Made by a program: the position numbers and the translations under genes. Source: Bacteroidota bacterium (GTDB lineage: Bacteria; Bacteroidota; Bacteroidia; Chitinophagales; Chitinophagaceae). From it: a stretch of DNA of 64,000 nucleotides. Below are positions 1 to 64,000 of this stretch, in pieces (within the stretch, counting starts at the first letter, position 1; the number at the start of each line of letters is the position of its first letter). The notes beneath the pieces were generated by a model that saw nothing but the letters and a program-made list of their open reading frames with translations, ran no database searches and had not been told where the DNA came from. Location: contig JAFEAJ010000041.1 of NCBI GenBank assembly GCA_018266455.1, forward strand, positions 1 to 64,000. Direction: 5' to 3'.

Positions 1-6
1 TGTAGA

Positions 7-333
7 ATGAAACAGTGTAGCAGGCGTTCAAAAATCAGGTATGCATCAGCGTTAATTGCGCTGTTGCTGATCTCCGGTCTTTGTAAATCCCAAACCGCGG
101 ACGGCAATGCCGGTATCAACCAGGCGAACACTACGGTCCGCGGCTATTTTGACGCGGGCACTAACCTCATGTATGCTGTCGGGGCCATCCTCGGGCTTAT
201 CGGGGCAGTAAAAGTCTATCAAAAATGGAACCATGGCGACCATGATACAGGAAAGGTCGCCGCAGCATGGTTCGGCTCCTGTATATTTTTAGTCATCGTG
301 GCTACGGTGCTCAAATCTTTCTTTGGATTGTAA
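7..333 (+). CDS. traE: Conjugal transfer protein TraE (DUF4134 family)
   Basis: Small 108-residue membrane protein of the Bacteroides-type conjugation system. An N-terminal signal/membrane segment (about residues 11-28) is followed by two hydrophobic stretches around LMYAVGAILGLIGAVKVY and GSCIFLVIVATVLKSFF, separated by a short charged loop. The family (DUF4134) is the small VirB2-like inner-membrane component encoded just before TraF and TraG in CTnDOT-like elements. That order holds here, except that a lipoprotein gene is inserted between traE and traF. The stop codon is immediately followed by a palindromic GCCCCGCC element. The window starts only 6 bases upstream, so the ribosome binding site cannot be judged. 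Confidence 0.85.
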   Translation: MKQCSRRSKIRYASALIALLLISGLCKSQTADGNAGINQANTTVRGYFDAGTNLMYAVGAILGLIGAVKVYQKWNHGDHDTGKVAAAWFGSCIFLVIVATVLKSFFGL

Positions 334-391
334 GCCCCGCCTCATCCCTAACCCTCTCAGCCTCATCCCGACCTTCTCCTAAAGGAGAAGG
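334..391. repeat. GCCCC-led palindromic element, copy A
   Basis: Directly after the traE stop codon comes GCCCCGCC, then a C-rich stretch and a perfect 9-bp stem CCTTCTCCT/AGGAGAAGG (372-380 and 383-391) with a 2-nt AA centre. It resembles the REP-like palindromes at 1908, 2713, 2858 and 7400. A terminator is less likely because no T-run follows. It may act as an mRNA-stabilising or processing hairpin in the operon. Confidence 0.6.
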
Positions 392-542
392 AGATAAGAT
401 ATAAAAATGAAGTGATCATGATACAGTGCGCGTGGAAATTGTTTTTAAGGCCACCCTGATTTTATTCCAAAATGTAGAGCTTAAAAAACACTGCTGCAAA
501 AGCAGGATGGAATCCTATTGCCCAAATTTTCAACAATCAATC

Positions 543-1907
543 ATGAAAAAATATATCAGTCTAATCATCATTTCTGCCTTCGTATTTTCCTGTAAAAAAC
601 AGGACACGAGCGCGCCTGGACAACCCCAAAAATTCGACAGCCACTATTTATCTAACGTCAAAGCCTACCTGCAAATAAACCTGTCTTCTGCTGACTACAG
701 TGAAGTGGACACTGACAGGTTATCGCTGAGCAAACAAAACGGCGCCTGGTTTTTACGGATAGGCATCACCGGGAATGATATCGCCAGAGACTTTATCTTA
801 TTGCAGACAGACAGCAACGGAAATTGCCTGAACGGAAATTTTGTCCATCTGAGGCGGGACTCCGGCGACAGGTCATCTTTCAATGGCAAAATCTCTATTG
901 AGTCCCTCAGCCATGAAAATCCGGTCTACCGGAAAGTCACTGACGGTATCGCCCAAACGCTGAGCTGCGGCGAGAATGAAGAGTCGATCGATAAAATAGA
1001 AACAGATGCCTGTGATATCGTGCCTTCCTATGATTGCACCGGTTGCCTTCCTGAAGTAATCGTGATCGGTTATGTGACCAGCGGCAGCCCTGGCGGAGGA
1101 GGTGGCGGGATCAGCTTTAGCGATTATTTAAATCTTGCAGCGCTCGCAGGCGGCACCGGGTCAGGCGGGACTTATACGGGAAATTCATCGGGTGTCTACA
1201 GCCCTGTTAATCCTCCTTTGTATACAGGTGGCGGATCATCTGTGCCCCCGGCAAAGGTCAGCCCCGATGTCACCATCAATTATTCAACAGAGTATGCCAA
1301 ACCGGGTATCGATGTGAACGCTTTCATGAAATGTTTCTCCACTATCCCTGATGATGGAGCGACCTGTTCGGTAACCATTTTCACCGATCTTCCCGTCAAT
1401 GACGATCCTGAATATATCTTTAATATACTCACGGGCGCAACAGGCCATTGTTTTTTGCAGCTGACCAAAACAAACGGAACCCAATCGGTGACCCAGATCG
1501 TTGGGAAGACCACCTCAAAAGTAGTCGCCGTGCTGGGGTTCCCTGTACCTGGTAAAATTGTAGACAACAGCATCCACAAATACAATGCCTCGCTGACCAT
1601 GAATATCAGCCCTCAGCAATTGCAAACAGAGATCAACAGCATCACAGCTATCGGGAACAATCCCCGGTATGATATCTGGGAAAACAATTGTGTCGACTAT
1701 GCCGTGGGCATCTTAAATAAGATCAGGCCCTCAAACCCTCTGGAGGTCGTTAAGTTGTTAGACCCGATGAGCGGTGACCTGTATAACACTCCCCAGGGAT
1801 TATACATGGCGCTTGATCAGCTGAAACAGGCAAACGGAGCGGAAGCAAAAAATATAGTTACCGGTGTGGTGCAACGTGCGGGGACAAGCCACGGGGCATG
1901 TAATTAA
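543..1907 (+). CDS. Lipoprotein with permuted papain-like (NlpC/P60-type) C-terminal domain
   Basis: Predicted 454-residue lipoprotein. The start at 543 is preferred over an upstream frame-open ATG at 426 because it gives a lipoprotein signal peptide with lipobox VFSC (Cys17). The middle is Gly/Ser-rich and low in complexity (about residues 190-255). The C-terminal part has a GHC motif with His302 and an NNCVDYA motif with Cys383. His-before-Cys order with NNC is the arrangement of circularly permuted papain-like hydrolases and acyltransferases (YiiX/LRAT/PPPDE-like). I infer a cysteine hydrolase facing the periplasm or cell surface. It lies between traE and traF, where CTnDOT-like operons normally have nothing, so it is a cargo or accessory transfer gene. 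Peptidoglycan or lipid cleavage during mating is possible but not shown. Confidence 0.6.
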   Translation: MKKYISLIIISAFVFSCKKQDTSAPGQPQKFDSHYLSNVKAYLQINLSSADYSEVDTDRLSLSKQNGAWFLRIGITGNDIARDFILLQTDSNGNCLNGNFVHLRRDSGDRSSFNGKISIESLSHENPVYRKVTDGIAQTLSCGENEESIDKIETDACDIVPSYDCTGCLPEVIVIGYVTSGSPGGGGGGISFSDYLNLAALAGGTGSGGTYTGNSSGVYSPVNPPLYTGGGSSVPPAKVSPDVTINYSTEYAKPGIDVNAFMKCFSTIPDDGATCSVTIFTDLPVNDDPEYIFNILTGATGHCFLQLTKTNGTQSVTQIVGKTTSKVVAVLGFPVPGKIVDNSIHKYNASLTMNISPQQLQTEINSITAIGNNPRYDIWENNCVDYAVGILNKIRPSNPLEVVKLLDPMSGDLYNTPQGLYMALDQLKQANGAEAKNIVTGVVQRAGTSHGACN

Positions 1908-1938
1908 GCCCCGCCCAACCCTCTCCCCTGGGAGAGGG
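1908..1938. repeat. GCCCC-led palindromic element, copy B
   Basis: The lipoprotein stop TAA is immediately followed by GCCCCGCCC and then a perfect 9-bp stem CCCTCTCCC/GGGAGAGGG (1919-1927 and 1930-1938) with a 2-nt CT centre. The layout matches copy A: stop codon, GCCCCGCC, then the palindrome. Confidence 0.6.
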
Positions 1939-1966
1939 CCATTAAAAAACCGCATTACTAACGTCT

Positions 1967-2284
1967 ATGCATACCAGTATTTATAAAATAAACAAGAACA
2001 TCAACAAGCCCATTGAGTTCAAGGGCCTCAAGGCGCAGTACATATGGTGGCTGGGTGCTGCGGTGATCGGGCTGATGATCCTGTTTGCGATCATGTACAT
2101 CGCAGGCATCAATGCTTACCTATGTGTTGTTGTGATTTTAATGGCAGGTGGATTCTCCATTCATTTTATCTACCGGCTCAGTAATAAATATGGTGAGCAC
2201 GGCATGAAAAAAAAGATCGCTAAAAGAAGCATACCGAAAACAATCAGGATTTATAACCGGAAAATATTTTTCTTCGCACAATGA
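1967..2284 (+). CDS. traF: Conjugal transfer protein TraF (DUF4133 family)
   Basis: A 105-residue inner-membrane protein with two adjacent hydrophobic segments (about residues 26-46 and 50-70) and a basic C-terminal tail. This is the size and layout of the DUF4133/TraF family of Bacteroides conjugative transposons, a VirB3-like partner of the TraG ATPase. The N-terminal INKNINKPIEFKGLKAQYIWW segment is typical of the family. The stop codon overlaps the next gene's start in an ATGA, so the two are translationally coupled. Confidence 0.85.
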   Translation: MHTSIYKINKNINKPIEFKGLKAQYIWWLGAAVIGLMILFAIMYIAGINAYLCVVVILMAGGFSIHFIYRLSNKYGEHGMKKKIAKRSIPKTIRIYNRKIFFFAQ

Positions 2285-2748
2285 AAAATGAGATCACGAT
2301 AAGGCCGGCAAAGAACCATGACGCGCGGAAAATATTCAACTTCCTCTGTGAACTGGAAGAACAATTGTTCGACCAGCAGGAATTTGAGATCAATTACCGG
2401 CTCTGCCTGGCGGACATCAACAATATTTATCTCGTGGCAGCCGGTACAGATAATGTAGCCATCGGATATATCAGCTGTCATGGCCAGATACTCCTGCATC
2501 ATGGCGGGATGGTCTTTGAAGTGCAGGAACTCTTCGTGGAAAAACCATACCGCAACAAAGGAGTAGGCAGACAACTTTTGAAAGGGCTTGAGGGGTACCT
2601 GAACAAAAGAGCATACAAATCGCTCGAAGTCGCCGTGAACAAGCACAGGGCTTCCGCCAGAAAATTTTATATCAGCGAAGGGTTTGAAGAAACGCATGTG
2701 AAACTGGTCAGAGCCCCCCACCCCCCTAAAGGGGGAGAAGGAAAATAA
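2281..2748 (+). CDS. GNAT-family N-acetyltransferase embedded in the tra operon
   Basis: A 155-residue single-domain acetyltransferase. The acetyl-CoA binding motif A is visible as LFVEKPYRNKGVGRQLL (about residues 84-100, with R/N-x-G-x-G), followed by the motif B region LEVAVNKHRASARKFYISEGFEE, where a C-terminal Tyr and Phe are usual. It overlaps traF by 4 nt and precedes traG, so it is cotranscribed with the transfer genes although acetyltransferases are not part of the core machine. The last dozen codons and the stop are supplied by a palindromic repeat, so the native C terminus was probably replaced. The substrate is unknown. Confidence 0.8.
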   Translation: MKNEITIRPAKNHDARKIFNFLCELEEQLFDQQEFEINYRLCLADINNIYLVAAGTDNVAIGYISCHGQILLHHGGMVFEVQELFVEKPYRNKGVGRQLLKGLEGYLNKRAYKSLEVAVNKHRASARKFYISEGFEETHVKLVRAPHPPKGGEGK

Positions 2749-3002
2749 CCGATATAAGACAGAGTTTTTAATCAGTGAAGAAAGAATGGTGATGGAACGG
2801 AATTTAAAAGACATATTGCCTAAACTTGATGTCGGGAACGATATGATACTCTCGAAGGCCCCCCGGCCCCCTAAAGGGGGAGAAGGAAAATAACCCATAT
2901 AAGTCAGAGTTTTTAATCGGTGAAGAAAGAATAGTGATGGAACGGAAATTAGAAGACATATTGCCTATACTTGATGTCGGGAACGATATGATACTCTCGA
3001 AG
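2713..3002 (+). repeat. 145-bp tandem duplication covering the 5' end of traG
   Basis: Two consecutive units, 2713-2857 and 2858-3002, are each exactly 145 bp and differ at about nine positions by my count. Each unit starts with GCCCCCC and the palindrome CCCCCTaaAGGGGG (stems 2722-2727/2730-2735 and 2867-2872/2875-2880). It continues through the same ribosome-binding region (GAAGAAAGAAT) and encodes the first 22 residues of TraG. The first unit is cut off by the second unit's palindrome, while the second unit runs into intact traG. The palindromes are copies C and D of the family also seen at 334, 1908 and 7400. Confidence 0.9.
2792..2893 (+). pseudogene. Truncated copy of the traG 5' end (33-codon ORF)
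   Basis: The first tandem unit keeps a start codon and a ribosome-binding region like that of traG, and 22 codons nearly matching the start of TraG (DILPKLDVGNDMILSK against DILPILDVGNDMILSK). It then reads into the palindrome as APRPPKGGEGK and stops at 2893, 43 bases before the real traG start. It is most simply a duplication relic. Because its initiation signals are intact it could be translated as a leader peptide, although nothing in the sequence proves this. Confidence 0.7.
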
Positions 3003-5381
3003 CAAGGAGACATAACGATTGCTTTTGAAGCTTTTCTTCCTGAAATCTTCACACTGTCGAACGAAGAATACGAGCGCTTTCACCAGGCCTGGATAAAAGC
3101 CATCAAAATATTGCCGGTGCATTCCGTCTTTCACAAACAGGATTGGTTTACCCGGGCAAAACACGAAGCAGATTTTTCAACACAGGACACTAGTTTTCTA
3201 TCCCGCAATTCGGAAAGGTTTTTCAATGAGCGGCCTTACCTCGACCACCATTGCTATATTTTTCTCACGAAAAAACCGGCGGGCAGGAAATTGTCTTCTT
3301 CAGTCTTTTCAAATCTTTTGCGAAAATCGATTGTGCCAGATGAGACATTGGACGCACAGTTGTTACAGGAATTTTCAGGTGCGGCAGGACAATTCAGGCG
3401 AATCCTGGAAGACAGCGGCTTTATCAGCCTGCAGCAGATGAAAAACGATAAATTGATGAGCACAAAGGGCAAAGCAGGCATCATTGAGAAATATTGCTTC
3501 CTGCTCGAAGATGAAAAGCTAATCATAAAAGACATTTCGTTTGCGGAAGGCGTCCGGGTCGGAAATCAGTTTTGCCAGCTCTATACACTTAGCAACCCGG
3601 CAGACCTTCCTTCGCTTTGCGGCTCCCGCATCAACTATGATAAGTATTCTACAGACAAAACAAAATTCAGTGTCGGTTTTGCTTCCACGCTCGGGCAGTT
3701 GCTGCCCTGCAACCATATTTACAACCAGTACATCTTTACCGGTGATGCACAGAAAACCATAAAGCAGCTCGAGAGCAAAAGGCTAAGGCTGCAGTCGCTC
3801 TCTGCATATTCGAGGGAGAACGCAGTTGCCAAAGAAGCCGTGAACGATTTTTTGAACGAAGCGGTTGGCGACGGGAGACTGCCTGTCAAAGCGCATTTCA
3901 ATGTCCTTGCCTGGGCAGACGATAAAGAGCAATTAAAAGATTTAAGGAACCTGGTATCATCAGCCATCGCCCAGATGGATACGGCACCGAAGCACGAGCT
4001 GGACGGAGCGCCCCAAATCCACTGGGCAGGCATACCGGGGAACGAAGCGGACTTTCCGATGAACGATGCTTTCGACACGTTTGCGGAACAGGCCTGTTGT
4101 TTTCTAAATCTTGAATCGAATTACCGGTCATCGTTATCTCCTGTCGGTATACGTTTAGGTGACCGGCTAACGGGAAGGCCTATCCATGTCGATATATCTG
4201 ATGAACCGGTTAAAAAAGGGATCACTACGAACAGGAATAAATTTATTCTCGGCCCATCGGGGTCAGGCAAGAGTTTTTTCACCAACCACATGGTACGTTC
4301 CTATTATGAGCAGGGAACACATGTCGTTCTCGTCGATGTCGGGCATTCCTATAAAGGATTATGCGATATGGTGAAGGGATATTATTTCACTTACTCGGAA
4401 ACCAACCCGATAAAATTTAACCCTTTTTATATTGATGGCGTTTTGGACACCGAAAAAAAGGAATCGATCAAAACTTTGCTCCTTGCGCTCTGGAAAAGGG
4501 ACAATGAAAATTTTAACCGTTCGGAGTATGTCGCGCTGTCCAATGCATTGCAGCTATATTATGAGCGCAATAAAAAATTCCCATGTTTTGACTCTTTCTA
4601 TGAGTTCCTGAAAGACGATTTTGTACAAGTGCTGCAAAAAGATAATGTAAAAGATAAAGATTTCGATGTCTCTAATTTTCTTTACGTGGTGAGGCCTTAT
4701 TACAAAGGGGGAGAATTTGATTACCTGCTCAACGCAAAGGAAAATCTTGATCTGTTGAACCAACGCTTCATCGTCTTCGAGCTTGACAATATAAAAGACC
4801 ATCCGATCTTATTTCCGGTAGTGACCCTTATCATTATGGAAGTGTTCATCTCAAAAATGAGAAAGCTAAAAGGAATCCGTAAAATGATCCTTATCGAAGA
4901 AGCCTGGAAGGCAATTGCTAAAGAAGGGATGGCGGAGTACATTAAATATCTTTTTAAAACCGTCCGCAAATTTTTTGGAGAGGCAATCGTCGTCACACAG
5001 GAAGTCGAGGATATTATTTCTTCTCCCGTGGTGAAGCAGGCCATCATCAATAACAGCGACTGCAAAATCCTGCTCGACCAAAGCAAATACCAGAACAAAT
5101 TTGACCAGATCCAGGAATTGCTTGGCCTGACAGAAAAAGAAAAAGCACTGGTGCTCTCCATCAATAAGGCAAACGACGTGTCAAAAAAATACAAAGAGGT
5201 CTTTATCTCTCTCGGCGGCACGCTTTCCCGTGTGTACCGGACAGAAGTGTCAATGGAAGAATACCTGGCCTATACCACAGAAGAAACGGAAAAAATAAAA
5301 GTGCAGGAATATGCCAAACAATTTGGCGGCGATATCCGAAAAGGAATCACCGCAATGGTTGCAGCGATGCACGGGCCATAA
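2937..5381 (+). CDS. traG: Conjugation ATPase TraG (VirB4-like)
   Basis: About 814 residues, the usual size for the Bacteroidota TraG/VirB4 ATPase that powers assembly of the mating channel at the inner membrane. It has a family-specific N-terminal domain (about residues 1-400) and an AAA-like motor domain. Walker A GPSGSGKS is at residues 439-446. Walker B is in MILIEEAW (about 650-657), followed by VTQEVEDI and a late ILLDQSKYQNKFDQI motif typical of VirB4 proteins. GTG at 2934 directly precedes ATG 2937 in frame, and I chose the ATG. The 5' end is duplicated upstream. TraE and TraF precede it and three TraI-like genes follow, as expected for this operon. Confidence 0.93.
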   Translation: MERKLEDILPILDVGNDMILSKQGDITIAFEAFLPEIFTLSNEEYERFHQAWIKAIKILPVHSVFHKQDWFTRAKHEADFSTQDTSFLSRNSERFFNERPYLDHHCYIFLTKKPAGRKLSSSVFSNLLRKSIVPDETLDAQLLQEFSGAAGQFRRILEDSGFISLQQMKNDKLMSTKGKAGIIEKYCFLLEDEKLIIKDISFAEGVRVGNQFCQLYTLSNPADLPSLCGSRINYDKYSTDKTKFSVGFASTLGQLLPCNHIYNQYIFTGDAQKTIKQLESKRLRLQSLSAYSRENAVAKEAVNDFLNEAVGDGRLPVKAHFNVLAWADDKEQLKDLRNLVSSAIAQMDTAPKHELDGAPQIHWAGIPGNEADFPMNDAFDTFAEQACCFLNLESNYRSSLSPVGIRLGDRLTGRPIHVDISDEPVKKGITTNRNKFILGPSGSGKSFFTNHMVRSYYEQGTHVVLVDVGHSYKGLCDMVKGYYFTYSETNPIKFNPFYIDGVLDTEKKESIKTLLLALWKRDNENFNRSEYVALSNALQLYYERNKKFPCFDSFYEFLKDDFVQVLQKDNVKDKDFDVSNFLYVVRPYYKGGEFDYLLNAKENLDLLNQRFIVFELDNIKDHPILFPVVTLIIMEVFISKMRKLKGIRKMILIEEAWKAIAKEGMAEYIKYLFKTVRKFFGEAIVVTQEVEDIISSPVVKQAIINNSDCKILLDQSKYQNKFDQIQELLGLTEKEKALVLSINKANDVSKKYKEVFISLGGTLSRVYRTEVSMEEYLAYTTEETEKIKVQEYAKQFGGDIRKGITAMVAAMHGP

Positions 5382-5388
5382 ATAAAAA

Positions 5389-5419
5389 AGGTATTGTGGC
5401 CTGGTAGCCTGCAATACCT
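5389..5419 (+). other. Intra-operon hairpin between traG and the traI-like gene
   Basis: AGGTATTG (5389-5396) pairs with CAATACCT (5412-5419), and an inner GGC (5398-5400) pairs with GCC (5407-5409). This gives an interrupted 11-bp stem a few bases after the traG stop. No T-run follows, so it is unlikely to be a simple terminator. An mRNA processing or attenuation structure is possible. Confidence 0.45.
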
Positions 5420-5477
5420 CGTTAACCAAAACTTTACGAACTGCCGGACAAATCTAAATCCCCAAAAACAGAGACAA

Positions 5478-6173
5478 ATGAAAATACTATCCACAACCTG
5501 TGCATTAAGTGTAAAGAGGGCTGCATTATCACTTGCTATAATATTGTTTGCTTCAGTTGCAGAGGCGCAGATCCCCGTCATCAGTGTAATCACTACACTG
5601 GCTAAAAAAGTCATCAATGCAATTGACCTGGAGGTTGAGAACCTGCAGAACCAGACCGTAGAACTGCAGAACGTTCAAAAGGCCCTGGAGAACGCCATGT
5701 CGAAACTGCAGCTTGACGGCATTACGGATTGGGTGCAAAAGATCAAAGACCTGTATAGCGAATACTACCAGGAACTATCGCAGGTCAAACAAATCATCTC
5801 AGATTATGACAAAGTGAAAAGCATCACCCAATTGCAGGAACGGATCGTATGGGAATACCAATCAGCCTATGCGCTTTTCAAGCAGGACAAACATTTTACT
5901 TCGGGTGAGATGACCTATATGTACAATGTGTACTCGGGGATTATACATGAAAGCATAAAAAACCTGGAGCAGGCAACATTGGTGATCAGTCCGCTCGCGA
6001 CACAGATGACCGATGAGAGCAGGCTTAACATAATCAACACCGCTTTCACCGGCATGCAAAAAAACTACAATGACCTGAAAGCGTTCAATAGCCAGAACAT
6101 CCAATTGAGTTTGCAGCGCGCTGCTGATGCGAATGACCTGCAAACAGTCAAACAATTATATGGGTTGCCATGA
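5478..6173 (+). CDS. traI: Conjugal transfer protein TraI-like, exported coiled-coil protein (paralog 1)
   Basis: Predicted 231-residue periplasmic protein. ATG 5478 is preferred because it begins a clear signal peptide (ALSVKRAALSLAIILFASVAEAQ, cleavage near residue 31). The mature part is largely helical, with a coiled coil around residues 44-75 (heptad-like LENLQNQTVELQNVQKALENA). Position and length fit the TraI protein of Bacteroidota conjugative elements, often proposed to be VirB5-like. The C-terminal half is homologous to the next two genes (pattern YNVYSGI, then MTDESRL, then QRAADANDLQTVKQLYGLP). Its stop overlaps the next start by 4 nt. Confidence 0.75.
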   Translation: MKILSTTCALSVKRAALSLAIILFASVAEAQIPVISVITTLAKKVINAIDLEVENLQNQTVELQNVQKALENAMSKLQLDGITDWVQKIKDLYSEYYQELSQVKQIISDYDKVKSITQLQERIVWEYQSAYALFKQDKHFTSGEMTYMYNVYSGIIHESIKNLEQATLVISPLATQMTDESRLNIINTAFTGMQKNYNDLKAFNSQNIQLSLQRAADANDLQTVKQLYGLP

Positions 6174-6790
6174 AAAAAACAATTGTCATATTAGTCGCTA
6201 CTCTGTCGATTGGATTCGTGAAAGCGCAAGGCCTGAGCAATTTCTTTTCACAAAAGCAGGCCGATATCAAATATATGCTGGCGCAGATCGCGGAACTGCA
6301 AACTTATATCGGGCTGTTGCAGAAAGGTTATGGCATCGCACAGAAAGGATTAACCGTGATCGGTGATTTGAAAAAAGGGGAATTTGATCTGCACAGCGCA
6401 TTTTTTTCCTCCCTTGAAACCGTCAATCCTTCCATCGCCAAATATGCAAAGGTTGCGGGCATCATTTCTAACCAGGTTTCGATTATGAGTTCGTTCAAAA
6501 AAATATTACAGCTAAAAAATATGTCCGCATCCGAAATGAGCTACCTCCAAAGTGTTTATAACAACATGAGCGGAGCATGCGCTGAATCGCTGACTGATCT
6601 GATCAATATTATCACAGATAATACTTACCAGATGAAAGACAATGAGCGTATCACAAGGATTGACGCCATCTATGCCGATATGAAAGATAAATATGCCTTC
6701 ACCCAAAGTTTTGCAAGCGATGCCTCAGTACTTTCCGCTCAGCGTGGCAATGACTTACATGAAATTGAATTTTTAAAAAACCTGAACTAA
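6170..6790 (+). CDS. TraI-like exported helical protein (paralog 2)
   Basis: A 206-residue protein with a signal peptide (MKKTIVILVATLSIGFVKAQ). It shares its C-terminal half with the flanking genes: EMSYLQSVYNNM, then DNERITRIDAIYADMKDKYAF, then LSAQRGNDLHEIEFLKNL. Close relatives are often labelled as TerB tellurite resistance proteins in automatic annotation. The context (4-nt overlap with traI, between the VirB4 and VirB6 homologues) argues for a role in the mating apparatus, perhaps as a VirB5-like tip or periplasmic subunit. Functional differences among the three paralogs cannot be read from sequence. Confidence 0.65.
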   Translation: MKKTIVILVATLSIGFVKAQGLSNFFSQKQADIKYMLAQIAELQTYIGLLQKGYGIAQKGLTVIGDLKKGEFDLHSAFFSSLETVNPSIAKYAKVAGIISNQVSIMSSFKKILQLKNMSASEMSYLQSVYNNMSGACAESLTDLINIITDNTYQMKDNERITRIDAIYADMKDKYAFTQSFASDASVLSAQRGNDLHEIEFLKNLN

Positions 6791-6792
6791 AA

Positions 6793-7416
6793 ATGAAAAA
6801 GATAATTTTCGTTTTTGCAATATTATACTCTTTAAGTGCGAATGCGCAGAGCTATGAACTGGAGCGGCTGATACTTGATATTGAAAAGCTGGCACAGTTA
6901 AAAGATATTTTGAGCGATCTGTATAAAGGATACGAGATTTTAAATAATGGCTACAATACCATTAAAAATATCTCGGAGGGCAATTTCAGCCTGCACCAGG
7001 CATTTTTGGATGGCTTATTGATGGTAAGCCCTGCCATCAAAAATTATCAGCATGTGGCAGATATCATCGATTACCAGGCAAGGATCGTATCAGAATACAA
7101 ATCGGCTTTTAATGTGTTCCGGCAGGATAAACATTTCAATCCGGATGAGATCAGCTACTTAAGTAATGTATACAACAATCTGGTGAGCGGCGGCCTTGCG
7201 AATCTTTCTGATCTTTTGAATATACTAACGGATAAGGTCATGCGCATGTCGGATGATGAGCGCCTTCGTGCCATTGATGAGATATATGCAGACACCAAAG
7301 ACAAATATCTTTTCTTGAGGCAATTCAATAACGGTACAACAATACTTGCCGCACAAAGGGCAACTGAAGAAAACGATATAGGGACATTGAAAAGACTATA
7401 CCCCCTGGCCCCCTGA
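6793..7416 (+). CDS. TraI-like exported helical protein (paralog 3)
   Basis: A 207-residue protein with a signal peptide ending near SANAQ. It is closest to paralog 2 (DEISYLSNVYNNLVSGG, DDERLRAIDEIYADTKDKYLF, LAAQRATEENDIGTLKRLYPL), so the pair looks like a recent tandem duplication. It starts 2 bases after the paralog 2 stop, so translation is probably coupled. The last codons (CCC CTG GCC CCC TGA) belong to a GCCCC-type palindrome, which supplies the stop codon. Role inferred as for paralog 2. Confidence 0.65.
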   Translation: MKKIIFVFAILYSLSANAQSYELERLILDIEKLAQLKDILSDLYKGYEILNNGYNTIKNISEGNFSLHQAFLDGLLMVSPAIKNYQHVADIIDYQARIVSEYKSAFNVFRQDKHFNPDEISYLSNVYNNLVSGGLANLSDLLNILTDKVMRMSDDERLRAIDEIYADTKDKYLFLRQFNNGTTILAAQRATEENDIGTLKRLYPLAP

Positions 7417-7424
7417 AGGGGGAA
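7400..7424. repeat. GCCCC-type palindromic element, copy E
   Basis: ACCCCCTGGCC leads into CCCCCTgaAGGGGG (stems 7409-7414 and 7417-7422). The stop codon of the third TraI-like gene lies in the palindrome centre. Same design as the copies at 2713 and 2858. Confidence 0.6.
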
Positions 7425-7471
7425 GTAAATTTGAAATTTCAAATCTCGAATCATAAATTATAAGTGTGAAA

Positions 7472-8683
7472 ATGAATATGTGTGGAATGATCTTATTGCA
7501 ATCCGGTATTGCAGGAGATATCAAAGGGCTTCAATCAGTACTCGATACTATCTATGACCAGATGCTGCCGCTATGCAGCTCGCTGATCGGCATTGGCCGC
7601 GGCATCGCGGGGTTTGCAGCGACCTGGTATATCGCCTATAGAGTCTGGCGGCATATCGCCAATGCTGAGCCAATTGATTTTTATCCTTTGTTCAGGCCGT
7701 TCGTGATCGGTTTTTGCATCCTCATCTTCCCCTCAGTGATTGCCTTGATGAATGCTGTGCTGCAGCCAACGGTTACTGCGACTAATTCGATGGTCACCAA
7801 TTCCGATGCCGCTATCGCAGAACTGCTCGCGCAAAAGCAACAAGCAGTACAAAATTCTGACTTCTATAAAATGTACGTGGGCCCGGATGGGAATGGCGAC
7901 CGGGACAGATGGTACCAGTACACACACCCGGATGACCCGACAGGAACCAATGAAGGCGTATTCGAGAGCATTGGCAATGATATCAAATTTGCCATGGCGA
8001 AGATGAGCTACAATTTCCGCAACTCCATTAAAGAGATGATGAGCGAGGTATTACAGGTCCTGTATGAAGCAGCTTCGCTTTGCATCAATACGATCCGTAC
8101 CTTTTACCTGATTGTGCTTGCCATTCTCGGGCCACTGGTATTCGGGCTCTCGGTCTTTGATGGTTTACACCACACGATTACCGTTTGGATAGCCCGATAC
8201 ATTAATATCTTTCTCTGGCTACCGGTGGCAAATATCTTCGGTTCGATCATCGGCAAAATCCAGCAGGAGATGATCAAGCTCGACATCAACCAGATCCAGG
8301 CTAACGGTGATACCTACTTTTCTTCAACAGATACTGGTTATCTCATTTTTCTCATCATCGGGATCATTGGCTATTTCACGATTCCGAGTGTGGCAAATTA
8401 TATCGTCAATGCAGGCGGAGGAAATGCGCTGCTCTATAAAGTATCAAACATATTTAGCTCATCTGCAAAAACCGTGGTCTCAACGGCTGGCACCGGCATG
8501 GCAGTAACAACGGACATCATGAGCAGCGGCGCGTCTATCGTTGCGGACAGCATCAGCAGCCAGGGATCGAATGGCGGCTTTTTAGGAAAATACGAAAGCA
8601 ATTCAGCAGATGGCAGCGGGAGTTCCGGCAGCTTCCTGGCAAACAGGATAAAAGGCGACACAAACGATAAAAAAGATTCATGA
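7472..8683 (+). CDS. traJ: Conjugal transfer protein TraJ (VirB6-like polytopic membrane protein)
   Basis: About 403 residues with at least five hydrophobic segments (for example GFAATWYIAYRVW, FVIGFCILIFPSVIALM, FYLIVLAILGPLVFGLSVF, YINIFLWLPVANIFGSII and YLIFLIIGIIGYFTI) and a Ser/Gly-rich hydrophilic tail. This matches the TraJ family, the inner-membrane channel component comparable to VirB6. An in-frame GTG at 7466 and ATGs at 7472 and 7478 are alternative starts. It overlaps traK by 4 nt (ATGA). Confidence 0.88.
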   Translation: MNMCGMILLQSGIAGDIKGLQSVLDTIYDQMLPLCSSLIGIGRGIAGFAATWYIAYRVWRHIANAEPIDFYPLFRPFVIGFCILIFPSVIALMNAVLQPTVTATNSMVTNSDAAIAELLAQKQQAVQNSDFYKMYVGPDGNGDRDRWYQYTHPDDPTGTNEGVFESIGNDIKFAMAKMSYNFRNSIKEMMSEVLQVLYEAASLCINTIRTFYLIVLAILGPLVFGLSVFDGLHHTITVWIARYINIFLWLPVANIFGSIIGKIQQEMIKLDINQIQANGDTYFSSTDTGYLIFLIIGIIGYFTIPSVANYIVNAGGGNALLYKVSNIFSSSAKTVVSTAGTGMAVTTDIMSSGASIVADSISSQGSNGGFLGKYESNSADGSGSSGSFLANRIKGDTNDKKDS

Positions 8684-9303
8684 ACATGTTCCGGCAGGCA
8701 AAAAATATCGACAGCGCGTTCAGGTACATAAGGTCATTTACTATGGTCATTATCACGGCATATTCCGCCATTTGCCTGTATGCGGTATACAGTAACCATC
8801 GAGCCACACGTGAAAGCCAGCAGCGCATCTACATCCTCGCGAACGGCAAAGCGCTCGAAGCATACTCCGCAGACCGGAAAGACAATATCCCCGTTGAAGC
8901 AAGAGACCATGTAAAAACATTCCACCATCTTTTTTTCACACTTGACCCCGATGAGAAAGTCATCACGGCCAATATCACCCGTGCGCTTTACCTCGCCGAT
9001 GTCTCTGCCAAAGAGCAATATGATAACCTTAAAGAGAGTGGCTACTATACCAATCTCATCACCGGTAATATCAGCCAGCGGGTGACCATCGACAGCATTT
9101 TCATCAATACCGATTCGTACCCATTTTATTTCCGCTGTGTGGCCGAGGAAAAGCTCATACGCACCACCTCAACGGTAACGCGCAGTTTGATCACCGAAGG
9201 TTTTTTAAGAAATGTAGAACGCTCGGATAACAACCCGCACGGGTTTCTAATTGAGCGCTGGACAATATTAGAAAATAAAGACCTCAAAACAGAAACGAGA
9301 TGA
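8680..9303 (+). CDS. traK: Conjugal transfer protein TraK (VirB8-like)
   Basis: A 207-residue bitopic protein. It has a short N-terminal cytoplasmic part, one membrane helix (about residues 19-38, SFTMVIITAYSAICLYAVY) and a periplasmic domain with the family pattern around HHLFFTLDPDEKVITANITRALYLAD. The TraK family of Bacteroidota is the VirB8-like scaffold of the mating channel. Overlapping ATGA junctions on both sides show tight coupling with traJ and traL. Confidence 0.9.
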   Translation: MNMFRQAKNIDSAFRYIRSFTMVIITAYSAICLYAVYSNHRATRESQQRIYILANGKALEAYSADRKDNIPVEARDHVKTFHHLFFTLDPDEKVITANITRALYLADVSAKEQYDNLKESGYYTNLITGNISQRVTIDSIFINTDSYPFYFRCVAEEKLIRTTSTVTRSLITEGFLRNVERSDNNPHGFLIERWTILENKDLKTETR

Positions 9304-9689
9304 AACAAGAATTGAAAAACGAGGTTTCGCGATTTGCAAAACTATATGCCGAAAAGCTTAATCGGAAAACAGCAGGTTACTCTGCTATCCGGCAAAAAAT
9401 CGGTCTTGTAATTTTTTGTTTTTTATTCACAGTAGTAAGTATCTCCGTCCTGATTGATGCCTTCTCTGGTAAACAAAACAAAGAACAAATATTCGGGCCC
9501 CGCATACATGCTCCTGAGCATATCGGCAAAAATTTTTCAAGGCCTCAAGCAGTGATCACAAAAGAAGATTATGAAAGAATTGAAAAATTTAAAGCAAACA
9601 TCGACCCTGCTATTTTAAAAAGTCATCCGTACCTGATGGACAGCATTAAATTATTTGAACAGCTCTATCAATCACAAACAAAAAGATAA
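9300..9689 (+). CDS. traL: Small conjugal transfer membrane protein in the traL position
   Basis: A 129-residue protein with one central membrane segment (about residues 33-51, IGLVIFCFLFTVVSISVLI) between a basic N terminus and a soluble C terminus. Gene order between traK and traM and the single-helix topology fit TraL, which is poorly conserved in sequence. The assignment rests mainly on position. It starts with a 4-nt overlap with traK. Confidence 0.6.
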   Translation: MKQELKNEVSRFAKLYAEKLNRKTAGYSAIRQKIGLVIFCFLFTVVSISVLIDAFSGKQNKEQIFGPRIHAPEHIGKNFSRPQAVITKEDYERIEKFKANIDPAILKSHPYLMDSIKLFEQLYQSQTKR

Positions 9690-9693
9690 CGAG

Positions 9694-10971
9694 ATGGAAG
9701 ATAAAAAACATTCCGCGCAGTTCTTGCGCAAGCGAAAATTCATGATGGTATTGCCAGCGCTCGTACTGCCTTTTGTCATTATTTTTTTTGCCGCACTTGG
9801 TGGCGGAAAAGGGCACAGCACAATAGTGGAGGCTCCAGGAACTCCTGGCATCAACTTAAAATTGCCGGATGCGCATTTTAAGAAAGGAAAAGAAAGAGAC
9901 AAGCTTGGCCTTTATGAAGAAGTAGAAAGGGACTCTGCAATACTATTGGAGCTAAAAAGGAATGACCCTGCCTATAAATCAGTAGTCCCTAATGAAGATA
10001 CTTTCAAAAATAGCATCACTTCTCTCCAATCCATTTTGCAGCGGAATGCCGCTAAATTCAACCAACCCGGTTTATCAGCATTGCAGGGATCGACCGGAAA
10101 CAACAGCACAGACGAGAATGAAAAAAAGATCATGCAGAAACTCGCCCAGCTTAAAGCAGTAGTAAACAAAAAAGAATCCAGCGATAAGAGTCCTGTAAGC
10201 TATCCTGCTGATGAAAACCCTGAAATTTCCAAAGCTGAGAACATGATGCGGATGCTGGATATGAAAGGCAATGCACATGACCAGGATTTAGATCAGCTCA
10301 GCAGCATGCTGGATAAAGTCATCATGGTGCAACATCCTGAAAAGTTGCAGGACAGCATGCAAAAACTTTCTGAAAAAAATAAAGGCAAGACATATATAGT
10401 GAGCAATCCGTCAAAAGAAAAATATCTGACATTAATGGATAAGCGGGACACTGATGTTTCCGTCAGTGGGTTTTATGGGCTTGATCAAATGAATGCAAAA
10501 CCGGCTGCTGAAAATGCCATTAAAGCAATAGTTCCCCAGTCAACTGTATTGGTTTCAGGGGCAACGGTAAAACTGCGGCTGCTGAGTGATGTCCTTATCG
10601 CCGGCATAAAAATCCCCAAAGATGAATTTATCTATGGAACGGCATCGCTTAATAATGAACGGTTAAAGATTGCAATCAATTCAGTCTGCTACAAAAACTA
10701 TATCCTTCCTGTTTCTCTTGATGTATACGACCTGGATGGTATGGAGGGTATCTATATTCCCGGTAGCATCAACCGTGACGTAAGCAAACAGTCTGCGGAT
10801 GATGCGGTCAGTTCTATCGGCCTTACGACACTCGACCCTTCCATTGGCGCCCAGGCAGCCAATGCGGGCATCCAGGCTGCAAAGACCCTCATGAGCAAAA
10901 AAATAAAACTCGTGCGGGTCACGCTCAAAGAAGGCTATAAGGTCCTGCTCAAAGACAACAATCAAAAATAA
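9694..10971 (+). CDS. traM: Conjugal transfer protein TraM (VirB10-like)
   Basis: About 425 residues. ATG 9694 is chosen over the in-frame ATG at 9655, which lies inside traL. The basic N terminus leads into one membrane helix (residues about 17-34, MMVLPALVLPFVIIFFAAL), then a long flexible periplasmic linker rich in Lys/Glu/Asn. The conserved C-terminal domain has VKLRLLSDVLIAGIKIPKDEFIYGTA and YILPVSLDVYDLDGMEGIYIPGS, the hallmark of TraM/VirB10-type proteins that span the envelope and contact the outer-membrane ring (TraN). Confidence 0.92.
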   Translation: MEDKKHSAQFLRKRKFMMVLPALVLPFVIIFFAALGGGKGHSTIVEAPGTPGINLKLPDAHFKKGKERDKLGLYEEVERDSAILLELKRNDPAYKSVVPNEDTFKNSITSLQSILQRNAAKFNQPGLSALQGSTGNNSTDENEKKIMQKLAQLKAVVNKKESSDKSPVSYPADENPEISKAENMMRMLDMKGNAHDQDLDQLSSMLDKVIMVQHPEKLQDSMQKLSEKNKGKTYIVSNPSKEKYLTLMDKRDTDVSVSGFYGLDQMNAKPAAENAIKAIVPQSTVLVSGATVKLRLLSDVLIAGIKIPKDEFIYGTASLNNERLKIAINSVCYKNYILPVSLDVYDLDGMEGIYIPGSINRDVSKQSADDAVSSIGLTTLDPSIGAQAANAGIQAAKTLMSKKIKLVRVTLKEGYKVLLKDNNQK

Positions 10972-10982
10972 AATCGCTAACC

Positions 10983-11783
10983 ATGAAAAAGATAATCCTG
11001 ATTCTCTTTGTTATTTTCTGCCGCCATTGTTTCGCGCAATCAATTATCGGCTGTTATCCGTTTACTGTCACCGTAAATAAAACAAGCAATATCATTTTCC
11101 CATATGCGATCAGATCTGTTGACCGCGGTTCAATCGATATCCTGGTGCAAAAAGCAGGCGGCACTGAAAATGTGTTGCAATTAAAAGCGGCGAAAGAACA
11201 TTTTCCGCTGACCACGTTATCGGTGATCACAGCTGATGGCAAGCTTTATCCGTTCCTGGTAAGCTATGATTCGATGCCGCAGGTATTTAACCTTTCTTTT
11301 GTTCAGGGCGTTGGCAAGCCTTATGTGATGCTGTCCGATGAAACGGAAGATGCGTCCACATTAGAAAACGATGCTGATACAATTTTGAACAAGCCGTCCT
11401 TTTTAAATCGGCATAAAAGCTCGATGCAGATGGAACTCGCGCTAAAAAGCATTTATATCAAAGACAGCCTGCTCTGGTTTCATTTTAGGGTCAGCAATCG
11501 ATCGCTCGTCCCTTTCGAACCGGCTTACCTGCACTTTTTTATCCGTGACCGCTTTAAGGCAAAGCGCACTGCTGTCCAACAGGAAGAGCTAACGCCAACG
11601 CATATCTCAAGTCTTCCGACAATAGGCGGAAGGCAGCGTAAAGAATTTGTCTGCGCCTTTAACTTGTTTACACTATCACGAAGTAAAAAATTGGTGCTGC
11701 AGCTTGATGAGAAGGCAGGAGGCCGGTTGTTGCAACTTGACATCAAAAGCAAAACACTTCTTAAAGCAAGGCAGACAAATTAA
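10983..11783 (+). CDS. traN: Conjugal transfer protein TraN (VirB9-like, DUF4138)
   Basis: A 266-residue exported protein with a signal peptide (MKKIILILFVIFCRHCFAQ). The mature protein begins with a beta-rich domain (VTVNKTSNIIFPYAIRSVDRGS) and ends with a second beta domain (LALKSIYIKDSLLWFHFRVSNRS), the two-domain layout of TraN/VirB9 outer-membrane ring proteins. It is the last recognisable core transfer gene. TraO, TraP and TraQ, found downstream in CTnDOT, are absent here. Confidence 0.9.
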   Translation: MKKIILILFVIFCRHCFAQSIIGCYPFTVTVNKTSNIIFPYAIRSVDRGSIDILVQKAGGTENVLQLKAAKEHFPLTTLSVITADGKLYPFLVSYDSMPQVFNLSFVQGVGKPYVMLSDETEDASTLENDADTILNKPSFLNRHKSSMQMELALKSIYIKDSLLWFHFRVSNRSLVPFEPAYLHFFIRDRFKAKRTAVQQEELTPTHISSLPTIGGRQRKEFVCAFNLFTLSRSKKLVLQLDEKAGGRLLQLDIKSKTLLKARQTN

Positions 11784-11788
11784 CGCGC

Positions 11789-12886
11789 ATGGAACAGCAA
11801 CGAAATTATATCATCGCGGAAGAAACGCAGGAAAAAATAGAACTGGCGCTTGCGCAAGGGCGACATTGGATAGCCTATAACAGCAATTGCTTTTTTCTCG
11901 ATAGCGAAAACGTGGATGTATTCAGCAGTAAAAGCCAGGCGATCGGTTTTGCCGCACTTTGCAAAGAAGAAAATCTTGAATACCACATCTTTTATGCTTC
12001 TTCTATGATGGATGTTTTCAGAAGACTTCCTTATGGAATGGAAGCGCACAATATTTTATCACCTCAAAATAAAAACATTATGAACCAGGAAAATTTTGAT
12101 TACCTGAAAAATACACTCAAGTATATGGGCTTCGGCGATAAACTCAACGGCGAACTGGAAGACAATATTAAAAAAGGTATAGCCGAAATCAATTTGAATA
12201 CTAAGAGTACATTTAATAATAAGCAAATTGAAGCCGTTCTGTCATTTCGAAAGGGTGAGCAAAATGAAATGTATTTCTTTAATAAGTACAGTGCTGCTAT
12301 AGTTAAAGATGGCCAGCCAGATCTTGATCGTTCGCAAACTTTTTATGTTAATCGGGGGAACGGAGTCACATTAAAGGAAGCTTTCAATCTCCTTGAAGGT
12401 CGTGCCGTACATAAAAACCTAACAGATAGCCACAGCAATAAATACAATGCATGGTTACAACTCGATTTTAATTCAAAAGATAAACATGGCAACAACCAAG
12501 TAAAACAGTATCATCAGAACTACGGCTACGATCTGGAAAAAGCCTTGGGTGTTTTACCAATCAAAGAACTTGAAAGCTTAGATGACCGCAAGTTATTAAT
12601 GGATGCATTGAAAAAGGGGAACCTATGGGAAGTAAATATCGAAAGAGATGGCAGCAAAGAAAAAATTTTCATCGAAGCAAACCCAAAACAGAAAACGATC
12701 AATGCTTTCGACCTGGCAAAGCTGCCGATCAAGCTGGAGTCGTTGCGCCAGGAAAAATCAAAAGATAATACAGCTGCAAAAGAGGAGAAAAACGAAAAAA
12801 AGAATGAAGAAAAAAAGCACAATGGAAAACGCCGAAGCAAAGATTCTCTCGAGGAAGAAGGGCAAAGCCAAGGAAGAAGAAAATAG
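11789..12886 (+). CDS. DUF3945-like mobile-element protein with basic/acidic tail
   Basis: A 365-residue soluble protein starting 5 bases after traN. The segment from about residue 120 to 310 (DYLKNTLKYMGFGDKL, MYFFNKYSAAI, YGYDLEKALGVLPIKELE, IFIEANPKQKTINAFD) matches the kind of hypothetical protein that accompanies Bacteroidota conjugative elements (DUF3945/DUF4099-like). The last 50 residues are almost entirely Lys/Glu/Asn/Arg. Function unknown. A DNA-transfer accessory or nucleic-acid-associated role would fit its position and charge. Confidence 0.6.
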   Translation: MEQQRNYIIAEETQEKIELALAQGRHWIAYNSNCFFLDSENVDVFSSKSQAIGFAALCKEENLEYHIFYASSMMDVFRRLPYGMEAHNILSPQNKNIMNQENFDYLKNTLKYMGFGDKLNGELEDNIKKGIAEINLNTKSTFNNKQIEAVLSFRKGEQNEMYFFNKYSAAIVKDGQPDLDRSQTFYVNRGNGVTLKEAFNLLEGRAVHKNLTDSHSNKYNAWLQLDFNSKDKHGNNQVKQYHQNYGYDLEKALGVLPIKELESLDDRKLLMDALKKGNLWEVNIERDGSKEKIFIEANPKQKTINAFDLAKLPIKLESLRQEKSKDNTAAKEEKNEKKNEEKKHNGKRRSKDSLEEEGQSQGRRK

Positions 12887-12910
12887 AGAGCGAGTTAGTA
12901 TGCAAGAGAA

Positions 12911-13189
12911 ATGAGAGAGATACGATTATTTTTTGAAAATATTGCAGATGATAACCGCATCGGGCCGGTTCATATCAGCTTATACATGGGGCTTTTTTAT
13001 TGCTGGATGAACAACGCTTTTGAGGAACCTTTTTATTTCAACAGCACTATAATTATGAAGGCAGCAAAAATTAGTAGCAGGGCAACATATACGAGATGTA
13101 TCAAAGATCTCCATGCATTTGGCTATATCAGCTACACATCGTCTAACAATCCTTATTATGGTGGAACGGTGTATTTAAAAAACAAATAA
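12911..13189 (+). CDS. Small winged-helix-like mobile-element protein
   Basis: A 92-residue protein beginning MREIRLFFENIADDNRIGPVHISLYM. This recurs in small Bacteroidota mobile-element proteins that look like winged helix-turn-helix domains (helix pattern IIMKAAKISSRATYTRCIKDLHAFGYI, followed by a short beta wing). I infer a DNA-binding role, perhaps in control of excision or transfer. It sits in the accessory block between traN and the integrase. Confidence 0.6.
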   Translation: MREIRLFFENIADDNRIGPVHISLYMGLFYCWMNNAFEEPFYFNSTIIMKAAKISSRATYTRCIKDLHAFGYISYTSSNNPYYGGTVYLKNK

Positions 13190-13199
13190 AATAAAGACC

Positions 13200-13406
13200 A
13201 TGAACGATCCATTGCATATTGATTCGAGCTCCCGGGCAGGTATGATCGGAGGTACATTGATTGTTTTATTGTTCAATGTATTCGTGCACGATGTGTTCCG
13301 CACTGTATTGCTTGCAGTGATCGGTGCAACAGTAAGTTTTTTTGTTTCTTACGGATGGAAACATGCGATAAAATATTGGCAGATTAAGAAAAGAAAAAAG
13401 CTCTAA
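13200..13406 (+). CDS. Small membrane protein
   Basis: A 68-residue protein with two closely spaced hydrophobic stretches (about residues 13-29 and 33-50) and a Lys/Arg-rich tail ending KKRKKL. It starts 10 bases after the preceding small gene, so the two are probably cotranscribed. I do not recognise a family. Similar short membrane proteins are common beside Bacteroidota mobile-element regulators. Confidence 0.5.
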   Translation: MNDPLHIDSSSRAGMIGGTLIVLLFNVFVHDVFRTVLLAVIGATVSFFVSYGWKHAIKYWQIKKRKKL

Positions 13407-13415
13407 AATCCGTTT

Positions 13416-13661
13416 ATGAAACCCAGCGACAAATTAGTGATGAAGGCTGTTGCTTTGTGTTACAAACCGTATCTCAAGCCGGAAGAAGGGATGATTTACT
13501 GTAATCTGGAACGGACGCAGTTTCTAAAGCGATGTGATGAATTTCGTATTTATAAAAATAACAGCGGGTATTTCAAGCGAGCTGATCTGGATATGATGAT
13601 GTCGGGTGAACCTACGCCAGAGGAACAAGGTGATCAGCAGATGAAGATTAGATTTAAATAA
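13416..13661 (+). CDS. Small hypothetical protein of the ICE accessory block
   Basis: An 81-residue soluble protein, 9 bases after the preceding gene. The centre (ERTQFLKRCDEFRIYKNNSGYFKRADLDMMMSG) looks like a small DNA-binding fold comparable to excisionase-type domains, but this is a weak resemblance. It lies next to the integrase module, which would suit a directionality or control factor. Confidence 0.45.
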   Translation: MKPSDKLVMKAVALCYKPYLKPEEGMIYCNLERTQFLKRCDEFRIYKNNSGYFKRADLDMMMSGEPTPEEQGDQQMKIRFK

Positions 13662-13689
13662 ATGCTCCATATGATAAGGAATGAAAATA

Positions 13690-13720
13690 ACACTTCCAAT
13701 CATGAATTGATTGGAAGTGT
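13690..13720. terminator. 13-bp perfect hairpin between convergent genes
   Basis: ACACTTCCAATCA (13690-13702) and TGATTGGAAGTGT (13708-13720) form a perfect 13-bp stem with a 5-nt loop TGAAT. It lies between the rightward accessory block and the leftward small gene and integrase, so it could serve as a bidirectional terminator. No strong T-run follows on the + strand, so a protein-binding site is an alternative. Confidence 0.5.
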
Positions 13721-13788
13721 CAAGCTAAAAAATCGAAAACAGTAACTGCATAAGAAATGTTGCACAATTTTTTATGATTATAGCAGCT

Positions 13789-13989
13789 CTACTCTTTGAT
13801 TGAAGTAATAGCACTTTCATAAGGCGATAAATCCATTGCTTTAGCATACTCATACGTCATATCGCCGTCTGAAGAATTCGACCATTCAACAAACACAAAT
13901 CCTTCCGGAGCTTCTCTTGTTAACCATACTGTTTTTTCGATCCCTTCATGCCACACAAACTGGCCGTTGTAAATTTCATTTTTTTGCAT
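13789..13989 (-). CDS. Small hypothetical protein downstream of the integrase
   Basis: A 66-residue acidic soluble protein (MQKNEIYNGQFVWHEGIEKT, ending YESAITSIKE). ATG 13989 is preferred to an upstream ATG (14040) because the extension is a hydrophobic, Phe-rich stretch read from AT-rich spacer. It lies 72 bases downstream of the integrase stop on the same strand. Family not recognised. Confidence 0.45.
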   Translation of the reverse strand: MQKNEIYNGQFVWHEGIEKTVWLTREAPEGFVFVEWSNSSDGDMTYEYAKAMDLSPYESAITSIKE

Positions 13990-14061
13990 TAATATAAATT
14001 GATTTACTACAATAATAAAGGGGAAGCATTTAAAAAGCAAATCAGCGAAAGTTTTTCTTAA

Positions 14062-15105
14062 TTAATGCGGCAATTTTTCGATGGCTTTCGCCGCAGATTT
14101 TAATTTATATCGCTGATACGTTTTATGTACATATTTTGTGGTTGTATGCCCAAGCATGCCTGCGACTGTTGCAGCATCCGTTCCTTCATCTTGTAACAAA
14201 ACAGAAATGGAATGCCTGAAGCAGTGCCAGGTAATTCGCTTGTTGATTTTTGCATCTTCGACCCATTTATCTAAAACTTTTTGAGTGCCAGTGTGTGTCG
14301 GCAAATGAAAAACCATTCCTTTTTTTCTTTCGCCAATTATTTCCAGGGCCAGCTTATGCAATGGAACTTCAAGCTGAACTTTTGTTTTTTGTTGGATGAT
14401 GCATACCGAAGATTCTTTTATAGAATTCCAATCGAGTGATATAATGTCGCACCATCTAAAACCAGTGTACAAAGAAAAAATGGCTGCTTTCTTCACTTCA
14501 TAGTTGCTGCAAAATGTTCCCATTAATTGTCTATATTCATCTGCTTCCAATATTTCCTTTTTTGCAGAAGGCTTTGATTTTGCTTTTACATCTTCTGCAG
14601 GATTTTCTTTAAAATACCCTTGCTTCTTTGCAGCTTTAAGCATCCTGCGGAAACGCATAAAATAGTCAGCAGGCGTTTCACCGTTGAATTTATCTAATAA
14701 ATAATTTCTAAAGCGTTCGCATAAATTTTCATCGATATCAAGTGCACTGATGAAATTAGTTCCTAAAAAATCTTTAAATGCTGCATGGCTTGCTGCAATA
14801 GATCGATTGCCGGATCTTGAATTCTTCTTGACAAATTCAGCATAAAAGTCAAGGAAATTGTTTTTCAATCTGTGCAACGGAATATAGCTGCCCCCGGCTG
14901 CCTGGGCATCCAAAATCATTTGTGATTTTTTTGAAGCCAGGATATTCAGTGCTTCTTTGTTGTGATTTTTTTGGATCTGGTCTAACGGCCTTGTATATGT
15001 GAAAATGCCGCTTGCCATGCGCTGGCCGATGTCTTTTCCCCATTCAAAATAGTACCAGGTTTTGTCTTTTTTCCGTGAAGTTTTTTTTGTAATTATGACT
15101 GGCAT
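14062..15105 (-). CDS. int: Tyrosine recombinase (ICE integrase)
   Basis: A 347-residue site-specific recombinase of the phage-integrase family, which catalyses insertion and excision of the element. The start at 15105 (MPVIITKKTSRKKDKTWYYFEW) fits the usual N-terminal arm-binding domain. An upstream open frame to 15222 runs through repeats and is unlikely to be coding. A SAM-like core-binding domain (FLDFYAEFVKK to NPAEDV) is followed by the catalytic domain with Arg in YTGFRWCDI, the HxxR box in WHCFRHS, LGHTT, and Tyr in YVHKTYQRY. The gene is transcribed away from the adjacent tRNA-Leu, the common layout for tRNA-integrating elements. Confidence 0.93.
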   Translation of the reverse strand: MPVIITKKTSRKKDKTWYYFEWGKDIGQRMASGIFTYTRPLDQIQKNHNKEALNILASKKSQMILDAQAAGGSYIPLHRLKNNFLDFYAEFVKKNSRSGNRSIAASHAAFKDFLGTNFISALDIDENLCERFRNYLLDKFNGETPADYFMRFRRMLKAAKKQGYFKENPAEDVKAKSKPSAKKEILEADEYRQLMGTFCSNYEVKKAAIFSLYTGFRWCDIISLDWNSIKESSVCIIQQKTKVQLEVPLHKLALEIIGERKKGMVFHLPTHTGTQKVLDKWVEDAKINKRITWHCFRHSISVLLQDEGTDAATVAGMLGHTTTKYVHKTYQRYKLKSAAKAIEKLPH

Positions 15106-15118
15106 TTGGAGTTGATTT

Positions 15119-15186
15119 TGTTCGCCAAACTGTTCGCCATTTGCGTGCCATTTTTGGCGAACAAAAGCGGAGAAAAGTGGCGAACA
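15119..15186. promoter_or_regulatory. Four copies of TGTTCGCCA (two direct, two inverted) upstream of the integrase
   Basis: TGTTCGCCA occurs at 15119-15127 and 15131-15139. Its exact reverse complement TGGCGAACA occurs at 15155-15163 and 15178-15186. The array fills the space between the integrase start and the tRNA. Such spaced 9-mers are typical of arm-type integrase sites or operator sites for an excision or control protein. The inner pair can also form a hairpin in RNA. Confidence 0.7.
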
Positions 15187-15242
15187 GTGACCAGTCATTA
15201 AACAAAAAAGCATGATAATCATTTAGTTATCAAGCTTCCCAG

Positions 15243-15326
15243 TGCCCAGAACAGGAATCGAACCTGCACATTGTTGCCAATACCAGATTTTGAGTCTGGC
15301 GCGTCTACCAATTCCGCCATCTGGGC
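15243..15326 (-). tRNA. tRNA-Leu (anticodon CAA), likely ICE attachment site
   Basis: Read on the minus strand, the acceptor stem GCCCAGA pairs with TCTGGGC. The D-loop shows GGAATTGGTAGACGCG, and the anticodon arm CCAGA-CTCAAAA-TCTGG gives anticodon CAA. A long variable arm (type II tRNA) and GGTTCGATTCC in the T-arm complete the 84-nt structure. CCA is not encoded. Its 3' end faces the integrase, so the element probably integrated into this tRNA. The matching repeat at the far left end would lie outside the window. Confidence 0.95.
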
Positions 15327-15503
15327 AATATTAAAAATATAAGCGCTTAAAACGGGGTGCAATATTAAGCAATTGTGCCTTCTCTTCCAAAAGCGTAGCT
15401 GCGATAACATTTTTATGAAAAATATTCACCACGTTCTTCCTGGCTTCAGGCTTTCTAACTTTCCGGCTTTTAAGTTTAACTTGCTGCGCCAAAGTAAAAA
15501 CGT

Positions 15504-16709
15504 ATGGTAACAATAGGGCTGATACGGGAAGGGAAGGTCCCCGCTGACAACCGCGTGGCGCTAACGCCGGCACAATGCAAATGGATGCTCAAGAACACAA
15601 AGGACATTAAAGTGGCGGCGCAATCGTCGCCATACCGATGCTTTAGCGATAAAGAATACAGGCTTGCGGGCGTGGAAGTGAAAGAAGACCTTAGCGATTG
15701 CGATATTTTATTAGGCATCAAAGAAGTGCCCGTTGCGGAACTGCTCGAAGGCAAAACGTATCTCTTCTTCTCCCACACCAAAAAACTGCAGCCCCAGAAT
15801 AAGCAGATGCTGCAGGCCATACTGAAAAAAAAAATAACGCTGATCGACTACGAATGCCTGGAGCATGAAGACGGGCAGCGCATTTTAGGGTTTGGCTTTT
15901 TTGCAGGCATCGTGGGCGCGCACAATGGCATGATGGCTTATGGCCAGCGCACAGGCAAGTTCAATTTGAGGCGGGTGTACATCCAGAACAGTTTCCGCGA
16001 GCTGATCCATACTTATTTTGGCATGCGGCTGCCAAATATTAAAGTGGCCGCAACGGGCTCAGGCCGTGTTGCGCATGGCGTGCTGGAAATAATGAACCTG
16101 ATGGGCCTTATTGAAGTGGAGCCTGATGAATACCTGCAAAAAAACTTTTCTTACCCGGTGTTTGTGCAATTGAAAGGAGCCGATTTGTATGCCCATAAAA
16201 AAACGGGCAGGTATAACCGTGAAGATTTTCATGACCATCCTGAAAAATATAAAAGCAAATTCCTCCCTTATGCGAGGGTAACAGATATTTTAATGAACGG
16301 GATATACTGGGACAAGAACGCGCCACGGCTGTTTGAGTGGGAGGATATCGCTAAAGAAGATTTCCATATACAAACCATTGCCGACATTACCGATGACAAA
16401 GGCGGATCAGTGCCATGCAACCTGGGCGATGCTACTATTGACACCCCTGTTTATGGGGTAGACAGGACAACAAGGGAGAAGACATTGCCCTACCTGCCCC
16501 ATTCAATAGATGTGATGAGCGTTGGCAATTTGCCCAATGAATTGCCCCGCGATGCTTCGCGCTATTTTGGCGAGCAGCTGATCAAGCACGTGCTGGAAGA
16601 TTTGGTTAAAAGCGGCTCAGTGGTTATTGACAGGGCAACGATTGTAAAGGAAGGAAAGCTGACCGCTCATTTTGGGTATATGAAGGAGTATGCGGAAGGG
16701 GGCTTGTAG
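15504..16709 (+). CDS. Saccharopine dehydrogenase-like NAD(P)-dependent oxidoreductase (AlaDH/PNT N-domain family)
   Basis: A 401-residue cytosolic enzyme. The N-terminal AlaDH/PNT-type domain is evident from IGLIREGKVPADNRVALTPAQ (the GxxREGKxPxDxRVxLTP pattern) and CDILLGIKEVP. A nucleotide-binding domain follows with VAATGSGRVAHGVLEIM. Length and the Arg/Lys-rich N-terminal motif fit LYS1-type lysine-forming saccharopine dehydrogenases and their bacterial relatives. The exact substrate (saccharopine or another amino acid) cannot be fixed. It is the first chromosomal gene beyond the tRNA, separate from the ICE, and convergent with trmN6. Confidence 0.8.
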   Translation: MVTIGLIREGKVPADNRVALTPAQCKWMLKNTKDIKVAAQSSPYRCFSDKEYRLAGVEVKEDLSDCDILLGIKEVPVAELLEGKTYLFFSHTKKLQPQNKQMLQAILKKKITLIDYECLEHEDGQRILGFGFFAGIVGAHNGMMAYGQRTGKFNLRRVYIQNSFRELIHTYFGMRLPNIKVAATGSGRVAHGVLEIMNLMGLIEVEPDEYLQKNFSYPVFVQLKGADLYAHKKTGRYNREDFHDHPEKYKSKFLPYARVTDILMNGIYWDKNAPRLFEWEDIAKEDFHIQTIADITDDKGGSVPCNLGDATIDTPVYGVDRTTREKTLPYLPHSIDVMSVGNLPNELPRDASRYFGEQLIKHVLEDLVKSGSVVIDRATIVKEGKLTAHFGYMKEYAEGGL

Positions 16710-16759
16710 CATCATTTGCTTGCGATGAACGTAGATGGCAGGCTGTAAAACAAAAACGA

Positions 16760-17473
16760 TTACAGGTATAAATAATAATCCTTCATCAATTCAGCAAATT
16801 CAGCAGTGAACTGGCCGCTTTCATTATGTATGGCCAGATCGAAGGTGCCCGGGCTTATTTCTTTTTTCCTGGAGAAATGAAGGATGCTCCTGAAAAAATC
16901 GTGTTTTGGGGTTTGCTTCACGAATAGTTTTTCTTTCAGGTAAAAACTTTTTTTTTCAGCCAGCTTTTCGAAATAGCCGGTGCGGTGGAATGGCAATAAG
17001 ATGCCAAATGACCCCGAAGCGCTAAGGTGGTCGTCGAAAATGTTTACCAGTTCTTCCAGGGTCAGTGCAGTGCTGTGCTTGGCAATGTTCTTTTCCCCTG
17101 AAGCAGACAACAAACTGCCTTCGAAGAAAGGGGGATTGCTGATCATAAAGTCAAACTTGTTATTGAAGGAATAAGTGCGCACATCGCCCGGGAATGCTTT
17201 CAGCCTTTCCTGCCATTTGCTTTCTGCAATATTTTCTTTTGACTGTATGCAGCCTGGCAGGTCTATTTCTATGCCTGAAATTTTTGCTTTGCTTTTTTGG
17301 GCCAGCATCAGCATCAGCAGGCCACTGCCGCTGCCCACATCAAGCACGGTGGAATAAGAAGGGATTTTTTCAGCAAACCATGCGCCCAGGATGCATGCAT
17401 CCGTGCACACTTTCATGGCGCATTGGTCCTGCCGGACAATGAACTGCTTAAATTGGAAATAGGCATTAGGCAT
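16760..17473 (-). CDS. trmN6: tRNA1(Val) (adenine(37)-N6)-methyltransferase
   Basis: A 237-residue class I SAM-dependent methyltransferase that modifies A37 of tRNA1(Val). ATG 17473 (MPNAYFQFKQFIVRQDQCAMK) is chosen because conservation in the family begins at FxFKQF. It carries VCTDACILGAW, the SAM-binding VLDVGSGSGLLMLML, and the catalytic NPPF motif in ISNPPFFEGSL, characteristic of N6-adenine methyltransferases. It lies downstream of tsaD on the same strand, so two tRNA A37-modifying genes are adjacent. Confidence 0.9.
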   Translation of the reverse strand: MPNAYFQFKQFIVRQDQCAMKVCTDACILGAWFAEKIPSYSTVLDVGSGSGLLMLMLAQKSKAKISGIEIDLPGCIQSKENIAESKWQERLKAFPGDVRTYSFNNKFDFMISNPPFFEGSLLSASGEKNIAKHSTALTLEELVNIFDDHLSASGSFGILLPFHRTGYFEKLAEKKSFYLKEKLFVKQTPKHDFFRSILHFSRKKEISPGTFDLAIHNESGQFTAEFAELMKDYYLYL

Positions 17474-17547
17474 TGAGCGTGCAAAGATAAGAAGAGGCAT
17501 GATGAGGACCTTTATAGCCCATCACTTATCACTTGTAGCAGCGCTGC

Positions 17548-18564
17548 TCAGCTCCATTCTGCTCTGGCGCTGGCGCTGGTGCTTAATGGGGCAAAATCTC
17601 CGGCAAGGTATTTATAATAGGCGGCGATGGCAATCATGGCAGCGTTATCGGTGCAGTATTCAAATTTTGGGACAAAAGTGTTCCAGTGGTAATGGTTGCC
17701 CATACCTGCAAATGCTTTTCTTAATCCTGAATTGGCTGACACGCCCCCGGCAATACAAACCTGTTTGATGCCGGTTTCAAAACAAGCTTTTTTGAGTTTG
17801 TTAAGCAGGATCGAAATGATCCTGCTTTGAATGGAAGCGCAGATGTCGTTCAAGTTTTCAGTCACAAAGCCCGGGCCTGTTTTGGTATTGTCCTGCAGGA
17901 AGTAAAGGATGGCTGTCTTTAATCCGCTGAAACTAAAATCAAGGCCGGGCACCTGCGGCTCAGGAAATGAAAACCGCTTTGGGTTGCCCATGCTCGCATA
18001 CTTATCAATAAGCGGGCCGCCAGGGTAAGGCAAGCCCAATAATTTGGCTGATTTGTCAAAAGCTTCGCCGGCAGCATCGTCTATGGTTTCGCCGATCACC
18101 TGCATATCGAGCGGGGATCTGCACAGTACAATTTGGGTGTGGCCGCCACTTACTGTTAAACATAAAAAAGGGAAAGAAGGTTTTGGCATGTCAATCAGGT
18201 TGGCGAGCACATGCGCCTGCATGTGGTGCACGGCGATCAACGGCACGCTCAACGACCATGCCAGTGATTTTGCAAACTGGCTGCCCACCAGCAGGGAGCC
18301 GATCAGCCCGGGAGATTGGGTGAAAGCCACTGCGCTCACTTCCTGCAAAGCACAGCTTGCGGTTTTTAAAGCTGTGCCTGCTGTTGGCACAATATTTTGT
18401 ATATGTGCCCGCGATGCAAGCTCGGGCACAACGCCCCCATATTGCTCATGCACTTTTTGTGTGGCGATGATGTTTGATAAGATTTGCCCATCTTTACAAA
18501 CAGCCGCAGCGGTTTCATCGCAGGACGATTCAATAGCGAGTATGGTAATGGGTGAATTGCTCAT
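17548..18564 (-). CDS. tsaD: tRNA N6-adenosine threonylcarbamoyltransferase TsaD
   Basis: A 338-residue ASKHA-fold enzyme that transfers the threonylcarbamoyl group to A37 of ANN-decoding tRNAs, acting with TsaB/TsaE. It has the start motif ILAIESSCDETAAA, the metal-binding AVHHMQAH motif, TVSGGHTQIVL, and GEAFDKSAKLLGLPYPGGP, all diagnostic. Length is normal for the family. The 5' side leaves a 227-bp gap before the divergent sigma factor gene. Confidence 0.97.
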   Translation of the reverse strand: MSNSPITILAIESSCDETAAAVCKDGQILSNIIATQKVHEQYGGVVPELASRAHIQNIVPTAGTALKTASCALQEVSAVAFTQSPGLIGSLLVGSQFAKSLAWSLSVPLIAVHHMQAHVLANLIDMPKPSFPFLCLTVSGGHTQIVLCRSPLDMQVIGETIDDAAGEAFDKSAKLLGLPYPGGPLIDKYASMGNPKRFSFPEPQVPGLDFSFSGLKTAILYFLQDNTKTGPGFVTENLNDICASIQSRIISILLNKLKKACFETGIKQVCIAGGVSANSGLRKAFAGMGNHYHWNTFVPKFEYCTDNAAMIAIAAYYKYLAGDFAPLSTSASARAEWS

Positions 18565-18791
18565 TTAAATCGGGTTCATGACGCAACCTATGGCAATGCC
18601 GCGTTTATTGTTAAAAGGCTTTGCCCCCAGCCCAGGGCCAAAGCCAGCACGGCCGCACAAGCGTGCGGTGCAACAATGTTGGCCAGCGTCGATCTGATGG
18701 GCGACTAAATAAGGAACAGCGCTTCTCATTTTTATAAAAATAAAATCGGTGCAACGGTTTGCAAAGATAAACTGTCAGCATTAAATAAGTA

Positions 18792-19358
18792 ATGGATCAT
18801 AACAAACTGGTAAAGGATTGCCTGAGGAAAGACAAGGCTGCCCAGCGGGAGCTCTATGCTCATTTTGCCGGGCAGATGATGGGCGTTTGTTATCGTTACA
18901 CGAAATCAGTTGCCGATGCGGAAGATGTGCTGCAGGAAGGGTTCATCAAAGTGTTCAAGAACCTGCACCAATACAAGGGCAACGGCGAATTTGGGGCATG
19001 GGTCAGGAAGATTATGGTAAACACGGCCATCACGTATTTAAAAAGCCGGAGCCGTTATCAATATGACCTTTCATATATTGACAACAGCCTGCACCCCGTT
19101 TCGGATGAAGACCCGGAGGTGAAAATCGGGGCTAAGGAACTGGCAGAGCTGATCAGGCAATTGCCCCCCGGTTACCAAACCATTTTTAATATGTATGCCG
19201 TAGAAGGCTACACACATGTAGAGATTGGGGGTATCCTCGGCATCAATGAAGGCACATCACGCTCGCAATATGCCAGGGCAAGGGCTTTGTTGATTGGCTG
19301 GATCGAAAAAAACGCTGTTGAAAATAAAACGGGCACTTATGCACGAAAACAAATTTGA
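18792..19358 (+). CDS. ECF-type RNA polymerase sigma factor
   Basis: A 188-residue sigma-70 family protein with region 2 (ELYAHFAGQMMGVCYRYTKSVADAEDVLQEGFIKVFKNLHQY) and region 4 (LIRQLPPGYQTIFNMYAVEGYTHVEIGGILGINEGTSRSQYARAR). No regions 1 or 3 are present, as expected for the ECF class. It overlaps the next gene, a predicted anti-sigma/beta-barrel protein, by 20 nt, so the two are made together. The target regulon probably includes envelope genes, by analogy with similar Bacteroidota pairs. Confidence 0.93.
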   Translation: MDHNKLVKDCLRKDKAAQRELYAHFAGQMMGVCYRYTKSVADAEDVLQEGFIKVFKNLHQYKGNGEFGAWVRKIMVNTAITYLKSRSRYQYDLSYIDNSLHPVSDEDPEVKIGAKELAELIRQLPPGYQTIFNMYAVEGYTHVEIGGILGINEGTSRSQYARARALLIGWIEKNAVENKTGTYARKQI

Positions 19359-20814
19359 AAAACAGGTCAGGCAAAAAATGGAGGAACTGGATTTTGTTCC
19401 TTCCGACGCAGTGTGGGGCAATGTGGCCAGGGAGATCAACAAAAAAGAAAAGCGCCGCAGCCCGGTGTTCTGGTTCTTATTCGCCGGGGGGGTAGCGCTT
19501 TTGGGAGGTGCATATTTATATTGGCCGAATGCGAACAGGAATGCAAAAAACAGCTTATTAAGCGCTAATGAAAATAAAAGAACAGAAAACATTAATAAGG
19601 GCAGTAAGCCTGCTGCCGGCAATAACAGCATGGCGCTGAACAAAAATGGGCAGCAAAAAAATGCACTGAGCGATGATATAAAAACAGGTCAAAACAATGC
19701 GGCCCCCAAAACACCAACAGGCCCTGTTGCTAAAAGAGGGCAAAGGCCGGTTCGCAATAAAATAATTCCCGGTCGCAATGGTTTGGTCAATACCCTTGCA
19801 AGAACTGAGCAGGAAGCTACAGCCGCTAACAACAGGAGCGAAAGGATTTTGAGCATGGCCGGAAGCGGTAATCAGGGAAGCCCGGAAGAAAAAAATATTG
19901 ACGGAATAGCAGGCAAAAGCAAAATAAATAAGGAAGCCGTTAGCGGGAAGAGAGATGAAGCCGACCTTTCTCCTAATTCTAAAAACAACCGTTCAGAAAA
20001 AAACAAGCATGATATAATCGCTGATATTAACCTCCCCAAAAAAGATCCGCCAATAGACCGGGCAACAGGTAAAAACAAGCAACAACAAAAGAAAAGCGCC
20101 CCGTGGCGGATTTCTATTAACTCCCTGGCGGGCATTTCCAATGTATTTGGCAGCGGGCTCTCTTCCTCTTATGTGTCAGGCCCGTTGTTCAGCTTCCAAA
20201 ACGGGGGCTATGCATTAGCTCCCGGAACAGCTTATTATCCGCCTTCCAAAATTGGGCCTTATTTATCCGCCGGGTTTGGCTTGGCGGCAGAGAAAAAAAT
20301 TGCGAAGAAATTTTCAGTATCCGCAGGGATACGCTACCGGTTTTATTCAACGCGGGTTTCAGCGCTGCAATTTGTTGACAGCAGCACTTATGTTTATGTT
20401 TCTTCCAACAATCTCTTACAGGTCAATGGCTATTATGTTCCCGGGAGCAAAAACTATGTAAATTTTTACCATTTTCTTGAACTTCCGGTTTTGATCAACA
20501 TGCAGATCAATAAAAGCGAAAAACACCCATTGCTGTGGCAAGCAGGTTTTTCGGTTTCCTATCTCATGGCCACCAATGCGCTGCACTTCGATCCGTCAGG
20601 GAATATTTATTATAAAGACAAGAGCCTGTTCAACAAAGCACAGGCGAACCTGGTTACGGGCATTATGCTCGGCTCGCCTTTTTATAAAGGAGAGCTCAGG
20701 TATGGCCTGCAATTTCAATATGGGCTAACCCGCTTGCTCAATAAACAGGCAGGTGATACTGAGCACCTGTTCTTTGCAGGTATAGGGCTGTCTTACCTGC
20801 TGCCAAAAAAATAA
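19339..20814 (+). CDS. Putative anti-sigma factor fused to an outer-membrane beta-barrel-like domain
   Basis: About 491 residues. ATG 19339 lies inside the sigma gene and is preferred to an earlier in-frame ATG at 19294. The short N-terminal cytoplasmic part (KFEKQVRQKMEELDFVPSDAVWGNV) is typical of proteins that pair with Bacteroidota sigma factors. A membrane helix follows (about residues 43-60). Next comes a long Lys/Asn/Ser-rich linker (about 60-250), then a beta-rich C-terminal domain (LSAGFGLAAEKKIAKKFSVSAGIRYRFYSTR, ending AGIGLSYLLPKK) that resembles PorT-like/outer-membrane barrels. I infer an envelope-stress sensor that may physically link the two membranes. Confidence 0.7.
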   Translation: MHENKFEKQVRQKMEELDFVPSDAVWGNVAREINKKEKRRSPVFWFLFAGGVALLGGAYLYWPNANRNAKNSLLSANENKRTENINKGSKPAAGNNSMALNKNGQQKNALSDDIKTGQNNAAPKTPTGPVAKRGQRPVRNKIIPGRNGLVNTLARTEQEATAANNRSERILSMAGSGNQGSPEEKNIDGIAGKSKINKEAVSGKRDEADLSPNSKNNRSEKNKHDIIADINLPKKDPPIDRATGKNKQQQKKSAPWRISINSLAGISNVFGSGLSSSYVSGPLFSFQNGGYALAPGTAYYPPSKIGPYLSAGFGLAAEKKIAKKFSVSAGIRYRFYSTRVSALQFVDSSTYVYVSSNNLLQVNGYYVPGSKNYVNFYHFLELPVLINMQINKSEKHPLLWQAGFSVSYLMATNALHFDPSGNIYYKDKSLFNKAQANLVTGIMLGSPFYKGELRYGLQFQYGLTRLLNKQAGDTEHLFFAGIGLSYLLPKK

Positions 20815-20868
20815 TTTTTTCATGCAACGTTTTGTTTTGCATTAAAGTCAGGTTTTAAAACTAATGGC

Positions 20869-22161
20869 ATGAAAAGGGTTATACAGTTCATTAAAACATC
20901 TTCTCTTTTGTGCGCAGCAACGATTTTCTTCTCTGCCTGCATGAAAGATAAGATCACCCACACTTACCAGCTTAGGACACCTGTTTATGCAACGCTTGCC
21001 AAGTTCAGGCAGAGCATAAAAGCAGGCGCCGCCGAAAACACCTCTGCAGGCGGGAAAATTGTTGTATACGGGAATTATATTTTTCTTTCCCAGCCATACA
21101 AGGGCATCCATGTAATAGACAACAGCAACCCTTCATCACCCAAAAATGTTTCATTTATCAATATCCCCGGTAATGAAGACCTTGCCATAGCCGGGAACAC
21201 ATTGTATGCCGACTCGTACAGCGACCTGGTGGTTTTTGATATTACCGACCCTGCTCATGCCGTTGCAAAAAATTTCGTCTCTAATGTTTTCCCCGACCGA
21301 AACATTTATTACTACAGCAATTATTCTACCATCAATCCTGATTCCATCAATGTGATCATTGACTGGGTCGTTAAGGATACTACTGTTGATTTCAATCCAA
21401 ACGGTGGGCCTTATATTTATCCCGGAGGTGGTGTTCTTTATTTTTCCAATTGCTCCAATTGTGCAATGGCAGCACAGAACCTTGCTGTACCAAAGAACAC
21501 TGCACCCAATGGGACTAACGGATCGCTTTCAAGGTTTGCGATTACAGGCAATTATTTATATACGGTTTCCGGCGGCAGCCTTAGCTCGTTCAATATTTCA
21601 GATTATTTTTTGCCCGACAAGAAAAGTACGGTATTAGTGAATTGGGACATTGAAACCATTTACCCGCTTAAATCGTCATTGTTTATCGGGGGCTCAAGCG
21701 GGATGTATGTGTATGATGCCATGACAAGCCCCGATTCGCCGGTTGCCGTTGGCCAGTTTTCGCATGCCCGGGCATGCGACCCGGTGATCGCCGACGGCAA
21801 CTATGCTTATGTTACCCTTCGTGATGGCACACAATGCCAGGGCTATAGCAATGAGCTTGACATTGTAGACATACGCAATATTAACAGCGGATATTCTTCA
21901 TTACTCAAAACATATTCTTTAACACATCCCATTGGCTTGTCGAAGGATGGCAGCACATTGTTTATTTGCGATGATAAGGACGGGCTGAAAGTGTATGACG
22001 CCACCGATGTGAACAATTTAAAAATGATAAAACAATTGAAAGGCGCCGAAGCGATAGACGTGATCGCCATGAACGGCATCGCCATTGTAGCAGCAACTGA
22101 TGGCATTTATGAATATGATTATTCGGATATCAACAATATTCATTTGGTCAGCAAACTTTAG
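20869..22161 (+). CDS. LVIVD-repeat lipoprotein
   Basis: A 430-residue predicted lipoprotein with lipobox in FFSAC (Cys24). It carries several copies of a beta-propeller type repeat with the core GxxLxVxDxxxPxxP, seen at GIHVIDNSNPSSPKNV, LVVFDITDPAHAV and GMYVYDAMTSPDSPVAV, as in LVIVD proteins. These are surface-exposed envelope proteins of unknown ligand. It follows the anti-sigma gene and probably belongs to the same group. Confidence 0.8.
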   Translation: MKRVIQFIKTSSLLCAATIFFSACMKDKITHTYQLRTPVYATLAKFRQSIKAGAAENTSAGGKIVVYGNYIFLSQPYKGIHVIDNSNPSSPKNVSFINIPGNEDLAIAGNTLYADSYSDLVVFDITDPAHAVAKNFVSNVFPDRNIYYYSNYSTINPDSINVIIDWVVKDTTVDFNPNGGPYIYPGGGVLYFSNCSNCAMAAQNLAVPKNTAPNGTNGSLSRFAITGNYLYTVSGGSLSSFNISDYFLPDKKSTVLVNWDIETIYPLKSSLFIGGSSGMYVYDAMTSPDSPVAVGQFSHARACDPVIADGNYAYVTLRDGTQCQGYSNELDIVDIRNINSGYSSLLKTYSLTHPIGLSKDGSTLFICDDKDGLKVYDATDVNNLKMIKQLKGAEAIDVIAMNGIAIVAATDGIYEYDYSDINNIHLVSKL

Positions 22162-22165
22162 AGGA

Positions 22166-22756
22166 ATGCGCAAAAAACTATTTTTCTCATTTGTGCTTAG
22201 TGTTTTTGTGGCAGTGCCATGCTTTAGCCAGCAAAAAAGCGATAAAGCGCGTTTCCGCTATCATTCCATAAACAATATTGGGCTGCTGGAAGGGCAGGCG
22301 GGTTCTGCTTTTGCGCTGCAAACCATTAATGGCATTCAATATCAATCGTGGTTTGCAGGCATCGGGGTTGGGTTAGATTATTACCGTTACCGTACCATCC
22401 CCTTGTTTTTTGAAGCAAGAAAAGAATTTGGACGAAGCGCCAATACATTTTTTATTTATGCTGATGCAGGCATGAATTTTTATTGGAAGCGAGATAAAGA
22501 TGCAAAACAATTCCCGGTTGAAGATAGGTTTAAGAATGGCTTTTATGCCGAAACCGGGATTGGCTATAAAATAAAGCTGAACGCAAAAATAAATTTGCTC
22601 TTGAATGCAGGATATAGCCTAAAGAAAATAACCGAACAGGGAAGTTACTATGTTGCTTGGGACCCAATAGGCTGGCCTGGGGGTGTTGTTTCTTCGCCAG
22701 ACATCATCAGGTATGATTTAAACAGGTTGATACTGAAAATAGGGTTTGAGTTTTAG
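22166..22756 (+). CDS. Outer-membrane beta-barrel protein
   Basis: A 196-residue protein with a signal peptide (MRKKLFFSFVLSVFVAVPCFSQ). The start at 22166 is only 4 bases after the LVIVD gene and gives the signal peptide. Alternating hydrophobic strands (SWFAGIGVGLDYYRYRTIPLFFEARKEF, FFIYADAGMNFYWKR, FYAETGIGYKIKLN) and a C-terminal Phe (LKIGFEF) indicate a small OmpA/PorT-like barrel. It is probably cotranscribed with the LVIVD lipoprotein. Confidence 0.75.
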   Translation: MRKKLFFSFVLSVFVAVPCFSQQKSDKARFRYHSINNIGLLEGQAGSAFALQTINGIQYQSWFAGIGVGLDYYRYRTIPLFFEARKEFGRSANTFFIYADAGMNFYWKRDKDAKQFPVEDRFKNGFYAETGIGYKIKLNAKINLLLNAGYSLKKITEQGSYYVAWDPIGWPGGVVSSPDIIRYDLNRLILKIGFEF

Positions 22757-23682
22757 AGGTTTCTTATAAACCTCAGGTTTCGTTTAACGCCATTATACTT
22801 TGTTCTTTTTAAAGGAGAGTTTCTGAAAATTTTCTTGAAACTCTCCTCTGTTATTTCTTCCCATTGGTTGGTGGTGAAATTCAAGACTTCTGGTAATGGC
22901 GCTAGCTCCATTGTATTTGTTGGCGAAGAGAAACGGTTCCAGGGGCACACATCCTGGCAAATGTCGCAACCGAACATCCAATTGCTGAATTTCCCTTTCA
23001 TGCTTTCAGGCAACAGCGCATCCTTCAGTTCAATGGTGAAATACGATATGCATTTGCTTCCGTCCACGATTTTATTATCAAGCAGGGCATTCGTAGGACA
23101 GGCATCAATACATTTTCTGCAGGTGCCGCAATAATCTTTGGCATAAGGGTCGTCATAGTCAAATTCAATATCAGTGATCAGCGTAGCGATAAAAAAGAAA
23201 GAGCCGGAATTTTTGTTGATGAGGTTCCCGTTTTTACCCACCCATCCCAGCCCGCTTTTTACTGCCCAGGCCCTTTCTAAAACGGGGGCGCTGTCAACAA
23301 AACCACGGCCATGGATATCCCCAATATCCAGTTTCATCCATTCGATCAGCTTGTTCAGCTTGCCCCTGATCACTTCGTGATAGTCGTTCCCGTAAGCATA
23401 TTTTGAAATTTTAGGCGAATGGCCGTTTTGCGTTAAGGCGGGGAAATAATTTAATAATAAAGTGATGACAGATTTTGCGCCGGGCACAAGCTTTTCCGGG
23501 TCAGTGCGCAGGTCAAAATAATTTTCCATGTATTTCATTGAACCGTGCATGCCCTTTGCCAGCCAGGCCTCCAGCCTTTTCGCGTCATCTCCCAGCACCT
23601 CCGCTCTGGCGATGCCGCAATAATCGAACCCCGATTGTGCAGCAAGCTGTTTTACCAGGCTGGTATGTTTGGCTGTATTCAT
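22753..23682 (-). CDS. queG: Epoxyqueuosine reductase QueG
   Basis: A 309-residue cobalamin- and iron-sulfur-dependent enzyme for the last step of queuosine synthesis in tRNA. It has FDYCGIARAE near the N terminus, KSVITLLLNYFP, and GLGWVGKNGNLINKNSGSFFFIATL. Two 4Fe-4S motifs are present: CGTCRKCIDACP and CDICQDVCPWN. Length is on the short side but normal for Bacteroidota QueG, which lack the C-terminal HEAT extension. Convergent with the preceding barrel gene (4-nt overlap of the ends). Confidence 0.96.
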   Translation of the reverse strand: MNTAKHTSLVKQLAAQSGFDYCGIARAEVLGDDAKRLEAWLAKGMHGSMKYMENYFDLRTDPEKLVPGAKSVITLLLNYFPALTQNGHSPKISKYAYGNDYHEVIRGKLNKLIEWMKLDIGDIHGRGFVDSAPVLERAWAVKSGLGWVGKNGNLINKNSGSFFFIATLITDIEFDYDDPYAKDYCGTCRKCIDACPTNALLDNKIVDGSKCISYFTIELKDALLPESMKGKFSNWMFGCDICQDVCPWNRFSSPTNTMELAPLPEVLNFTTNQWEEITEESFKKIFRNSPLKRTKYNGVKRNLRFIRNL

Positions 23683-23757
23683 TAATATTTTTATCGTTTT
23701 AATTTGATGGCTTTTTGTTTTTTTATATTTTTATCATGCACCCCTTAAAACACCTAT

Positions 23758-25779
23758 ATGGCCTTTAAATCTATTTGCCCAACCCTTTGTTTTTTGCTAT
23801 TGCTCCACAGCGCTGTTGCCCAGGACAAATCAAATGCTAAGTTCGGGAAAATAACCCCCGCCGATTTTGACCTTTCAAATTACAAATATGATTCTGGCGC
23901 TGCTGCTGTTGTCATTGCCGATGTGGGCAGCTCCTCCTTTGAAGGGAACAATAAAAGTTTTTTTTCGATTATTTTCAAGCATTATAAGCGGGTAAAAATA
24001 ATCAATAAGAACGGGTTTGATGTTGCAACCGTCGAAATCCCGCTGTATGCTGAGGGCGAGAACACGGAGAAACTGCAAAGCCTGAAAGCGGTAACGTATA
24101 ACCTGGAAAACGGCAAAGTAACAGAGGCCAAATTAGACCCTGCCTCTATTTTTACCGATCACACCAACAAGAAATGGGTCACTAAAAAGTTCACTTTCCC
24201 CGCAGTAAAAGAAGGTTCGATCATCGAATTTTCCTATACACAGTCTTCAGATTTCCTGTTCAACCTGCAGCCCTGGGAATTCCAGGGCGGGTACCCAAGG
24301 CTCTGGAGCGAATATGAAGTTTCCATACCCGAATATTTCAACTACGTAACGCTTACGCAGGGCTACCAGCCTTTTGCCATCAAATCAAAATCTTCGAAGG
24401 GCGGCCATTATTCAGTCCAGGTAGGCAACGCCACCCAGCGCTCCGAAACCGTTCAATTGGATGGGGTGGAATATGACCAGCGGTTCGTGATGAAAAACGT
24501 GCCCGCATTAAAGGAAGAGCATTTTACCACAACGCTCGCTAACCATATTTCAAAAATCGAATTTCAACTGGCCAGCATCAGCCTCCCTAACCAGGCCATA
24601 GAAGTTGTGATGGGAGACTGGGCCAAACTGTGCAAAACATTAATGGAGAGCGAGAAATTTGGAGTTGACATTGAAAAAAATAACGGTTGGCTCAGCGACG
24701 ACCTGAAAACGATCACTGCCGGGGCGAACAGCCAACTGGGAAAAGCCAGGAAAATATTTTCTTTTTTAAGGGATAACTTCACTTGCACTGACCACTCAAG
24801 GTTGCACATGGACAATAACTTAAAAACTGTTTTTAAAAATAAATCAGGCAATGATGCTGAAATTAATTTGCTGTTAACGGCCATGCTGAAACATGAAGGC
24901 ATACTTTCAGCACCGGTAATACTGAGCACCAGGGACCATGGCAAAACAAATGAAGTTTATCCATTGCTTGATCGCTTCAACTATGTTGTTTGTGCTGCCG
25001 AGCTTGACAGCAGCATCTACTATCTTGATGCAAGCGACCCGGGCCTTGGTTTCGGGCACCTGCCCCCATATTGTTACAACGGCCACGCAAGGCTGCTTGT
25101 TAACGGGATGGCACAGCCGGTATATTTTGATCCCGATTCTATAATGGAAAGAAAGGTAACTACAGTATTCATCAGCCCAAGTGAAAAACAAAAAGGAGCC
25201 ATAAACGGGAGCTTCAGCTCCGGGTTAGGATATTTCGAGTCGTACCTGTTGCGCAAAAAAATGAGCAGTAAATCTGAAAAAGGTTTTTTCAATGACATTA
25301 AGAGCGGTTATACCGGTGATGTCGAAATCATGAATGGCACTATTGATTCTTTAAAACAATTGGATAACCCGGCTACCCTGCGTTATGATTTTGAGTTCAG
25401 GGACCTGTTCACCGGCGACATTGTTTATTTCAGCCCAATGCTTTCTGAAGCTTATAAAGAAAACCCTTTTAAATCGGCAAGCAGGGAATACCCGGTTGAA
25501 ATGCCCTATGCCTCAGATGAAACCTATGTGTTTAGCATGGAAATCCCCAGCGATTATGTTGTTGATGAGGTGCCCAAATCGGCAAAGGTTTTATTAAATG
25601 ACACCGACGGTTTTTTTGAGTACCTTACGGCTAAAGACGACAACAGGGTGCAGCTCCGTTGCCGCATCAAATTGAATAAAGCCAATTTTTCCCCTGAGGA
25701 TTATGGTGCGCTCCGCGATTTTTTTGCTTATGTGGTAAAAAAGCAAAGTGAACAGGTTGTGTTCAAAAAGAAAAAATGA
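23758..25779 (+). CDS. DUF3857/transglutaminase-like exported protein (degenerate triad, copy 1)
   Basis: A 673-residue protein with a signal peptide (MAFKSICPTLCFLLLLHSAVAQ), then a DUF3857 beta domain (about 60-310), a transglutaminase-like core (about 320-440) and a DUF3858-type C-terminal domain. In the core the usual catalytic GDC is replaced by GNDAEIN, and the His position in FNH is Tyr (RFNYVV), while LDAS keeps the Asp. It is therefore probably not a protease/transglutaminase and may bind peptides or glycans. It is a close paralog of the next gene. Confidence 0.8.
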   Translation: MAFKSICPTLCFLLLLHSAVAQDKSNAKFGKITPADFDLSNYKYDSGAAAVVIADVGSSSFEGNNKSFFSIIFKHYKRVKIINKNGFDVATVEIPLYAEGENTEKLQSLKAVTYNLENGKVTEAKLDPASIFTDHTNKKWVTKKFTFPAVKEGSIIEFSYTQSSDFLFNLQPWEFQGGYPRLWSEYEVSIPEYFNYVTLTQGYQPFAIKSKSSKGGHYSVQVGNATQRSETVQLDGVEYDQRFVMKNVPALKEEHFTTTLANHISKIEFQLASISLPNQAIEVVMGDWAKLCKTLMESEKFGVDIEKNNGWLSDDLKTITAGANSQLGKARKIFSFLRDNFTCTDHSRLHMDNNLKTVFKNKSGNDAEINLLLTAMLKHEGILSAPVILSTRDHGKTNEVYPLLDRFNYVVCAAELDSSIYYLDASDPGLGFGHLPPYCYNGHARLLVNGMAQPVYFDPDSIMERKVTTVFISPSEKQKGAINGSFSSGLGYFESYLLRKKMSSKSEKGFFNDIKSGYTGDVEIMNGTIDSLKQLDNPATLRYDFEFRDLFTGDIVYFSPMLSEAYKENPFKSASREYPVEMPYASDETYVFSMEIPSDYVVDEVPKSAKVLLNDTDGFFEYLTAKDDNRVQLRCRIKLNKANFSPEDYGALRDFFAYVVKKQSEQVVFKKKK

Positions 25780-25826
25780 TAATTTGGTTATAAAAACCAT
25801 AGCCCTCTTATCTTATTCAAAAAATT

Positions 25827-27872
25827 ATGATCAAGAATGCGCCTTTCTTGTTAATGGCCATAACGGTGTTTGCTTTCCCCGGGATACGTGCCCAGGAGAA
25901 ACTGCCGGTTACGTTCGGAAAAGTAGGCCTTTCAGATTTTGCGATGCCCAAATCGGCGGTTATAGATAGTGAGGCCATGGCCGTTATTGTTGCGGACGTG
26001 GGCAACACAAGTTTCATTGGCAACCAGGAAGGGTGGTTTTCTTATGTTTTTAAAAGGAACACCCGAATAAAAATTGTGAATAAAAATGCGCTTGATGTGG
26101 GGCATGCAGTTGCTACGGTAGTGATCCCATTATATGTTAATGGGAATGTTGAAGAAAAACTTGATGCAGTAAACGCAGCTTCCTACAATTTTGATAACGG
26201 AAAAATTGAAGTGTCAAAAATCGATCCTAAAAATATTTTCACTGACAGGATCGATAAAAATCATACGGAAGTGAAATTTACAATTCCAGGAGCGAGGGAA
26301 GGTTCTATCATCGAATATTCCTATACCATTTTTTCAAGTTACATCTTTAACATACCTACCTGGGAATTTCAGAGCACAAAATACCCCTGCCTTTGGAGCC
26401 AGTATGAAATTACGATCCCCAACCTGTTAAGCTATATGCCGCTGCGACAGGGCGCAACCCCTTTTTACATTGACAAAAAATCGGAAGGGCATCAAAATTA
26501 CACCGTCAGGCAACATACGGATGAGGGCACGGGCGGTTTGGTAAACAATGAGCGCAGTTACAATGTGAGCGCTACCACCACCAGGCACCTCTGGGCAATG
26601 AAAGACATAGCACCGCTGATTGGCGATAGCTATATTTTTTCGCCCCGCGACGATATTGATAAAATCGAATTCCAGTTGTTTCAAACCTATGATGGCGAAT
26701 CAGTCCACGATGTGATGAATAGCTGGCAGAAAGCTACTGCTAAATTATTAGAAGACCAGGATTTTGGAGAGCCCATCCTTCCCGAAAATTTCAACCCTCG
26801 AGCAGGAATAGATACTGTTGGCGATAGCAAAACCGATATTGTTCAAAAAGCAAGGGATATTTATTATTATGTTCAAAAAAATTTTACATGCACCAATCAT
26901 TATGTTCCCCGTATCGTGACGTCGCTTTCGGACGTTATGAAAAAGAAAAGCGGCACAGTGGGCGAGATCAATTTATTGTTGATCGCTATGCTCCGTAAAA
27001 AAGCCATTCATGCCGATCCGGTTTTGCTGAGCACCCGGGAATTTGGGGTCAACTCACCTTATTATCCAGTTATGGACAGGCTGAATTACCTGGTTTGCCG
27101 GGTAAAGCTGCAAGGAGCCGTTTATTACCTGGATGCAGCAAGCCCGATACTTGGCTTTGGGAAGCTGGCAGAAAGCTGCTACAATGGGCACGCCCGTATT
27201 ATCTGTGATAGGGATTCCGCCTCCGTTTATTTTATGCCTGATTCCATCAGGGCCCCAAAATTTACAACCGTCTTAATTGTGAACGATGAAAAAGAAAAAG
27301 GGGCGATGAGCGGCAGCCTGACCTATGATCCGGGTTATTACGGGTCTGTTGCCATCAGGCAAAAAGGCGAACAGGAATATTTCAGGAACTTGCAAACCAT
27401 GTATGGCTCCGATATAAAAATATCTGGAACAGGGATTGATTCGCTGCAGCAACATGAGTTCCCGGTGAGCGTGCATTATTCATTCCGCTTTGTAAATGAT
27501 GCCAATGCCGATGTCATTTATTTTAGCCCGGTAATTGGCGAAGCGTATGAAACCAACCCATTCAAAGCGGTTGAGCGCAAATATCCCATTGAAATGAGCT
27601 ACCCAATTGATGAAACGTATGTGCTGAACATGGAGATACCTACAGGTTATGCTGTTGATGAGGTGCCTAAAGCTGTTCGGGTTGCATACAATGAAAATGA
27701 AGGCATTTTTGAGTATTTGAATCAAAAAAGCGAAAATAATGTTCAGCTTAGGCTGCACTTGAAATTGAACAAAGCTGTTTTCTATGCCGAAGAATACAGC
27801 TCCCTTCGCGAATTTTTTAGTTATGTGGTAAAAAAGGAAAGCGAGCAGATCGTGTTCAAAAAGAAAAAATAA
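25827..27872 (+). CDS. DUF3857/transglutaminase-like exported protein (degenerate triad, copy 2)
   Basis: A 681-residue tandem paralog of the preceding gene, with signal peptide (MIKNAPFLLMAITVFAFPGIRAQ) and the same three-domain layout. The catalytic Cys is again absent (SGTVGEINLLL) and the His position is Tyr (RLNYLV), while YYLDAAS keeps Asp. Both copies end with near-identical SEQVVFKKKK/SEQIVFKKKK tails, so the duplication is recent. Located 47 bases downstream of copy 1, probably one operon. Confidence 0.8.
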   Translation: MIKNAPFLLMAITVFAFPGIRAQEKLPVTFGKVGLSDFAMPKSAVIDSEAMAVIVADVGNTSFIGNQEGWFSYVFKRNTRIKIVNKNALDVGHAVATVVIPLYVNGNVEEKLDAVNAASYNFDNGKIEVSKIDPKNIFTDRIDKNHTEVKFTIPGAREGSIIEYSYTIFSSYIFNIPTWEFQSTKYPCLWSQYEITIPNLLSYMPLRQGATPFYIDKKSEGHQNYTVRQHTDEGTGGLVNNERSYNVSATTTRHLWAMKDIAPLIGDSYIFSPRDDIDKIEFQLFQTYDGESVHDVMNSWQKATAKLLEDQDFGEPILPENFNPRAGIDTVGDSKTDIVQKARDIYYYVQKNFTCTNHYVPRIVTSLSDVMKKKSGTVGEINLLLIAMLRKKAIHADPVLLSTREFGVNSPYYPVMDRLNYLVCRVKLQGAVYYLDAASPILGFGKLAESCYNGHARIICDRDSASVYFMPDSIRAPKFTTVLIVNDEKEKGAMSGSLTYDPGYYGSVAIRQKGEQEYFRNLQTMYGSDIKISGTGIDSLQQHEFPVSVHYSFRFVNDANADVIYFSPVIGEAYETNPFKAVERKYPIEMSYPIDETYVLNMEIPTGYAVDEVPKAVRVAYNENEGIFEYLNQKSENNVQLRLHLKLNKAVFYAEEYSSLREFFSYVVKKESEQIVFKKKK

Positions 27873-27876
27873 TTTT

Positions 27877-29787
27877 ATGGAGATGCGGTTAAAAAAGATT
27901 TTTTTCTCATGTGTGCTGATGAGTCCCTTTTTTTTGCTGGCACAACATTTTAATGCAGCCGAAATACCTGATTCGTTAAAGAAAAATGCAAACCTTGTTA
28001 CCCGGTACGAAGAAGAAACCATTGAAATAAAGTCGCCCGGGAAAGCCATCTCGCATGAGCGCCATGTTTACACCATTTTGAATGAAGAAGGGGATTATTA
28101 TGCCAGGTACAGGAGCAGGTACGACAAGTTTACAAGCATAAGCAACATTTCGGGCAGGCTTTATGATGCCGGCGGAAAGGAACTGAAGCACGTGAAAAAA
28201 AAAGATATGGATGATGTGAGCGGAACAGGCGACGAAAGCTTAATGAGCGATACCCGGTACAAAGTAAACGATTTCTATTGCCGCAGTTACCCATACACTG
28301 TGGACTATGAAGAAGATGATGAAATCAATGGCATTCTTTATTTACCAGCCTGGGTGGCCCAGGGGATCAATGGCGCGGCTGTGGAAGATACAAAATTTGT
28401 GGTCATTGCGCCTAAAGATTATGTGCTGCGCTATAAGCCGGTCAATTGTTCATTTCAACCTATTGTTACCGAAAATGCAGGCAAAAAAATGTATACCTGG
28501 GAGATGAAGGGCCTGCCTGCAAAACAACGAGAGCCTTTGGCTCCTCCTGATGACATGATCCTGCCTTACGTCATGATCGCTCCATCTGATTTTGAAGCCG
28601 AAGGATATACAGGGAACATGAACACATGGGAAGATTATGGAAAATTTATGTACAATCTCGCAAAAGGCAGGGATGCTTTGCCAGGCGATATAAAAATGAA
28701 AGTTCATGAGCTTACTGATGGGCTAAAAAATCCGAAAGAAAAAATCAACGTGCTTTATGGGTTCATGCAAAAAAACACGCATTATATAAGCATTCAGCTT
28801 GGTATTGGCGGATGGCAGCCTTTCGATGCCTCTTATGTTGCCGCCAAACGCTATGGCGATTGCAAGGCGCTATCAAACTTCATGGTTGCCTTGTTAAAAG
28901 AAGCAGGAGTTGTTGCCAAAACGGTTGAAATCCGCGCAGGCGAAAACGCGGCTCCAATAGTGAACGATTTTCCCTCTCTTCAGTTTAACCACAGGATCGC
29001 ATGCGTTCCTGTGCAGAACGATACTGTTTGGCTCGAATGTACAAGCCAAACCCTTCCCGCAGGCTATTTGAGCAGCTTTACGGCAGACCGCAGTGCTTTA
29101 TTATTTGATGAAAATGGCGGTAAAATTGTTCGCACTCCCAAGTACGGCATTAATGACAACATTACAACAACAAAGGTTATTGCTAACGTAGACATCAACG
29201 GCAACTTATCTGCTAAGATCAATGCGAGATACAGCGGGGAGCAGCAGGATATTCTTGAGCAGTATATCAATGGGCTTTCAAAAGATAAAATGCTGGAACG
29301 CCTGAAAAGCGAGATCGATTTGCCAACTTACGACATTGTAAATTTCAACTACGCACAAAATAAAGAGATGTTGCCGCCTTATGTAGATGAAACAGTTGAG
29401 CTCACGGCCTCGAATTATGCGCAGGCAAGCGGGAAACGTTTGTTTATTATTCCTGATATTTATACAAGGTCGAACAGGAAATTGAAAAATGACGAAGACA
29501 GGAGATATGGTATAGAACTGAAAAAAGAATACAGGCTGATTGATACGGTTGAAATTGTGGTCCCGCCAGGATTCGAACCTGAGGCCTTGCCTAAGGACAT
29601 AAAGATAGATTCGAAATTTGGCAGATATATGGCATCAGTAAAAGTGGCCGGAGATAAGATTTTGTACTATCGCCTCCAGGAACAATACAGCGGCACTTTT
29701 CCGCCTTCAGATTATGCTTTGCTGGTGAAATTTTATGAAGACATCTACAAAGCTGACCGCGCAAAGGTGGTGCTGGTGAAACAATAA
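27877..29787 (+). CDS. DUF3857/transglutaminase-like exported protein with intact Cys-His motif (copy 3)
   Basis: A 636-residue relative starting 4 bases after copy 2. It has a signal peptide (about 22 residues), DUF3857 domain, and a transglutaminase core with the canonical RYGDCKALSNFM (catalytic Cys), LQFNHRIAC (His) and WLECTSQ (acidic residue in the Asp position). This member therefore keeps a plausible catalytic triad, unlike its two neighbours. It is less similar to copies 1 and 2 than they are to each other. The trio looks like one active and two inactive paralogs of unknown substrate. Confidence 0.82.
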   Translation: MEMRLKKIFFSCVLMSPFFLLAQHFNAAEIPDSLKKNANLVTRYEEETIEIKSPGKAISHERHVYTILNEEGDYYARYRSRYDKFTSISNISGRLYDAGGKELKHVKKKDMDDVSGTGDESLMSDTRYKVNDFYCRSYPYTVDYEEDDEINGILYLPAWVAQGINGAAVEDTKFVVIAPKDYVLRYKPVNCSFQPIVTENAGKKMYTWEMKGLPAKQREPLAPPDDMILPYVMIAPSDFEAEGYTGNMNTWEDYGKFMYNLAKGRDALPGDIKMKVHELTDGLKNPKEKINVLYGFMQKNTHYISIQLGIGGWQPFDASYVAAKRYGDCKALSNFMVALLKEAGVVAKTVEIRAGENAAPIVNDFPSLQFNHRIACVPVQNDTVWLECTSQTLPAGYLSSFTADRSALLFDENGGKIVRTPKYGINDNITTTKVIANVDINGNLSAKINARYSGEQQDILEQYINGLSKDKMLERLKSEIDLPTYDIVNFNYAQNKEMLPPYVDETVELTASNYAQASGKRLFIIPDIYTRSNRKLKNDEDRRYGIELKKEYRLIDTVEIVVPPGFEPEALPKDIKIDSKFGRYMASVKVAGDKILYYRLQEQYSGTFPPSDYALLVKFYEDIYKADRAKVVLVKQ

Positions 29788-29855
29788 AATAGCGGGCCCA
29801 ATGAGGAAGGCTAAAGAAAAATATTCCAAAAGCAGCAGCAATTGATCACCGCCGC

Positions 29856-30200
29856 TCATTTTCCATACTCCAAATGCAGCCTGTGAAAAAAGCGATGGAT
29901 CGCGGGGGCAAGGATAAAGCCAATATTTGTTATAAAAACCACGCCACTGAACAATGCATAAAAAGAAGAGAACCATTTCCCGCTGTCCGTCTTAATGTCT
30001 ACAACAGGCCCCATCCCGCTTAAGATCATGGAAGCATTGTGCAACGAATCAAGCCACTCGATATTTGCGGTGTAATGATAGCCTGCCACCCCAATCATCA
30101 GGCACAAAAAAATAATCGCTACTCCGGCAACAAGGCTTTTCATCATGCGCCTATAATACACTTTTTTTGTGGCGAGCGGCTGGTGTTTGTGTTCGTACAT
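29856..30200 (-). CDS. Small integral membrane protein
   Basis: A 114-residue protein with an N-terminal membrane helix (about 26-45, LVAGVAIIFLCLMIGVAGY) and a second hydrophobic segment (FSSFYALFSGVVFITNIGFILAP), with a loop LHNASMILSGMGPV between them. The helix-loop-helix layout with GMGP recalls two-helix potassium-channel-type pores, but the selectivity sequence TVGYG is not present, so this is a weak guess. Convergent with the DUF3857 operon. Confidence 0.55.
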   Translation of the reverse strand: MYEHKHQPLATKKVYYRRMMKSLVAGVAIIFLCLMIGVAGYHYTANIEWLDSLHNASMILSGMGPVVDIKTDSGKWFSSFYALFSGVVFITNIGFILAPAIHRFFHRLHLEYGK

Positions 30201-30292
30201 AATAATGATTTATAAATATAAAAATAGCGAGTTTTATATTCGCCATGGAATGTTGGCTTGACAATAATTTTATTAATTTGCCAGCTTAATAT

Positions 30293-31792
30293 TTGCCATT
30301 GAAATTTTTATTGGGATTTGATATTGGCTCTTCATCAGTAAAAGCTGCGCTGGTTGATGCAGCCACAGGCAAAATTGCTGCTTCGGCATTTTCCCCATCT
30401 TCTGAAATGGAAATCATTTCTGTGAAACCTGGTTTTGCAGAGCAGCATCCCGAAAAGTGGTGGCAGGAGTTGCTCCATGCCACTGATAAACTAAAACAAT
30501 CAGCTCCTTTTGAGCCTGGTGAAATAATCGCCATTGGCATTTCCTACCAGATGCATGGACTGGTATGTGTTGATAAAAACCTGCAACCCTTGCGCCCTGC
30601 TATTATTTGGTGCGATAGCCGGGCAGTGGGCTATGGTGATAAGGCGTTTGCCGATTTGGGCCGGGAATTCTGCCTCGAAAACTTTCTTAATTCACCGGGG
30701 AATTTCACGGCTTCCAAATTAAAATGGGTTAAAGAAAATGAACCTGATGTTTATTCAAAGATTTACAAGATCATGTTGCCCGGCGATTATATTGCCATGA
30801 AATTAACGGGCATCCCAGCCACTACCGTTTCCGGCCTGTCTGAAGGGATTTTATGGAATTATCAAAGCCAATCGGTATCGAAAGTCCTGCTCAATTATTA
30901 TCAGATCGATGAGCAGCTTTTGCCACCTGTTGTCCCCACTTTTGGCGAACAGGGCAGGGTATGCGCTCATGCAGCTGAAACCTTAGGAGTTGCAAAAGGA
31001 ACGCCCGTTTGTTATCGTGCCGGCGATCAGCCGAACAATGCCTATTCGCTAAAAGTGCTGGAGCCGGGCGAAATTGCTGCTACTGCCGGTACTTCTGGCG
31101 TAGTATATGGCATTACTGATCAAGCTGAATACGATCTGCAATCACGGGTAAACACATTTGTGCATGTCAATAATACAGACAGGGAAAAACGTTATGGCAT
31201 ACTATTGTGTGTGAATGGAGCAGGGATCTTAAACAGTTGGATCCAAAAAAACTTTTTTAGCGGATTAACATATAGAGAAATAAATGATGAAGCAGCAAAG
31301 ATTTCCATAGGTGCAGAAGGGTTGCAGTTTTTTCCGTTTGGCAACGGTGCGGAAAGAGTGCTTGCCAATAAAAACATTGCTGCAAATTTGAAAGGCTTGC
31401 AATTTAACACGCATACCCGAGCGCATGTAGCCCGCGCAGCACAGGAAGGGATTGTATTTGCGCTGAATTTTGGCATGGAAATCATGAAAGGGATGGGAAT
31501 GGAATTAAAAACTGTTCGTGCCGGCCATGCGAACCTGTTTTTAAGCGGGGTGTTTGCGCAAACTTTTTCCAACGTTTCTAATTGTGAAATAGAACTGTAC
31601 AATACTGATGGGGCTGTTGGTGCTGCAAGGGCAGCAGGAGCAGGGGCAGGCCATTATAAAAATTTTAGCGAAAGCTTTCATGGCATGGAGATGGTAAGAA
31701 AAATGGAGCCTGAGCAAAAAGTTATTCAGCAAACGAATGAAACCTATCAAAATTGGAAAGAAGAATTAAAAAAAATGCTTGCAAATGCTTAA
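30293..31792 (+). CDS. xylB: Xylulokinase
   Basis: A 499-residue FGGY-family kinase that phosphorylates D-xylulose with ATP. It has the N-terminal phosphate motif LGFDIGSSSVKAALVD, QMHG in IGISYQMHGLV, WCDSRA, and the catalytic Asp in CYRAGDQPNNAY. The frame begins with TTG (30293, or the next TTG 30299), because no ATG occurs before residue 40 and the conserved motif starts at residue 7. xylA follows on the same strand after a repeat element, so this is a xylose catabolic pair. Confidence 0.93.
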   Translation: MPLKFLLGFDIGSSSVKAALVDAATGKIAASAFSPSSEMEIISVKPGFAEQHPEKWWQELLHATDKLKQSAPFEPGEIIAIGISYQMHGLVCVDKNLQPLRPAIIWCDSRAVGYGDKAFADLGREFCLENFLNSPGNFTASKLKWVKENEPDVYSKIYKIMLPGDYIAMKLTGIPATTVSGLSEGILWNYQSQSVSKVLLNYYQIDEQLLPPVVPTFGEQGRVCAHAAETLGVAKGTPVCYRAGDQPNNAYSLKVLEPGEIAATAGTSGVVYGITDQAEYDLQSRVNTFVHVNNTDREKRYGILLCVNGAGILNSWIQKNFFSGLTYREINDEAAKISIGAEGLQFFPFGNGAERVLANKNIAANLKGLQFNTHTRAHVARAAQEGIVFALNFGMEIMKGMGMELKTVRAGHANLFLSGVFAQTFSNVSNCEIELYNTDGAVGAARAAGAGAGHYKNFSESFHGMEMVRKMEPEQKVIQQTNETYQNWKEELKKMLANA

Positions 31793-31834
31793 AATCTGTT
31801 TAAAAATGATTGTTGAAAAACCCGCAGGCACAAT

Positions 31835-31893
31835 CTTTTCAAAAGCTCATACAGGATTACCCGATTTATTGTCTATTATAAACTTCGGAAAAG
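31835..31893. repeat. 59-bp inverted-repeat element (copy 1) between xylB and xylA
   Basis: CTTTTCAAAAGCT (31835-31847) and AACTTCGGAAAAG (31881-31893) form imperfect 13-bp terminal inverted repeats. The unit has exactly the same 59-bp length as a better-preserved copy at 45703-45761, with most interior bases shared. The size and symmetry suggest a MITE-like or REP-like element, or an RNA hairpin. An overlapping open frame here (31779-31997) is not convincing as a gene. Confidence 0.65.
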
Positions 31894-31960
31894 TTGAACC
31901 GATGTTCTATGAAATTCTTGAAATCATTTTTTTACTGCTTCTTAGCATAAAGAGGAAACA

Positions 31961-31968
31961 TACATTTG
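31961..31968 (+). promoter_or_regulatory. Possible Bacteroidota -7 promoter element before xylA
   Basis: TACATTTG matches the Bacteroidota -7 consensus TAnnTTTG and lies 26 bases before the xylA start codon. The -33 TTTG element is not clear. It would give xylA its own promoter just downstream of the repeat element. Confidence 0.3.
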
Positions 31969-31993
31969 ATCTCTTACAATTAAAACCAGGAAT

Positions 31994-33322
31994 ATGAGCA
32001 TTGTTACCGGTAGCAAAGAATTTTTTAAAGGCATTGGGCAGGTTAAATATGAAGGCCCTCGGTCAGATAACCCTCTTGCATACAAATGGTATGATGAGAA
32101 TAAAATGGTGGCAGGAAAAACATTGAAGGAGCATCTGCGGTTTGCCGTTTGTTACTGGCATACCTTCTGCAACACCGGTGGCGACCCTTTCGGGCCAGGC
32201 ACAAAAAATTTTGCCTGGAACAAATCTGATGATGCCATACAACGTGCTAAGGACAAGATGGATGCGGCTTTTGAATTCATTACCAAACTGGGCGTGCCCT
32301 ACTATTGCTTTCACGATGTGGATTTGATTGATGAAGGGGCTACGATCAGCGAGTATGAAAGCCGCATGCATATCATTGTGGATTATGCAAAACAAAAGCA
32401 GGCCGCAGGCGGTGTTAAATTGTTGTGGGGCACTGCAAATGTTTTTTCCAATCCCCGCTACATGAACGGTGCTTCTACAAACCCTGATTTTGCAGCCGTA
32501 GCTTATGCCGGCACACAAATTAAAAATGCGATGGATGCCACTATTGCGCTTGGCGGAGAGAACTATGTTTTTTGGGGAGGGAGAGAAGGCTACATGAGCC
32601 TGCTGAACACGAACATGAAAAGAGAGATTGACCACCTTGCCAAATTTCTTTCCCTCTCCAGGGATTATGCGCGCAGGCAGGGTTTTAATGGCACATTTTT
32701 TATCGAGCCCAAACCCTGCGAGCCTACCAAGCACCAATACGACTATGATGCGGCAACTGTTATTGGGTTCCTTCGGCATTATGGGCTTGACAAAGATTTT
32801 AAATTGAATATTGAAGTGAACCACGCTACCCTGGCCGGCCACACTTTTCAGCATGAGCTGCAAACAGCCGCTGATGCAGGCCTGCTGGGCAGTATTGATG
32901 CCAACAGGGGCGATCATCAAAATGGATGGGACACCGATCAGTTCCCCATCAACCTGAATGAACTTATTGAATCGGCCCTCATCATCCTGGAAAGCGGAGG
33001 GTTTGGCGGAGGAGGCGTGAACTTTGATGCAAAGACAAGAAGGAATTCGACCGATCTGGAAGATATTTTTTTGGCACATATCGGCGGGATGGATGCATTT
33101 GCCCGTGCGTTCCTCATTGCTGAAAAAATTTTGCAGCTATCACCTTATAAAAAATTCCGAAAAGACCGATACGCATCATTTGACAGTGGCAAAGGAAAAG
33201 ATTTTGAAGACGGGAAGTTAAGCCTGGAAGATTTGAGGGCATTTGCTATTGCCAATGGCGAACCCAAACAAACCAGTGGAAAACAGGAATGGCTGGAAAA
33301 TATGATCAACGACTACATTTGA
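31994..33322 (+). CDS. xylA: Xylose isomerase
   Basis: A 442-residue metal-dependent isomerase converting D-xylose to D-xylulose, which XylB then phosphorylates. Active-site features are visible: CFHDVDL (catalytic His and Asp), [44 protein letters not shown] and [17 protein letters not shown], which hold the two divalent metals. Length is normal for the class II enzymes common in Bacteroidota. No xylose transporter or regulator is adjacent. Confidence 0.97.
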
Positions 33323-33369
33323 AAGCACACGATCAATGCGTGTTGCTAAAAGGCATGATGTCAATTTGC

Positions 33370-33397
33370 AAAAGCAGGAGCTTTGTTCCTGCTTTTT
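33370..33397. terminator. Bidirectional terminator between xylA and the subtilase gene
   Basis: AAAAGCAGGA (33370-33379) pairs with TCCTGCTTTT (33387-33396) around a 7-nt loop, with T-runs on one side and A-runs on the other. It lies between two convergent genes, so it can end transcripts from both directions. The protease stop codon overlaps its right edge. Confidence 0.7.
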
Positions 33398-36300
33398 ATT
33401 TTACGTATATTTTCTTCACCTTTTTTTCCTGGTCAGTTTGTACAACCACAAAATATATTCCTGAAGCTGTGCCAGGGATAATCAAAGTATTTTCGGTGCC
33501 GCTTGTTGTTATTGTAGCTACAATCCTTCCCAGCAAATCAATAATTTGAACGTACCTGCAATTGACAGGGGTTAATATATATAATTGCCTGTTCACAACA
33601 GGGTTTGGATAGATTTTTATATCGGTTACAAAGACCTTGATGGCAGAGCGTATTTCAGAGTATTGATAATTGCCGCTGCTGTCGATGATTTTGAGCCTGT
33701 AATAATTGATGCCGTCTAATAAACTATCGGTGTATTGATAATTGTCTGAAATGCTGCTAAATCTTATCGAATCGATTGCTTTGAAAGTGATGCTGTCTGT
33801 ACTTTTTTCAATGATGAATTGATTTATTTTGTTGCCGCTCAAAATGGCCCATTGAAGCAGGGCGTGGTAATTGTCAGGTTTTGTAACTGAGAACGATTGC
33901 AGTGCTGCGGCAAGGGGTTGGTTTTTATTTGCCCCACCACCATTGATCCAGAACTCAGAAAAACCCTTTACTTTATATTCTGCATAATAACCATTGTCGT
34001 TAGGAATGATGGTTACATTTTTTCTTGGCAGGATAAAGCGGTAAATGCCGTTGGTATTGTTCGAGAGCAAGCTGTCCTCATTTGGGGCATCATTGCTGTA
34101 TTGCGTAATACCGGCCTGATATGCATCGTGAATTGATGTGCAATTGCTGCACCCTGTTGCATGGATCAGGCTGTTGGCTTCCGAATCGAGGAAATAGAAC
34201 CTTATTGAAACGCTGTCTGTTGGCTGTGTTTCTGGTTGAATGACAATATTCCTGTTTAAATAATACTGGTTAGATACATTTCTTGACCCGCTGTCCAGCA
34301 GGTACACTTTAACGTTAGTATTCCCTAAATTTTGCCCATTGGGGTTTACAGAAGCAATAAGGTTTCCACCGTTTGTGAAATCGATCCATGCATTGCCACT
34401 TATATTTTGTGTTAAGCCGGAACTGATGTTGTTGCCTTTGTAAATAGCGCCTTTATCAAAAACATGCACATCATCTATTCCCACACCTTCATAATCAACA
34501 GCAGGGTCGCTGAACATCACAAACCTGAAGCGTACCTTATTGCCATTAGCGGGGATATCAAAGCTCGATACATGCCAAATGGTATCGGACAACTGCCAAG
34601 CCTGTTTAGCTGAATTGTCGTACCAATTTGTGCCACTGCCAACTGTCCCAAGCTTCTGCCATGTAATTCCATCTGTGCTGTATTCTACCCAATGATAATC
34701 ACAATCACAGTCATCCTCTGTCTGAAAGATATGGCTGAAAGAAAGCACGGGATGTGCCAGGCTGCTCAAATCAAAACAGGGCGAATATAAATAGCCCAGT
34801 TGGTTGTCGGCATAATTTTCCGTCAGGTTAGTTACCCAGGCATTGCTGCCATTGGCCGCTTTGTTGATAATGGTTTTTGATGGAGCTCCCCATTGCCAGC
34901 TGTCGTTTATGCCGTTGGTGTACCAATAGCCATTGTTGTTTTCAAAACCTTCTAAGTATGGAAAGGTTGAAATAACGGGAACTGTCTGGAAAATAATGTC
35001 ACTGAGGCTGTCATTTTTGGGATATGTATCGCCGTTGGCATGGGCCCATGCCCGAAGGTCATAACTTTTGTAGGCAGACAGGTCTGCTGGTTGACTAAAA
35101 GTATAAACAATGGTATCATGCGGTGCAATCGTTGGTATTGTTTCTGTAATAACTTTGCCATTGATGCTGTATGAAACTGAAATGTTGTTTATAGCTGTAG
35201 CGCTGAAATTGTGCACTTGCACTTTAATGGTTTCTGCGCTGGAAAGGTTGCAGGCTCCGGCAGTATTGGGGCTCACCAGTGAAAGCATGCCGATATCGTT
35301 CGCTGCCCTGGTAATGGTTACATCATCATAAGAATAACCGTTGTCAAGGTCCCCGTCCAAGATCACTGAATTGGCAGATGCTTTTCCTTCTTCGCCAAAC
35401 TTTATCTGGAAACTGCTGCTGATGGTTTGTGAAGGAACTGCTTTTGAAAGCAAGTCAGTAACATTTATGCTTTTTGATGGCAAATAAACGCCGAAAGAAG
35501 ACGGAGAGATCGATAATGTATCAGCAAGCAACCAGGCTGACTGGTCATTGCCCCTGATCCACACTTTGTTGCCAGGTGCAGAAAAGCCAATGCCCTGGTT
35601 TCGGTAATAATAGTCAAGCCAAATCTGGTCGGCAGGCGAATAGTTTGATAAATTGAATGTGGCGACCAGGCTGTCTGCTGTTGTTGAGTTGCTTTTAAGG
35701 ACCTGGTCTAATGTTACGCACCTGTTGCCGGTTCTTGCAAACCCATTGTCAATATATGTCCTTGCTCTTCCATTGGCGTTGCTGCGAAGAAAATCGCATC
35801 GGTCCAGGCCGATAAAGCCCATTGTGTTGTTGGTGTACGTTGCCGTGTCAGCCGTTTCGAAACCTTCGGTAAAACTTGGGTTTAATGAGAGGGTATCATT
35901 TTGTAATTGTTTGATTACGGTTACCAAAGTATCATTTAAGCTCAATGTGTCACCGGGATAGCTCACCCATGCTTTTATCGTGTATGCGCCAGCGTTAGAA
36001 AAATCTACCGTTGTTGAAAAGCTGTAATTGTATGCAGTATTTGATGCTATTGTAGCCGAAATGTTTTCTGTTGTTATTGTTCCCCCATTTACCTGGTATG
36101 AAACCGGGACTGGTACTGATGAAGCCAGTGTGCCCAGGTTTTTCAATCTTATTGTTATAATGGCTGCATTGCCTAATGCTGTTGATGTGTGTTGACGGCC
36201 GGTTGCTGGAGCGATTAATGAATCCACAGTAAAATCTTTGTTGAAAAGGCCGCAGGCGCCACTAAATGGGGTAACAGTTGCTGCAATGGCTCGCCTGCCA

Positions 36301-38690
36301 GCAACTGTGCCATTGATTGCCCTTACGGTGAACCAGTAGCTGCTGTCGCGTTTTAAACCTTGAAGTAAATAACTGGTGTCAGTTGTGCTGGCAATGGTTT
36401 GCATGCTGTCTCCTCTTATGGTCATGATTTCATAGCCTGTTGCTGCATTTATCGTTTTCCACGTAAGCTTTGCATATCCCTGGCAAGGGTTGGCAAGCGT
36501 TATAGCAGGCTGGCCTAAAATCACAAAATCATAATCGCTGGTATCACTATAATTAAGGTTATTTCTTGTTACCCTGATCAGCGCTTTATTGGTAGGGATG
36601 TTTGGCACAACCCATGCATAAGAGCGCGAAGCAGATGGTACATTATTATTGATGGCGTTCCATGATGTCCCATTGTCAGTAGAATACTCCACAGTGAACG
36701 AATTGCCATCGCCGCCATAAGCGCTCCACCTGATGTATTCAGTTTCGCCGGGGACCCATGTTTCATTCCCAAAAGGATATTCCACCGTAACAGATGGATT
36801 GATGACCTGGTAAGCGATCACATAATCCTGCGAAGCACTGGGTACATGGGTTCCTTTCACTGTTATGGCGTAATTCCCGGAAGAAGGGACATTGATTACT
36901 ACCTGTTCAATATTATTCAAGGAGTCCACTCCTTCAACGGCATTGTCAGTTACATGTGCCGGATCAGGATTTAAGATTAAAGGATGGTGTGTTGTAATCC
37001 CATCAGGCCCGGTTACTGTCAGGTCAAGGTCATTAACCAGTGCCGGGCCGGCAGAGGCAGTTGCTGCAGGGTCGTTCCAGTACAGCATGATTTTTAATTG
37101 TTGTGCGCCGGAAGAGACGGTAACTGAGTTTGTTTGCGATGCCCCATTGATGATGGTACCGGTAAAATAATGATTGTTCTCGATGGCTTCAACTGCTGTG
37201 CGTGCATTCAGCATTCCAAAACCATAGCTATAATCAGGGCCGGGATTTCCAAGGTCATCTGCGCTGTTGCAGGTGATGGCCTTAATTAAGGCCGATGATG
37301 GATTAGCGCCCCCATGCAATTGTTTATATCTTTCGTACAACAGGCCCAATGTTCCTGTAACAGTTGGGGCAGACATGCTTGTTCCTACACTTATGCCATA
37401 GGTGTTATACGGCAGGGTAGAGGTAATGGTAGCTCCGCCAGCTACTATTTCAGGTTTTATCCTCCCATCATTTACAGGCCCACGGCTTGAAAAACCTGCG
37501 ATTGCATAACTTAAATTATCTATGGCCCCGACTGTCAGCACATTTTTCCCACATTGGAACCCGGATTTTATTGTGGCATAGGATTGCTGGTAGGGCGAGC
37601 AGGTAAGCCCTCCGTCATTACCTGCTGCAAACACATGCAGCAATGAATCGCCTGAAAAAATTTGGCCGTCAGCATAATTGGCCAGGGCATCGTACACCCC
37701 TTCGCCATTGCACCCGTTTGCCCCTGAATAGTAGGAATTGTTGGTGAGCACCATGTTGTAAGCTTTAATGTATACCGGCGCATTGACGAGTATATCGCTA
37801 AAACTCTGGCTGATCAATGTTGCTTTTGGGGCCATGCCCTTATACTTTGGGTTCACCAGGCCTGCGCCGCCGGTGGTGCCGAAGGTATGGGTGCCATGAT
37901 TGGTGATCTGGTTGGGATTTCGGTCAATAAGCCTGCCAGTAAAATCAAGATGCGATTGCGGGTCGGAATTATCACCAACGCCAATGGTAACTTTTTTCCC
38001 CTGGAGGTTCCTTCCTGAGGTTGCGCCAAGCGCATCGAGTGCATGTATGGCGTGGTTGTTATAATTTAACGGAGTGTCTTTAATAACCTGTGGGCTTATG
38101 TAGCTTACAAAGGGAAGCGACGCGATTTGTTGCACTGCTTTTTCAGGCGCTTTGATGAACAGTATTTGGGCCGGCTTAATTTTAGTGTTCACAACCTGTG
38201 CGCCGCAATGCTCAATTTCTTTAATTATTTCTTCTTTCTTGATCGATCCAAAAAAACTAATAGCTATCAGGTTTTCGTTGGTGTTATTATTCCTGGTTAA
38301 ATAGTCTTCTAACTTGCCAGATATCTTGAACCTTTTCTCTACACTGTAGATACCAGTTATATGAAGGCTTTTTAAATCCTGTTGCAGGAAGCCCTCTGGC
38401 AGTTCTGCGACAAAGGTATTGTCGGGCAGGTAGTTGAATAATAAAATCCCCTTATTAGCCAGTTCGTTTTTTTCGTTACCGGATGGAATTTGTTCGAATT
38501 GCAAGAGCGCGTAATACTTTTTTTTATAAAAAGCATTAGCAAGAGAGGCTTTATTAAATTTTCCTCTTTCAATATTTTTATTGCCAATGAAGTCGCCGTT
38601 TTTAAAATGGATAACTGGTTGTTTTCTTTGTGCAGAGACAGGATGAATGTGGGAAAGAAAAATAAAGACAGGGAGATAAAAATATTTCAT
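33396..38690 (-). CDS. Giant secreted subtilisin-like serine protease with T9SS sorting domain
   Basis: About 1764 residues, exported. Counting from the earlier Met at 38696, the signal peptide ends near residue 22 (HPVSAQ). An N-terminal propeptide-like region is followed by an S8 peptidase domain with Asp242 (VGDNSD), His270 (NHGTH), Asn360 (AAGND, oxyanion) and Ser440 (GTSMSAP), the intact subtilase triad. Next come a P-domain-like beta domain, Ig/fibronectin-type repeats, CARDB-like and MAM-like segments (EGFENNNGYWYTNGINDSWQWG). It ends in a type IX secretion C-terminal sorting domain (IKIYPNPVVNRQLYI, ending KKIYVK). I infer a surface-attached or released protease exported by T9SS. Confidence 0.9.
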   Translation of the reverse strand: MKYFYLPVFIFLSHIHPVSAQRKQPVIHFKNGDFIGNKNIERGKFNKASLANAFYKKKYYALLQFEQIPSGNEKNELANKGILLFNYLPDNTFVAELPEGFLQQDLKSLHITGIYSVEKRFKISGKLEDYLTRNNNTNENLIAISFFGSIKKEEIIKEIEHCGAQVVNTKIKPAQILFIKAPEKAVQQIASLPFVSYISPQVIKDTPLNYNNHAIHALDALGATSGRNLQGKKVTIGVGDNSDPQSHLDFTGRLIDRNPNQITNHGTHTFGTTGGAGLVNPKYKGMAPKATLISQSFSDILVNAPVYIKAYNMVLTNNSYYSGANGCNGEGVYDALANYADGQIFSGDSLLHVFAAGNDGGLTCSPYQQSYATIKSGFQCGKNVLTVGAIDNLSYAIAGFSSRGPVNDGRIKPEIVAGGATITSTLPYNTYGISVGTSMSAPTVTGTLGLLYERYKQLHGGANPSSALIKAITCNSADDLGNPGPDYSYGFGMLNARTAVEAIENNHYFTGTIINGASQTNSVTVSSGAQQLKIMLYWNDPAATASAGPALVNDLDLTVTGPDGITTHHPLILNPDPAHVTDNAVEGVDSLNNIEQVVINVPSSGNYAITVKGTHVPSASQDYVIAYQVINPSVTVEYPFGNETWVPGETEYIRWSAYGGDGNSFTVEYSTDNGTSWNAINNNVPSASRSYAWVVPNIPTNKALIRVTRNNLNYSDTSDYDFVILGQPAITLANPCQGYAKLTWKTINAATGYEIMTIRGDSMQTIASTTDTSYLLQGLKRDSSYWFTVRAINGTVAGRRAIAATVTPFSGACGLFNKDFTVDSLIAPATGRQHTSTALGNAAIITIRLKNLGTLASSVPVPVSYQVNGGTITTENISATIASNTAYNYSFSTTVDFSNAGAYTIKAWVSYPGDTLSLNDTLVTVIKQLQNDTLSLNPSFTEGFETADTATYTNNTMGFIGLDRCDFLRSNANGRARTYIDNGFARTGNRCVTLDQVLKSNSTTADSLVATFNLSNYSPADQIWLDYYYRNQGIGFSAPGNKVWIRGNDQSAWLLADTLSISPSSFGVYLPSKSINVTDLLSKAVPSQTISSSFQIKFGEEGKASANSVILDGDLDNGYSYDDVTITRAANDIGMLSLVSPNTAGACNLSSAETIKVQVHNFSATAINNISVSYSINGKVITETIPTIAPHDTIVYTFSQPADLSAYKSYDLRAWAHANGDTYPKNDSLSDIIFQTVPVISTFPYLEGFENNNGYWYTNGINDSWQWGAPSKTIINKAANGSNAWVTNLTENYADNQLGYLYSPCFDLSSLAHPVLSFSHIFQTEDDCDCDYHWVEYSTDGITWQKLGTVGSGTNWYDNSAKQAWQLSDTIWHVSSFDIPANGNKVRFRFVMFSDPAVDYEGVGIDDVHVFDKGAIYKGNNISSGLTQNISGNAWIDFTNGGNLIASVNPNGQNLGNTNVKVYLLDSGSRNVSNQYYLNRNIVIQPETQPTDSVSIRFYFLDSEANSLIHATGCSNCTSIHDAYQAGITQYSNDAPNEDSLLSNNTNGIYRFILPRKNVTIIPNDNGYYAEYKVKGFSEFWINGGGANKNQPLAAALQSFSVTKPDNYHALLQWAILSGNKINQFIIEKSTDSITFKAIDSIRFSSISDNYQYTDSLLDGINYYRLKIIDSSGNYQYSEIRSAIKVFVTDIKIYPNPVVNRQLYILTPVNCRYVQIIDLLGRIVATITTSGTENTLIIPGTASGIYFVVVQTDQEKKVKKIYVK

Positions 38691-38817
38691 CTGCAAAAAA
38701 AATTTGTTGAAGCCCGCCTAATCGCCCCGGGCATTAATAAGGAAAGGCCATTGAAGGAGCAGCCAGTTTATTATTATTCAGGGAAAAGGGGGAACGCCTT
38801 ATAAACGCGGGTTATGC

Positions 38818-40014
38818 TTATTTATTTTCAACTGATGCATGTATGGAAGGATGTTTTTTGCAGGCCCATTTTAACAGGGCAAACCCAAACAGCCCGGCCA
38901 GCATTGATGCAGTAAGAATAGCAATTTTTGAATTTTGGACCAGGCCCGCATCGTCAAATGCGAGGTTGGTAATAAAAATCGACATCGTAAAGCCAATGCC
39001 GGCAAGCGCCCCAACGCCTGATAAATGCCCCCATCTCATGCCTTGTGGCAAATTGGAAAGCCTGAGCTTTATCGCAGCGAAACAAAACAGCAGTATGCCT
39101 ATGGGCTTTCCTAAAAACAGGCCTGCTATGATGCCCGTGCTGTTGTTGCTTATTAACGTATGTTGCCATCCTGGTGCAAGCACAATACCTGTATTGGCCA
39201 GCGCAAAGATGGGGAGTACCAGGAAGGCAACGGGCTTATGTAAAAAATGCTGCACTTTTTCTGACAGCTTGCTGCCTTCTTTATCAAAAGGGATTGCAAA
39301 GGCAAGCAATATGCCGCTGACGGTAGCGTGCACTCCAGACCTCAACATAAAATACCACATTGCTATACCCGGGATGAGATAAAACAACAGCTTTTTTATT
39401 TTCATCTTGTTAAATGCAAGCAATAAAATAAAAATGGAAAATGCGATAGAAAGGTTTAGCAGGGATAGCTCTTTTGTATAGAACAAGGCAATGACCACCA
39501 CAGCACCCAGGTCGTCAATAATAGCAAGCGCCGCCAAAAAAATTTTTACAGAAGCGGGCACTTTATTCCCTGCAAGCGAAAGGATGCCTAATGCAAAAGC
39601 GATATCGGTGGCCATGGGTATGCCAATACCCGATTGGGTTGCAGTGCCATGGTTGAACAAAAAGTGAAGCAATGCAGGCACAGCCATACCGCCAATTGCA
39701 GCAACAACAGGCAGCATTGCGCTTTTAAAATCCGACAGCTCGCCAATGTACAGTTCCCTTTCTATTTCAAGCCCAACCAGCAAAAAAAATATGGCCATCA
39801 GCCCATCATTCACCCATTCCCCGACAGGATAGTTCAATTGGAGCTTAGAGCATGGCAGGCCTACGTGCGAGTGCCAGAAATGAAGATAGCCATTACCGAT
39901 AGAGCTATTGGCGATGGCAATAGACGCCACGGTGCAAACAATCAATAATAAGCCTCCCATTTTTTCGCTGTTAAAAAAATCGCTGAATACATTTGTGTTT
40001 TTGTTGGCAGGCAT
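38818..40014 (-). CDS. nhaA: Na+/H+ antiporter NhaA
   Basis: A 398-residue polytopic inner-membrane antiporter that exports sodium in exchange for protons. The ion-binding double Asp motif is visible in ALAIIDDLGAVVVIALFYT, and GIPMATDIAFALGIL and GVHATVSGILLAFAIP are family signatures. Length is typical. It is the only NhaA in the window and is not obviously in an operon. Confidence 0.95.
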   Translation of the reverse strand: MPANKNTNVFSDFFNSEKMGGLLLIVCTVASIAIANSSIGNGYLHFWHSHVGLPCSKLQLNYPVGEWVNDGLMAIFFLLVGLEIERELYIGELSDFKSAMLPVVAAIGGMAVPALLHFLFNHGTATQSGIGIPMATDIAFALGILSLAGNKVPASVKIFLAALAIIDDLGAVVVIALFYTKELSLLNLSIAFSIFILLLAFNKMKIKKLLFYLIPGIAMWYFMLRSGVHATVSGILLAFAIPFDKEGSKLSEKVQHFLHKPVAFLVLPIFALANTGIVLAPGWQHTLISNNSTGIIAGLFLGKPIGILLFCFAAIKLRLSNLPQGMRWGHLSGVGALAGIGFTMSIFITNLAFDDAGLVQNSKIAILTASMLAGLFGFALLKWACKKHPSIHASVENK

Positions 40015-40100
40015 ATACCGTTGATTGGTGGTATAAAAATAATAAAGCCCGGTTTATTGTTTTTAACTAAATGTTTGCTCTGCTTCTTTTACATTGCAGC

Positions 40101-40559
40101 ATGAATAGGCTTGTTGCATTACTGACCTTATTTTTCGTTTCTAGCTGTTCAAAACCACAGGAACCCGAATACCGGGGCTTCAATAATTTGCGCGTTGAAC
40201 ATGCGGGGGCTAAGGAATCTGTGGTGTCGGCAAACATTAAATTTTATAACCCCAACAATTTCCCGTTGCAGCTTAAAAAAGCAGATGTCTTTTTTTTACT
40301 TAATGATAAACAGGCTGCACATTGCAATATCGACTCCACCATCAATATACCGAAGCTCGACAGCTTTTATGTACCGGTTTCCTTTAAGGTAAGCTTTGGC
40401 AACATTTTAAACAATGCCTTTCAATTGCTGCTAAATGGCAAAGCAAAGATCAATGCAGAAGGGTTTGTAAAATTCAAAAGAGCAGGGGTCGCATTTAAAG
40501 TTCCTGTTCATTATGAAGCCTACCAGGACCTCGATTCTCTTTTTCAAAGCATACAATAA
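40101..40559 (+). CDS. LEA14-like lipoprotein
   Basis: A 152-residue predicted lipoprotein. ATG 40101 gives a lipoprotein signal with VSSC (Cys16), whereas the earlier in-frame ATG (40071) lengthens it without benefit. The mature part has the LEA type-2/WHy beta-sandwich pattern (NLRVEHAGAKESVVSANIKFYNPNNFPLQLKKADVFFLLND). The role is unknown. It lies near the T6SS but shows no feature that would identify it as TssQ. Confidence 0.65.
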   Translation: MNRLVALLTLFFVSSCSKPQEPEYRGFNNLRVEHAGAKESVVSANIKFYNPNNFPLQLKKADVFFLLNDKQAAHCNIDSTINIPKLDSFYVPVSFKVSFGNILNNAFQLLLNGKAKINAEGFVKFKRAGVAFKVPVHYEAYQDLDSLFQSIQ

Positions 40560-40845
40560 CCCCTCTTTTGGGCGAATGTATTCGCCCGGCTTTCTACAAC
40601 TTGTTTATTGGCACTGTTCTCCCATTTCGAGATTTATCTTTCCATTATCGGGATTTTTTAAAATGACATCCTGCTATAAGATGCTGTATCACTTGTGCTT
40701 TTAAGATGGCATTATTTCAGTATATATACTATGATCTTATATGTGGCTTTTACCTTTTCTATAGAAAGATTTACGATTCAGGAAAAAAGAATTAGCCCGG
40801 CTTTGATGGAATGATTTTATTAGTTGTTGATCTTAATCCTGTACC

Positions 40846-42243
40846 ATGAAACAAAATTTAATAATCCAAGCCATAAAACGTTACGCTGTTTTTGCGTTCT
40901 CGTTTATTTGCATTTATGCATTTCAGCCCGTGGCTGCACAGGTTTGTGGGAACCCGAATGTGATTTATGGAATGACCGGCTCAGGAGGGCTTTACCCGAT
41001 AGATATAACCAATGGAAATGTCGGCGCTAAAATAAATAGCGCAGCTTATCCTGCACCGGCTCCAAGTGGGGCAAACGCTATTGGCTACAACACAATCAAT
41101 GGGAAATTTTATTATTTTAAAGTCAACCCTTCATTATGGAGCGGGGGAAGCTTTATTTCATTTGATCCTGTTTTGCAAATATATACCACCCTGGCAACAA
41201 GCCCCATAAGGGCAACTGTTCATGCAGGCTGTGTTAACTTTAATGGAACCGGATATTACTGCACTGATGTGAACGGAAATCTTTTCTACTATAATATTGG
41301 TGCCAATACCTGGACAACCATTACTTCCTACCTGAAAGACCAGTTTGGCAGCAATGTAAGCAATGTCATCGTTGCTCAAAATTCAGGCGACATTGCAATA
41401 GACGGGCTGGGGAACTTATGGATAGTTACATCAAATACTACTAACTATGGGCTATATGAAGTTTTTGCCCCATTGCCTACTACCCCCCAGGCAAGTGTAA
41501 TTGCAAATAAAATCATTGATCCGTCTGCAACCACCCCAAGCGCATCAGGCTTTCAGGGGGTCGCATTCTCAGCAACTGGCAAACTGTATTTATCGACCAG
41601 CAATAAATTGTATCAACTTACCAACAAAACGGCTGCTTCGATGACATATATTGCGGATTTGAGCATGGCAGGCACAGGCACTGACCTGACTTCATGCAGC
41701 TACCCGATCATGGTGTTGCCGGTAACATGGTCATCGTTTACTGCCTCATTGCAAAACAATCATGCAATACTTGACTGGACTATTGCCAACGCCTCGGGTG
41801 TGAAAGGGTTTTATGTAGAACGGAGCAATGACAACAAGAACTGGAATGAACTGGCTTATTTATCATACACTGAAACAGAACAAGAATACTCATTTACCGA
41901 TTTTAGCCCGGCGGGAGGCCATAATTATTATCGTATCCGTGAAACTGATTTTAATGGCGAAAGCTTTTATTCTGAAATAAAGATGGTATCCATCTTCTCC
42001 GGGCTTCCAGCACAAACTTCAATTTGGCCTAACCCGGCAAAAAGCCTGATCAATATACAATCTGGTGCATCAAGCGATAGTAAGGTACAGTTGTTCGATC
42101 AAACCGGCAGATTGGTATATGCAACAGTAGCTCGCCCGGGCAGCAACCAGGTCAATATAAGTTCATTGGCTGCCGGCAACTATATCGTTCACATCAGTAG
42201 TGCAGATGGCAGTTCGCACAATGAAAAATTGATTAAAAAGTAA
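40846..42243 (+). CDS. Secreted protein with type IX secretion C-terminal domain
   Basis: A 465-residue exported protein. The N-terminal signal peptide ends near FQPVAAQ. The central part has a beta-propeller/collagen-like DUF pattern (repeated YGMTGSGGLYPIDITNGNVGAKI, GKFYYFKVNPSLWSG), followed by a segment of fibronectin-like strands (VTWSSFTASLQNNHAILDWTIANASGVKGFYVERSNDNKNW). It ends in a T9SS type A sorting domain (SIWPNPAKSLINI to EKLIKK). The cargo function is unknown. Regulation is not visible, and a clear terminator follows. Confidence 0.8.
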   Translation: MKQNLIIQAIKRYAVFAFSFICIYAFQPVAAQVCGNPNVIYGMTGSGGLYPIDITNGNVGAKINSAAYPAPAPSGANAIGYNTINGKFYYFKVNPSLWSGGSFISFDPVLQIYTTLATSPIRATVHAGCVNFNGTGYYCTDVNGNLFYYNIGANTWTTITSYLKDQFGSNVSNVIVAQNSGDIAIDGLGNLWIVTSNTTNYGLYEVFAPLPTTPQASVIANKIIDPSATTPSASGFQGVAFSATGKLYLSTSNKLYQLTNKTAASMTYIADLSMAGTGTDLTSCSYPIMVLPVTWSSFTASLQNNHAILDWTIANASGVKGFYVERSNDNKNWNELAYLSYTETEQEYSFTDFSPAGGHNYYRIRETDFNGESFYSEIKMVSIFSGLPAQTSIWPNPAKSLINIQSGASSDSKVQLFDQTGRLVYATVARPGSNQVNISSLAAGNYIVHISSADGSSHNEKLIKK

Positions 42244-42288
42244 ACCAGTTAAAATCGCTGAATAGGGTTTGATTTTCAGTTTTGCATG

Positions 42289-42330
42289 AAACCTCCGCAG
42301 CAACGGAGGTTTCTTATTATTCTCTTTTTT
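42289..42330 (+). terminator. Rho-independent terminator
   Basis: AAACCTCCG (42289-42297) pairs perfectly with CGGAGGTTT (42304-42312) around CAGCAA, followed by a T-rich tract (CTTATTATTCTCTTTTTT). It sits 45 bases after the T9SS protein gene. Confidence 0.85.
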
Positions 42331-42375
42331 ATGCCTGGTATAACAGCCTGCAATCACGCAGCACCAGGGCTCTTC

Positions 42376-43134
42376 TTACGCAATTCTTAGTGCATGGACC
42401 ATTTCATTAGGCTGGATCCGGTTATCGCGAAAACTGAGGTCGGGATCAAAGTAGAAATTTTTTGAAAACCATTTTCGTTTCCTGTAAAACACCCACCCGA
42501 AAGGGGCTTTCTGTTCATTCATCCATGCAATGGTATTTTGTGCATTCTTTTCATTATAGTCATTGATAAAAATAAAAAACAACTGTCCCAGCGTCATGTT
42601 CAACGGCGCTTTTGAAGTGAAACTTGTCTGCACACTGTCCTGCGGTTTTTTATTGAAAATAAACTGCACCACTTCGATCTGCGAAAGATCGATCATGTCC
42701 AGGTCCGGCATCTCCGTATTTACCGGGTAATACCAAAGTTTGTATTCCGCTTTTGGTATCACAAGCAAAAAACAATACACCTGGTAGCACAAATAGGGCA
42801 CTATAAAAACAATGGCATAAGCCAGAAATGAAAAATTGCTTTTGCGCAAATAATAAATAATCCCTACAATGGCTGTGCTGCATAGCAATATCACCAGGGT
42901 TGCCAAAAGCCCCTTGCCGAATTCGGTTTTTTGAACAGGAAGGAACCTGTACATAAGCGTTACATGAAGAGCCCCCATCCCGAGGCATAAAAATTCGGCC
43001 AGGTAATAAAACTTATCTGCAGCATCGCTGCCCGCGAACTGCAGCAGGCCCACCGCGCTTACAAGCGCTGTTGCGATGAGCAGGTAGAAAAAAGTTTTTT
43101 TCCCGTATTTTTTTTCGATGATGTTGCCAGCCAT
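42376..43134 (-). CDS. tssN: Type VI secretion protein TssN (T6SSiii)
   Basis: A 252-residue membrane protein. The N-terminal half has several membrane helices (for example FFYLLIATALVSAVGLLQFA, FYYLAEFLCLGMGALHV, LLATLVILLCSTAIVGIIYYL and FLAYAIVFIVPYLCYQVYCFLLV). The soluble C-terminal domain contains APLNMTLGQLFFIFINDYNEKN and FRDNRIQPNEMVHALRI. This layout and the T6SS context fit TssN, a membrane component specific to the Bacteroidota T6SSiii subtype that substitutes for TssJ/L/M. It lies at the left edge of the locus, transcribed away from tssE. Assignment is moderate because TssN is poorly conserved. Confidence 0.7.
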   Translation of the reverse strand: MAGNIIEKKYGKKTFFYLLIATALVSAVGLLQFAGSDAADKFYYLAEFLCLGMGALHVTLMYRFLPVQKTEFGKGLLATLVILLCSTAIVGIIYYLRKSNFSFLAYAIVFIVPYLCYQVYCFLLVIPKAEYKLWYYPVNTEMPDLDMIDLSQIEVVQFIFNKKPQDSVQTSFTSKAPLNMTLGQLFFIFINDYNEKNAQNTIAWMNEQKAPFGWVFYRKRKWFSKNFYFDPDLSFRDNRIQPNEMVHALRIA

Positions 43135-43181
43135 GTGCGATTTGGGTTTTCAAAATAAGCCCGAATGTATAAAAAAACTTG

Positions 43182-43196
43182 TAACTAAAATAGTTA
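43182..43196. promoter_or_regulatory. Palindrome between divergent tssN and beta-barrel genes
   Basis: TAACTAAAATAGTTA is a perfect 6+3+6 inverted repeat lying between the tssN start (43134) and the beta-barrel start (43315). Its position in a divergent intergenic region makes it a candidate operator. No canonical promoter elements could be placed around it. Confidence 0.35.
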
Positions 43197-43314
43197 TATG
43201 CTAACTTAGCAAATAGTGCAGGTATTTTTAGAAAATACAAAGAATAAAAGTACCAATATTATTTTCTTTCTGCACGAAAAACACAAATTTATCATATCTA
43301 TCAAAAAATTACTT

Positions 43315-44226
43315 ATGAGAAAGATCCAGGCCTTTTTTTCAATTTTGCTATTGAATGTTCTGTTTGCCGGTGCGGTTTCGGCACAAAATCAAAACAGCCC
43401 GGGAGCCGGGATATATGTAAAAGTGTATGGCGGGTATGGGCTGCTCACCCCGGGATCTTATTTGTTATACCCTTCCACCACAAATAACAATTCCGGCAGC
43501 AGCACTTTTAATTCTTCTTCAATTGGTTTAGGCGCAGGCCTTCACTATGGTGGCGGTATTGCTTATGTTGCCAGCGACTTTATTAATATTGGAATTGATG
43601 CCGAATATTTAAGTGGCAAAAAATTATCTTCGAGCAATAGCTATTCGTATTCCAATGGATCCAACAGTGGCAATTCTTTATATTCTCAAACGGTTACTCA
43701 TTCCGTGTTGAGCATCATTCCTAATGTTACTTTTAAGGCATTGTCTAAGCCGGGTTATTATATTTACAACAGGATCGGGATTGTCCTGGCAGTTAATACT
43801 AAAGTGCAGGTTGTTTCAACAGACACCTCCAATTCAGCTTCGGGCGGAAATGCTTATACTTATGGAAATTTAAGTAATCAGACTTATAAATTTGGCCTCA
43901 ATTTGGGGGTGCAGGCAGCAATAGGGGCGCAATTTAATTTAACCGATAACCTTCGGGGCTTTGTAGAAATTGTTGGTAATTACCTGCCGACTAAACCAAC
44001 ATCTTCAAAGGAGACAAGTACTACTAATGCTCAGACAAATGGCCTTCCCAATGCAGGCACGCCCTCTACCAGCAATTATAATTACACTTATAAAAAATCC
44101 GGTACTTTTAACAACACATCAAATCCGAATTCAACAAACGGATATGATTACAATTATACTGCGGCACCTGTTACTTTCAACATCAATTACATTGGTTTGA
44201 ACATAGGCGTAGCTTATAAGTTCTAA
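43315..44226 (+). CDS. Outer-membrane beta-barrel protein, copy 1, coupled to tssE
   Basis: A 303-residue protein. ATG 43315 starts a signal peptide (MRKIQAFFSILLLNVLFAGAVSAQ); the open frame upstream is not signal-like. Alternating beta strands (GIYVKVYGGYGLLTPGSYLL, GLGAGLHYGGGIAYVASDFINIGIDAEYLSG) and a C-terminal Phe (LNIGVAYKF) indicate an outer-membrane barrel. Ser/Asn/Tyr-rich loops hold repeated short motifs. It ends 2 bases before tssE, so they are coupled, and it is paralogous to the barrel beyond tssE. A T6SS-related envelope function is an inference from context only. Confidence 0.75.
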   Translation: MRKIQAFFSILLLNVLFAGAVSAQNQNSPGAGIYVKVYGGYGLLTPGSYLLYPSTTNNNSGSSTFNSSSIGLGAGLHYGGGIAYVASDFINIGIDAEYLSGKKLSSSNSYSYSNGSNSGNSLYSQTVTHSVLSIIPNVTFKALSKPGYYIYNRIGIVLAVNTKVQVVSTDTSNSASGGNAYTYGNLSNQTYKFGLNLGVQAAIGAQFNLTDNLRGFVEIVGNYLPTKPTSSKETSTTNAQTNGLPNAGTPSTSNYNYTYKKSGTFNNTSNPNSTNGYDYNYTAAPVTFNINYIGLNIGVAYKF

Positions 44227-44228
44227 AC

Positions 44229-44660
44229 ATGCAAGCTTCCTATTACAGGCTGCCGCTCAGGCTCGACCAGGTTATTCAAAGCAGGAAGCTGCCTTCCTGC
44301 CCGTTAAAGCATTCCATTGCGCAAAACCTGCACCTCGTCATTTCCACCTATCGCGGCGAATCAGCTTATTCTGATGATTTTGGCTGCAGCCTGTGGGACG
44401 AAGAATTTAATATACAGCTCAACCCCAGGTGGAGGGAAAACCTTTGCGATTCTTTAAAGCAGGCTATTGCGCAATTCGAGAAAAGGCTTTTGCTGCAGGA
44501 GGTAAAGGCCAATATGGAAGAACAGAACGAACTGCTGGAAAGGCAGAACCTACGGGTGAGGAGGTGCCTGCATATTGAACTGAAGGGCATCATTAAAAAA
44601 ACAAACGAATCGTTCACATTCAGGGACAGTATTTATATTTCTCCGCTGGCGCAGAAATAG
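44229..44660 (+). CDS. tssE: Type VI secretion baseplate protein TssE (GPW/gp25 family)
   Basis: A 143-residue cytoplasmic protein of the gp25/TssE family, which links the baseplate to the sheath. Family features are QNLHLVISTYRGESAYSDDFGCSLWDEEF near the N terminus and the C-terminal RRCLHIELKGIIKKTNESFTFRDSIYISPLA. It is on the + strand, opposite most other tss genes, between two beta-barrel paralogs. The start is 2 bases after the upstream barrel gene's stop. Confidence 0.85.
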   Translation: MQASYYRLPLRLDQVIQSRKLPSCPLKHSIAQNLHLVISTYRGESAYSDDFGCSLWDEEFNIQLNPRWRENLCDSLKQAIAQFEKRLLLQEVKANMEEQNELLERQNLRVRRCLHIELKGIIKKTNESFTFRDSIYISPLAQK

Positions 44661-44794
44661 GTATTCAAAATGCTTTTTTTGCAGGTTTTTTTTCGGCGAT
44701 TTATAGCATGTGTCCGTCGGTTATTTTCATTAATCCCGCATGGCCGGCTCAAATTTGTTTAGAAATCTTCTTTCCTTATTTCTAAATTTTTTTT

Positions 44795-45658
44795 ATGCCA
44801 CGCAGGTTATTTTTTGCATTTGCATTTTTTTTGCTATCCGTTTCATCGTTTTGCCAGGCACAACCTTCATCAGCAGACCTTTTTTTTATAAAGCTGTACG
44901 GAGGCTATGGCTTGCTTACCCCGGGATCATACCGGGGGAATTCCACAAAACAAGATTATGAGAATTTCAGCTCAGGGAAATTAGGGGCAGGGGCAGGCTT
45001 GCATTACGGTGCTGGCCTGGGCCTTGTTGTGAACGATTTTTTGAATATTGGTGTTGATGCCGAATTGTTAAGCGGGAAATTGCATTCTTCCACATCTTCC
45101 CGGAACACCTACACGAACTCGCATTTTCAGCAAACGGTCAGCTATTCGGTAACAAGCATAATCCCTAATATAACGTTTAAAGCACTTTCAAAGCCAGGTT
45201 ATTATATTTATACAAGAGTTGGACTGATTATCGCAGTAAGCACTAAAATCGAATTTGCAAATTTCGACAGCTCATATTCTACCGGCAGTGGAGCTGTGAC
45301 ATTGATCAACGGCGACGAAAATTATTATTTCAAGGTCAATGCAGGCATTCAAACCTCCGTTGGGGCGCAATTTAATATTACCGATAAGCTGAAAGGATTC
45401 GGTGAAATAACCGGTTATATACTGCCCGCATCTCCTACGCATTCCAAACAACAATATACCACCACAAGCTATGGGCCAACATTTTCGTCTTATTCAACAG
45501 TCACCAGTTACAATTACACTTATAAACGATATGGAAGTTACGCACCTGTGAGCACGCTTAATTCAACGGGCGGTGCAGATATTTCAGCCAACCAGCCATC
45601 AATTACCCAGGACATCAATTACATTGGGGTGAACATAGGAATAGTATTCAGGTTCTAA
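44795..45658 (+). CDS. Outer-membrane beta-barrel protein, copy 2
   Basis: A 287-residue signal-peptide-bearing barrel (MPRRLFFAFAFFLLSVSSFCQAQ) that shares long stretches with the copy before tssE: LYGGYGLLTPGSY, GAGLHYGAGLGLVVNDFLNIGVDAELLSGK and SIIPNITFKALSKPGYYIY. It ends VFRF with the terminal Phe expected for barrels. The pair seems to have arisen by duplication around tssE. Function not recognised. Confidence 0.75.
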   Translation: MPRRLFFAFAFFLLSVSSFCQAQPSSADLFFIKLYGGYGLLTPGSYRGNSTKQDYENFSSGKLGAGAGLHYGAGLGLVVNDFLNIGVDAELLSGKLHSSTSSRNTYTNSHFQQTVSYSVTSIIPNITFKALSKPGYYIYTRVGLIIAVSTKIEFANFDSSYSTGSGAVTLINGDENYYFKVNAGIQTSVGAQFNITDKLKGFGEITGYILPASPTHSKQQYTTTSYGPTFSSYSTVTSYNYTYKRYGSYAPVSTLNSTGGADISANQPSITQDINYIGVNIGIVFRF

Positions 45659-45702
45659 AAAGCGGCCTAAAAATGAATATTGGATCAGCCAGGAGGCTTG
45701 AT

Positions 45703-45761
45703 CTTTTCCAAAGCTCATGCAGGATCACCCGGTTTATTGGCCATTACAAGCTTTGGAAAAG
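45703..45761. repeat. 59-bp inverted-repeat element (copy 2) next to T6SS effector genes
   Basis: CTTTTCCAAAGCT (45703-45715) and AGCTTTGGAAAAG (45749-45761) are perfect 13-bp terminal inverted repeats with a 33-bp interior. A copy of the same length lies at 31835-31893. Flanking GTTGAACCG is also shared. Proposed MITE- or REP-like element. As RNA it could also act as a hairpin terminator between the convergent genes on either side. Confidence 0.7.
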
Positions 45762-45852
45762 TTGAACCGCTGAAGTGAGCCCGTGAATTGTATGCAGGTT
45801 CTAAAAAAAATTTCAGGCATAAAAAAATTGTTGATGGGTAAGATGCACCAGC

Positions 45853-46404
45853 TCATAAGATACCCGCTAATGGGTCGCCAGGAGCAGGGATAAACCCAAA
45901 ACCTTCCGGCCATTGGTTTACTTTCTTGTTCCAGTTGCTTTTCCATCTTTGGATATCTGCAGAAGAAAGCTGGGTGCTAGCAGAAATGGTTTCCTGGGCT
46001 AATCCGCCGCTTTTGTCGTGCATTTCATTTCCCATTAACAGCTTGTTATGCATGGATTCGTGAAAAATCAGTTTGGCTAATAAATCGGTGTCATTAAGGC
46101 AACTGTCTAAGTAAACCTCGGAGGCCGCTTTTTTGGGATTTGTCTGAAAAGCAGTCAGCCCATTTGAAGTAGGGTCGATCGTTGGGTTAGTAGGGAAATG
46201 TTTTATCAATGAGTAGGAGTAGGAACTTACGACATAAACCAGCAAATCTGTATCGGTAATATTAACTCCAGTAGCGCTCGTGATCCAACTGACATTCATT
46301 TGCCCTGCTGCAATTCTAGTGAACAGTATATTCAATGCTCCGGTAACTGCCGTTTGCTTGTCAGTTGGCACATTGGCCACATTGGCAATATAAAAATTTG
46401 GCAT
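45853..46404 (-). CDS. Putative T6SS effector: HExxH zinc-metallopeptidase-like protein
   Basis: A 183-residue soluble protein without a signal peptide. ATG 46404 (MPNFYIANVANVP) is preferred over 46422. It carries HESMH at residues 115-119, followed by His129 (EMHDKSGG) and Glu138, so the zinc-metallopeptidase motif HExxH is present with candidate third ligands. The C terminus is Pro/Gly-rich. Located 18 bases after the Tae4 stop and downstream of Hcp/VgrG, it looks like a T6SS payload. No secretion signal or trans-acting chaperone is apparent. It might instead be an accessory or immunity gene for Tae4, but Tai4-like features are absent. Confidence 0.5.
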   Translation of the reverse strand: MPNFYIANVANVPTDKQTAVTGALNILFTRIAAGQMNVSWITSATGVNITDTDLLVYVVSSYSYSLIKHFPTNPTIDPTSNGLTAFQTNPKKAASEVYLDSCLNDTDLLAKLIFHESMHNKLLMGNEMHDKSGGLAQETISASTQLSSADIQRWKSNWNKKVNQWPEGFGFIPAPGDPLAGIL

Positions 46405-46422
46405 AAGCGAAAGTTTGCACAA

Positions 46423-46980
46423 TTAATTTGAACCGTCTCCGTATTCGCTGGAAAGGAAATCTAAAAACGAATTGATCTCCCAAAAATAAATCCCATGCAA
46501 AGCAGTCATGTCTCCCGCATGGTGTTCATCGGTGCTCCATAAATTATAATATAAATTTTCCCATTGGTATTGGCGCCCGTTCCACAAGTCAATATGCCTG
46601 CCCCCGAAACCGATTACCCCCTTCCTTCCATTAATATTTTTAACCAGGTCCGCTCTCGAACTGCCCCGATAGTTTTCACAGGGGAAATATTTATTGTCCA
46701 AGTACACTTTCATATCGAAGGTGCTGTAAATATAGTTGTACCCGTTGTCGTCTTTTATTGCCCGCACTTTGCCTGTTGCCAATCTCACATCATGATATTC
46801 ATAATCAGAGCCGATTGTTAAGAAAGAATTATTCAATGCATAGCTCAACTGAATGCAACAGGTTTCCTGCGGTGTTTTTAAAAACTTTCCTACATCACCA
46901 CCAATTCCCTTGTTCTTAATGTCAGTATAATTGGGGTGGTTGCTTTCAAGGAGCGTGTAATCGCTGTATATTTTAGACAT
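46423..46980 (-). CDS. Tae4-like T6SS peptidoglycan amidase effector
   Basis: A 185-residue protein with the Tae4 (NlpC/P60-type) amidase signature. TCCIQLSYALNNS (Cys41 in the catalytic position) matches the family pattern C-x-x-R-x-S-x-x-L-N, although the Arg is Gln here. FGGRHIDLWNG (His129) supplies the catalytic histidine. It would cleave peptide cross-links of target-cell peptidoglycan. It lies in the payload section downstream of Hcp and VgrG and lacks a signal peptide, as expected for a T6SS effector. No Tai4-type immunity gene is recognised next to it. Confidence 0.75.
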   Translation of the reverse strand: MSKIYSDYTLLESNHPNYTDIKNKGIGGDVGKFLKTPQETCCIQLSYALNNSFLTIGSDYEYHDVRLATGKVRAIKDDNGYNYIYSTFDMKVYLDNKYFPCENYRGSSRADLVKNINGRKGVIGFGGRHIDLWNGRQYQWENLYYNLWSTDEHHAGDMTALHGIYFWEINSFLDFLSSEYGDGSN

Positions 46981-47027
46981 GGCATTGATTTTTCAACATA
47001 ACATCAACTATAATTACAAGATGAAGA

Positions 47028-47552
47028 CTAAACCACATCGGCGCTAAGAACAGAATAAAATGTGCCGGTTGCATCGGCACCGAGGTTTGGGGTTGACATC
47101 TGCGCCGCAGCCACAAGACAAAAGGCTTTGAGTACTTGAGAAGCCATTATGGCTGGCCCTGCAATAGGAATTAATCCATAGGCAAATTGCCAAATCGACG
47201 TGTTATGTAAAAAAAGCACAAGCGACCCAGAACCATCTCCAGTCAGCCAGGTAAGGTTTCCAGAATATATAAGCAACATATCTGAGAGATCCGCAATAGA
47301 GATTGTTTGATTAAATACGCTATAAATATTTGTTCCTGCCGAAACAAAATCTGTTGTTGAGCCGGTAATGCTTGCGGGCAGAATAGATGCGCCCACTCCA
47401 CCGCCAACACCTTGTGCAATGATTTTGCGTGTGTCACCATTTGGCGATGTTACATAAATACGAGCATGCTGCACGGTTACTTCCGCGAGCTCGCCAATTG
47501 TAAGCCCTACGCCCGACGAAGTACTGTAGCTCCAGCCTGAATTGTTGAACAT
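47028..47552 (-). CDS. Unknown T6SS-linked protein with hydrophobic hairpin
   Basis: A 174-residue protein without a signal peptide. A Gly/Ser/Thr-rich N-terminal part (GLTIGELAEVTVQHARIYVTS, GVGGGVGASILPASI) leads to a hydrophobic segment (FAYGLIPIAGPAIMASQVLKAFCLVAAA, about residues 123-150) that could insert into membranes. I do not recognise a family. The position between the Hcp cluster and Tae4 suggests an effector, possibly pore-forming, or an immunity protein. Confidence 0.4.
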   Translation of the reverse strand: MFNNSGWSYSTSSGVGLTIGELAEVTVQHARIYVTSPNGDTRKIIAQGVGGGVGASILPASITGSTTDFVSAGTNIYSVFNQTISIADLSDMLLIYSGNLTWLTGDGSGSLVLFLHNTSIWQFAYGLIPIAGPAIMASQVLKAFCLVAAAQMSTPNLGADATGTFYSVLSADVV

Positions 47553-47615
47553 AAAATTTGATTGAATAGATTTTTAATTTTTTCTCAATTTTAGCGAATG
47601 CTATAAAGGGATTGT

Positions 47616-48116
47616 TCACCAAAACAAACCTTCTGTATCCCGAAAACTTACCATTCTTGCATATTCTGAATTGAAACCACCTTTTGAAGTTGAAAGATTT
47701 GGAATAAAACACTGCATGCCCTGACCTATATATATCAGGTTAGTGTCCCTGTATATAAGCTGATCGTCTTGAACGCTTGCAGCCTGGAACTTTGTTTTGC
47801 CAACCCATCCCCAAACGGATTGTATTAATTGTATGGTTATTAAATATTCAAAGCTGAGGTTCCAATGCTCTTTTACCGCAAATCGTGATCTTACGTTGGC
47901 TTTAAATATTTCAGAGTTTGGTGCGGTTTGAAAAAGTTTCATCAGTTCATTATCCTTGATCCACCAATTGCCTAAGAGCTCATTGCCATCATTATTGTTT
48001 TTTTGAGTTGTAATGAAACGGAATAGAAATGAGTTGGCATTTATCATTTCTTTTTTCACATCGCCAATAAAATTTGCTCTTTCAGAATTAGGTATATCAA
48101 AATCTTCGTTTAGCAT
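47616..48116 (-). CDS. Unknown T6SS-linked protein
   Basis: A 166-residue soluble protein of mixed composition with a Trp/Tyr/Gln-rich second half (SVWGWVGKTKFQAASV, IYIGQGMQCFIPNLS). No signal peptide, membrane segment or recognised catalytic motif. It precedes the other unknown gene in the payload section, 107 bases after an Hcp gene, so an effector or adaptor role is plausible but not supported by any visible motif. Confidence 0.4.
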   Translation of the reverse strand: MLNEDFDIPNSERANFIGDVKKEMINANSFLFRFITTQKNNNDGNELLGNWWIKDNELMKLFQTAPNSEIFKANVRSRFAVKEHWNLSFEYLITIQLIQSVWGWVGKTKFQAASVQDDQLIYRDTNLIYIGQGMQCFIPNLSTSKGGFNSEYARMVSFRDTEGLFW

Positions 48117-48223
48117 AATACAAAATCTGAAAAGGATAATACCAACCCAACTTTATTTAAGGTCACTCCCCTCCCTTCCTATGCAAGTGAAAAAATAGCA
48201 AGAGTTTGCACTGATTGATTTCC

Positions 48224-48610
48224 CTACCATTTCTTTTCATGCGATGCATCGCCAACAGTTATCTTCCTGGCCGAAATGTTCAAAGTCATGGTCATTGCTG
48301 AAGATGAATTGGCGTTGAAGCTTTCAGAATAGCCCACGCAATACCCGTCTTCGAATTTTACTTCTTTAAGTGTGGAATCCTGGTCGATTTTTTTGAAAAC
48401 GATGCTGCCGCTTTTTTTAGCATACGGGTCGATCATCCAGCCCAAGACTGATGAATCTTCAGGAACTGAAATTTGCAAAGAAATGTTCCCGCCCTGAACA
48501 TCTGAGGCCGGCCTGCCTTTCTCGTCTGTAGCCTGCCCGAAAGAATAAACACAACTAATAACATCGTACTCGTTACCGTCTAATTTGAATGTTGCTGCAA
48601 AAGATGCCAT
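48224..48610 (-). CDS. tssD: Hcp-like tube protein TssD (copy 1)
   Basis: A 128-residue Hcp-family protein that stacks as hexameric rings to form the T6SS tube. It shows the Bacteroidota TssD pattern: start MASFAATFKLDGNEYDV, GRPASDVQGGNISLQISVPEDSSVLGWMIDP and SGSIVFKKIDQDSTLKEVKFEDGYCVGYSESF. It is one of four paralogs around vgrG and may carry specific effectors. Confidence 0.88.
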   Translation of the reverse strand: MASFAATFKLDGNEYDVISCVYSFGQATDEKGRPASDVQGGNISLQISVPEDSSVLGWMIDPYAKKSGSIVFKKIDQDSTLKEVKFEDGYCVGYSESFNANSSSAMTMTLNISARKITVGDASHEKKW

Positions 48611-48654
48611 AAATTTAATTTTTAGGTGTTATAAAATATATGATTAGTGAAAAA

Positions 48655-49074
48655 TTAACCGACCTGGCTCGACCATGTTGCGCTGGTGCTTACCCCATCC
48701 ACTTCTATATAGCCTGTGGTGATCAATATGGTGAGCACCATGCTATCGGAGGCCCCGGGTTGAAACACTTCATTATATTCAACTATCCACGACTTGTCAA
48801 ATTTGATGGTCCTGAATTTTGAATCTTCGTCTATTTTTTTAAATTCGATTGTTCCCTTCACAAGGTCGTTCATGTCAAAAACGCTTGCTACCACTACTTC
48901 TTTTTCTGATATCACGATATCGAGCTCTAAGGTGACCGTGCGTGCTTTCCCGCTGGGCAATCCTGTTGTGTCATAAGGTCTTCCGGTATTGAATGTGCAT
49001 CTTAATACATCGAAATCGCCTATGGTGCCCATTTTAGTGCTCGATAAATTGAGGGTTGCTGAAAAGGATGGCAT
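48655..49074 (-). CDS. tssD: Hcp-like tube protein TssD (copy 2)
   Basis: A 139-residue TssD paralog directly downstream of vgrG (23 bases). It shares IEFKKIDEDSKFRTIKFDKSWIVEYNEVF with the others and has a different N-terminal insert (SSTKMGTIGDFDVLRC). Divergent copies probably have different cargo or structural roles. Confidence in the family is high; the specific role is unknown. Confidence 0.85.
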   Translation of the reverse strand: MPSFSATLNLSSTKMGTIGDFDVLRCTFNTGRPYDTTGLPSGKARTVTLELDIVISEKEVVVASVFDMNDLVKGTIEFKKIDEDSKFRTIKFDKSWIVEYNEVFQPGASDSMVLTILITTGYIEVDGVSTSATWSSQVG

Positions 49075-49097
49075 ATTATTGTTTTTTGGTTTATGGA

Positions 49098-50906
49098 TCA
49101 GTTTATTTTTACTATTGCCCCTTTAACAGTAGTCATGGCATCACCGCTTACTTCTGTATTGGCGCTGCTGACCTTCGCACTGCCACTGGCCTTTAGCTCT
49201 GCAGAAGCCTGGCCTTCGATGCTCACCTGGGATCCTTTCAAAGAAGCATTTTGCTGCCCTTCCACACTTAGGTCATTGTCTGCCTTTATTTCGATGCTTT
49301 GCGATTTCATCGATATTTTTTGTTTGGCAGAAAACTCCATCGTGTCATCTGCTGAAATGTTCACTTTCCCCTTTGTCTGGATGGTGATCTGGCCATTGTC
49401 TTTAAATTCGAGAATTAGGCTGGTGTCATCCTTGTTTACATTGGTAATGCGGATCTTGTTCTCATTTTTCTTGTCTATCAGCTCGATCATGTTCCCGGCT
49501 TTGGTATAGATCAGTTTCTCATCGTTATTGCCCTGCAATGAGCGCATGCCGTCCTTTTTAGGGTAAAGGCTGGTGATGATAAAAGGGTGCTCAGGCTTGT
49601 TCAGTTCATAAGCTACTACCACCTGGGCTTCTTTCTCGGGAATAAACTGCATTCCTTTCCTGTCATCGCCGCCGGCATAAAAACTGCCTACGCGTATCCA
49701 GTCAGACTCTTTATCGTCTCCCGGCCAGTTGAACTGCACTTTTACCCGGCTCATCTTATCCGGGTCGTTATTATCAGTTACTTTAGCAAGTTCCGGCTGG
49801 CCAACAGGATGTTTTACATGGGGATTAACCGGGGGGAACTTTGCTGTTTCGGGAACGGCTTTGAACGCGTTCGAATAATTGCCGCTGCCGTCAACTGTGT
49901 GCACCAACTCGATGATCCTGTATTTTCCAAAACTTTCTTTTTGGCTGCGGCCTCCTTTTTCAGGCCTGGTGCCACTTACATTTACTACGCTGCCAACTGA
50001 AACTTCCGGTGTTTCTCCACGCCCGTTAAAAACGATCATGTTGCTTGCAATGGTTGACCTTTTGAACTTGATCAGTTCGTCCAGTTCATTCTGGTTATAA
50101 ACCGGCTTGTTTGCAATGAACAAAGCTTCCTGCCCGAAAAGGTTTTCTGATTCATCCAGCGCAAATTTGCCGAACTGGCTAAGCCCTTCAACCTGTTGAG
50201 AGGAGGATTGCCCTTTATAAAACTGGTCTTTGGTATAATCATACCCGTTCATTTTGAATTTTGCAGGCATCAGGGAAATGGCCATATCAAAAGACTGTAT
50301 GCCATCGATCATAAAATCGATTTCCTTCCCTGCATTGGATTCGCCTAAAACAATTTCCTTCCCATTATAAAAAAACCATTCTCCATATTCTGCAGCCATG
50401 CGGTTCAAAAAATCGAAATTGGTTTCGTCATACTGCACACAATATTTGATATTGCTTTTATGCCTCGGCGATAATTTTTTTTTGATGATGTTACCGGGGT
50501 AAACATTGAGCACCGAGTCAAAAATCTGTTGAACATTTTTGTCAAGGAAGGTCCTTCGCAATGAGCAGTCTTCCAGTAAAATGGTTGGGCTATACCCTTT
50601 CAATACAAAAACATTCGACAAGTCTGAGAGGTTAGACAATGAAATTTCGGTTATGATGCCTTTGAACTGAAAATCGAAAGAACCCTTTTTTAGTACAGGC
50701 TCAAAAGAAACGGTAACCTGTTTGCCACAAACATTTTTGTGCGATTTATTGAAAAAGGTTTCGTCTTTGTCTTCCAGCATTTCAATAGGCACTGAAATTT
50801 GGAAACTATGGTGCCCAAATAAATCTTGTTTGATCTCGAGGCCCTGATAGTGCGTCAGTTTCTTCCCGTTATCTAATTCAATATTTGCCTTTACCTGTTG
50901 GGCCAT
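49098..50906 (-). CDS. vgrG: Spike protein TssI/VgrG
   Basis: A 602-residue trimeric spike protein at the tip of the Hcp tube. It has the gp27-like start (NIELDNGKKLTHYQGLEIKQDLFGHHSFQISVPIEMLED), CSLRRTFLDKNVQQIFDSVLNVYPGN and ISLMPAKFKMNGYDYTKD. Next is the gp5-like OB/needle section (MSRVKVQFNWPGDDKESDWIRVGSFYAGGDDRKGMQFIPEKEAQVVVAYE), and then a beta-helical tail of short repeats (MKSQSIEIKADNDLSVEGQQNASLKG). It has no C-terminal effector extension and is a typical Bacteroidota VgrG. Confidence 0.95.
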   Translation of the reverse strand: MAQQVKANIELDNGKKLTHYQGLEIKQDLFGHHSFQISVPIEMLEDKDETFFNKSHKNVCGKQVTVSFEPVLKKGSFDFQFKGIITEISLSNLSDLSNVFVLKGYSPTILLEDCSLRRTFLDKNVQQIFDSVLNVYPGNIIKKKLSPRHKSNIKYCVQYDETNFDFLNRMAAEYGEWFFYNGKEIVLGESNAGKEIDFMIDGIQSFDMAISLMPAKFKMNGYDYTKDQFYKGQSSSQQVEGLSQFGKFALDESENLFGQEALFIANKPVYNQNELDELIKFKRSTIASNMIVFNGRGETPEVSVGSVVNVSGTRPEKGGRSQKESFGKYRIIELVHTVDGSGNYSNAFKAVPETAKFPPVNPHVKHPVGQPELAKVTDNNDPDKMSRVKVQFNWPGDDKESDWIRVGSFYAGGDDRKGMQFIPEKEAQVVVAYELNKPEHPFIITSLYPKKDGMRSLQGNNDEKLIYTKAGNMIELIDKKNENKIRITNVNKDDTSLILEFKDNGQITIQTKGKVNISADDTMEFSAKQKISMKSQSIEIKADNDLSVEGQQNASLKGSQVSIEGQASAELKASGSAKVSSANTEVSGDAMTTVKGAIVKIN

Positions 50907-50933
50907 TGCTTGGGTATTTGATGGGAATAATAT

Positions 50934-51419
50934 TTACCATTTATTATCATGATCCACTCCGTCAATTTTGATTTTTTCGGCGGACAGGCGGCATAAAATA
51001 AGGTAACTCATATTTGTTCTTTTTTGGACTGATTCAAGTATTTCAAATCCGATTTCCACAGGCTTATAATCAAAATTCAGTTCATCACCGCTTAAGCGTT
51101 TGGGATCAGAAGCATCTTCATCTGTAATGAAGCTTTCAATCAAATAAGTCAGGTACGCACCTTTGAATTCAATTTCTTTAAACTTGGAGTCCTGATCTAT
51201 CTTAAAAAAAGTTATTGTCCCATCCTGTTTTTTTGTCGGATCTGTTACCCACGACCCGAAAGTGTCATCTGCGGTTCCTTCCACAACAATCCAGATGTGA
51301 CCGCCATGAACTCCTGATGAAGGTCTACCTGCACTATCTGTTTTTTGTTCTAAAATGGATTCGCAGTGAACCAACTCAAATGTTTTGCCCCCGACATCAA
51401 TAGTAGCTTTAAAAGACAT
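50934..51419 (-). CDS. tssD: Hcp-like tube protein TssD (copy 3, with extended insertion)
   Basis: A 161-residue TssD, longer than its paralogs because of an insertion near residues 116-135 (DASDPKRLSGDELNF). The core motif ITFFKIDQDSKFKEIEFKGAYLTYLIESF and the start MSFKATIDVGGKTFELVHC are family-typical. It is 27 bases upstream of vgrG. The insertion could be a cargo-recognition loop. Confidence 0.85.
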   Translation of the reverse strand: MSFKATIDVGGKTFELVHCESILEQKTDSAGRPSSGVHGGHIWIVVEGTADDTFGSWVTDPTKKQDGTITFFKIDQDSKFKEIEFKGAYLTYLIESFITDEDASDPKRLSGDELNFDYKPVEIGFEILESVQKRTNMSYLILCRLSAEKIKIDGVDHDNKW

Positions 51420-51443
51420 AGTAGTTTTATTATTTTAATCCGA

Positions 51444-51827
51444 CTATCCCGGCCAGTTACCCTGGAAAGATGCTGTGTTAATTTGTATGTCTTTTCCCGT
51501 AATATTTATTTCGCACGTAGCGTACGAAATATCCGCTTTGAATTCATCCTTCAAATAAACACAATAGCCTTTCTTGAATTCAATCTCTTTAAGTTTTGCA
51601 TCCTGATCAATTTTGTAAATGGTAATCTTTCCATCAATTTGTTTTGCCGGATCAACCATCCAACTGGTCAATGTGGTATCATCAACAGCATCTAGTATTA
51701 CGATTATTTTCCAAAAAGGTATGGATGATGGCCTGCCTTTTGAATCAGTTTTTCGAAAGATAAAAGTATAAAATCTCCTTACACTAAACGTTTTTCCGTT
51801 AACGGTGAGTTCTGATTTGAAGGACAT
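51444..51827 (-). CDS. tssD: Hcp-like tube protein TssD (copy 4)
   Basis: A 127-residue TssD starting MSFKSELTVNGKTFSVRRF, with the family motif KITIYKIDQDAKLKEIEFKKGYCVYLKDEF. It begins 23 bases after the caspase-fold gene, so the two are coexpressed. It may serve as the tube protein or as carrier for that cargo. Confidence 0.85.
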   Translation of the reverse strand: MSFKSELTVNGKTFSVRRFYTFIFRKTDSKGRPSSIPFWKIIVILDAVDDTTLTSWMVDPAKQIDGKITIYKIDQDAKLKEIEFKKGYCVYLKDEFKADISYATCEINITGKDIQINTASFQGNWPG

Positions 51828-51850
51828 GATTCGTAATGATTAAAAAATTA

Positions 51851-52405
51851 TTATTGAACCCTTACTACCGATCCATCGGGCGAAAACCGATATACATTCC
51901 CCTCCCATTGCCCAAAATCAATGGGGATGACTTCACAAACCATCCGGGTAGGGTCATATCTTATGTTGTCATAATACTGGGTCACATCGCTCGCATATAC
52001 ATTGGCGTTAGCATACGCTGCCATTTCACTGCAAAATCTCCTGCCGTCACCATAGGTGCCCTGGGCAAAAGGCGCTGTATTGGCCGGGCCGCAGGCATAC
52101 AAAATAATGTCGCCAACACAATTGTACAGGCCATTCATTACCCCTACATTAGCCAGGGTAAGGTCTTCGTTGCATAGTTGCAGCCCAAAGCCCAACGACA
52201 TGGGGATGCATGCACTTCCTGTATCGGTTGATTCATAACCATGGCACATGATCATTAACCGCGAAATGCTGGAGGCGGCTGTCCCATTAATACTTTGTAT
52301 AAGGCCGGCAATAGGGTATTGTGCATTGACCTCGAAACTATAATCTGCCATTGCAGTTGGGGTAGGCCCCTGCAGGCGTGTATCATGAACCAATATTGTT
52401 GGCAT
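51851..52405 (-). CDS. Putative caspase-fold T6SS-linked protein (candidate effector)
   Basis: A 184-residue protein with a His/Cys dyad arranged as in caspase/gingipain/CHAT-type proteases: LMIMCHGYES (His55, H-G motif after a hydrophobic strand) and DIILYACGPA (Cys105 after a hydrophobic strand), as in DUF4347-like proteins. No signal peptide. It starts the payload part of the locus, 221 bases after tssC and 23 bases before an Hcp gene, so it is probably translated with Hcp and secreted. A cysteine-peptidase effector is the most attractive reading, but the fold is inferred from the two motifs only. An accessory or cargo-loading role is an alternative. Confidence 0.5.
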   Translation of the reverse strand: MPTILVHDTRLQGPTPTAMADYSFEVNAQYPIAGLIQSINGTAASSISRLMIMCHGYESTDTGSACIPMSLGFGLQLCNEDLTLANVGVMNGLYNCVGDIILYACGPANTAPFAQGTYGDGRRFCSEMAAYANANVYASDVTQYYDNIRYDPTRMVCEVIPIDFGQWEGNVYRFSPDGSVVRVQ

Positions 52406-52626
52406 AATTCAAGGATTGTAAATGAAATAAAAATCCTCTTGCATTCAATTCAATGTTTAAAGTTTGGGATTAATACGGCAATGAACAAAAACAAACGACA
52501 TAATACCTTTTTAAATCGACCGACGTAAAATAACCAGCCCGGTTCATAGAATTTATATAAAAGAACTCCACTCTTAATCAACCCGAGATTAAGCCCGATA
52601 ACAATATTAAATGAGCTGATAATGGA

Positions 52627-54000
52627 TTACTGGCCCTGCGCATACTCTGCCTGCCATTCTGCTGAATCCGGGTCATCGCCTTTTTGCCCGTCAAGTTTTA
52701 TCAGGAAGTTTTTTGCAGGGAAATAGGGCGTCATGTGAATGTCAAGAAAAATGCGGTCCTTCTGCTTGGGGTCCTGTTCAAACCTTAAGATTTTGAATTT
52801 TTCGATCAGTTTTCCCGGCCCGGTAATGCTGTCAAGGAATTTCACGATCTGTTTTTGCAGGTCCATTCTCGTGTTCACATTAAAATTCTCAAATGCGCGC
52901 CTGTTCAGGAAATCGATCAGTACCTTGGTGACATAATCAAATACCCTTACTACCGAATATGTTTGCAGGCCGATGTTGTCGCCATTGAACAATGTCTTGG
53001 CTGAGAATGGCATTACCTTGCCATATTCATTGACCATGGGCACCAGTCCAATTTTTTCCAACTGGGCTATTTCGCTTTTTTTCAACTGGAAGCGCACGCC
53101 ATCCACCTCATTTAATGCGCCATGTTTTCTTCCGGCTGCCACCTGCGACATTAAAGTGCTGTACACTTTTCCTGCCAGTGCCGTGGAGGGCGGTACGAAA
53201 AGATCATCTTCTTCGCCAACATCCTGGCTTTTTCCCCGTCCAACCAGCCAGTTGCAAGCCATCATCACATTCGACAGGTAAGCGTCTCCTCCTGTAAGGT
53301 CTGCTGATTCAAATAAATCAATCACATCATCTGCTCCATCGAGGTGCTCAAAATCTGTCACGAGCATCACTTTATTTTTGTAAGCGATCCTTGCCCATTT
53401 ATCTATCACTTTTTTAGATCCCAGGTAGCCTGGAATAGAAAGGATGGAGTAATTGTCCCTCAGGTCGAGGCGGTCGTAATTTTGCTGTAGTTCTTCGGAA
53501 ACAGCATCAATGAAAACGGTATTGTCCAGGTCGGCCAGTTGTTCCATGGATGCATTCATAATGTAAACATTCTTTGCCTTATCCTGGTCCGAGTTTTTAT
53601 AAAAATTATTTACAGAACGATAAGATCGTTCAAGGTCTCTTGTGGCCTCGAGCGCATTTTTCAGGTTTTTGTTGAGCAGGGCCTGCGCGGTGTCTGATTT
53701 GGATTGGGCATTTTCAATGAGCGATACCACTGAATCGGAGGATGACAACAGGTCAAGGATAAGCTCAAACCTTTTTTTCAGCGCTGCCCGTTCTTCTTTT
53801 TTCGAATCTTCGGAAAGGAAGATTTTTTTTCTTGCTTTTTTTTCAGGGTTCAGGTTTTGTGCCCCGTCAATTGTAGTTTCAATAATGCCGAAGCTGCCGT
53901 ATTTTGTCAAGGATGACAAGCCTTGTTCCAGCGACAGTTCCTGCACCTTTTCTTTCTCTGCAGCCTGCCCCGTTTGTGCCTGCTTTTCTTCGTTAGCCAT
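52627..54000 (-). CDS. tssC: T6SS sheath protein TssC
   Basis: About 457 residues. ATG 54000 (MANEEKQAQTGQAAEKEKVQ) is preferred over an upstream frame to 54087 that overlaps tssB. It is the large sheath subunit, which forms the contractile sheath with TssB around the Hcp tube. Conserved parts include YSILSIPGYLGSKKVIDKWARIA, LVTDFEHLDGADDVIDLFESADLTGGDAYLSNVMMACNW and FGDNIGLQTYSVVRVFDYVTKVLIDFLNRRAF (the insert reads FNGDNIG). It follows tssB by 22 bases. Confidence 0.93.
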   Translation of the reverse strand: MANEEKQAQTGQAAEKEKVQELSLEQGLSSLTKYGSFGIIETTIDGAQNLNPEKKARKKIFLSEDSKKEERAALKKRFELILDLLSSSDSVVSLIENAQSKSDTAQALLNKNLKNALEATRDLERSYRSVNNFYKNSDQDKAKNVYIMNASMEQLADLDNTVFIDAVSEELQQNYDRLDLRDNYSILSIPGYLGSKKVIDKWARIAYKNKVMLVTDFEHLDGADDVIDLFESADLTGGDAYLSNVMMACNWLVGRGKSQDVGEEDDLFVPPSTALAGKVYSTLMSQVAAGRKHGALNEVDGVRFQLKKSEIAQLEKIGLVPMVNEYGKVMPFSAKTLFNGDNIGLQTYSVVRVFDYVTKVLIDFLNRRAFENFNVNTRMDLQKQIVKFLDSITGPGKLIEKFKILRFEQDPKQKDRIFLDIHMTPYFPAKNFLIKLDGQKGDDPDSAEWQAEYAQGQ

Positions 54001-54022
54001 AATTTTTTTTTTGATAATGATA

Positions 54023-54469
54023 TTATGCTGTTTGTTCCATTTCGTTAATGAGCGATTTGATGCAAGACATATAGGCAGCCTTTGCATCTTTATTCTCCAG
54101 TAGTGTTTTAAGTATTTTGTTCGACTTCAGTTGTTTCACAAATTTCTGCAGGTCATCACACTGCTGGTTCAGCTCATTCAGGTATGTGCTTTGTTTTGTA
54201 ATGCCCTGTTTGCCAAAATCGGCCAGGCCTGTGAAATGGAGCTCTTCCGATTTGGAAGCCCCGTCTTCTGTTTCAAACTCCACCTCTTTGGCAGGTTTAA
54301 AAAACGCAAACACATCGCTTACATTTTTCAGGTCAGGAATGATCTGGGGCGAAAGTGGCGGGTCATCTGTTAATTTTTCGATCAGCAAAGTCCGGTTTTG
54401 CGGGATATCCGCAATGCCTTCGCTGACTTCGCTTTTTCTTTCCTGTCCGCCAATGTCGTAGTTGAACAT
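54023..54469 (-). CDS. tssB: T6SS sheath protein TssB
   Basis: A 148-residue small sheath subunit, partner of TssC. It has the family pattern MFNYDIGGQERKSEVSEGIADIPQNRTLLIEKLTDD followed by VSDVFAFFKPAKEVEFETEDG, and a helical C terminus. It is preceded by a 546-bp intergenic region, which suggests that transcription of tssBC and the payload genes restarts here. Confidence 0.9.
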   Translation of the reverse strand: MFNYDIGGQERKSEVSEGIADIPQNRTLLIEKLTDDPPLSPQIIPDLKNVSDVFAFFKPAKEVEFETEDGASKSEELHFTGLADFGKQGITKQSTYLNELNQQCDDLQKFVKQLKSNKILKTLLENKDAKAAYMSCIKSLINEMEQTA

Positions 54470-55015
54470 AATGTAAATTTTATAAAGTAATCGTTGTTGG
54501 TAAAATTAATGGGGGCGATTCAATCGTTCTTAATGTCAGGTTTTAAAAAAATATTGAGAAAATTACAATTTTGTTTCTATTCAGCCAATTTTAATTATAG
54601 AATTTACCAATTAAAGTGCCCGGTAAATCATGGAACACTACAGCCTTTTTTTCATGGCGCCGTTTCAAAACGGACAATCATTTACTGATCCAAACTTATT
54701 TCCCTTATCAGCTTCCGCCAACCCTATATGGACAAACAACATTTTAAATGGGCAAACTACATTTTGTCAAACAAAAACAATTCTATTTATAATGATGACA
54801 AAATGAACCGTTGGGATAAAATGAACCCTGATGAAGCAGGGCGAGGTGCCGTAAACTGCCAAAGCCTGAAAACATTTCCTTCAGCTATGATAGTAATTTG
54901 GCACGTAATTTCATAAAGAGCATCAGCACTTAGCAGATTACTTCTCAAAGTTAAAAAGAGCCTTTCAATAAAATTGAATACCATCAATTTTTTTTCATTC
55001 CCTTTTAGGGGTAGG
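54470..55015. other. Long intergenic region between clpV and tssB
   Basis: This 546-bp stretch has no convincing gene; short open frames here lack recognised motifs. It is AT-rich and holds a possible tssB promoter at 54691-54722. The length suggests a long 5' leader or a lost gene. Confidence 0.6.
54691..54722 (-). promoter_or_regulatory. Possible Bacteroidota promoter upstream of tssB
   Basis: On the minus strand, TAAGTTTG (54698-54691) matches the -7 consensus TAnnTTTG. GTTG (54722-54719) lies 20 bases upstream in the -33 position, where the consensus is TTTG. Transcription would start near 54685 and leave a leader of about 215 nt before tssB. Confidence 0.35.
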
Positions 55016-57502
55016 TCATGTTTTTTTAAAATCCCATTCCAGTTCATTCTCATTTTTTAGCCCAAGGTGTATAGCAGAGCCTTTCACCACATCGCCTGAA
55101 ATGATTTTTCTTGAAATCGGCCTCCTGAGCTGGTTCCGGATCACACCTTTGATTTGCCTGGCGCCATATTTTGGGGTGAAGCCTGATAAGGTGAGGTTGC
55201 GTTTTGCTTCAGGAGTTATTGAAAGCGAAATGCCTTGTTTCGATAACGGGTCAGTAAGGCTTTTAAGATGGATATCAAATATCCGTACAGCATTTTCTTC
55301 AGAAATGGGAGCGAAGGGCACAATTTCTGTAAGCCTCGCCAGGAACTCGGGCCTGAAATATTTGGCCATGATCTCCATCATATCTGTTGAAGATGGTATT
55401 TCTCCCTTGCCAAACCGGTCTACAATAAAATCGCTGCCGATATTGGACGTGAACAGGACGATTGCATTTGAAAAATCGCCTTCTTTGCCCAGCCGGTCGT
55501 GCAATTTGCCTTCATCAAGGATCTGCAGGAAAATATCAAAAACGGAAGGGTGCGCTTTTTCGATCTCATCAAACAATACTACTGAATAGGGTTTTTCACG
55601 AATTTTATTTACCAGCATGCCACCTTCTTCATAACCCACATAACCCGGGGGAGCGCCGTATAATAAAGCAGCAGAATGTTCTTCTTTAAATTCCGACATG
55701 TCGAACCTGATGAGGAAGGATTCATCGTTGAAGAGAAAATCGGCAAGAGATTTTGCCAATTCGGTTTTGCCAGTGCCGGTTGGCCCTAATAAAAAGAATG
55801 ATCCTATTGGCTGGCCAGCCTTAATAAGCCCTGACCTCGATTCAAGGATGGCTTCGGATACGGCTTTGATTGCATGGTCCTGCCCGATCACCCTTTTTTT
55901 AAGCACCTCTTCAACAGATAATAATTTTTCTCTTTCCTTGCTTTGGATTTTGCCTAAAGGGATGCCCGTTTTGTACGAAATGATGGCAGCTACATCCATT
56001 TTGGTAACAGTGTCTCTTTTTTCGTCTGCAAATTTTTTCAGCCGCGAAACGGATGATTGCATGTGGCCTGATAAGATGGTTGCCACTTCGAGGTCGATGT
56101 TTTCCATCTCGCTCTCTTCATCCAGCTTGTTGAAAAGAATGGGGCTTATTTTGTCTTTTAGTTCTTTATAGCACCATTTTAATTTGTTCAGGATCCCGTC
56201 ACGGTCCTCGTTTTCATTGATGGCGGATAAATTCTTCTCTACTTCATCCAGTTCCCTCATTGAAGTATCGCCCATCATTTTTATTGCAGCCATTGTCCTG
56301 TCGATCAGGTCAACTGCCGAGTCGGGGAGGTGCCTGTCTTTGGAATATCGCTTGGCCAGCACCACGGCATCGCGCAAAGCCTCATGTTCTACTTTCAATG
56401 CATGGTGCTTTTCGTATAGCGGCACCACATTTTTAAGCATATTGATGGCTGTTTCAATGTCGGGCTCTTCAACACGGATTACTTCAAAGCGCCTGCTGAA
56501 TGCTTCATCTGATTCGATATATTTCCTGTATTCTTCGTTAGTGGTCGCTCCGAGCAGGGTTAGCTCGCCACGGGCCAGCTCAGGCTTTAACAGGTTCACC
56601 ACCCCTGTTCCAATAGAGCCTTTGCTGTCGAGCAGCAGGTGGATCTCGTCAATGAAAAGTATGGCTTTTTCAAACTGCTTGATCTCCTTGATAATGTTTT
56701 TGATCCTGTCTTCGACCTCTCCTTTATAAGAAGCGCCGGCCACCAATGCCCCCGTATCTAATTCAAGCAGCCTGGCATTTTCGAGCATCTTCGGCACTTT
56801 GCCTTGAACAATGGCTTGCGCAAACCCTTCAATGAGCGCTGTTTTGCCAACACCGGGCTCACCAATAATAATCACATTGGGCTTTGTCCTGCGGCCAAGC
56901 ACTTCAATCATCATGCGCAGTTCTTTGTCGCGGCCGATGATGGGATCCAGCCTTCCTTCTTCAGCAAGCGCGGTTTTGTCAACGCAATATTTGTACAAAG
57001 CATTTGCTTTGGCAGCAGCGGTTTGGTTATTGCTCTTTGCCTCGCCTTTTTGATCGGGTTTTATAGATTGAAGTATGGAATCTTCGCTTATTGCAGCGTC
57101 CATGATTTCTTTCTGTGTGGCAGGAAAGGTTTTTAACTGGTCCTGTGTAAATGCAGCGCCTGGTTTGAGCAATGCAGCGAAGATGCTTAAGGGGTCTGTA
57201 TAGTCATGGTTCAATTGCATGGCTACTAGGTCGGCAAGTTCAATGGCTGCGGCTGCTTTTTCATCTGCCTGCATGGCGCCCGGGGCTTTTGCTGTTTTAG
57301 GATAGCCCTCTATGCGTATTTCAGCCCATTCGCGCATGAAGTTGACGTCTTTTTGCACAGATGCCAGCCATGAGGCGAGACCTACTTCATTGTGGAGCAG
57401 GCCAAGCATGAGGTGGCCAGGCCCGAAGGTTTCATTGCTGTATTCCTTTGCGAGAGACTGTGCAATCGAAATCGCTCTTTTCGACTCTTCATTAAAAGCC
57501 AT
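55016..57502 (-). CDS. clpV: T6SS ATPase ClpV (TssH)
   Basis: An 828-residue ClpB/Clp AAA+ unfoldase that disassembles contracted TssB/TssC sheath for reuse. It has the N-terminal Clp N domain, a first AAA domain with Walker A GEPGVGKT (214-221), and FSRRFEVIRVEEP. The middle segment is shorter than in ClpB, as in the ClpV group. The second AAA domain has Walker A GPTGTGKT (about 571-578) and SALLYGAPPGYVGYEEGG. Cotranscribed with tssO (24-base gap). Confidence 0.93.
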   Translation of the reverse strand: MAFNEESKRAISIAQSLAKEYSNETFGPGHLMLGLLHNEVGLASWLASVQKDVNFMREWAEIRIEGYPKTAKAPGAMQADEKAAAAIELADLVAMQLNHDYTDPLSIFAALLKPGAAFTQDQLKTFPATQKEIMDAAISEDSILQSIKPDQKGEAKSNNQTAAAKANALYKYCVDKTALAEEGRLDPIIGRDKELRMMIEVLGRRTKPNVIIIGEPGVGKTALIEGFAQAIVQGKVPKMLENARLLELDTGALVAGASYKGEVEDRIKNIIKEIKQFEKAILFIDEIHLLLDSKGSIGTGVVNLLKPELARGELTLLGATTNEEYRKYIESDEAFSRRFEVIRVEEPDIETAINMLKNVVPLYEKHHALKVEHEALRDAVVLAKRYSKDRHLPDSAVDLIDRTMAAIKMMGDTSMRELDEVEKNLSAINENEDRDGILNKLKWCYKELKDKISPILFNKLDEESEMENIDLEVATILSGHMQSSVSRLKKFADEKRDTVTKMDVAAIISYKTGIPLGKIQSKEREKLLSVEEVLKKRVIGQDHAIKAVSEAILESRSGLIKAGQPIGSFFLLGPTGTGKTELAKSLADFLFNDESFLIRFDMSEFKEEHSAALLYGAPPGYVGYEEGGMLVNKIREKPYSVVLFDEIEKAHPSVFDIFLQILDEGKLHDRLGKEGDFSNAIVLFTSNIGSDFIVDRFGKGEIPSSTDMMEIMAKYFRPEFLARLTEIVPFAPISEENAVRIFDIHLKSLTDPLSKQGISLSITPEAKRNLTLSGFTPKYGARQIKGVIRNQLRRPISRKIISGDVVKGSAIHLGLKNENELEWDFKKT

Positions 57503-57526
57503 AAAATATATTTTGTGTTGGAATGA

Positions 57527-58462
57527 TCAACCCATGTTAGAGAGCTTCTTCAGCTCATTATCGACTTTTTTCAGGATTTTATTCACTTTGTCGCCATCAG
57601 GGTAACTGGGGCTTGATTTTTCAAGGACATCTTTTGCTGAAGACAATATCCCCCTTCTTTCAATAAGGTTTTTTGTGCCTTCTGCTTTCTCATATAAAGC
57701 CTGGCCAGTTTCAAAAAGCAGTGTTGCTTTTTGGCTTTCCGACAAATTGCTTGTTTTACCGGAAGGTTGTGCAGATTGCAGCGCAAGCTTATCGCGCTTA
57801 CAGGCTTCCAAATCCTCCTGGGCTTTCGCTAACTGTGCCTGCAACTGTGCTTCTTTAGCATTGTTTGTCATGCTGCCACCACCGCCCCCGGAGGGAGGAG
57901 CCGGTTTGGCACTTGCGGCTGCTGCCAGCTTGGCAATGGCAAGCTGTGTATTGCATGCCTGAAGATCAGATTGGGCTTTTACCAGTGCAGCAGCGTCGCC
58001 ACCTTTTGCCAACAAGGAGCTTTGCAATTGGCCGATCGCATTGCGATAAGACAATATGGTATTGAATGCTATGGCGTAGTTGTATGAATTTTTTCTTGAG
58101 ATGGGGGAAATAAAGCTTGTGCTGTCGCTTTGCAGTTCCGAAATCACATTGCTAATGCCCTTTTGGTATTGGTTCGCCTGTGTCTGAAGATTGCCTTTTT
58201 CAATATCGTTTGTAGAGCTGGCATAATTTTTATCAGCCTGCACAAGATTATTGAGGCTTGTGGTGGCCCCATCAATTTTGTTCATCAGGTTGGTTTGCTC
58301 ATCTTCTGTAGTTTTGTACAATTCAATTTTATTCTTAAAAATCCCAGCCGGGACATTAAATAAAAAATAGGCACAAACGATCACGGCTACCAGGGATAAT
58401 CCATAAATGCCAATGAATTTTCCTATTGCAGCGTTTCTTGCACTTTTATTAACTGCATCCAT
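57527..58462 (-). CDS. tssO: Type VI secretion protein TssO (T6SSiii)
   Basis: A 311-residue bitopic membrane protein. It has a short cytoplasmic start, one helix (about 15-36, IGIYGLSLVAVIVCAYFLFNVPAG), a periplasmic helical region, and a Gly-rich linker (APPSGGGGGSMTN). A coiled coil (KEAQLQAQLAKAQEDLEACKRDKLALQ) and a helical C terminus follow. The N-terminal N(K)-x-A-x-x-A-x-x-K-F pattern followed by FNVPAGIFKNKIELYK agrees with TssO, a membrane component specific to Bacteroidota systems. It lies between tssK and clpV. Confidence 0.75.
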   Translation of the reverse strand: MDAVNKSARNAAIGKFIGIYGLSLVAVIVCAYFLFNVPAGIFKNKIELYKTTEDEQTNLMNKIDGATTSLNNLVQADKNYASSTNDIEKGNLQTQANQYQKGISNVISELQSDSTSFISPISRKNSYNYAIAFNTILSYRNAIGQLQSSLLAKGGDAAALVKAQSDLQACNTQLAIAKLAAAASAKPAPPSGGGGGSMTNNAKEAQLQAQLAKAQEDLEACKRDKLALQSAQPSGKTSNLSESQKATLLFETGQALYEKAEGTKNLIERRGILSSAKDVLEKSSPSYPDGDKVNKILKKVDNELKKLSNMG

Positions 58463-58513
58463 AATGTGTTTTTTTCTTCTTTATAAATTGCTTTGGTAAA
58501 AATTTCGATATCA

Positions 58514-59689
58514 TCAGGATAATGGGCTCCACCTGCTGTTTGGTTTTTCCTGAGGCGGATTTTGGGGTTTGGTTTCTTTCACTTCCTGCTCGATTACAAA
58601 AATATTCTGCCCTTTCTTTTTGCCAATAAAATCAAGCATGGACAACTTCTGGAAAATTTGTATGTACAATTGATGTATCTGGTTTATTTCGGAAAAAACC
58701 TGTTGTATATCAAAATGATTGTACTGCAATTGCAATGATTTTGCAGTAGCCAGGTCAATGCTCCCAGCCTGCACATCGGTCCATTCTGCAAAATAATTCA
58801 ACATTTCTTCCCGCTCTTTCTCAGGGTAACAAACCAACAATGTGTTAATGAACTGGATATTGCTCAGCAAAAATACAAACATATTAACCGGCGCCGCCTG
58901 TCCAATGATCCATTGGTTATATAGTTTTTGGGAGGCCAGCTGCTTCAGCATATTTTCACTAAGCTTCAATATGCTTATTGATAAAGTAGTCTGTTGCTGC
59001 GACTGGGTCTTTGAATTTATTTTTTGGATGATCCTTGTGCAGTACTGTTCCCAGCTTTCAAGTTGCTGCCTGAAAAGCCTGTGCCATTCTTCAAGAGCCG
59101 GGAGAGAAGCTATCGAACAAGACGCAGGGATATATTCTTTATGATGCAGCAGCTCACCATTTTGGTATACAATTTTGCCTATAACAAGGCTTGCCTGCAG
59201 CTGGCTTTGGTTAACCTGTTCGGCAGGAATAAGGTCAAGTTTCAGGTCGGCCTTTGTGAACGGGTGCCTTGGCGGGTTTTCATTCATTAATGGCTCACCA
59301 ACAGGCACTCGCTCAAAAAGGTTAACGGTTACTATAATTAACAGGGATTGCGATTGTGATGTCTGTAAATTGAACTTTTTGGCGATCTCTTTAAAATTGG
59401 TATTCAGCTTTACTGGTTCCGCAGGCAGCAATTGGATCCTGCATCCATTGGGTGTTATCGCCTTGCAGGTGTTGAGTTCTATGTTAATTTGCTGGCTGAA
59501 ATCGCAAAACACATTTATTTCGAAAGCATGCTCGGCCGGCAATATGCCGAAATTATAAGGGGTAAGGTTACGTGCCGCCACATCTCTCAATTGTTCATGA
59601 AGGTATTGTCCGCTTTGGTCAAAATGAAGGCGGGAGATTTTCATTCCGTCAACCCAGTTCACAGGCAAATAGTTCAAATCTCCAAGCAT
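58514..59689 (-). CDS. tssK: T6SS baseplate protein TssK
   Basis: A 391-residue baseplate subunit connecting the baseplate to the membrane complex. The start (NYLPVNWVDGMKISRLHFDQSGQYLHEQLRD) fits the TssK N-terminal receptor-binding-like domain, and the later Leu-rich helical segment (LKLSENMLKQLASQKLYNQWIIGQAAPVNMFVFLLSNIQFINTLLV) matches the family. The C-terminal PNSRWSPLS tail is short. It is 10 bases after tssG. Confidence 0.85.
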   Translation of the reverse strand: MLGDLNYLPVNWVDGMKISRLHFDQSGQYLHEQLRDVAARNLTPYNFGILPAEHAFEINVFCDFSQQINIELNTCKAITPNGCRIQLLPAEPVKLNTNFKEIAKKFNLQTSQSQSLLIIVTVNLFERVPVGEPLMNENPPRHPFTKADLKLDLIPAEQVNQSQLQASLVIGKIVYQNGELLHHKEYIPASCSIASLPALEEWHRLFRQQLESWEQYCTRIIQKINSKTQSQQQTTLSISILKLSENMLKQLASQKLYNQWIIGQAAPVNMFVFLLSNIQFINTLLVCYPEKEREEMLNYFAEWTDVQAGSIDLATAKSLQLQYNHFDIQQVFSEINQIHQLYIQIFQKLSMLDFIGKKKGQNIFVIEQEVKETKPQNPPQEKPNSRWSPLS

Positions 59690-59699
59690 GGTTTATAAT

Positions 59700-60635
59700 T
59701 TAAATAACAGTAGTGTAATTTAATCTCCCAAAATAAGGCATTTCATTTTCAACAACAAAAGAAAGTGCCGTTTTTGAAAAGTCAAGTTCGAACCTGGTGT
59801 CGTTTTCTATCGGCATAAACAAATTGCAAAGAAATTCAAGAAGCTTCATTTTTTGTCCTTCCGGCATATAATCGGTCAGGTTATCCAGTTTTTGAAGGAA
59901 TATCTTGATGTTGAACGATTCCATTGTTGAAAAAAGTTCCCCGTCCAGGATGCTATCCTTACCTAAAGCGGTGTTGCCAAGGACTGGCCCATCTTTTAAA
60001 ATATGTTTCCTGGGAAGGGAGCGGCAAATCTCAACTTCGTCGCCGCTTATGGCGCTGACCACAAAGCTGATCAGCTCCATATCGCCTGCTATTTTATTGA
60101 CGACCGGCATTAATAAACACAGCTTGCTTTTTTGAAGGCTGTCAAAAAAATCAGGGAAATCCCATAACGAATCGATCAATTCCGTATGCAGGTCGCCGTT
60201 AGTATCAAACAAAAACTTTTTTTCCTCCGTTTCCAGCTTCACGCGCAAACGGTAAAATTCCTGTTCAAACGGGTTGAAGAATTGCCTTGCTGACTGTTCC
60301 AGTTCATCCTGGAACTTGATTTCTTTGATGATTTTTTCTTTGTTAAATGTTTTTTGCGTGTCGGTAGGCTGATGGAACAGGTCTTCGGGAAGCTTATCAT
60401 AAACGCCATCCCTGTTCACTACAAAACGCAACTTTTTTTTCTTCGAGTGGCCATATTCTACCTGCTCGGTTTTTTCTATGTCCCTGTGGTAACACCTTTT
60501 GAACAAGCTGTTGTTAATAACTGATATGTCATCCATGCTCAGGCTGTCGGATACCAATTCGGCAAGGATAATTTCCAGCCTGATGTCGAGTTGCATCCGG
60601 TTTAACAGTTCATTTAATTTTTCAAGCACAGGCAT
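59700..60635 (-). CDS. tssG: T6SS baseplate protein TssG
   Basis: A 311-residue protein located directly after tssF (16-base gap), as in other T6SS loci. It has RFVVNRDGVYDKLPEDLFHQPTDTQ, the TssG-type GVYDxLPEDLFH motif, and a helical/beta C-terminal part. It forms the baseplate wedge with TssF. Sequence is divergent from the Proteobacterial type, as expected for T6SSiii. Confidence 0.85.
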   Translation of the reverse strand: MPVLEKLNELLNRMQLDIRLEIILAELVSDSLSMDDISVINNSLFKRCYHRDIEKTEQVEYGHSKKKKLRFVVNRDGVYDKLPEDLFHQPTDTQKTFNKEKIIKEIKFQDELEQSARQFFNPFEQEFYRLRVKLETEEKKFLFDTNGDLHTELIDSLWDFPDFFDSLQKSKLCLLMPVVNKIAGDMELISFVVSAISGDEVEICRSLPRKHILKDGPVLGNTALGKDSILDGELFSTMESFNIKIFLQKLDNLTDYMPEGQKMKLLEFLCNLFMPIENDTRFELDFSKTALSFVVENEMPYFGRLNYTTVI

Positions 60636-60651
60636 TTTCAGCAGGTTTATT

Positions 60652-62505
60652 TTAGGCGAGCTTTATTTGCAAAGGAATATTGTTAGCCGACTGTTTTTCG
60701 ATTTTTAGTTTTAGCTGGAACAACCTTTGTTGCCATTCTTCCCCTGTTAAACTATCAGGCTCCGGCGTGACGGTTATTATAAGTGTTTGGACAAAGCCTT
60801 CAAATTGTGAACTGCTCTTTGTAAAAGCTTTTTGATAGTTGATGTCCTTTGCGCTTTTGCCAAGCTCGGTTTGGACAAACGTCTTCAAGTCTTCCTGTGT
60901 CACTAATCGGCCATGAGTAAGTAGCGAAGTCTTATAATGCTCTATTTTTTCTGCATCATTGAATTTGTCCTTCCCCCCATAAGTGGACGTGAGGGAAAAG
61001 ATGGAGTTCGTTTTGACATTGCTGTTTCGGTAAGGTGCCAGTTTTGCGTTCACCGGGATTTTGTTGGCCAGCTCTCCTTTACAGTTCCAGAATTCAATCA
61101 TTACGTTTGCTCCTTCGCGCTGCGGCCTGATCATAAGGTAAGGGTAAGGCGACTGGTTCTTGTTCTGCAGTTTTATTTTTTCTTCGATCCTGGCAAGCAC
61201 CTGTTTTAGCTCTCTTATGTTTTGGATCAGGAAATCTTCTCCGAGCGATGAAAAGTAAGAGCTTTCTTCCCTGATCAATTCGGCGAGGCTGGTGAGCGTG
61301 TCGTAAGAATTGCGCTGATCGAACCTGTTTATCCCATAACGAAGGGTGTAGGTTTCCGCCACCATGTTTTCCGGATTGGCAAAAGGCACCAGTTTTATCG
61401 GTTGCCCATAACTGTTGGTAATTTCTTTTACTGATAAAAAGGTGCCATCGGTTTCCAGTGGCACTATATTCAAAGCCTGCCCTAATTTGTAGGTTATTTT
61501 ATTCAGCTTCCTGTTCAGTACAGGAACAGCATTAATGCAGCAAAAAACGGAATCCAATGCTTCTGCAGGCATCGTAGTAGGGAAGCGCACTTCAATCCAG
61601 AGCAGGGGATTTTTTAGTTCCTTCAGCTCTTTTTTGTCGAACAGCATTTCTAAAACTTCGGGATATGGCTGCCGTTTTGCCTTGAACTGCTCGATATTTT
61701 CAGGGGCGGTAATGGTAATGTATTGAGGGTTGAATATTTCAAGCACTTCATCTTCGATATTCTGCATCGCATCGAACTGTGCAGCAAGTTTTGCTGAAGC
61801 GGGTGGTTTCGGGCTTAAGGTGGCCAGCCCGGGCAAATGCTGTAGTGGCAGGCCATTCAGCAACCAATGTGTGTAGGGAAGATTAGAGATCCAGTTCCTG
61901 CTTTCGTGCTGGTTTGCCCAGTTGAAAAAGAAAGAAATGTTTTCCAGGCTTTCCACTTCATCATGCAATTCGGCCCCGATCCATAAGGTATGCTGGTGCG
62001 CTACATCTTTTTTTGATGAAGAAGCAATAGGAAATTTTTGTGTCCCATCGCCTATCTCGAACAGTTCGCGTGATGATGCAATGAATTTGACTGCGCCATC
62101 AATGATTTTTACCGGCAAGGATGGTGAAAAAAATAGTTCAGTGGTTTGCTCATCCCGCTTTTTGTCATTTCCTGAAGGGCGATATATAAACTGCGCATCG
62201 GGATGTAGTATAGTTGCTGGTTCCGATGAGCGGGCCTGTATCATTCCATAGGCAGGGCGCACAGCAACTGCACCTGGGTATAACAATTCAGCAAGGCGCT
62301 CAAGCATCCTGTTCTGGGCCTTGCCGATTTCATCAGCAGTTCTTTCAAATTCAACAGCACATGCTTCAATAAGCAAATTGACCAATGGGTCAAAATCGTC
62401 CATCTCTGATTCTGAAAATCCCCAAAGCTCAGCAGCATGTTTTAACATCCTGTTGCGGACCCTGTCGCGCATAAAATATTTCTGAGCTAATTCTTCAATT
62501 GCCAT
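60652..62505 (-). CDS. tssF: T6SS baseplate protein TssF
   Basis: A 617-residue baseplate wedge protein. The N terminus (ELAQKYFMRDRVRNRMLKHAAELWGFSESEMDDFDPLVNLLIEACAVEFERTADEI) and the central ERLAELLYPGAVAVRPAYGMIQARSSEP are TssF family signatures. The C-terminal part has SLTSTYGGKDKFNDAEKIEHYKTSLLTHGRLVTQEDLK. It is the first gene of the leftward T6SS unit. No good Bacteroidota promoter could be placed upstream. Confidence 0.93.
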   Translation of the reverse strand: MAIEELAQKYFMRDRVRNRMLKHAAELWGFSESEMDDFDPLVNLLIEACAVEFERTADEIGKAQNRMLERLAELLYPGAVAVRPAYGMIQARSSEPATILHPDAQFIYRPSGNDKKRDEQTTELFFSPSLPVKIIDGAVKFIASSRELFEIGDGTQKFPIASSSKKDVAHQHTLWIGAELHDEVESLENISFFFNWANQHESRNWISNLPYTHWLLNGLPLQHLPGLATLSPKPPASAKLAAQFDAMQNIEDEVLEIFNPQYITITAPENIEQFKAKRQPYPEVLEMLFDKKELKELKNPLLWIEVRFPTTMPAEALDSVFCCINAVPVLNRKLNKITYKLGQALNIVPLETDGTFLSVKEITNSYGQPIKLVPFANPENMVAETYTLRYGINRFDQRNSYDTLTSLAELIREESSYFSSLGEDFLIQNIRELKQVLARIEEKIKLQNKNQSPYPYLMIRPQREGANVMIEFWNCKGELANKIPVNAKLAPYRNSNVKTNSIFSLTSTYGGKDKFNDAEKIEHYKTSLLTHGRLVTQEDLKTFVQTELGKSAKDINYQKAFTKSSSQFEGFVQTLIITVTPEPDSLTGEEWQQRLFQLKLKIEKQSANNIPLQIKLA

Positions 62506-62927
62506 CTTCCAAGTTTAAGGTGTTTGAGGGTTTAAAATTAATTTTTTTGGGCGACTCATCCAACAAGGCTTAAATAATAACCACTGAACACCCATAAAGA
62601 GTTAAAACATTTCACTCCAAAGGCGGGAAGGGCACAAAGAACGCAACGGGTTCTTAGAAAATCAATTTTTTTTGTACGAAATTATATTTTAGTATAAGGC
62701 CCTTGCAAAATCGGGCGCTTGTTAAGTTGAAAAGGCAATAACTTTAAGCAAGTTGAAATTCTACTTTTCACAATTAAGCACCTTTGCTTTTTTGCTTCAT
62801 TTTTTTAACCAGGAAATGAATACTCTATAAAAAGCATTATTCAATTCATGAGTTTGATAAAACAATTTCTGCACGATAGCTTTTAATATTAATTTGCTAT
62901 TTCATAAAAAACAAATTGCCCCTGATT
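62506..62927. other. Intergenic region between divergent tssF and beta-helix genes
   Basis: The 422 bases are AT-rich and hold no convincing gene or RNA. The promoters of the T6SS baseplate unit and the beta-helix gene must lie here, but no full TAnnTTTG/TTTG pair was found on either strand. Confidence 0.55.
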
Positions 62928-64000
62928 ATGCTTTTTAAGCCTCTTGGATTAACAATTGCGCTATGCTGTGCGCTATGTTTTGGAAAAACAGGGCACTTGC
63001 CAGATCCATCGCCTGGTGCTCCAAAGAAATATTATTTCAGTGCATCAGGCAACGACAAAAACAATGGCAGCATTGACCGCCCGTTCCGCACACTTGAAAA
63101 ATTGAACAGCCTGCCCCTGCAGGCCGGTGATGTTGTTTACCTGAATGCAGGCGATGTCTTTAACGGGAATATTATTATTGATTCTACAAAGTCGGGGACT
63201 GCTGCCAGCCCCATTACTGTCAGCACTTATGGCGATGCCCCAGCGGTAATCAATGCCGGGAACGGGAATGCGATATCCATTCATGGCGCATCTTATATCA
63301 ATATCTCTAACCTGCTGTTAAAGGGGACCGGAAGGAAAAGCGGCAACACAAAAGATGGCATGATCATTACAGGATGCGACCATGTTTCAGTGAGCGATAT
63401 GGAGATTGCCGGTTTCCAGAAATCGGGCTTGCTTATTTACGCATCTGCATACATCACTAACGTAAATGTATATGCGCACAATAATGGGTCGGCCGGCATT
63501 ACAGTGGAAGGCAATTTTAATAACAAGCTCAGCAGCCATCATATAGCCATTACAGGCTGCCAGGCAGTTAATAACCCCGGCGACCCAACGAATTTTACCA
63601 ACCATAGCGGCAATGGCATTGTTGTGGGCCATTGCACCAATGTGCTTATTGATAAGTGCATGGCAACCGACAATGGCTGGGACATGCCGCGCATCGGCAA
63701 CGGGCCGGTTGGCATTTGGGCTTATGAAGCAGACAGCGTGACCATTCAGCGCTGCCTGTCTTTCAGAAATAAAACAGCGCCGAAGGCTGCAGACGGGGGC
63801 GGGTTTGACCTGGATGGCGGAGTTACCCATTCGGTAATACAATATTGTTTGTCCTACGACAACCAGGGTGCAGGCTATTGCATGTTCCAGTATTGGGGCG
63901 CCAGCCCATGGCACAACAATGTGATCCGCTTTAACATCAGCGAAGACGATGGCTCGGTTTCTGACGCACATGGCGGGGCCTATGTATGGAACAGTTCAGG
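62928..64000 (+). CDS. Secreted parallel beta-helix protein (partial, runs off the window)
   Basis: The first 357 codons of a gene that continues past the end of the window. ATG 62928 starts a signal peptide (MLFKPLGLTIALCCALCFGKTG). The mature part shows the typical start of right-handed beta-helix proteins (YYFSASGNDKNNGSIDRPFRTLEKLNSLPLQAGDVVYLNAGDVF). Repeated coils follow (ISNLLLKG, VSVSDMEIAGF, VNVYAHNNGSAGITVEG, VTIQRCLSFRNK), as in pectate-lyase-like and polysaccharide-acting families. A polysaccharide lyase or surface adhesin is possible. The catalytic site and any T9SS domain would lie beyond the window. Confidence 0.85.
   Translation, partial: MLFKPLGLTIALCCALCFGKTGHLPDPSPGAPKKYYFSASGNDKNNGSIDRPFRTLEKLNSLPLQAGDVVYLNAGDVFNGNIIIDSTKSGTAASPITVSTYGDAPAVINAGNGNAISIHGASYINISNLLLKGTGRKSGNTKDGMIITGCDHVSVSDMEIAGFQKSGLLIYASAYITNVNVYAHNNGSAGITVEGNFNNKLSSHHIAITGCQAVNNPGDPTNFTNHSGNGIVVGHCTNVLIDKCMATDNGWDMPRIGNGPVGIWAYEADSVTIQRCLSFRNKTAPKAADGGGFDLDGGVTHSVIQYCLSYDNQGAGYCMFQYWGASPWHNNVIRFNISEDDGSVSDAHGGAYVWNSS

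Follow-up and report, generated by a model that had tools for sequence, protein, structure and literature searches.

Short palindromes led by GCCCC or ACCCC recur between positions 334 and 7424 of the window, i.e., the whole 64,000-nucleotide stretch of the Chitinophagaceae contig analyzed here, and lie at gene 3' ends in a conjugative transfer (tra) operon. This raises the question as to what kind of sequence they represent, whether they belong to the host genome or to the element that carries the operon, and why they should be found so precisely at gene ends.

Palindromes in a conjugative element

Bases 1 to ~15.2 kb of the window are the end of a CTnDOT-like integrative conjugative element (ICE), inside which the contig starts. 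The window has both the tra gene set (DUF4134/TraE, DUF4133/TraF, TraG, TraJ, TraM and DUF4138) and a tyrosine integrase (14062-15222, minus strand) beside a tRNA-Leu(CAA) (15242-15326), which marks the integrated end of the ICE; the other end falls beyond the contig. Past the integrase and the tRNA lie genes including one with an alanine dehydrogenase domain. In the operon, read on the plus strand, the traE homologue (DUF4134; PF13572; 7-333) is followed by an accessory gene for a predicted lipoprotein of 454 amino acids (543-1907), the traF homologue (DUF4133; PF13571; 1967-2284), a GNAT acetyltransferase gene with a repeat-encoded tail (2281-2748) and the TraG conjugation ATPase (PF19044; 2937-5381). 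Downstream, three TraI-like genes encoding ~206-231 residues stand in tandem (5478-7416), an order kept in nearly all related operons examined. The lipoprotein has no Pfam match; its gene occupies the same place between traE and traF in the sister elements L028 and L029, and lies upstream of traE in L034 and L036. The only Rfam hits are this tRNA itself and an antisense match to it below the threshold, and three queries against a plasmid collection gave no match. Elsewhere in the window (43216-45658), two adjoining genes share repeated stretches, 70-81% identical over 48-117 nt, and are apparently tandem paralogues.

The window contains exactly five palindromes of the pyrimidine-to-purine class, all on the plus strand and all within 334-7424; 300 sequences simulated with a first-order Markov model of the initial 7.5 kb had 0.02 on average and never more than 1. 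Every one of the five abuts or provides a stop codon. The initial annotation had described five copies with a GCCCC/ACCCC leader and a 2-nt centre, two of which start right after a stop codon while three supply the last codons and the stop of a gene, and this description holds, with leaders at 334, 1908, 2713, 2858 and 7400, save that the leader at 334 stands 38 nt from its palindrome, a looser spacing than in the other copies. The first two are read as TAA followed directly by GCCCCGCC, at 331-341 and 1905-1915. Repeat 1 (334-398, GCCCCGCCTCATCCCTAACCC...CCTTCTCCTAAAGGAGAAGG), directly 3' of the traE stop, has the palindrome CCTTCTCCT-AA-AGGAGAAGG at 372-391; it belongs to the stem subfamily CCTTCTCCT, the identical stem of which occurs seven times in a genome of the host's family (G035). 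Repeat 2 (1908-1940, GCCCCGCCCAACCCTCTCCCCTGGGAGAGGG), directly 3' of the lipoprotein stop, has CCCTCTCCC-CT-GGGAGAGGG at 1919-1938, and this exact stem is absent from the 11 relatives searched. Repeat 3 (2713-2748, GCCCCCCACCCCCCTAAAGGGGGA; CCCCCT-AA-AGGGGG at 2722-2735) gives the GNAT protein the ending APHPPKGGEGK and its stop (2746-2748). Repeat 4 (2858-2893; CCCCCT-AA-AGGGGG at 2867-2880) closes a 35-residue fragment of the TraG N-terminus (2786-2893) with APRPPKGGEGK. Finally, repeat 5 (7400-7424, ACCCCCTGGCCCCCTGAAGGGGGA; CCCCCT-GA-AGGGGG at 7409-7422) turns the end of a TraI-like protein into RLYPLAP, with the stop at 7414-7416.

All five copies are thus present, but they represent four independent insertions. 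The segment 2713-3002 is a tandem duplication of two 145-bp units (2713-2857 and 2858-3002; plus strand), which start exactly at GCCCC and end in the traG 5' region; from GCCCC on they are identical at 136 of 145 positions, and the sequences to the left of GCCCC differ. The copy at 2858 is therefore a by-product of this duplication of repeat 3 and not an independent insertion. The duplication also created the 35-residue ORF, which places TraG N-terminal sequence ahead of the full TraG. Its joint has little or no microhomology. That it starts precisely where the repeat begins on its left side hints that this end may be a site of strand processing. The four independent insertions have three different stems, and their grouping as one family is made by layout and not by sequence: they share the C-rich leader, the 2-nt centre, the purine tail and the gene-end position, and one related operon (L033) has two stem types together.

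Distribution of the repeats and candidate enzymes

The initial annotation had taken the palindromes for a mobile repeat inserting at gene ends, a view to be given up were the motif rare in the genome. In this host it is rare: CCCCCTNAAGGGGGA occurs three times in the 3.88-Mb genome, always in the tra operon, and CCYTCTCCTNAAGGAGARGG once, within the same operon. These two exact cores were counted genome-wide, whereas the search for other palindromes covered 852 kb of the host beyond the operon and yielded a single unrelated one. On the two genome-wide counts and this 852-kb sample, a repeat dispersed through the genome of the present host is rejected. The dispersed family does exist in other genomes, as the following counts of exact matches, and hence lower bounds, indicate. 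Within the host's genus, each of two genomes has just one of the stem types CCCCCT and CCYTCTCCT, with 26 CCCCCT copies in G023 and 39 CCYTCTCCT copies in G014; G035 has both, with five CCCCCT and seven CCYTCTCCT copies; and in another family of the same class, G272 and G157 have 26 and 23 CCCCCT copies, respectively. Multi-copy, dispersed, GC-rich palindromes are therefore a feature of G014, G023, G157 and G272 but not of the window's host. Further, of 61 genomes sampled from the G272 genus, nearly all gave matches to the query locus, in many cases through dispersed pieces of ~30-110 bp at the repeats. An inverted partner lies within 200 nt of 32 of 82 copies in other genomes, in the order plus then minus and 44-161 nt apart, and of none of the five in the window. 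Genomes with sister elements have 0-3 CCCCCT copies each, and a donor lineage sought among them by this count was not found. In G035, an inverted copy (L013, ~1501-1515) is read in frame near a protein N-terminus (MSNSQNNQTSQ-VPPSGGGGG-VLFDV...), apparently representing an intragenic insertion.

These properties invite comparison with known repeat systems. REPINs, or BIMEs, are inverted pairs of REP sequences (PMC3116915); the present family resembles them in its dispersed short palindromes, which in other genomes often form inverted pairs separated by some tens of nucleotides, and in its genome-specific subfamilies, but differs in its R-CCCC leader, in the window copies being single and in that no RAYT was found alongside. 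REPs near gene 3' ends that provide stop codons have been described (PMC3733652), and the family likewise lies close to gene 3' ends, with repeat ends giving stops. Unlike the GTAG- and CGTC-tagged REP superfamilies, it bears no such tag (GTAG/GTGG or CGTC) at the palindrome foot, and carries the C-rich R-CCCC leader instead. Atypical REPs have been reported for the Bacteroidetes TnpA-Y1 subclass 2.6 (PMC6006769), which belongs to the same phylum, and copy-rich genomes here encode RAYT-type proteins that bear NHxH and YIHxNP motifs; the difference is that the palindromes flanking those genes, where present, are other sequences. The family behaves like REP/REPIN repeats, lacks the GTAG/CGTC tag and was not found flanking a RAYT at the loci inspected. 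A literature search for the motif or its peptide found nothing relevant in the literature covered.

The proposal of the initial annotation, namely that these are classical host REPs moved by a resident RAYT, is favored by the gene-end position and repeat-supplied stops known for REPs, and by the co-occurrence of strong RAYT-type genes with the repeats in seven of the eight genomes where such genes were found, most copy-rich genomes having RAYT-type proteins. It is nonetheless unlikely, as the host has no repeat outside the ICE and its candidate enzymes do not adjoin one. Of its four PF01797 genes, three (L004, L005 and L006) are IS200-type by their motifs (DH.H ... Q) and the fourth (L007) is unassigned; none has a GCCCC palindrome beside it, nor is one near the single weak RAYT-profile hit. 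A RAYT flanked by the repeat was not found in the copy-rich genomes either, where the ~1.5-kb flanks of the inspected PF01797 and RAYT-type loci contain no GCCCC palindrome. RAYT-type genes there border other kinds of palindromes, e.g., CAAGCGTCCACGCTTG, or none. Additionally, G023 has its 26 copies with only a weaker RAYT-like gene pair that is also present in copy-free congeners. Since copies occur without a strong RAYT and other palindromes adjoin the RAYT genes, the co-occurrence does not imply a cognate enzyme.

Two further observations concern these genes. In G272, two RAYT-type genes (L173 and L175) are bordered by CAAGCGTCCACGCTTG-type palindromes, which constitute a different REP-like family. 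In the host's genus, RAYT-like hits form adjacent pairs, as in L411 (G007) with homologues in G002, G009, G010, G013, G016, G023, G031 and G032; L411, the member read, combines HHLH with IHENP, an altered HUH motif with His for the usual Tyr, and may on these residues be degenerate or domesticated. When the 219 ORFs lying up to 1.5 kb from a copy were clustered, in search of a recurrent neighbor as candidate mobilizing enzyme, only groups of two to five ORFs emerged, none outstanding in size.

Empty sites in sister operons

Comparison with the nearest sister operons, a check that the initial annotation had called for, shows that the palindromes of the window are insertions. In these operons the order of the genes is retained, accessory lipoprotein and GNAT genes included, and palindromes of this kind are absent. 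All four sites are represented in L029, which is palindrome-free at each; single sites are confirmed by L028 (sites 2, 3 and 5, its sequence beginning within the lipoprotein gene) and, with the same neighboring genes, by L030 (site 3) and L031 (sites 3 and 5). At site 1, L029 has a 34-nt gap without a palindrome. At site 2 it reads GCAATTAA/AAACTAACG, again palindrome-free, versus GTAATTAA/GCCCCGCCCAACCCTCTCCCCTGGGAGAGGG in the window, the slash marking the joint.

The altered C termini postulated along with the insertions are equally apparent. GNAT proteins of relatives end in THVKFVKGI, THVKMVHEK or THIKFVKEM, as against THVKLVR-APHPPKGGEGK in the window, with the C-terminal end of the L029 protein diverging earlier; the TraI-like protein ends in NLYK in L029, SLYGLQ in L028 and SLYDGD in L031, as against RLYPLAP in the window. 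The empty-site operons, with TraG 79-87% identical to that of the window, are too divergent to reveal target duplications. Across 80 related tra loci (1.09 Mb) there are three palindromes of the class in all: L033 has a pair that brackets traE, the first just upstream of the gene and the second a little past its stop, and L081 has one upstream of traE. Within genus g49, two junctions have a copy in some members and not in others, at ~70-84% identity, which is too divergent for calling target duplications.

The same comparison bears on the idea that the palindromes are functional RNA hairpins of the tra operon, protecting or attenuating its polycistronic transcript. Their location would suit such a role, all five being on the coding strand with co-oriented genes on either side, as would the predicted hairpins of ~-10 to -15 kcal/mol; but nearly all related operons do without them, and relative to shuffled sequences only repeat 2 folds clearly better (z -2.1), the others having z from -0.9 to +0.65. 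Nor do they resemble intrinsic terminators, i.e., a GC-rich hairpin with a T-run: none of the window palindromes has a T-run on its 3' side and none is in the list of terminator-like sequences. We regard a hairpin function as improbable. Arrival of the palindromes with the accessory lipoprotein and GNAT genes, as the 3' ends of these genes, can be dismissed with near certainty. Although three sites border accessory genes, repeats 1 and 5 adjoin core tra genes, and the empty sites contradict such an origin: the two accessory genes are present in L028 and L029, and the GNAT gene in L030 and L031, all of them palindrome-free.

Placement at gene ends and history of the element

In a set of 52 copies, 26 have an ORF 3' end no more than 50 nt away (as do 7.5% of random positions), 22 have an ORF 5' end at such a distance (8.2% expected) and 28 are intergenic (11% expected); ORFs were called mechanically and the sample was chosen around copies, such that these figures measure position and not abundance. 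Same-strand stops concentrate at particular offsets from the element start, with ranges reflecting two counts of slightly different de-duplication: -2 (TA/G, 11 copies), -3 (TAA/G, 6-7), +6 (6) and +14 (9-10). The repeat bears a stop for each of the three frames: TA/G where its left end joins the target, TAA within the CCCCCTAACC spacer (+6) and TRA in the palindrome centre (+14). Among the 70 flanks that lack an upstream ORF end, 89% have A or T at position -1 and 54% have T at position -3, which shows a bias for A/T-rich targets independent of stop codons; apart from this bias, the upstream 12 positions are unconserved. In the window, the element start of all four independent insertions lies at most 2 nt from a native or inferred gene end, for which uniform placement gives a chance of ~6e-7, a figure that overstates the case as it ignores selection against broken genes; for sites 3 and 5, the native gene ends are deduced from relatives. 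The exact gene-end placement can thus be attributed to the stops in three frames combined with the A/T-rich target. Insertion followed by selection, the latter of which we infer, is enough to explain the pattern.

On balance, the palindromes are probably non-autonomous REP/REPIN-like repeats that entered the CTnDOT-like ICE in earlier Bacteroidota hosts and are now carried in a host otherwise without them. A copy begins at R-CCCC and inserts behind a short A/T-rich target (T-W-W). Insertion within TA/A or after TAA leaves the protein unchanged, and insertion a few codons earlier only swaps its tail; hits in or next to a native stop are harmless or tail-only on account of the stops in three frames. 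Copies at gene ends would then survive selection, as they do little damage to proteins. Movement would depend on an enzyme acting in trans, and the acquisitions would have taken place in previous hosts; copy 4 arose later through the tandem duplication, whose boundary coincides with the repeat's left end. Against this account are the failure to find a transposase or a donor lineage, the single state of the window copies, the three stems among four insertions, the divergence of the empty-site operons and the low CCCCCT counts in genomes with sister elements. The CCTTCTCCT and CCCCCT stems do occur together in G035. That different stems are amplified in different genomes and several are found on one ICE is compatible with their collection in different hosts, a hypothesis to be set beside the low CCCCCT counts of the sister-ICE genomes.

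A broader possibility, which we raise only tentatively and consider doubtful, is that Bacteroidota have a REP-like family, without GTAG tag or RAYT, that is spread by conjugative elements, with each ICE gathering host-specific stems as a record of its past hosts and with the left end serving as the strand-processing site of an undescribed enzyme. The locus is probably a case of REP-like repeats traveling between species on a conjugative element, with sister empty sites for several of the insertions. The combination of three-frame stops and an A/T-rich target offers a concrete reason both for the exact gene-end location and for the short PPKGGEG-type tails. If stem type marks host lineage, such repeats could serve to trace the hosts through which an ICE has passed.

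What the first reader, a model, noticed from the sequence alone, without database searches (positions are those of the whole stretch)
543..1907. Permuted papain-like lipoprotein between traE and traF
A lipobox, a GHC motif (His302) and an NNC motif (Cys383) in that order suggest a circularly permuted papain-like hydrolase at the cell surface, embedded in the transfer operon. It may aid passage through the envelope, modify the recipient, or provide entry exclusion.
Basis: partly seen in the sequence, partly recalled or inferred. Interest (0 to 1): 0.55.

Follow-up and report, generated by a model that had tools for sequence, protein, structure and literature searches.

The report
Toxin-like lipoprotein within conjugation operon
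A gene wedged among the DNA-transfer genes of a Bacteroidota mobile element encodes a membrane-anchored enzyme of a known lipid- and protein-cutting kind; its relatives often sit beside a small membrane protein, as bacterial toxins sit beside their antidotes, but this copy has none.

Summary
Window 543-1907 encodes a 454-aa lipoprotein (Cys17) between traE (DUF4134) and traF (DUF4133). His302 and Cys383 are invariant in 50 of 50 aligned C-terminal domains, down to 13% identity, as is Tyr376, 7 residues before the Cys in all 50; together they are the signature of circularly permuted NlpC/P60 enzymes. The family profile's first four PDB hits are permuted papain-like enzymes, though weak (E 0.09-0.3). 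AlphaFold models were too poor to test the fold.

The context suggests an effector more than a transfer part. In 16 of 23 relatives with both halves, a dedicated four-helix membrane protein follows directly; other relatives carry unrelated small genes there. A following multi-helix ORF is seen in 17 of 51 family genes and 0 of 77 other lipoprotein ORFs. The traE-traF junction holds an insertion in 27 of 68 resolved tra operons. The window copy and its closest relative lack the partner.

Best reading: an effector-type, probably lipid-directed permuted NlpC/P60 lipoprotein carried as tra-operon cargo. Activity, target and delivery are untested.

The parts
543..1907 (+). lipoprotein gene, 454 aa, between traE and traF
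   Evidence: family alignment A1
543..593 (+). lipoprotein signal peptide, lipobox FSC with Cys17, then KKQ
   Evidence: sequence; Cys17 column is Cys in 31 of 35 members
594..1052 (+). N-terminal domain of unknown fold (residues 18-170)
   Evidence: profile A8 search: 22 matches at E<1e-30, 21 of them at genes that also gave a C-terminal match (exception G013, a short ORF)
1047..1292 (+). linker: LPEVIVIGY motif and Gly/Ser-rich stretch (residues 169-250)
   Evidence: sequence and alignment
1293..1904 (+). C-terminal permuted NlpC/P60-like domain (residues 251-454)
   Evidence: alignments A9 and A10; PDB and Pfam searches
1446..1448 (+). His302, predicted catalytic
   Evidence: invariant 50 of 50
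1668..1670 (+). Tyr376, predicted active-site tyrosine at Cys-7
   Evidence: invariant 50 of 50, spacing 7 in all 50; compare PPPDE1 Tyr101/Cys108 in PMC3142127 (passage)
1689..1691 (+). Cys383, predicted nucleophile
   Evidence: invariant 50 of 50
1332..1334 (+). Cys264, predicted disulfide partner of Cys453
   Evidence: both Cys present in 29 of 35 members, both absent in 6 of 35
1899..1901 (+). Cys453, penultimate residue, predicted disulfide partner of Cys264
7..333 (+). traE (DUF4134)
1967..2284 (+). traF (DUF4133)
2281..2748 (+). GNAT-family acetyltransferase between traF and traG, found near traE only here and in L031 among 116 traE loci
2934..5381 (+). traG conjugation ATPase
   Evidence: P-loop_TraG, E 3.6e-229

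Best explanation
The gene encodes an effector-type lipoprotein: a lipid-anchored N-terminal scaffold, a Gly-rich linker and a C-terminal circularly permuted NlpC/P60-like cysteine enzyme (His302, Tyr376, Cys383) braced by a Cys264-Cys453 disulfide. Shown here: the invariant residues, their order and spacing, the co-occurring cysteines, the lipobox, the tra-operon location, and a dedicated small membrane protein directly downstream in most close relatives. Inferred: the domain attacks an acyl or amide bond in the envelope of a neighbouring cell, most likely phospholipid or lipoprotein acyl chains, as characterised permuted NlpC/P60 enzymes do; the downstream membrane protein of the relatives is the producer's immunity protein; and location in the tra operon means the enzyme is made when the cell makes its conjugation apparatus and touches other cells. 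The copy in this window has lost, or never had, that immunity gene, so either its substrate is absent from its own cell or another protein protects it.
For: Catalytic signature: H302, Y376 and C383 in 50 of 50, Y-to-C spacing 7 in 50 of 50, matching the Cys/His/Tyr set of permuted NlpC/P60 enzymes and the PPPDE1 spacing in PMC3142127 (passages). Fold kin: the profile's first four PDB hits are 6v98 ('Cysteine hydrolase', recalled to be TseH), PPPDE 3ebq and 2wp7, and a PPPDE-domain protein 7whm (E 0.086-0.3); at E<=1, 22 of 50 members hit Pfam C97/PPPDE (best 1.6e-5), 9 Lnb_N, 4 LRAT. Oxidising compartment: C264 and C453 both present in 29, both absent in 6 of 35. Immunity-like partner: directly downstream in 16 of 23 relatives with N- and C-terminal parts (15 within 60 bp, L032 at 125 bp); the partner family has 29 matches in 21 of 294 genomes, 19 of the 29 directly after this gene (compared by eye); other homologs have different small genes at the same spot, c14-type ones in tandem copies in L054. 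Control: a following ORF of 90-230 aa with 3 or more hydrophobic segments in 17 of 51 family genes against 0 of 77 other lipoprotein ORFs. Precedent: Tox-Act1, a permuted NlpC/P60 phospholipase effector with a two-TM immunity protein, related to DUF4105/Lnb and TseH (PMC12994826 passages).
Against: The window copy and L031 have no partner (traF follows directly; profile A7 finds none at E<=0.001 in the window's genome). Seven of 23 relatives have no intact A7-type partner within 125 bp, and some homologs without the N-terminal part (L067, L068, L175, L177) have no ORF of 60 aa or more directly downstream on the same strand. 24 of 51 family genes have no small ORF directly behind them, and 12 of 77 controls do. 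Sequence links to named families are weak: hhalign probabilities of 1-3% and Pfam scores that, where shown, are below curated cut-offs. Both structure models failed and Foldseek gave no match at E<=0.001. No toxicity, substrate, surface exposure or delivery route was tested.
Confidence: 0.5

Rival explanations
1. A component of the transfer process: an envelope hydrolase or acyltransferase that loosens peptidoglycan or remodels membrane or lipoproteins where the conjugation channel is built, so that no immunity gene is needed.
For: Same traE-lipoprotein-traF-GNAT-traG order in the window and L031, both without the partner; predicted envelope location; constraint on the C-terminal part between the two.
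Against: The gene is near traE in only 12 of 116 surveyed loci, 16 of which were held because of this family; 16 of 23 relatives have an immunity-like partner, and 10 of 23 show no tra gene within the fetched stretch, some of it short.
Confidence: 0.15
2. Surface or entry exclusion: a lipoprotein plus a small polytopic inner-membrane protein that stop a second copy of the element from entering, like TraT and TraS of F (recalled).
For: A lipoprotein gene upstream of traE in 9 of 116 surveyed loci, most with the membrane protein gene behind it. One element keeps the partner without the lipoprotein (L073).
Against: Active-site residues are invariant over great divergence; the same C-terminal domain occurs in proteins with no tra gene in the fetched stretch and with unrelated neighbours; the window copy has no membrane partner.
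Confidence: 0.1
3. An ordinary lipid- or lipoprotein-modifying enzyme (Lnb-like) with no role in conflict, carried as cargo.
For: Lnb_N is among the profile matches; partnerless homologs exist.
Against: Tight pairing with small membrane proteins in the close relatives and diverse small genes in others; the genome already has an Lnb_N protein (G000:C44).
Confidence: 0.15
4. A decaying passenger: an orphan effector that lost its partner and is on the way out.
For: No partner; fast evolution, with the lipoprotein 53% and TraG 85% identical between window and L031; broken relatives exist elsewhere (L061, L069, L070, L180, L181).
Against: Intact frame and all invariant residues in both; in the C-terminal part third codon positions differ at 66% against 24% and 19% for first and second, so it has been kept under constraint.
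Confidence: 0.1

Closest known systems
Tox-Act1 / Imm-Act1 (T6SS effector, permuted NlpC/P60 phospholipase; PMC12994826, passages seen)
   Same: permuted His...Cys core, membrane immunity protein encoded downstream (compare the relatives' partner); Tox-Act1 is toxic in the periplasm and kin to DUF4105/Lnb and TseH
   Different: T6SS-delivered; the passages seen describe no lipoprotein and no tra operon; immunity has two TM helices against four to five hydrophobic segments here; no direct sequence comparison was made
PPPDE / DeSI (Pfam C97, PDB 3ebq, 2wp7)
   Same: most frequent Pfam hit (22 of 50 at E<=1); Tyr-Cys spacing of 7 (PPPDE1)
   Different: characterised members are intracellular eukaryotic enzymes; scores seen here are below the Pfam cut-off; no lipobox (recalled)
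Lnb (DUF4105, Pfam Lnb_N)
   Same: Bacteroidota, envelope, His/Cys permuted domain; GH and NC motifs fall in register in the profile alignment (E 0.032, probability 1.6%)
   Different: window score 12.8 bits against cut-off 22.2; Lnb is a lipoprotein N-acyltransferase according to PMC12994826
YiiX/YaeF (Peptidase_C92) and LRAT families
   Same: permuted NlpC/P60 group
   Different: profile comparison with 20 C92 proteins is no better than negative controls (E 0.4); LRAT hits 4 of 50 members; Tyr-Cys spacing is 13 in YiiX and 27 in its Bacillus relative (from residue numbers), not 7
SitA lipoprotein toxins of myxobacteria (PMC5562445, passages seen)
   Same: outer-membrane lipoprotein with a C-terminal toxin domain, downstream immunity gene, carried on a mobile element
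   Different: the C-terminal domains tested there are nucleases; spread by outer-membrane exchange; varied C-termini on related N-termini, whereas here one C-terminal domain sits on several N-termini

Membership tests
circularly permuted NlpC/P60 (papain-like) enzymes | catalytic His precedes catalytic Cys, both invariant | tested here: met
   H302 and C383 in 50 of 50 aligned domains, spacing 75-91; five broken ORFs were not aligned
circularly permuted NlpC/P60 (papain-like) enzymes | conserved active-site tyrosine before the Cys | tested here: met
   Y376 in 50 of 50, 7 residues before the Cys in all; feature from PMC3142127, where the spacing is 7 in PPPDE1, 13 in YiiX and 27 in BcPPNE
circularly permuted NlpC/P60 (papain-like) enzymes | third polar residue on the strand after the His | tested here: inconclusive
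   Q318 is Q in 27 of 50, R in 10, otherwise mixed
circularly permuted NlpC/P60 (papain-like) enzymes | papain-like core in three dimensions | tested here: inconclusive
   models with mean pLDDT 46.3 and 33.9; Foldseek, no match at E<=0.001
PPPDE (Peptidase_C97) | score above the Pfam gathering cut-off of 29.2 bits | tested here: not met
   no match for the window protein; members whose scores were shown reach at most 25.3 bits; bit scores of the 22 members were not shown
Lnb_N (DUF4105) | score above the Pfam gathering cut-off of 22.2 bits | tested here: not met
   window domain 12.8 bits
YiiX (Peptidase_C92) | profile similarity above controls | tested here: not met
   hhalign E 0.4, within the control range
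polymorphic toxin / effector-immunity systems | catalytic domain at the extreme C-terminus of varied secreted proteins | tested here: met
   mostly lipoproteins of about 410-580 aa, a 1016-aa protein (L169), short forms of about 240 aa
polymorphic toxin / effector-immunity systems | dedicated small immunity gene directly downstream | tested here: inconclusive
   met for 16 of 23 close relatives; not met for the window copy and L031
polymorphic toxin / effector-immunity systems | toxicity neutralised by the partner | not testable with these tools
   needs expression in a laboratory strain
TraT/TraS-type exclusion | reduces entry of the same element | not testable with these tools
   needs mating assays

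The most novel reading that the evidence does not exclude
Bacteroidota conjugative elements carry, inside the tra operon, a conjugation-coupled effector-immunity module: a surface lipoprotein with a permuted NlpC/P60 lipid-attacking domain that acts on cells touched during mating, with a four-helix immunity protein that marks cells holding the element. In the window lineage the partner is gone and the enzyme has been recruited as a working part of transfer.
Probability: 0.15. Interest if true: 0.75.

Novelty: new variant of a known kind. Interest (0 to 1): 0.52.

Why it matters
A permuted NlpC/P60 toxin with a membrane immunity protein was characterised in 2026 as a T6SS effector (PMC12994826, passages). 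This would be a lipoprotein version in Bacteroidota, tied by position to conjugation genes, in a family for which I found no model: the window protein reaches no curated cut-off in Pfam or NCBIfam and has no PHROG hit. It makes two questions testable with gene removals: whether conjugative elements of Bacteroidota arm their donors against neighbours, and whether a partnerless member has become part of transfer.

Tried and rejected
Structure: two AlphaFold jobs, both on window plus L031 only because the tool bars the other loci; pLDDT 46 and 34. Viral contigs: three profile scans found no relative; plasmids and phages none. Named families for the window protein itself: only sub-cut-off CutC and MltC scores, no PHROG; PADLOC and NCBIfam on the 50 domains gave stray hits, each family on one member. 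A catalytic role for His345 was rejected: it is another residue in 12 of 50. L071's 261-aa neighbour as an immunity gene was rejected: similar-looking proteins lie at the traE-traF junction of L223 and L280 without the lipoprotein (judged by eye). A palindrome-repeat origin for the insert was not pursued: one other site in the genome. A first hhalign run used a wrong option and is discarded (redone in 62 and 106). NLPC_P60 scored E 0.014 and Lnb_N 0.054, against 0.15-0.73 for eight unrelated sets, at probabilities of 3.2% and 1.0%; too weak to name a nearest family.

Rows dropped: L049, L052, L055, L057, L061, L069 and L070 (broken, near-duplicate or with an unclear start) were left out of alignment A1; L180 and L181 (broken before the Cys) out of A10. 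Three of the 20 matches, the weakest (E about 5e-4: G446, G315, G376), were not fetched as longer stretches or aligned, and L083 and L084 were not examined. In one search L061, a fragment fused to its partner frame, counts among the 23, and c14 next to L060 was missed by the overlap limit. The traE survey took 100 of about 118 listed DUF4134 places that I did not already hold, from a capped list; because places beside known relatives were already held, its 0 of 100 is not an independent estimate. Split traE loci (L047, L060, L069) were not in it, and 48 of its 116 loci showed no traF within reach. The association with DUF4134 across genomes (24 of 41 against 70 of 253, Fisher p 1.4e-4) is not corrected for kinship.

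Full report
What is there. The window starts at base 1 of an 82 kb contig of a 3.9 Mb genome. Genes run traE (DUF4134, 7-333), lipoprotein (543-1907), traF (DUF4133, 1967-2284), a GNAT acetyltransferase (2281-2748), traG (2934-5381), then further genes on the same strand, labelled traI-like, traJ, traK, traL, traM and traN here by recalled order, to about 12.9 kb. The lipoprotein has a lipobox at Cys17, a 150-residue N-terminal domain, an LPEVIVIGY plus Gly-rich linker, and a 204-residue C-terminal domain.

Family. A single-sequence search finds relatives in 41 of 294 genomes of the same family. One more (L031, record JAFEAE010000013.1, a Bacteroidetes MAG) is 53% identical and has the same traE, lipoprotein, traF, GNAT, traG order. 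A C-terminal profile finds 18 of 395 genomes of the phylum, the weakest at E about 5e-4. Plasmid and phage records and viral contigs gave none. The C-terminal domain ends varied proteins: the usual lipoprotein, lipoproteins with other N-termini, short proteins of about 240 aa, and a 1016-aa protein.

Active site. In 35 members seven residues are invariant: Pro284, Gly301, His302, Gly321, Tyr376, Asn382, Cys383. With 15 more distant members, down to 13% identity, five remain: Gly301, His302, Gly321, Tyr376, Cys383. Homologous ORFs broken before the Cys (L061, L069, L070, L180, L181) and three weak matches that were not aligned are outside these counts. The distance from His to Cys varies from 75 to 91 residues, but Tyr is 7 residues before Cys in all 50. 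Passages of PMC3142127 give Cys, His, a polar residue and a tyrosine as the catalytic set of permuted NlpC/P60 enzymes; the spacing is 7 in PPPDE1 (Tyr101/Cys108) but 13 in YiiX and 27 in BcPPNE. The polar third residue is unclear: Gln318 is Gln in 27 of 50.

Fold. Sequence evidence is consistent but weak one by one. The 50-sequence profile ranks 6v98 ('Cysteine hydrolase', which I recall to be TseH; E 0.086), two PPPDE structures (3ebq 0.088, 2wp7 0.098) and a PPPDE-domain protein (7whm 0.3) as its first four of 177,635 PDB sequences. At E<=1, Pfam C97 is hit by 22 of 50 members (best 1.6e-5), DUF4796_C by 9, Lnb_N by 9, LRAT by 4 and RTE1 by 3; PMC10318531 passages place C97, LRAT and DUF4796 among papain-like families. 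The scores I could see are below curated cut-offs. hhalign gives Lnb_N E 0.032 (35 sequences) and 0.054 (50 sequences) and NLPC_P60 0.11 and 0.014, against 0.14-0.95 and 0.15-0.73 for eight unrelated sets; all probabilities are 3.2% or less. The Lnb_N alignment puts GH on GH and NC on NC. AlphaFold failed with two sequences. I put the permuted papain-like assignment at about 0.9, mainly on the His/Tyr/Cys signature, and leave the nearest named family open.

Location of the domain. Cys264 and the penultimate Cys453 are both present in 29 of 35 members and both absent in 6. Such all-or-none pairing fits a disulfide and hence an oxidising compartment outside the cytoplasm; the six without may be few lineages, so it is not 35 independent events.

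The partner. Of 23 relatives with N- and C-terminal parts (window not counted), 16 are followed directly by a protein of 124-165 aa with four to five hydrophobic segments. Of the other seven, L042 has the same gene with an in-frame stop (G232), L061 is fused to it, L060 and L063 have a c14-type gene, L072 a 218-aa gene, L050 a gene 318 bases on, and L031 has traF. The partner family has 29 matches in 21 of 294 genomes, 19 of them directly after this gene; the other ten include one in a second tra operon of G227 where the lipoprotein is missing (L073), contig edges, weak matches, and some with no tra gene recognised nearby (L074-L076). Homologs with other N-termini are followed by other small genes: c14 types with one hydrophobic segment or none (three in a row in L054), proteins that look multi-helix (L056, L169, L176), others that look secreted (L171) (partly by eye). 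Four others (L067, L068, L175, L177) have no ORF of 60 aa or more directly behind on the same strand. In a control, 27 of 51 family genes against 12 of 77 other lipoprotein ORFs of the same loci are followed by an ORF of 90-230 aa, and 17 of 51 against 0 of 77 by one with three or more hydrophobic segments; the 51 are related to each other, so the p-values of that call overstate. Diverse small genes behind one catalytic domain is what effector-immunity pairs look like (polymorphic toxin passages, PMC3482391). The window copy and L031 lack any such gene, and the window's genome has no match to the partner profile. In the tree, window, L031 and L045 group together (89/99; window with L031 98/90) in a modestly supported cluster (87/92) that also holds all 17 rows labelled partner-bearing, L042 among them, so loss is plausible, not proven.

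Setting. Of the 23 relatives, 13 have a gene of the tra block (c2, traE, traF or traG) downstream on the same strand within 12 kb or as far as was fetched, and 11 have a Crp-like regulator gene within 600 bases upstream. The survey holds 116 traE loci: 100 newly fetched, 15 already held, and the window. 68 show traF downstream; 27 of these have more than 150 bases between traE and traF, filled by varied genes: a protein with a sorting domain, a gene that looks like a DNA methylase, small unknown proteins. The lipoprotein is in that slot in 3 of 68 (window, L031, L071) and upstream of traE in 9 of 116. All 12 are among the loci held because of the family; none of the 100 others has it within about 6 kb, but those were taken because they were not already held, so this only shows that the first search missed none there. 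The traE-traF junction is thus an accessory slot and the lipoprotein looks like cargo, not core.

How it most likely works. An effector-type lipoprotein enzyme attacks an acyl or amide bond in the envelope of neighbouring cells, with a membrane protein as the producer's protection in most close relatives. The best precedent is Tox-Act1 with Imm-Act1 (PMC12994826, passages): a permuted NlpC/P60 phospholipase, toxic in the periplasm, with a two-helix membrane immunity protein and kinship to DUF4105/Lnb and TseH. A lipoprotein as toxin carrier has a precedent in SitA (PMC5562445, passages). Shown: signature, partner, location. Inferred: toxicity, lipid target, delivery, the reason for the missing partner. 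Literature: the listings, each cut to 5-15 papers, showed no paper on this family or on such a gene in tra operons by title and abstract start; supplements were not read.

Verdict. Observation confirmed; enzyme class supported by sequence; proposed roles in transfer or exclusion not shown. New variant of a known kind, interest 0.52.

Noticed in passing
window 2696-2985: Two direct copies of a 145-nt unit (88% alike) back to back, covering the end of the GNAT gene and the start of traG.
   Followed up: no
window 2281-2748: A GNAT acetyltransferase gene between traF and traG, found near traE only in the window and L031 among 116 traE loci, two that lack the partner.
   Followed up: partly
window 1919-1938: Overlapping matches to the palindromic pattern CTCTCC...GGAGAGGG just after the lipoprotein gene; one other site in the genome.
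   Followed up: partly
window 5394-7416: Three tandem, mutually similar traI-like genes, also present in other elements.
   Followed up: no
L047 840-2967; similar ORF in L069: traE is split by an insert coding a group II intron reverse transcriptase/maturase (RVT_1 and GIIM, for L047); L060 and L069 also have split traE, and one search shows an ORF of the same cluster in L069.
   Followed up: partly
L073 6345-8759: Crp-like regulator, partner, c2, traE, traF with the lipoprotein missing: an orphan partner gene in the tra operon.
   Followed up: partly
L254 6865-7128: An 88-aa small lipoprotein-like ORF in the traE-traF gap of a genome of the window's genus (G282).
   Followed up: no
L198, L214, L222, L223, L224: A recurrent 412-416 aa gene in the traE-traF gap; the L198 copy has a Por secretion C-terminal sorting domain.
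   Followed up: partly
L169 6461-9950: A 1016-aa protein with repeated stretches ends in the same catalytic domain and is followed by a 143-aa protein that looks multi-helix.
   Followed up: no

Follow-up and report, generated by a model that had tools for sequence, protein, structure and literature searches.

A predicted outer-membrane barrel gene linked to tssE in one clade of Bacteroidota T6SSiii

Little is understood of how a T6SS engages the outer membrane, and least of all in Bacteroidota. The membrane complex of the Bacteroidota T6SSiii is TssNQOPR; tssN and tssP are nearly ubiquitous, and each of the tssNQOPR genes is essential in B. fragilis (PMC10781749). Systems lacking components are concentrated in Spirosoma, Hymenobacter and Flavobacterium, and for Spirosoma and Hymenobacter the missing membrane-complex genes were left without an explanation, with other protein partners still to be identified (PMC10781749). 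The window analysed here, a stretch of 64,000 nucleotides from a Chitinophagaceae genome (assembly GCA_018266455.1, contig JAFEAJ010000041.1), carries a T6SSiii locus in which tssE lies between two paralogous genes, bar1 and bar2, that encode putative outer-membrane barrels. This arrangement raises the question of whether such a barrel belongs to the secretion machine, and if so, in what capacity.

The T6SSiii locus and its two barrel genes

The locus is complete and occupies positions 42376-62505 (Table 1). tssN is divergent from bar1; the plus-strand group bar1/tssE/bar2 is followed by minus-strand genes in the order cargo, hcp/vgrG, tssC, tssB, clpV, TssO-like, tssK, tssG and tssF. It is a T6SSiii by the presence of TssN and of Bacteroidota-type TssC and TssD, with the baseplate (TssEFGK), the sheath (TssBC), ClpV and VgrG all encoded within one locus. 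The assignments of TssE, TssN, TssC, TssD, TssF and VgrG are backed by Pfam, while those of TssK, TssG and TssB combine sub-threshold matches with homology to the loci of relatives.

Table 1. Features of the T6SSiii locus in the window
Feature	Positions	Strand	Length and basis
tssN, inner-membrane part of the T6SSiii membrane complex	42376-43134	-	Pfam PF17555, E 6.5e-56
bar1, predicted eight-stranded outer-membrane beta-barrel, first gene before tssE	43315-44226	+	303 aa
tssE, T6SS baseplate, gp25-like	44229-44660	+	143 aa; Pfam PF04965 (GPW_gp25), E 1.1e-13; NCBIfam TIGR03357, E 4e-8, below the NCBIfam cut-off
bar2, paralogue of bar1	44795-45658	+	287 aa; 134 bp after tssE
Four hcp (tssD) and vgrG (49098-50906)	48224-51827	-	Pfam TssD PF17642 (E 2e-30; tested on two of the four hcp genes, the other two assigned by homology among loci); VgrG domains
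tssC, Bacteroidota type	52627-54000	-	Pfam PF17541, E 1.3e-226 on 52630-54000
tssB	54023-54469	-	Pfam PF05591, E 0.008, below cut-off; 62-63% to relatives
clpV (tssH)	55016-57502	-	AAA/ClpB domains; 63-66% to ClpV of relatives
TssO-like, lengthened	57527-58462	-	TssO-type N-terminal membrane anchor and predicted long helical periplasmic part
tssK, baseplate	58514-59689	-	NCBIfam TIGR03353, E 6e-9, below cut-off; 39-43% to Spirosoma/Xanthocytophaga TssK
tssG, baseplate	59700-60635	-	Pfam PF06996, E 0.0016, below cut-off; 33-37% to TssG of L006-L009
tssF, baseplate	60652-62505	-	Pfam PF05947, E 1.2e-6; basis of the tree

An earlier note on this DNA, made from the sequence alone, had described the three plus-strand genes and their positions correctly, and had taken bar1 and tssE to be cotranslated. 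The TAA stop codon of bar1 (44224-44226) is indeed followed by the tssE ATG 2 bases further on, a close spacing that fits cotranscription. A search upstream of bar1 and bar2 found no convincing Bacteroidota -7/-33 promoter pair. The two barrels, the only copies detected in the window's genome, are 46% identical over 284 aligned residues (E 3e-77), and the two segments quoted in the earlier note as shared, YGGYGLLTPGSY and KALSKPGYYIY, are identical in both.

Neither protein matched a family in Pfam, NCBIfam or PHROGs, and a search of the PDB for sequence relatives of the barrel found none. Their identity as outer-membrane barrels is supported by a signal-peptide-like N-terminal stretch, a C-terminal Phe and an AlphaFold model (pLDDT 79, pTM 0.73, 18 sequences), which we read as an OmpA/NspA-type barrel with eight transmembrane strands and long extracellular hairpins. 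Using VIA-align, the solved folds nearest to the model were NspA (Z 18.1), the Legionella Dot/Icm porin III (18.1), OprF-N (17.5) and OmpA (17.4), a resemblance that we take to be one of fold class and not of kinship. The predicted eight-strand fold is thus shared with the small barrels OmpA, NspA, OprF-N and OmpW (Z 15-18), at the level of the fold only. In contrast to these, the T6SS barrel has long extracellular hairpins, is linked to a T6SS and has no Pfam match, including to PF00691, the C-terminal peptidoglycan-binding domain of OmpA, which was sought in both bar1 and bar2. The Legionella Dot/Icm T4SS porins (PDB 9nh2 and 9nh1; Z 18.1 and 9.3) are likewise barrels assigned to a secretion machine, but the machine is a different one, no sequence relation to them is shown, and the similarity is of fold class only, tied with that to OmpA and NspA.

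Beside bar2 the minus strand encodes a Tae4-type amidase effector (46423-46980; PF14113, E 3.5e-12) and a downstream partner (45853-46422) with an HESMH motif of the kind seen in zinc-metalloproteases. Since this pair is absent from the otherwise similar locus of palsa_954 (L004), it is possibly inserted cargo. Upstream of the T6SS, positions 2934-15222 hold genes that, on visual inspection of their translations alone, resemble a Bacteroidota conjugative transposon (a TraG-like ATPase followed by tra-type genes, and a tyrosine integrase at 14062-15222).

Distribution of the barrel and its linkage to tssE

When the genomes of 84,980 species were scanned with only the barrel as the query and without regard to T6SS genes, eight loci were returned, five of which are flanked by T6SS genes. 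Three sequences (L010, L012 and L177) were rejected as core members, as the tree places them apart in an outgroup of their own (100/100) and they have no T6SS genes alongside. The core family was redefined without L010, whose inclusion in the profile had inflated the outgroup scores, and the profile scores show a sharp gap: complete core members score at least 241 bits, the Ferruginibacter-type outgroup 113-141 and everything else below 90. Distant family members (E >1e-30) are widespread and resemble ordinary barrels, with no T6SS genes beside them at the loci checked, and the wider family was rejected as a T6SS marker.

The core barrel was detected in 16 genomes, namely the window's, G628, palsa_954, Xanthocytophaga flavus (G633), G672 and 11 of the 36 genomes of the S. 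arboris genus (Spirosoma). In every one of the 16, tssE is immediately preceded on its own strand by a core barrel gene, the gap being 2 bp in the window and in G628 and 7-28 bp in the others measured. The exact barrel-tssE-barrel triad, for which the earlier note had recommended looking in other genomes, recurs in palsa_954, where orf47028 and hcp genes come after it just as in the window. This conservation of position spans Chitinophagaceae, Spirosoma and Xanthocytophaga, whose core members are only 33-46% identical to bar1. Within the window's genus, both T6SS-positive genomes (the window's and G628) have the barrel and none of the three T6SS-negative ones (G424, G514 and G580) does. Because the same adjacency is found in 16/16 genomes with a core barrel, the linkage to tssE is not chance, and the barrel is a T6SS-linked gene.

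It is not, however, general to T6SSiii. The core barrel was missing from 18 of 20 clearly T6SSiii-positive genomes in a class-wide sample, and in a Cytophagales sample it was present in 5 of the 33 TssE-positive genomes. A tree of TssF from 83 loci unites the barrel-bearing systems (7 rows) in a single clade with SH-aLRT 100, nested in an 18-row clade (support 100) that also contains Cytophagales systems with neither detectable TssP nor a barrel. The barrel is therefore a marker of one T6SSiii clade. Of the two observations that the earlier note had set against its idea, absence from most other T6SSiii loci is what we found, but occurrence in T6SS-negative genomes is not, as no core-family barrel was present in a T6SS-less genome among those searched. 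As the window's Chitinophagaceae T6SS groups in this tree with Cytophagales systems, apart from most Chitinophagaceae T6SSs, the tree also suggests lateral transfer of the T6SS island.

Complete Spirosoma islands have the order barrel(s)-tssE-F-G-K-TssO-like-clpV-(PAAR, cargo)-tssB-C-hcp-vgrG-tssN. The number of barrels varies from one to several per genome, with a single core barrel detected in Spirosoma luteum DSM 19990, and six Spirosoma genomes have extra barrels away from tssE. In one Spirosoma genome (G872) the tssE-linked barrel is split by a TGA stop (L261/L262, G872:C1:2687178-2688091), and intact unlinked copies occur elsewhere in the genome. In other T6SSiii loci the slot before tssE often holds another envelope gene, TssP or SLT transglycosylase-like; the barrel occupies that same slot.

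Envelope genes of the barrel clade

In all the complete barrel islands examined, TssN is present and a TssO-like protein is encoded between tssK and clpV. Residues 1-73 of the window's TssO-like protein, comprising the N-terminal anchor and the following helix, match the TssO profile (hhalign probability 96.5%, E 1e-9); the much longer part beyond residue 73 is modelled, with low confidence, as helical (pLDDT 62). The window's protein had no match to the TssO family of Pfam (PF17561), and its S. arboris homologue reached 15.9 bits, in its N-terminal half only, against a cut-off of 29.2. The cooccurrence of the barrel with TssN and TssO that the earlier note had wanted checked holds, then, for TssN in each complete island examined and for TssO only in the form of this longer protein.

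TssP was sought as a PKD protein of ~300-370 aa. Full-length matches were obtained in 11/11 barrel-less T6SS genomes tested (E 1e-42 to 1e-132) and in none of six barrel-positive genomes, where only PKD repeats matched a profile that missed two of nine canonical Cytophagales controls and that a very divergent TssP could escape. A genome-wide profile search of the window's genome (99.7% complete) gave only PKD-repeat matches in long open frames; G672, which has the barrel, gave no TssP match, and in the barrel-positive G290 TssP was confined to a second T6SS locus, of the canonical type. TssP is likewise undetectable in a sister group without the barrel (G636, G760, G855, G741, G692, G845, G791 and G705); loss of TssP therefore does not require the barrel, and the idea that the barrel caused it is weakened.

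The TssR profiles (PF17643 and PF20782, covering an N-terminal barrel domain and a VWA domain) had no match in the window's genome, and TssR-VWA was found in none of the six barrel-positive genomes without a canonical locus in the data, versus 26 of the 61 genomes searched. Among the barrel-less T6SS genomes, too, about half gave no TssR match, and TssR loss was rejected as a clean partner of the barrel.

Compared with the TssNQOPR complex, the barrel clade retains TssN, a TssO-like protein with a matching N-terminal anchor and the same T6SSiii baseplate and sheath genes, but it has no detectable TssP or TssR, a single lengthened TssO-like gene and a tssE-linked barrel. The earlier note had argued for a barrel partner from the absence of the usual TssJLM complex. 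This is not by itself a ground for one, given that Bacteroidota are known to have TssNQOPR (PMC10781749); the stronger reason is that the barrel clade is without detectable TssP and TssR.

The G628 island is accompanied by genes for exported proteins (L118:16240-19901, L238:2-1378), a set partly common to G628 and the barrel-less loci of G705, G791 and G351 (L218:3-2755, L217, L117:18161-19900). A set of this type was not found in the window's own contig. It includes one TPR protein and, in G705, one OmpA-domain protein, the others being of unassigned family, and it may form a periplasmic module of its own in this branch of T6SSs.

Possible roles of the barrel

We know of no T6SS with an integral beta-barrel component, and in the literature searched found no published description of this barrel, or of a T6SSiii that combines such an envelope gene with a reduced membrane complex; the words 'barrel' and 'porin' do not occur in the text of PMC10781749. 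Across one clade a barrel gene immediately precedes tssE. The complete islands of this clade have, as their envelope genes, tssN, a lengthened TssO-like gene and at least one barrel, with TssP and TssR undetected. A dedicated outer-membrane partner for the T6SS is a reasonable idea, and the barrel, always before tssE in a clade without detectable TssP and TssR, is a good candidate for the outer-membrane part that the machine is missing.

The explanation that we favour, to which we would give not quite an even chance, is that the barrel is an anchor or docking component, not a channel, that ties a TssN/TssO-like assembly in the inner membrane to the outer membrane. BAM would insert the barrel, whose periplasmic face would bind the TssO-like protein at the long helical stretch predicted to lie in the periplasm; the TssO-like protein would itself sit in the inner membrane with TssN. 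The inner-membrane complex would in this way gain its outer-membrane attachment, the task proposed for TssR and, in Pseudomonadota, for TssJ; these, unlike the barrel, are lipoproteins, and we saw no sequence or domain relation to them. Coupled translation with tssE might keep the supply of barrel in step with that of the baseplate. The Hcp tube would pass beside or between the barrels, because an eight-stranded barrel is expected to have no usable lumen, and several barrels per machine, or two alternating paralogues, could explain the duplicates. This anchor role is favoured by the 16/16 adjacency, the genus-level copresence, the single TssF clade, the TssP/TssR pattern, the constancy of TssN, the fold and the use of the slot before tssE. 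Against it speak the TssP-less, barrel-less sister group, the frequent failure to detect TssR elsewhere, the unlinked Spirosoma barrels, the split copy in G872, the additional exported-protein genes of G628 and the variable extracellular loops, which fit a surface role equally well. The broader proposal, of a T6SSiii sub-type with a re-engineered envelope, one that has given up TssP and TssR, has a TssO lengthened into the periplasm and uses a barrel translated with TssE as its outer-membrane end, we put forward tentatively, as possible but somewhat short of probable.

The main rival to an anchor is a surface accessory, co-regulated with the machine, whose variable hairpins would serve to grip or recognize prey or kin, or to shield the outer membrane of the shooter. 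The model has long extracellular beta-hairpins, loops L1-L4 are poorly conserved (0.34-0.46, versus 0.64-0.85 for the strands), and copies number from one to several, some away from tssE. Variable loops are, however, usual for any outer-membrane barrel. Much of the T6SS-specific signature lies outside the variable tips: the stretch YxKxYGxYxLLTPG, located in strand 1 and at the rim of loop 1, accounts for half of the core-specific positions. The strict tssE linkage and the absence of TssP and TssR point to a structural part, and we regard a surface accessory as less likely than an anchor, though quite possible. We consider it improbable that the barrels confer immunity, guarding the cell from periplasmic or membrane effectors of its own T6SS. 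Immunity genes typically occur as paralogues and in scattered copies, and bar2 lies beside an effector block with the Tae4-type amidase, but the conserved neighbour is tssE and not an effector, and the Spirosoma and Xanthocytophaga islands keep the barrel by tssE with other cargo. To our knowledge, no barrels serve as immunity proteins.

The fold class is very common, and distant relatives away from T6SS genes would suit a mere passenger: an unremarkable outer-membrane protein gene that travelled with the moving island and has no role in the machine. A passenger is nonetheless quite improbable given an adjacency kept in all 16 genomes despite the divergence from bar1, and the lack of core members in the T6SS-less genomes searched. 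A barrel that itself conducts the Hcp tube across the outer membrane, as the earlier note had suggested, would have the right genetic position, but the modelled strand number is eight, as in OmpA and NspA. The lumen of those barrels is closed, and the Hcp tube is several nanometres wide. On the modelled strand number a single barrel could not pass the tube, and this reading, scarcely credible to us, was rejected.

The barrel resembles the Pseudomonadota accessories TagL and MltE (as described in PMC10781749) in being an extra envelope gene recruited to a T6SS, but those bind or cut peptidoglycan, whereas the barrel is predicted to span the outer membrane. It offers, in one clade, a concrete counterpart to the reported losses of membrane-complex genes, and suggests that the T6SSiii membrane complex changes more readily than the baseplate and sheath do. 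With the long TssO-like protein it makes up a named gene pair, amenable to deletion and purification in environmental bacteria that are not pathogens.

In many T6SSiii loci of Chitinophagaceae (L145, L147, L148, L150, L153, L154 and L156-L159) the genes immediately preceding tssE encode proteins that resemble one another; one of them was tested and carries the SLT transglycosylase domain of Pfam (E 1.6e-24). How T6SSiii crosses the peptidoglycan has been listed as unknown (PMC10781749), and this SLT-type protein is a candidate for that step.
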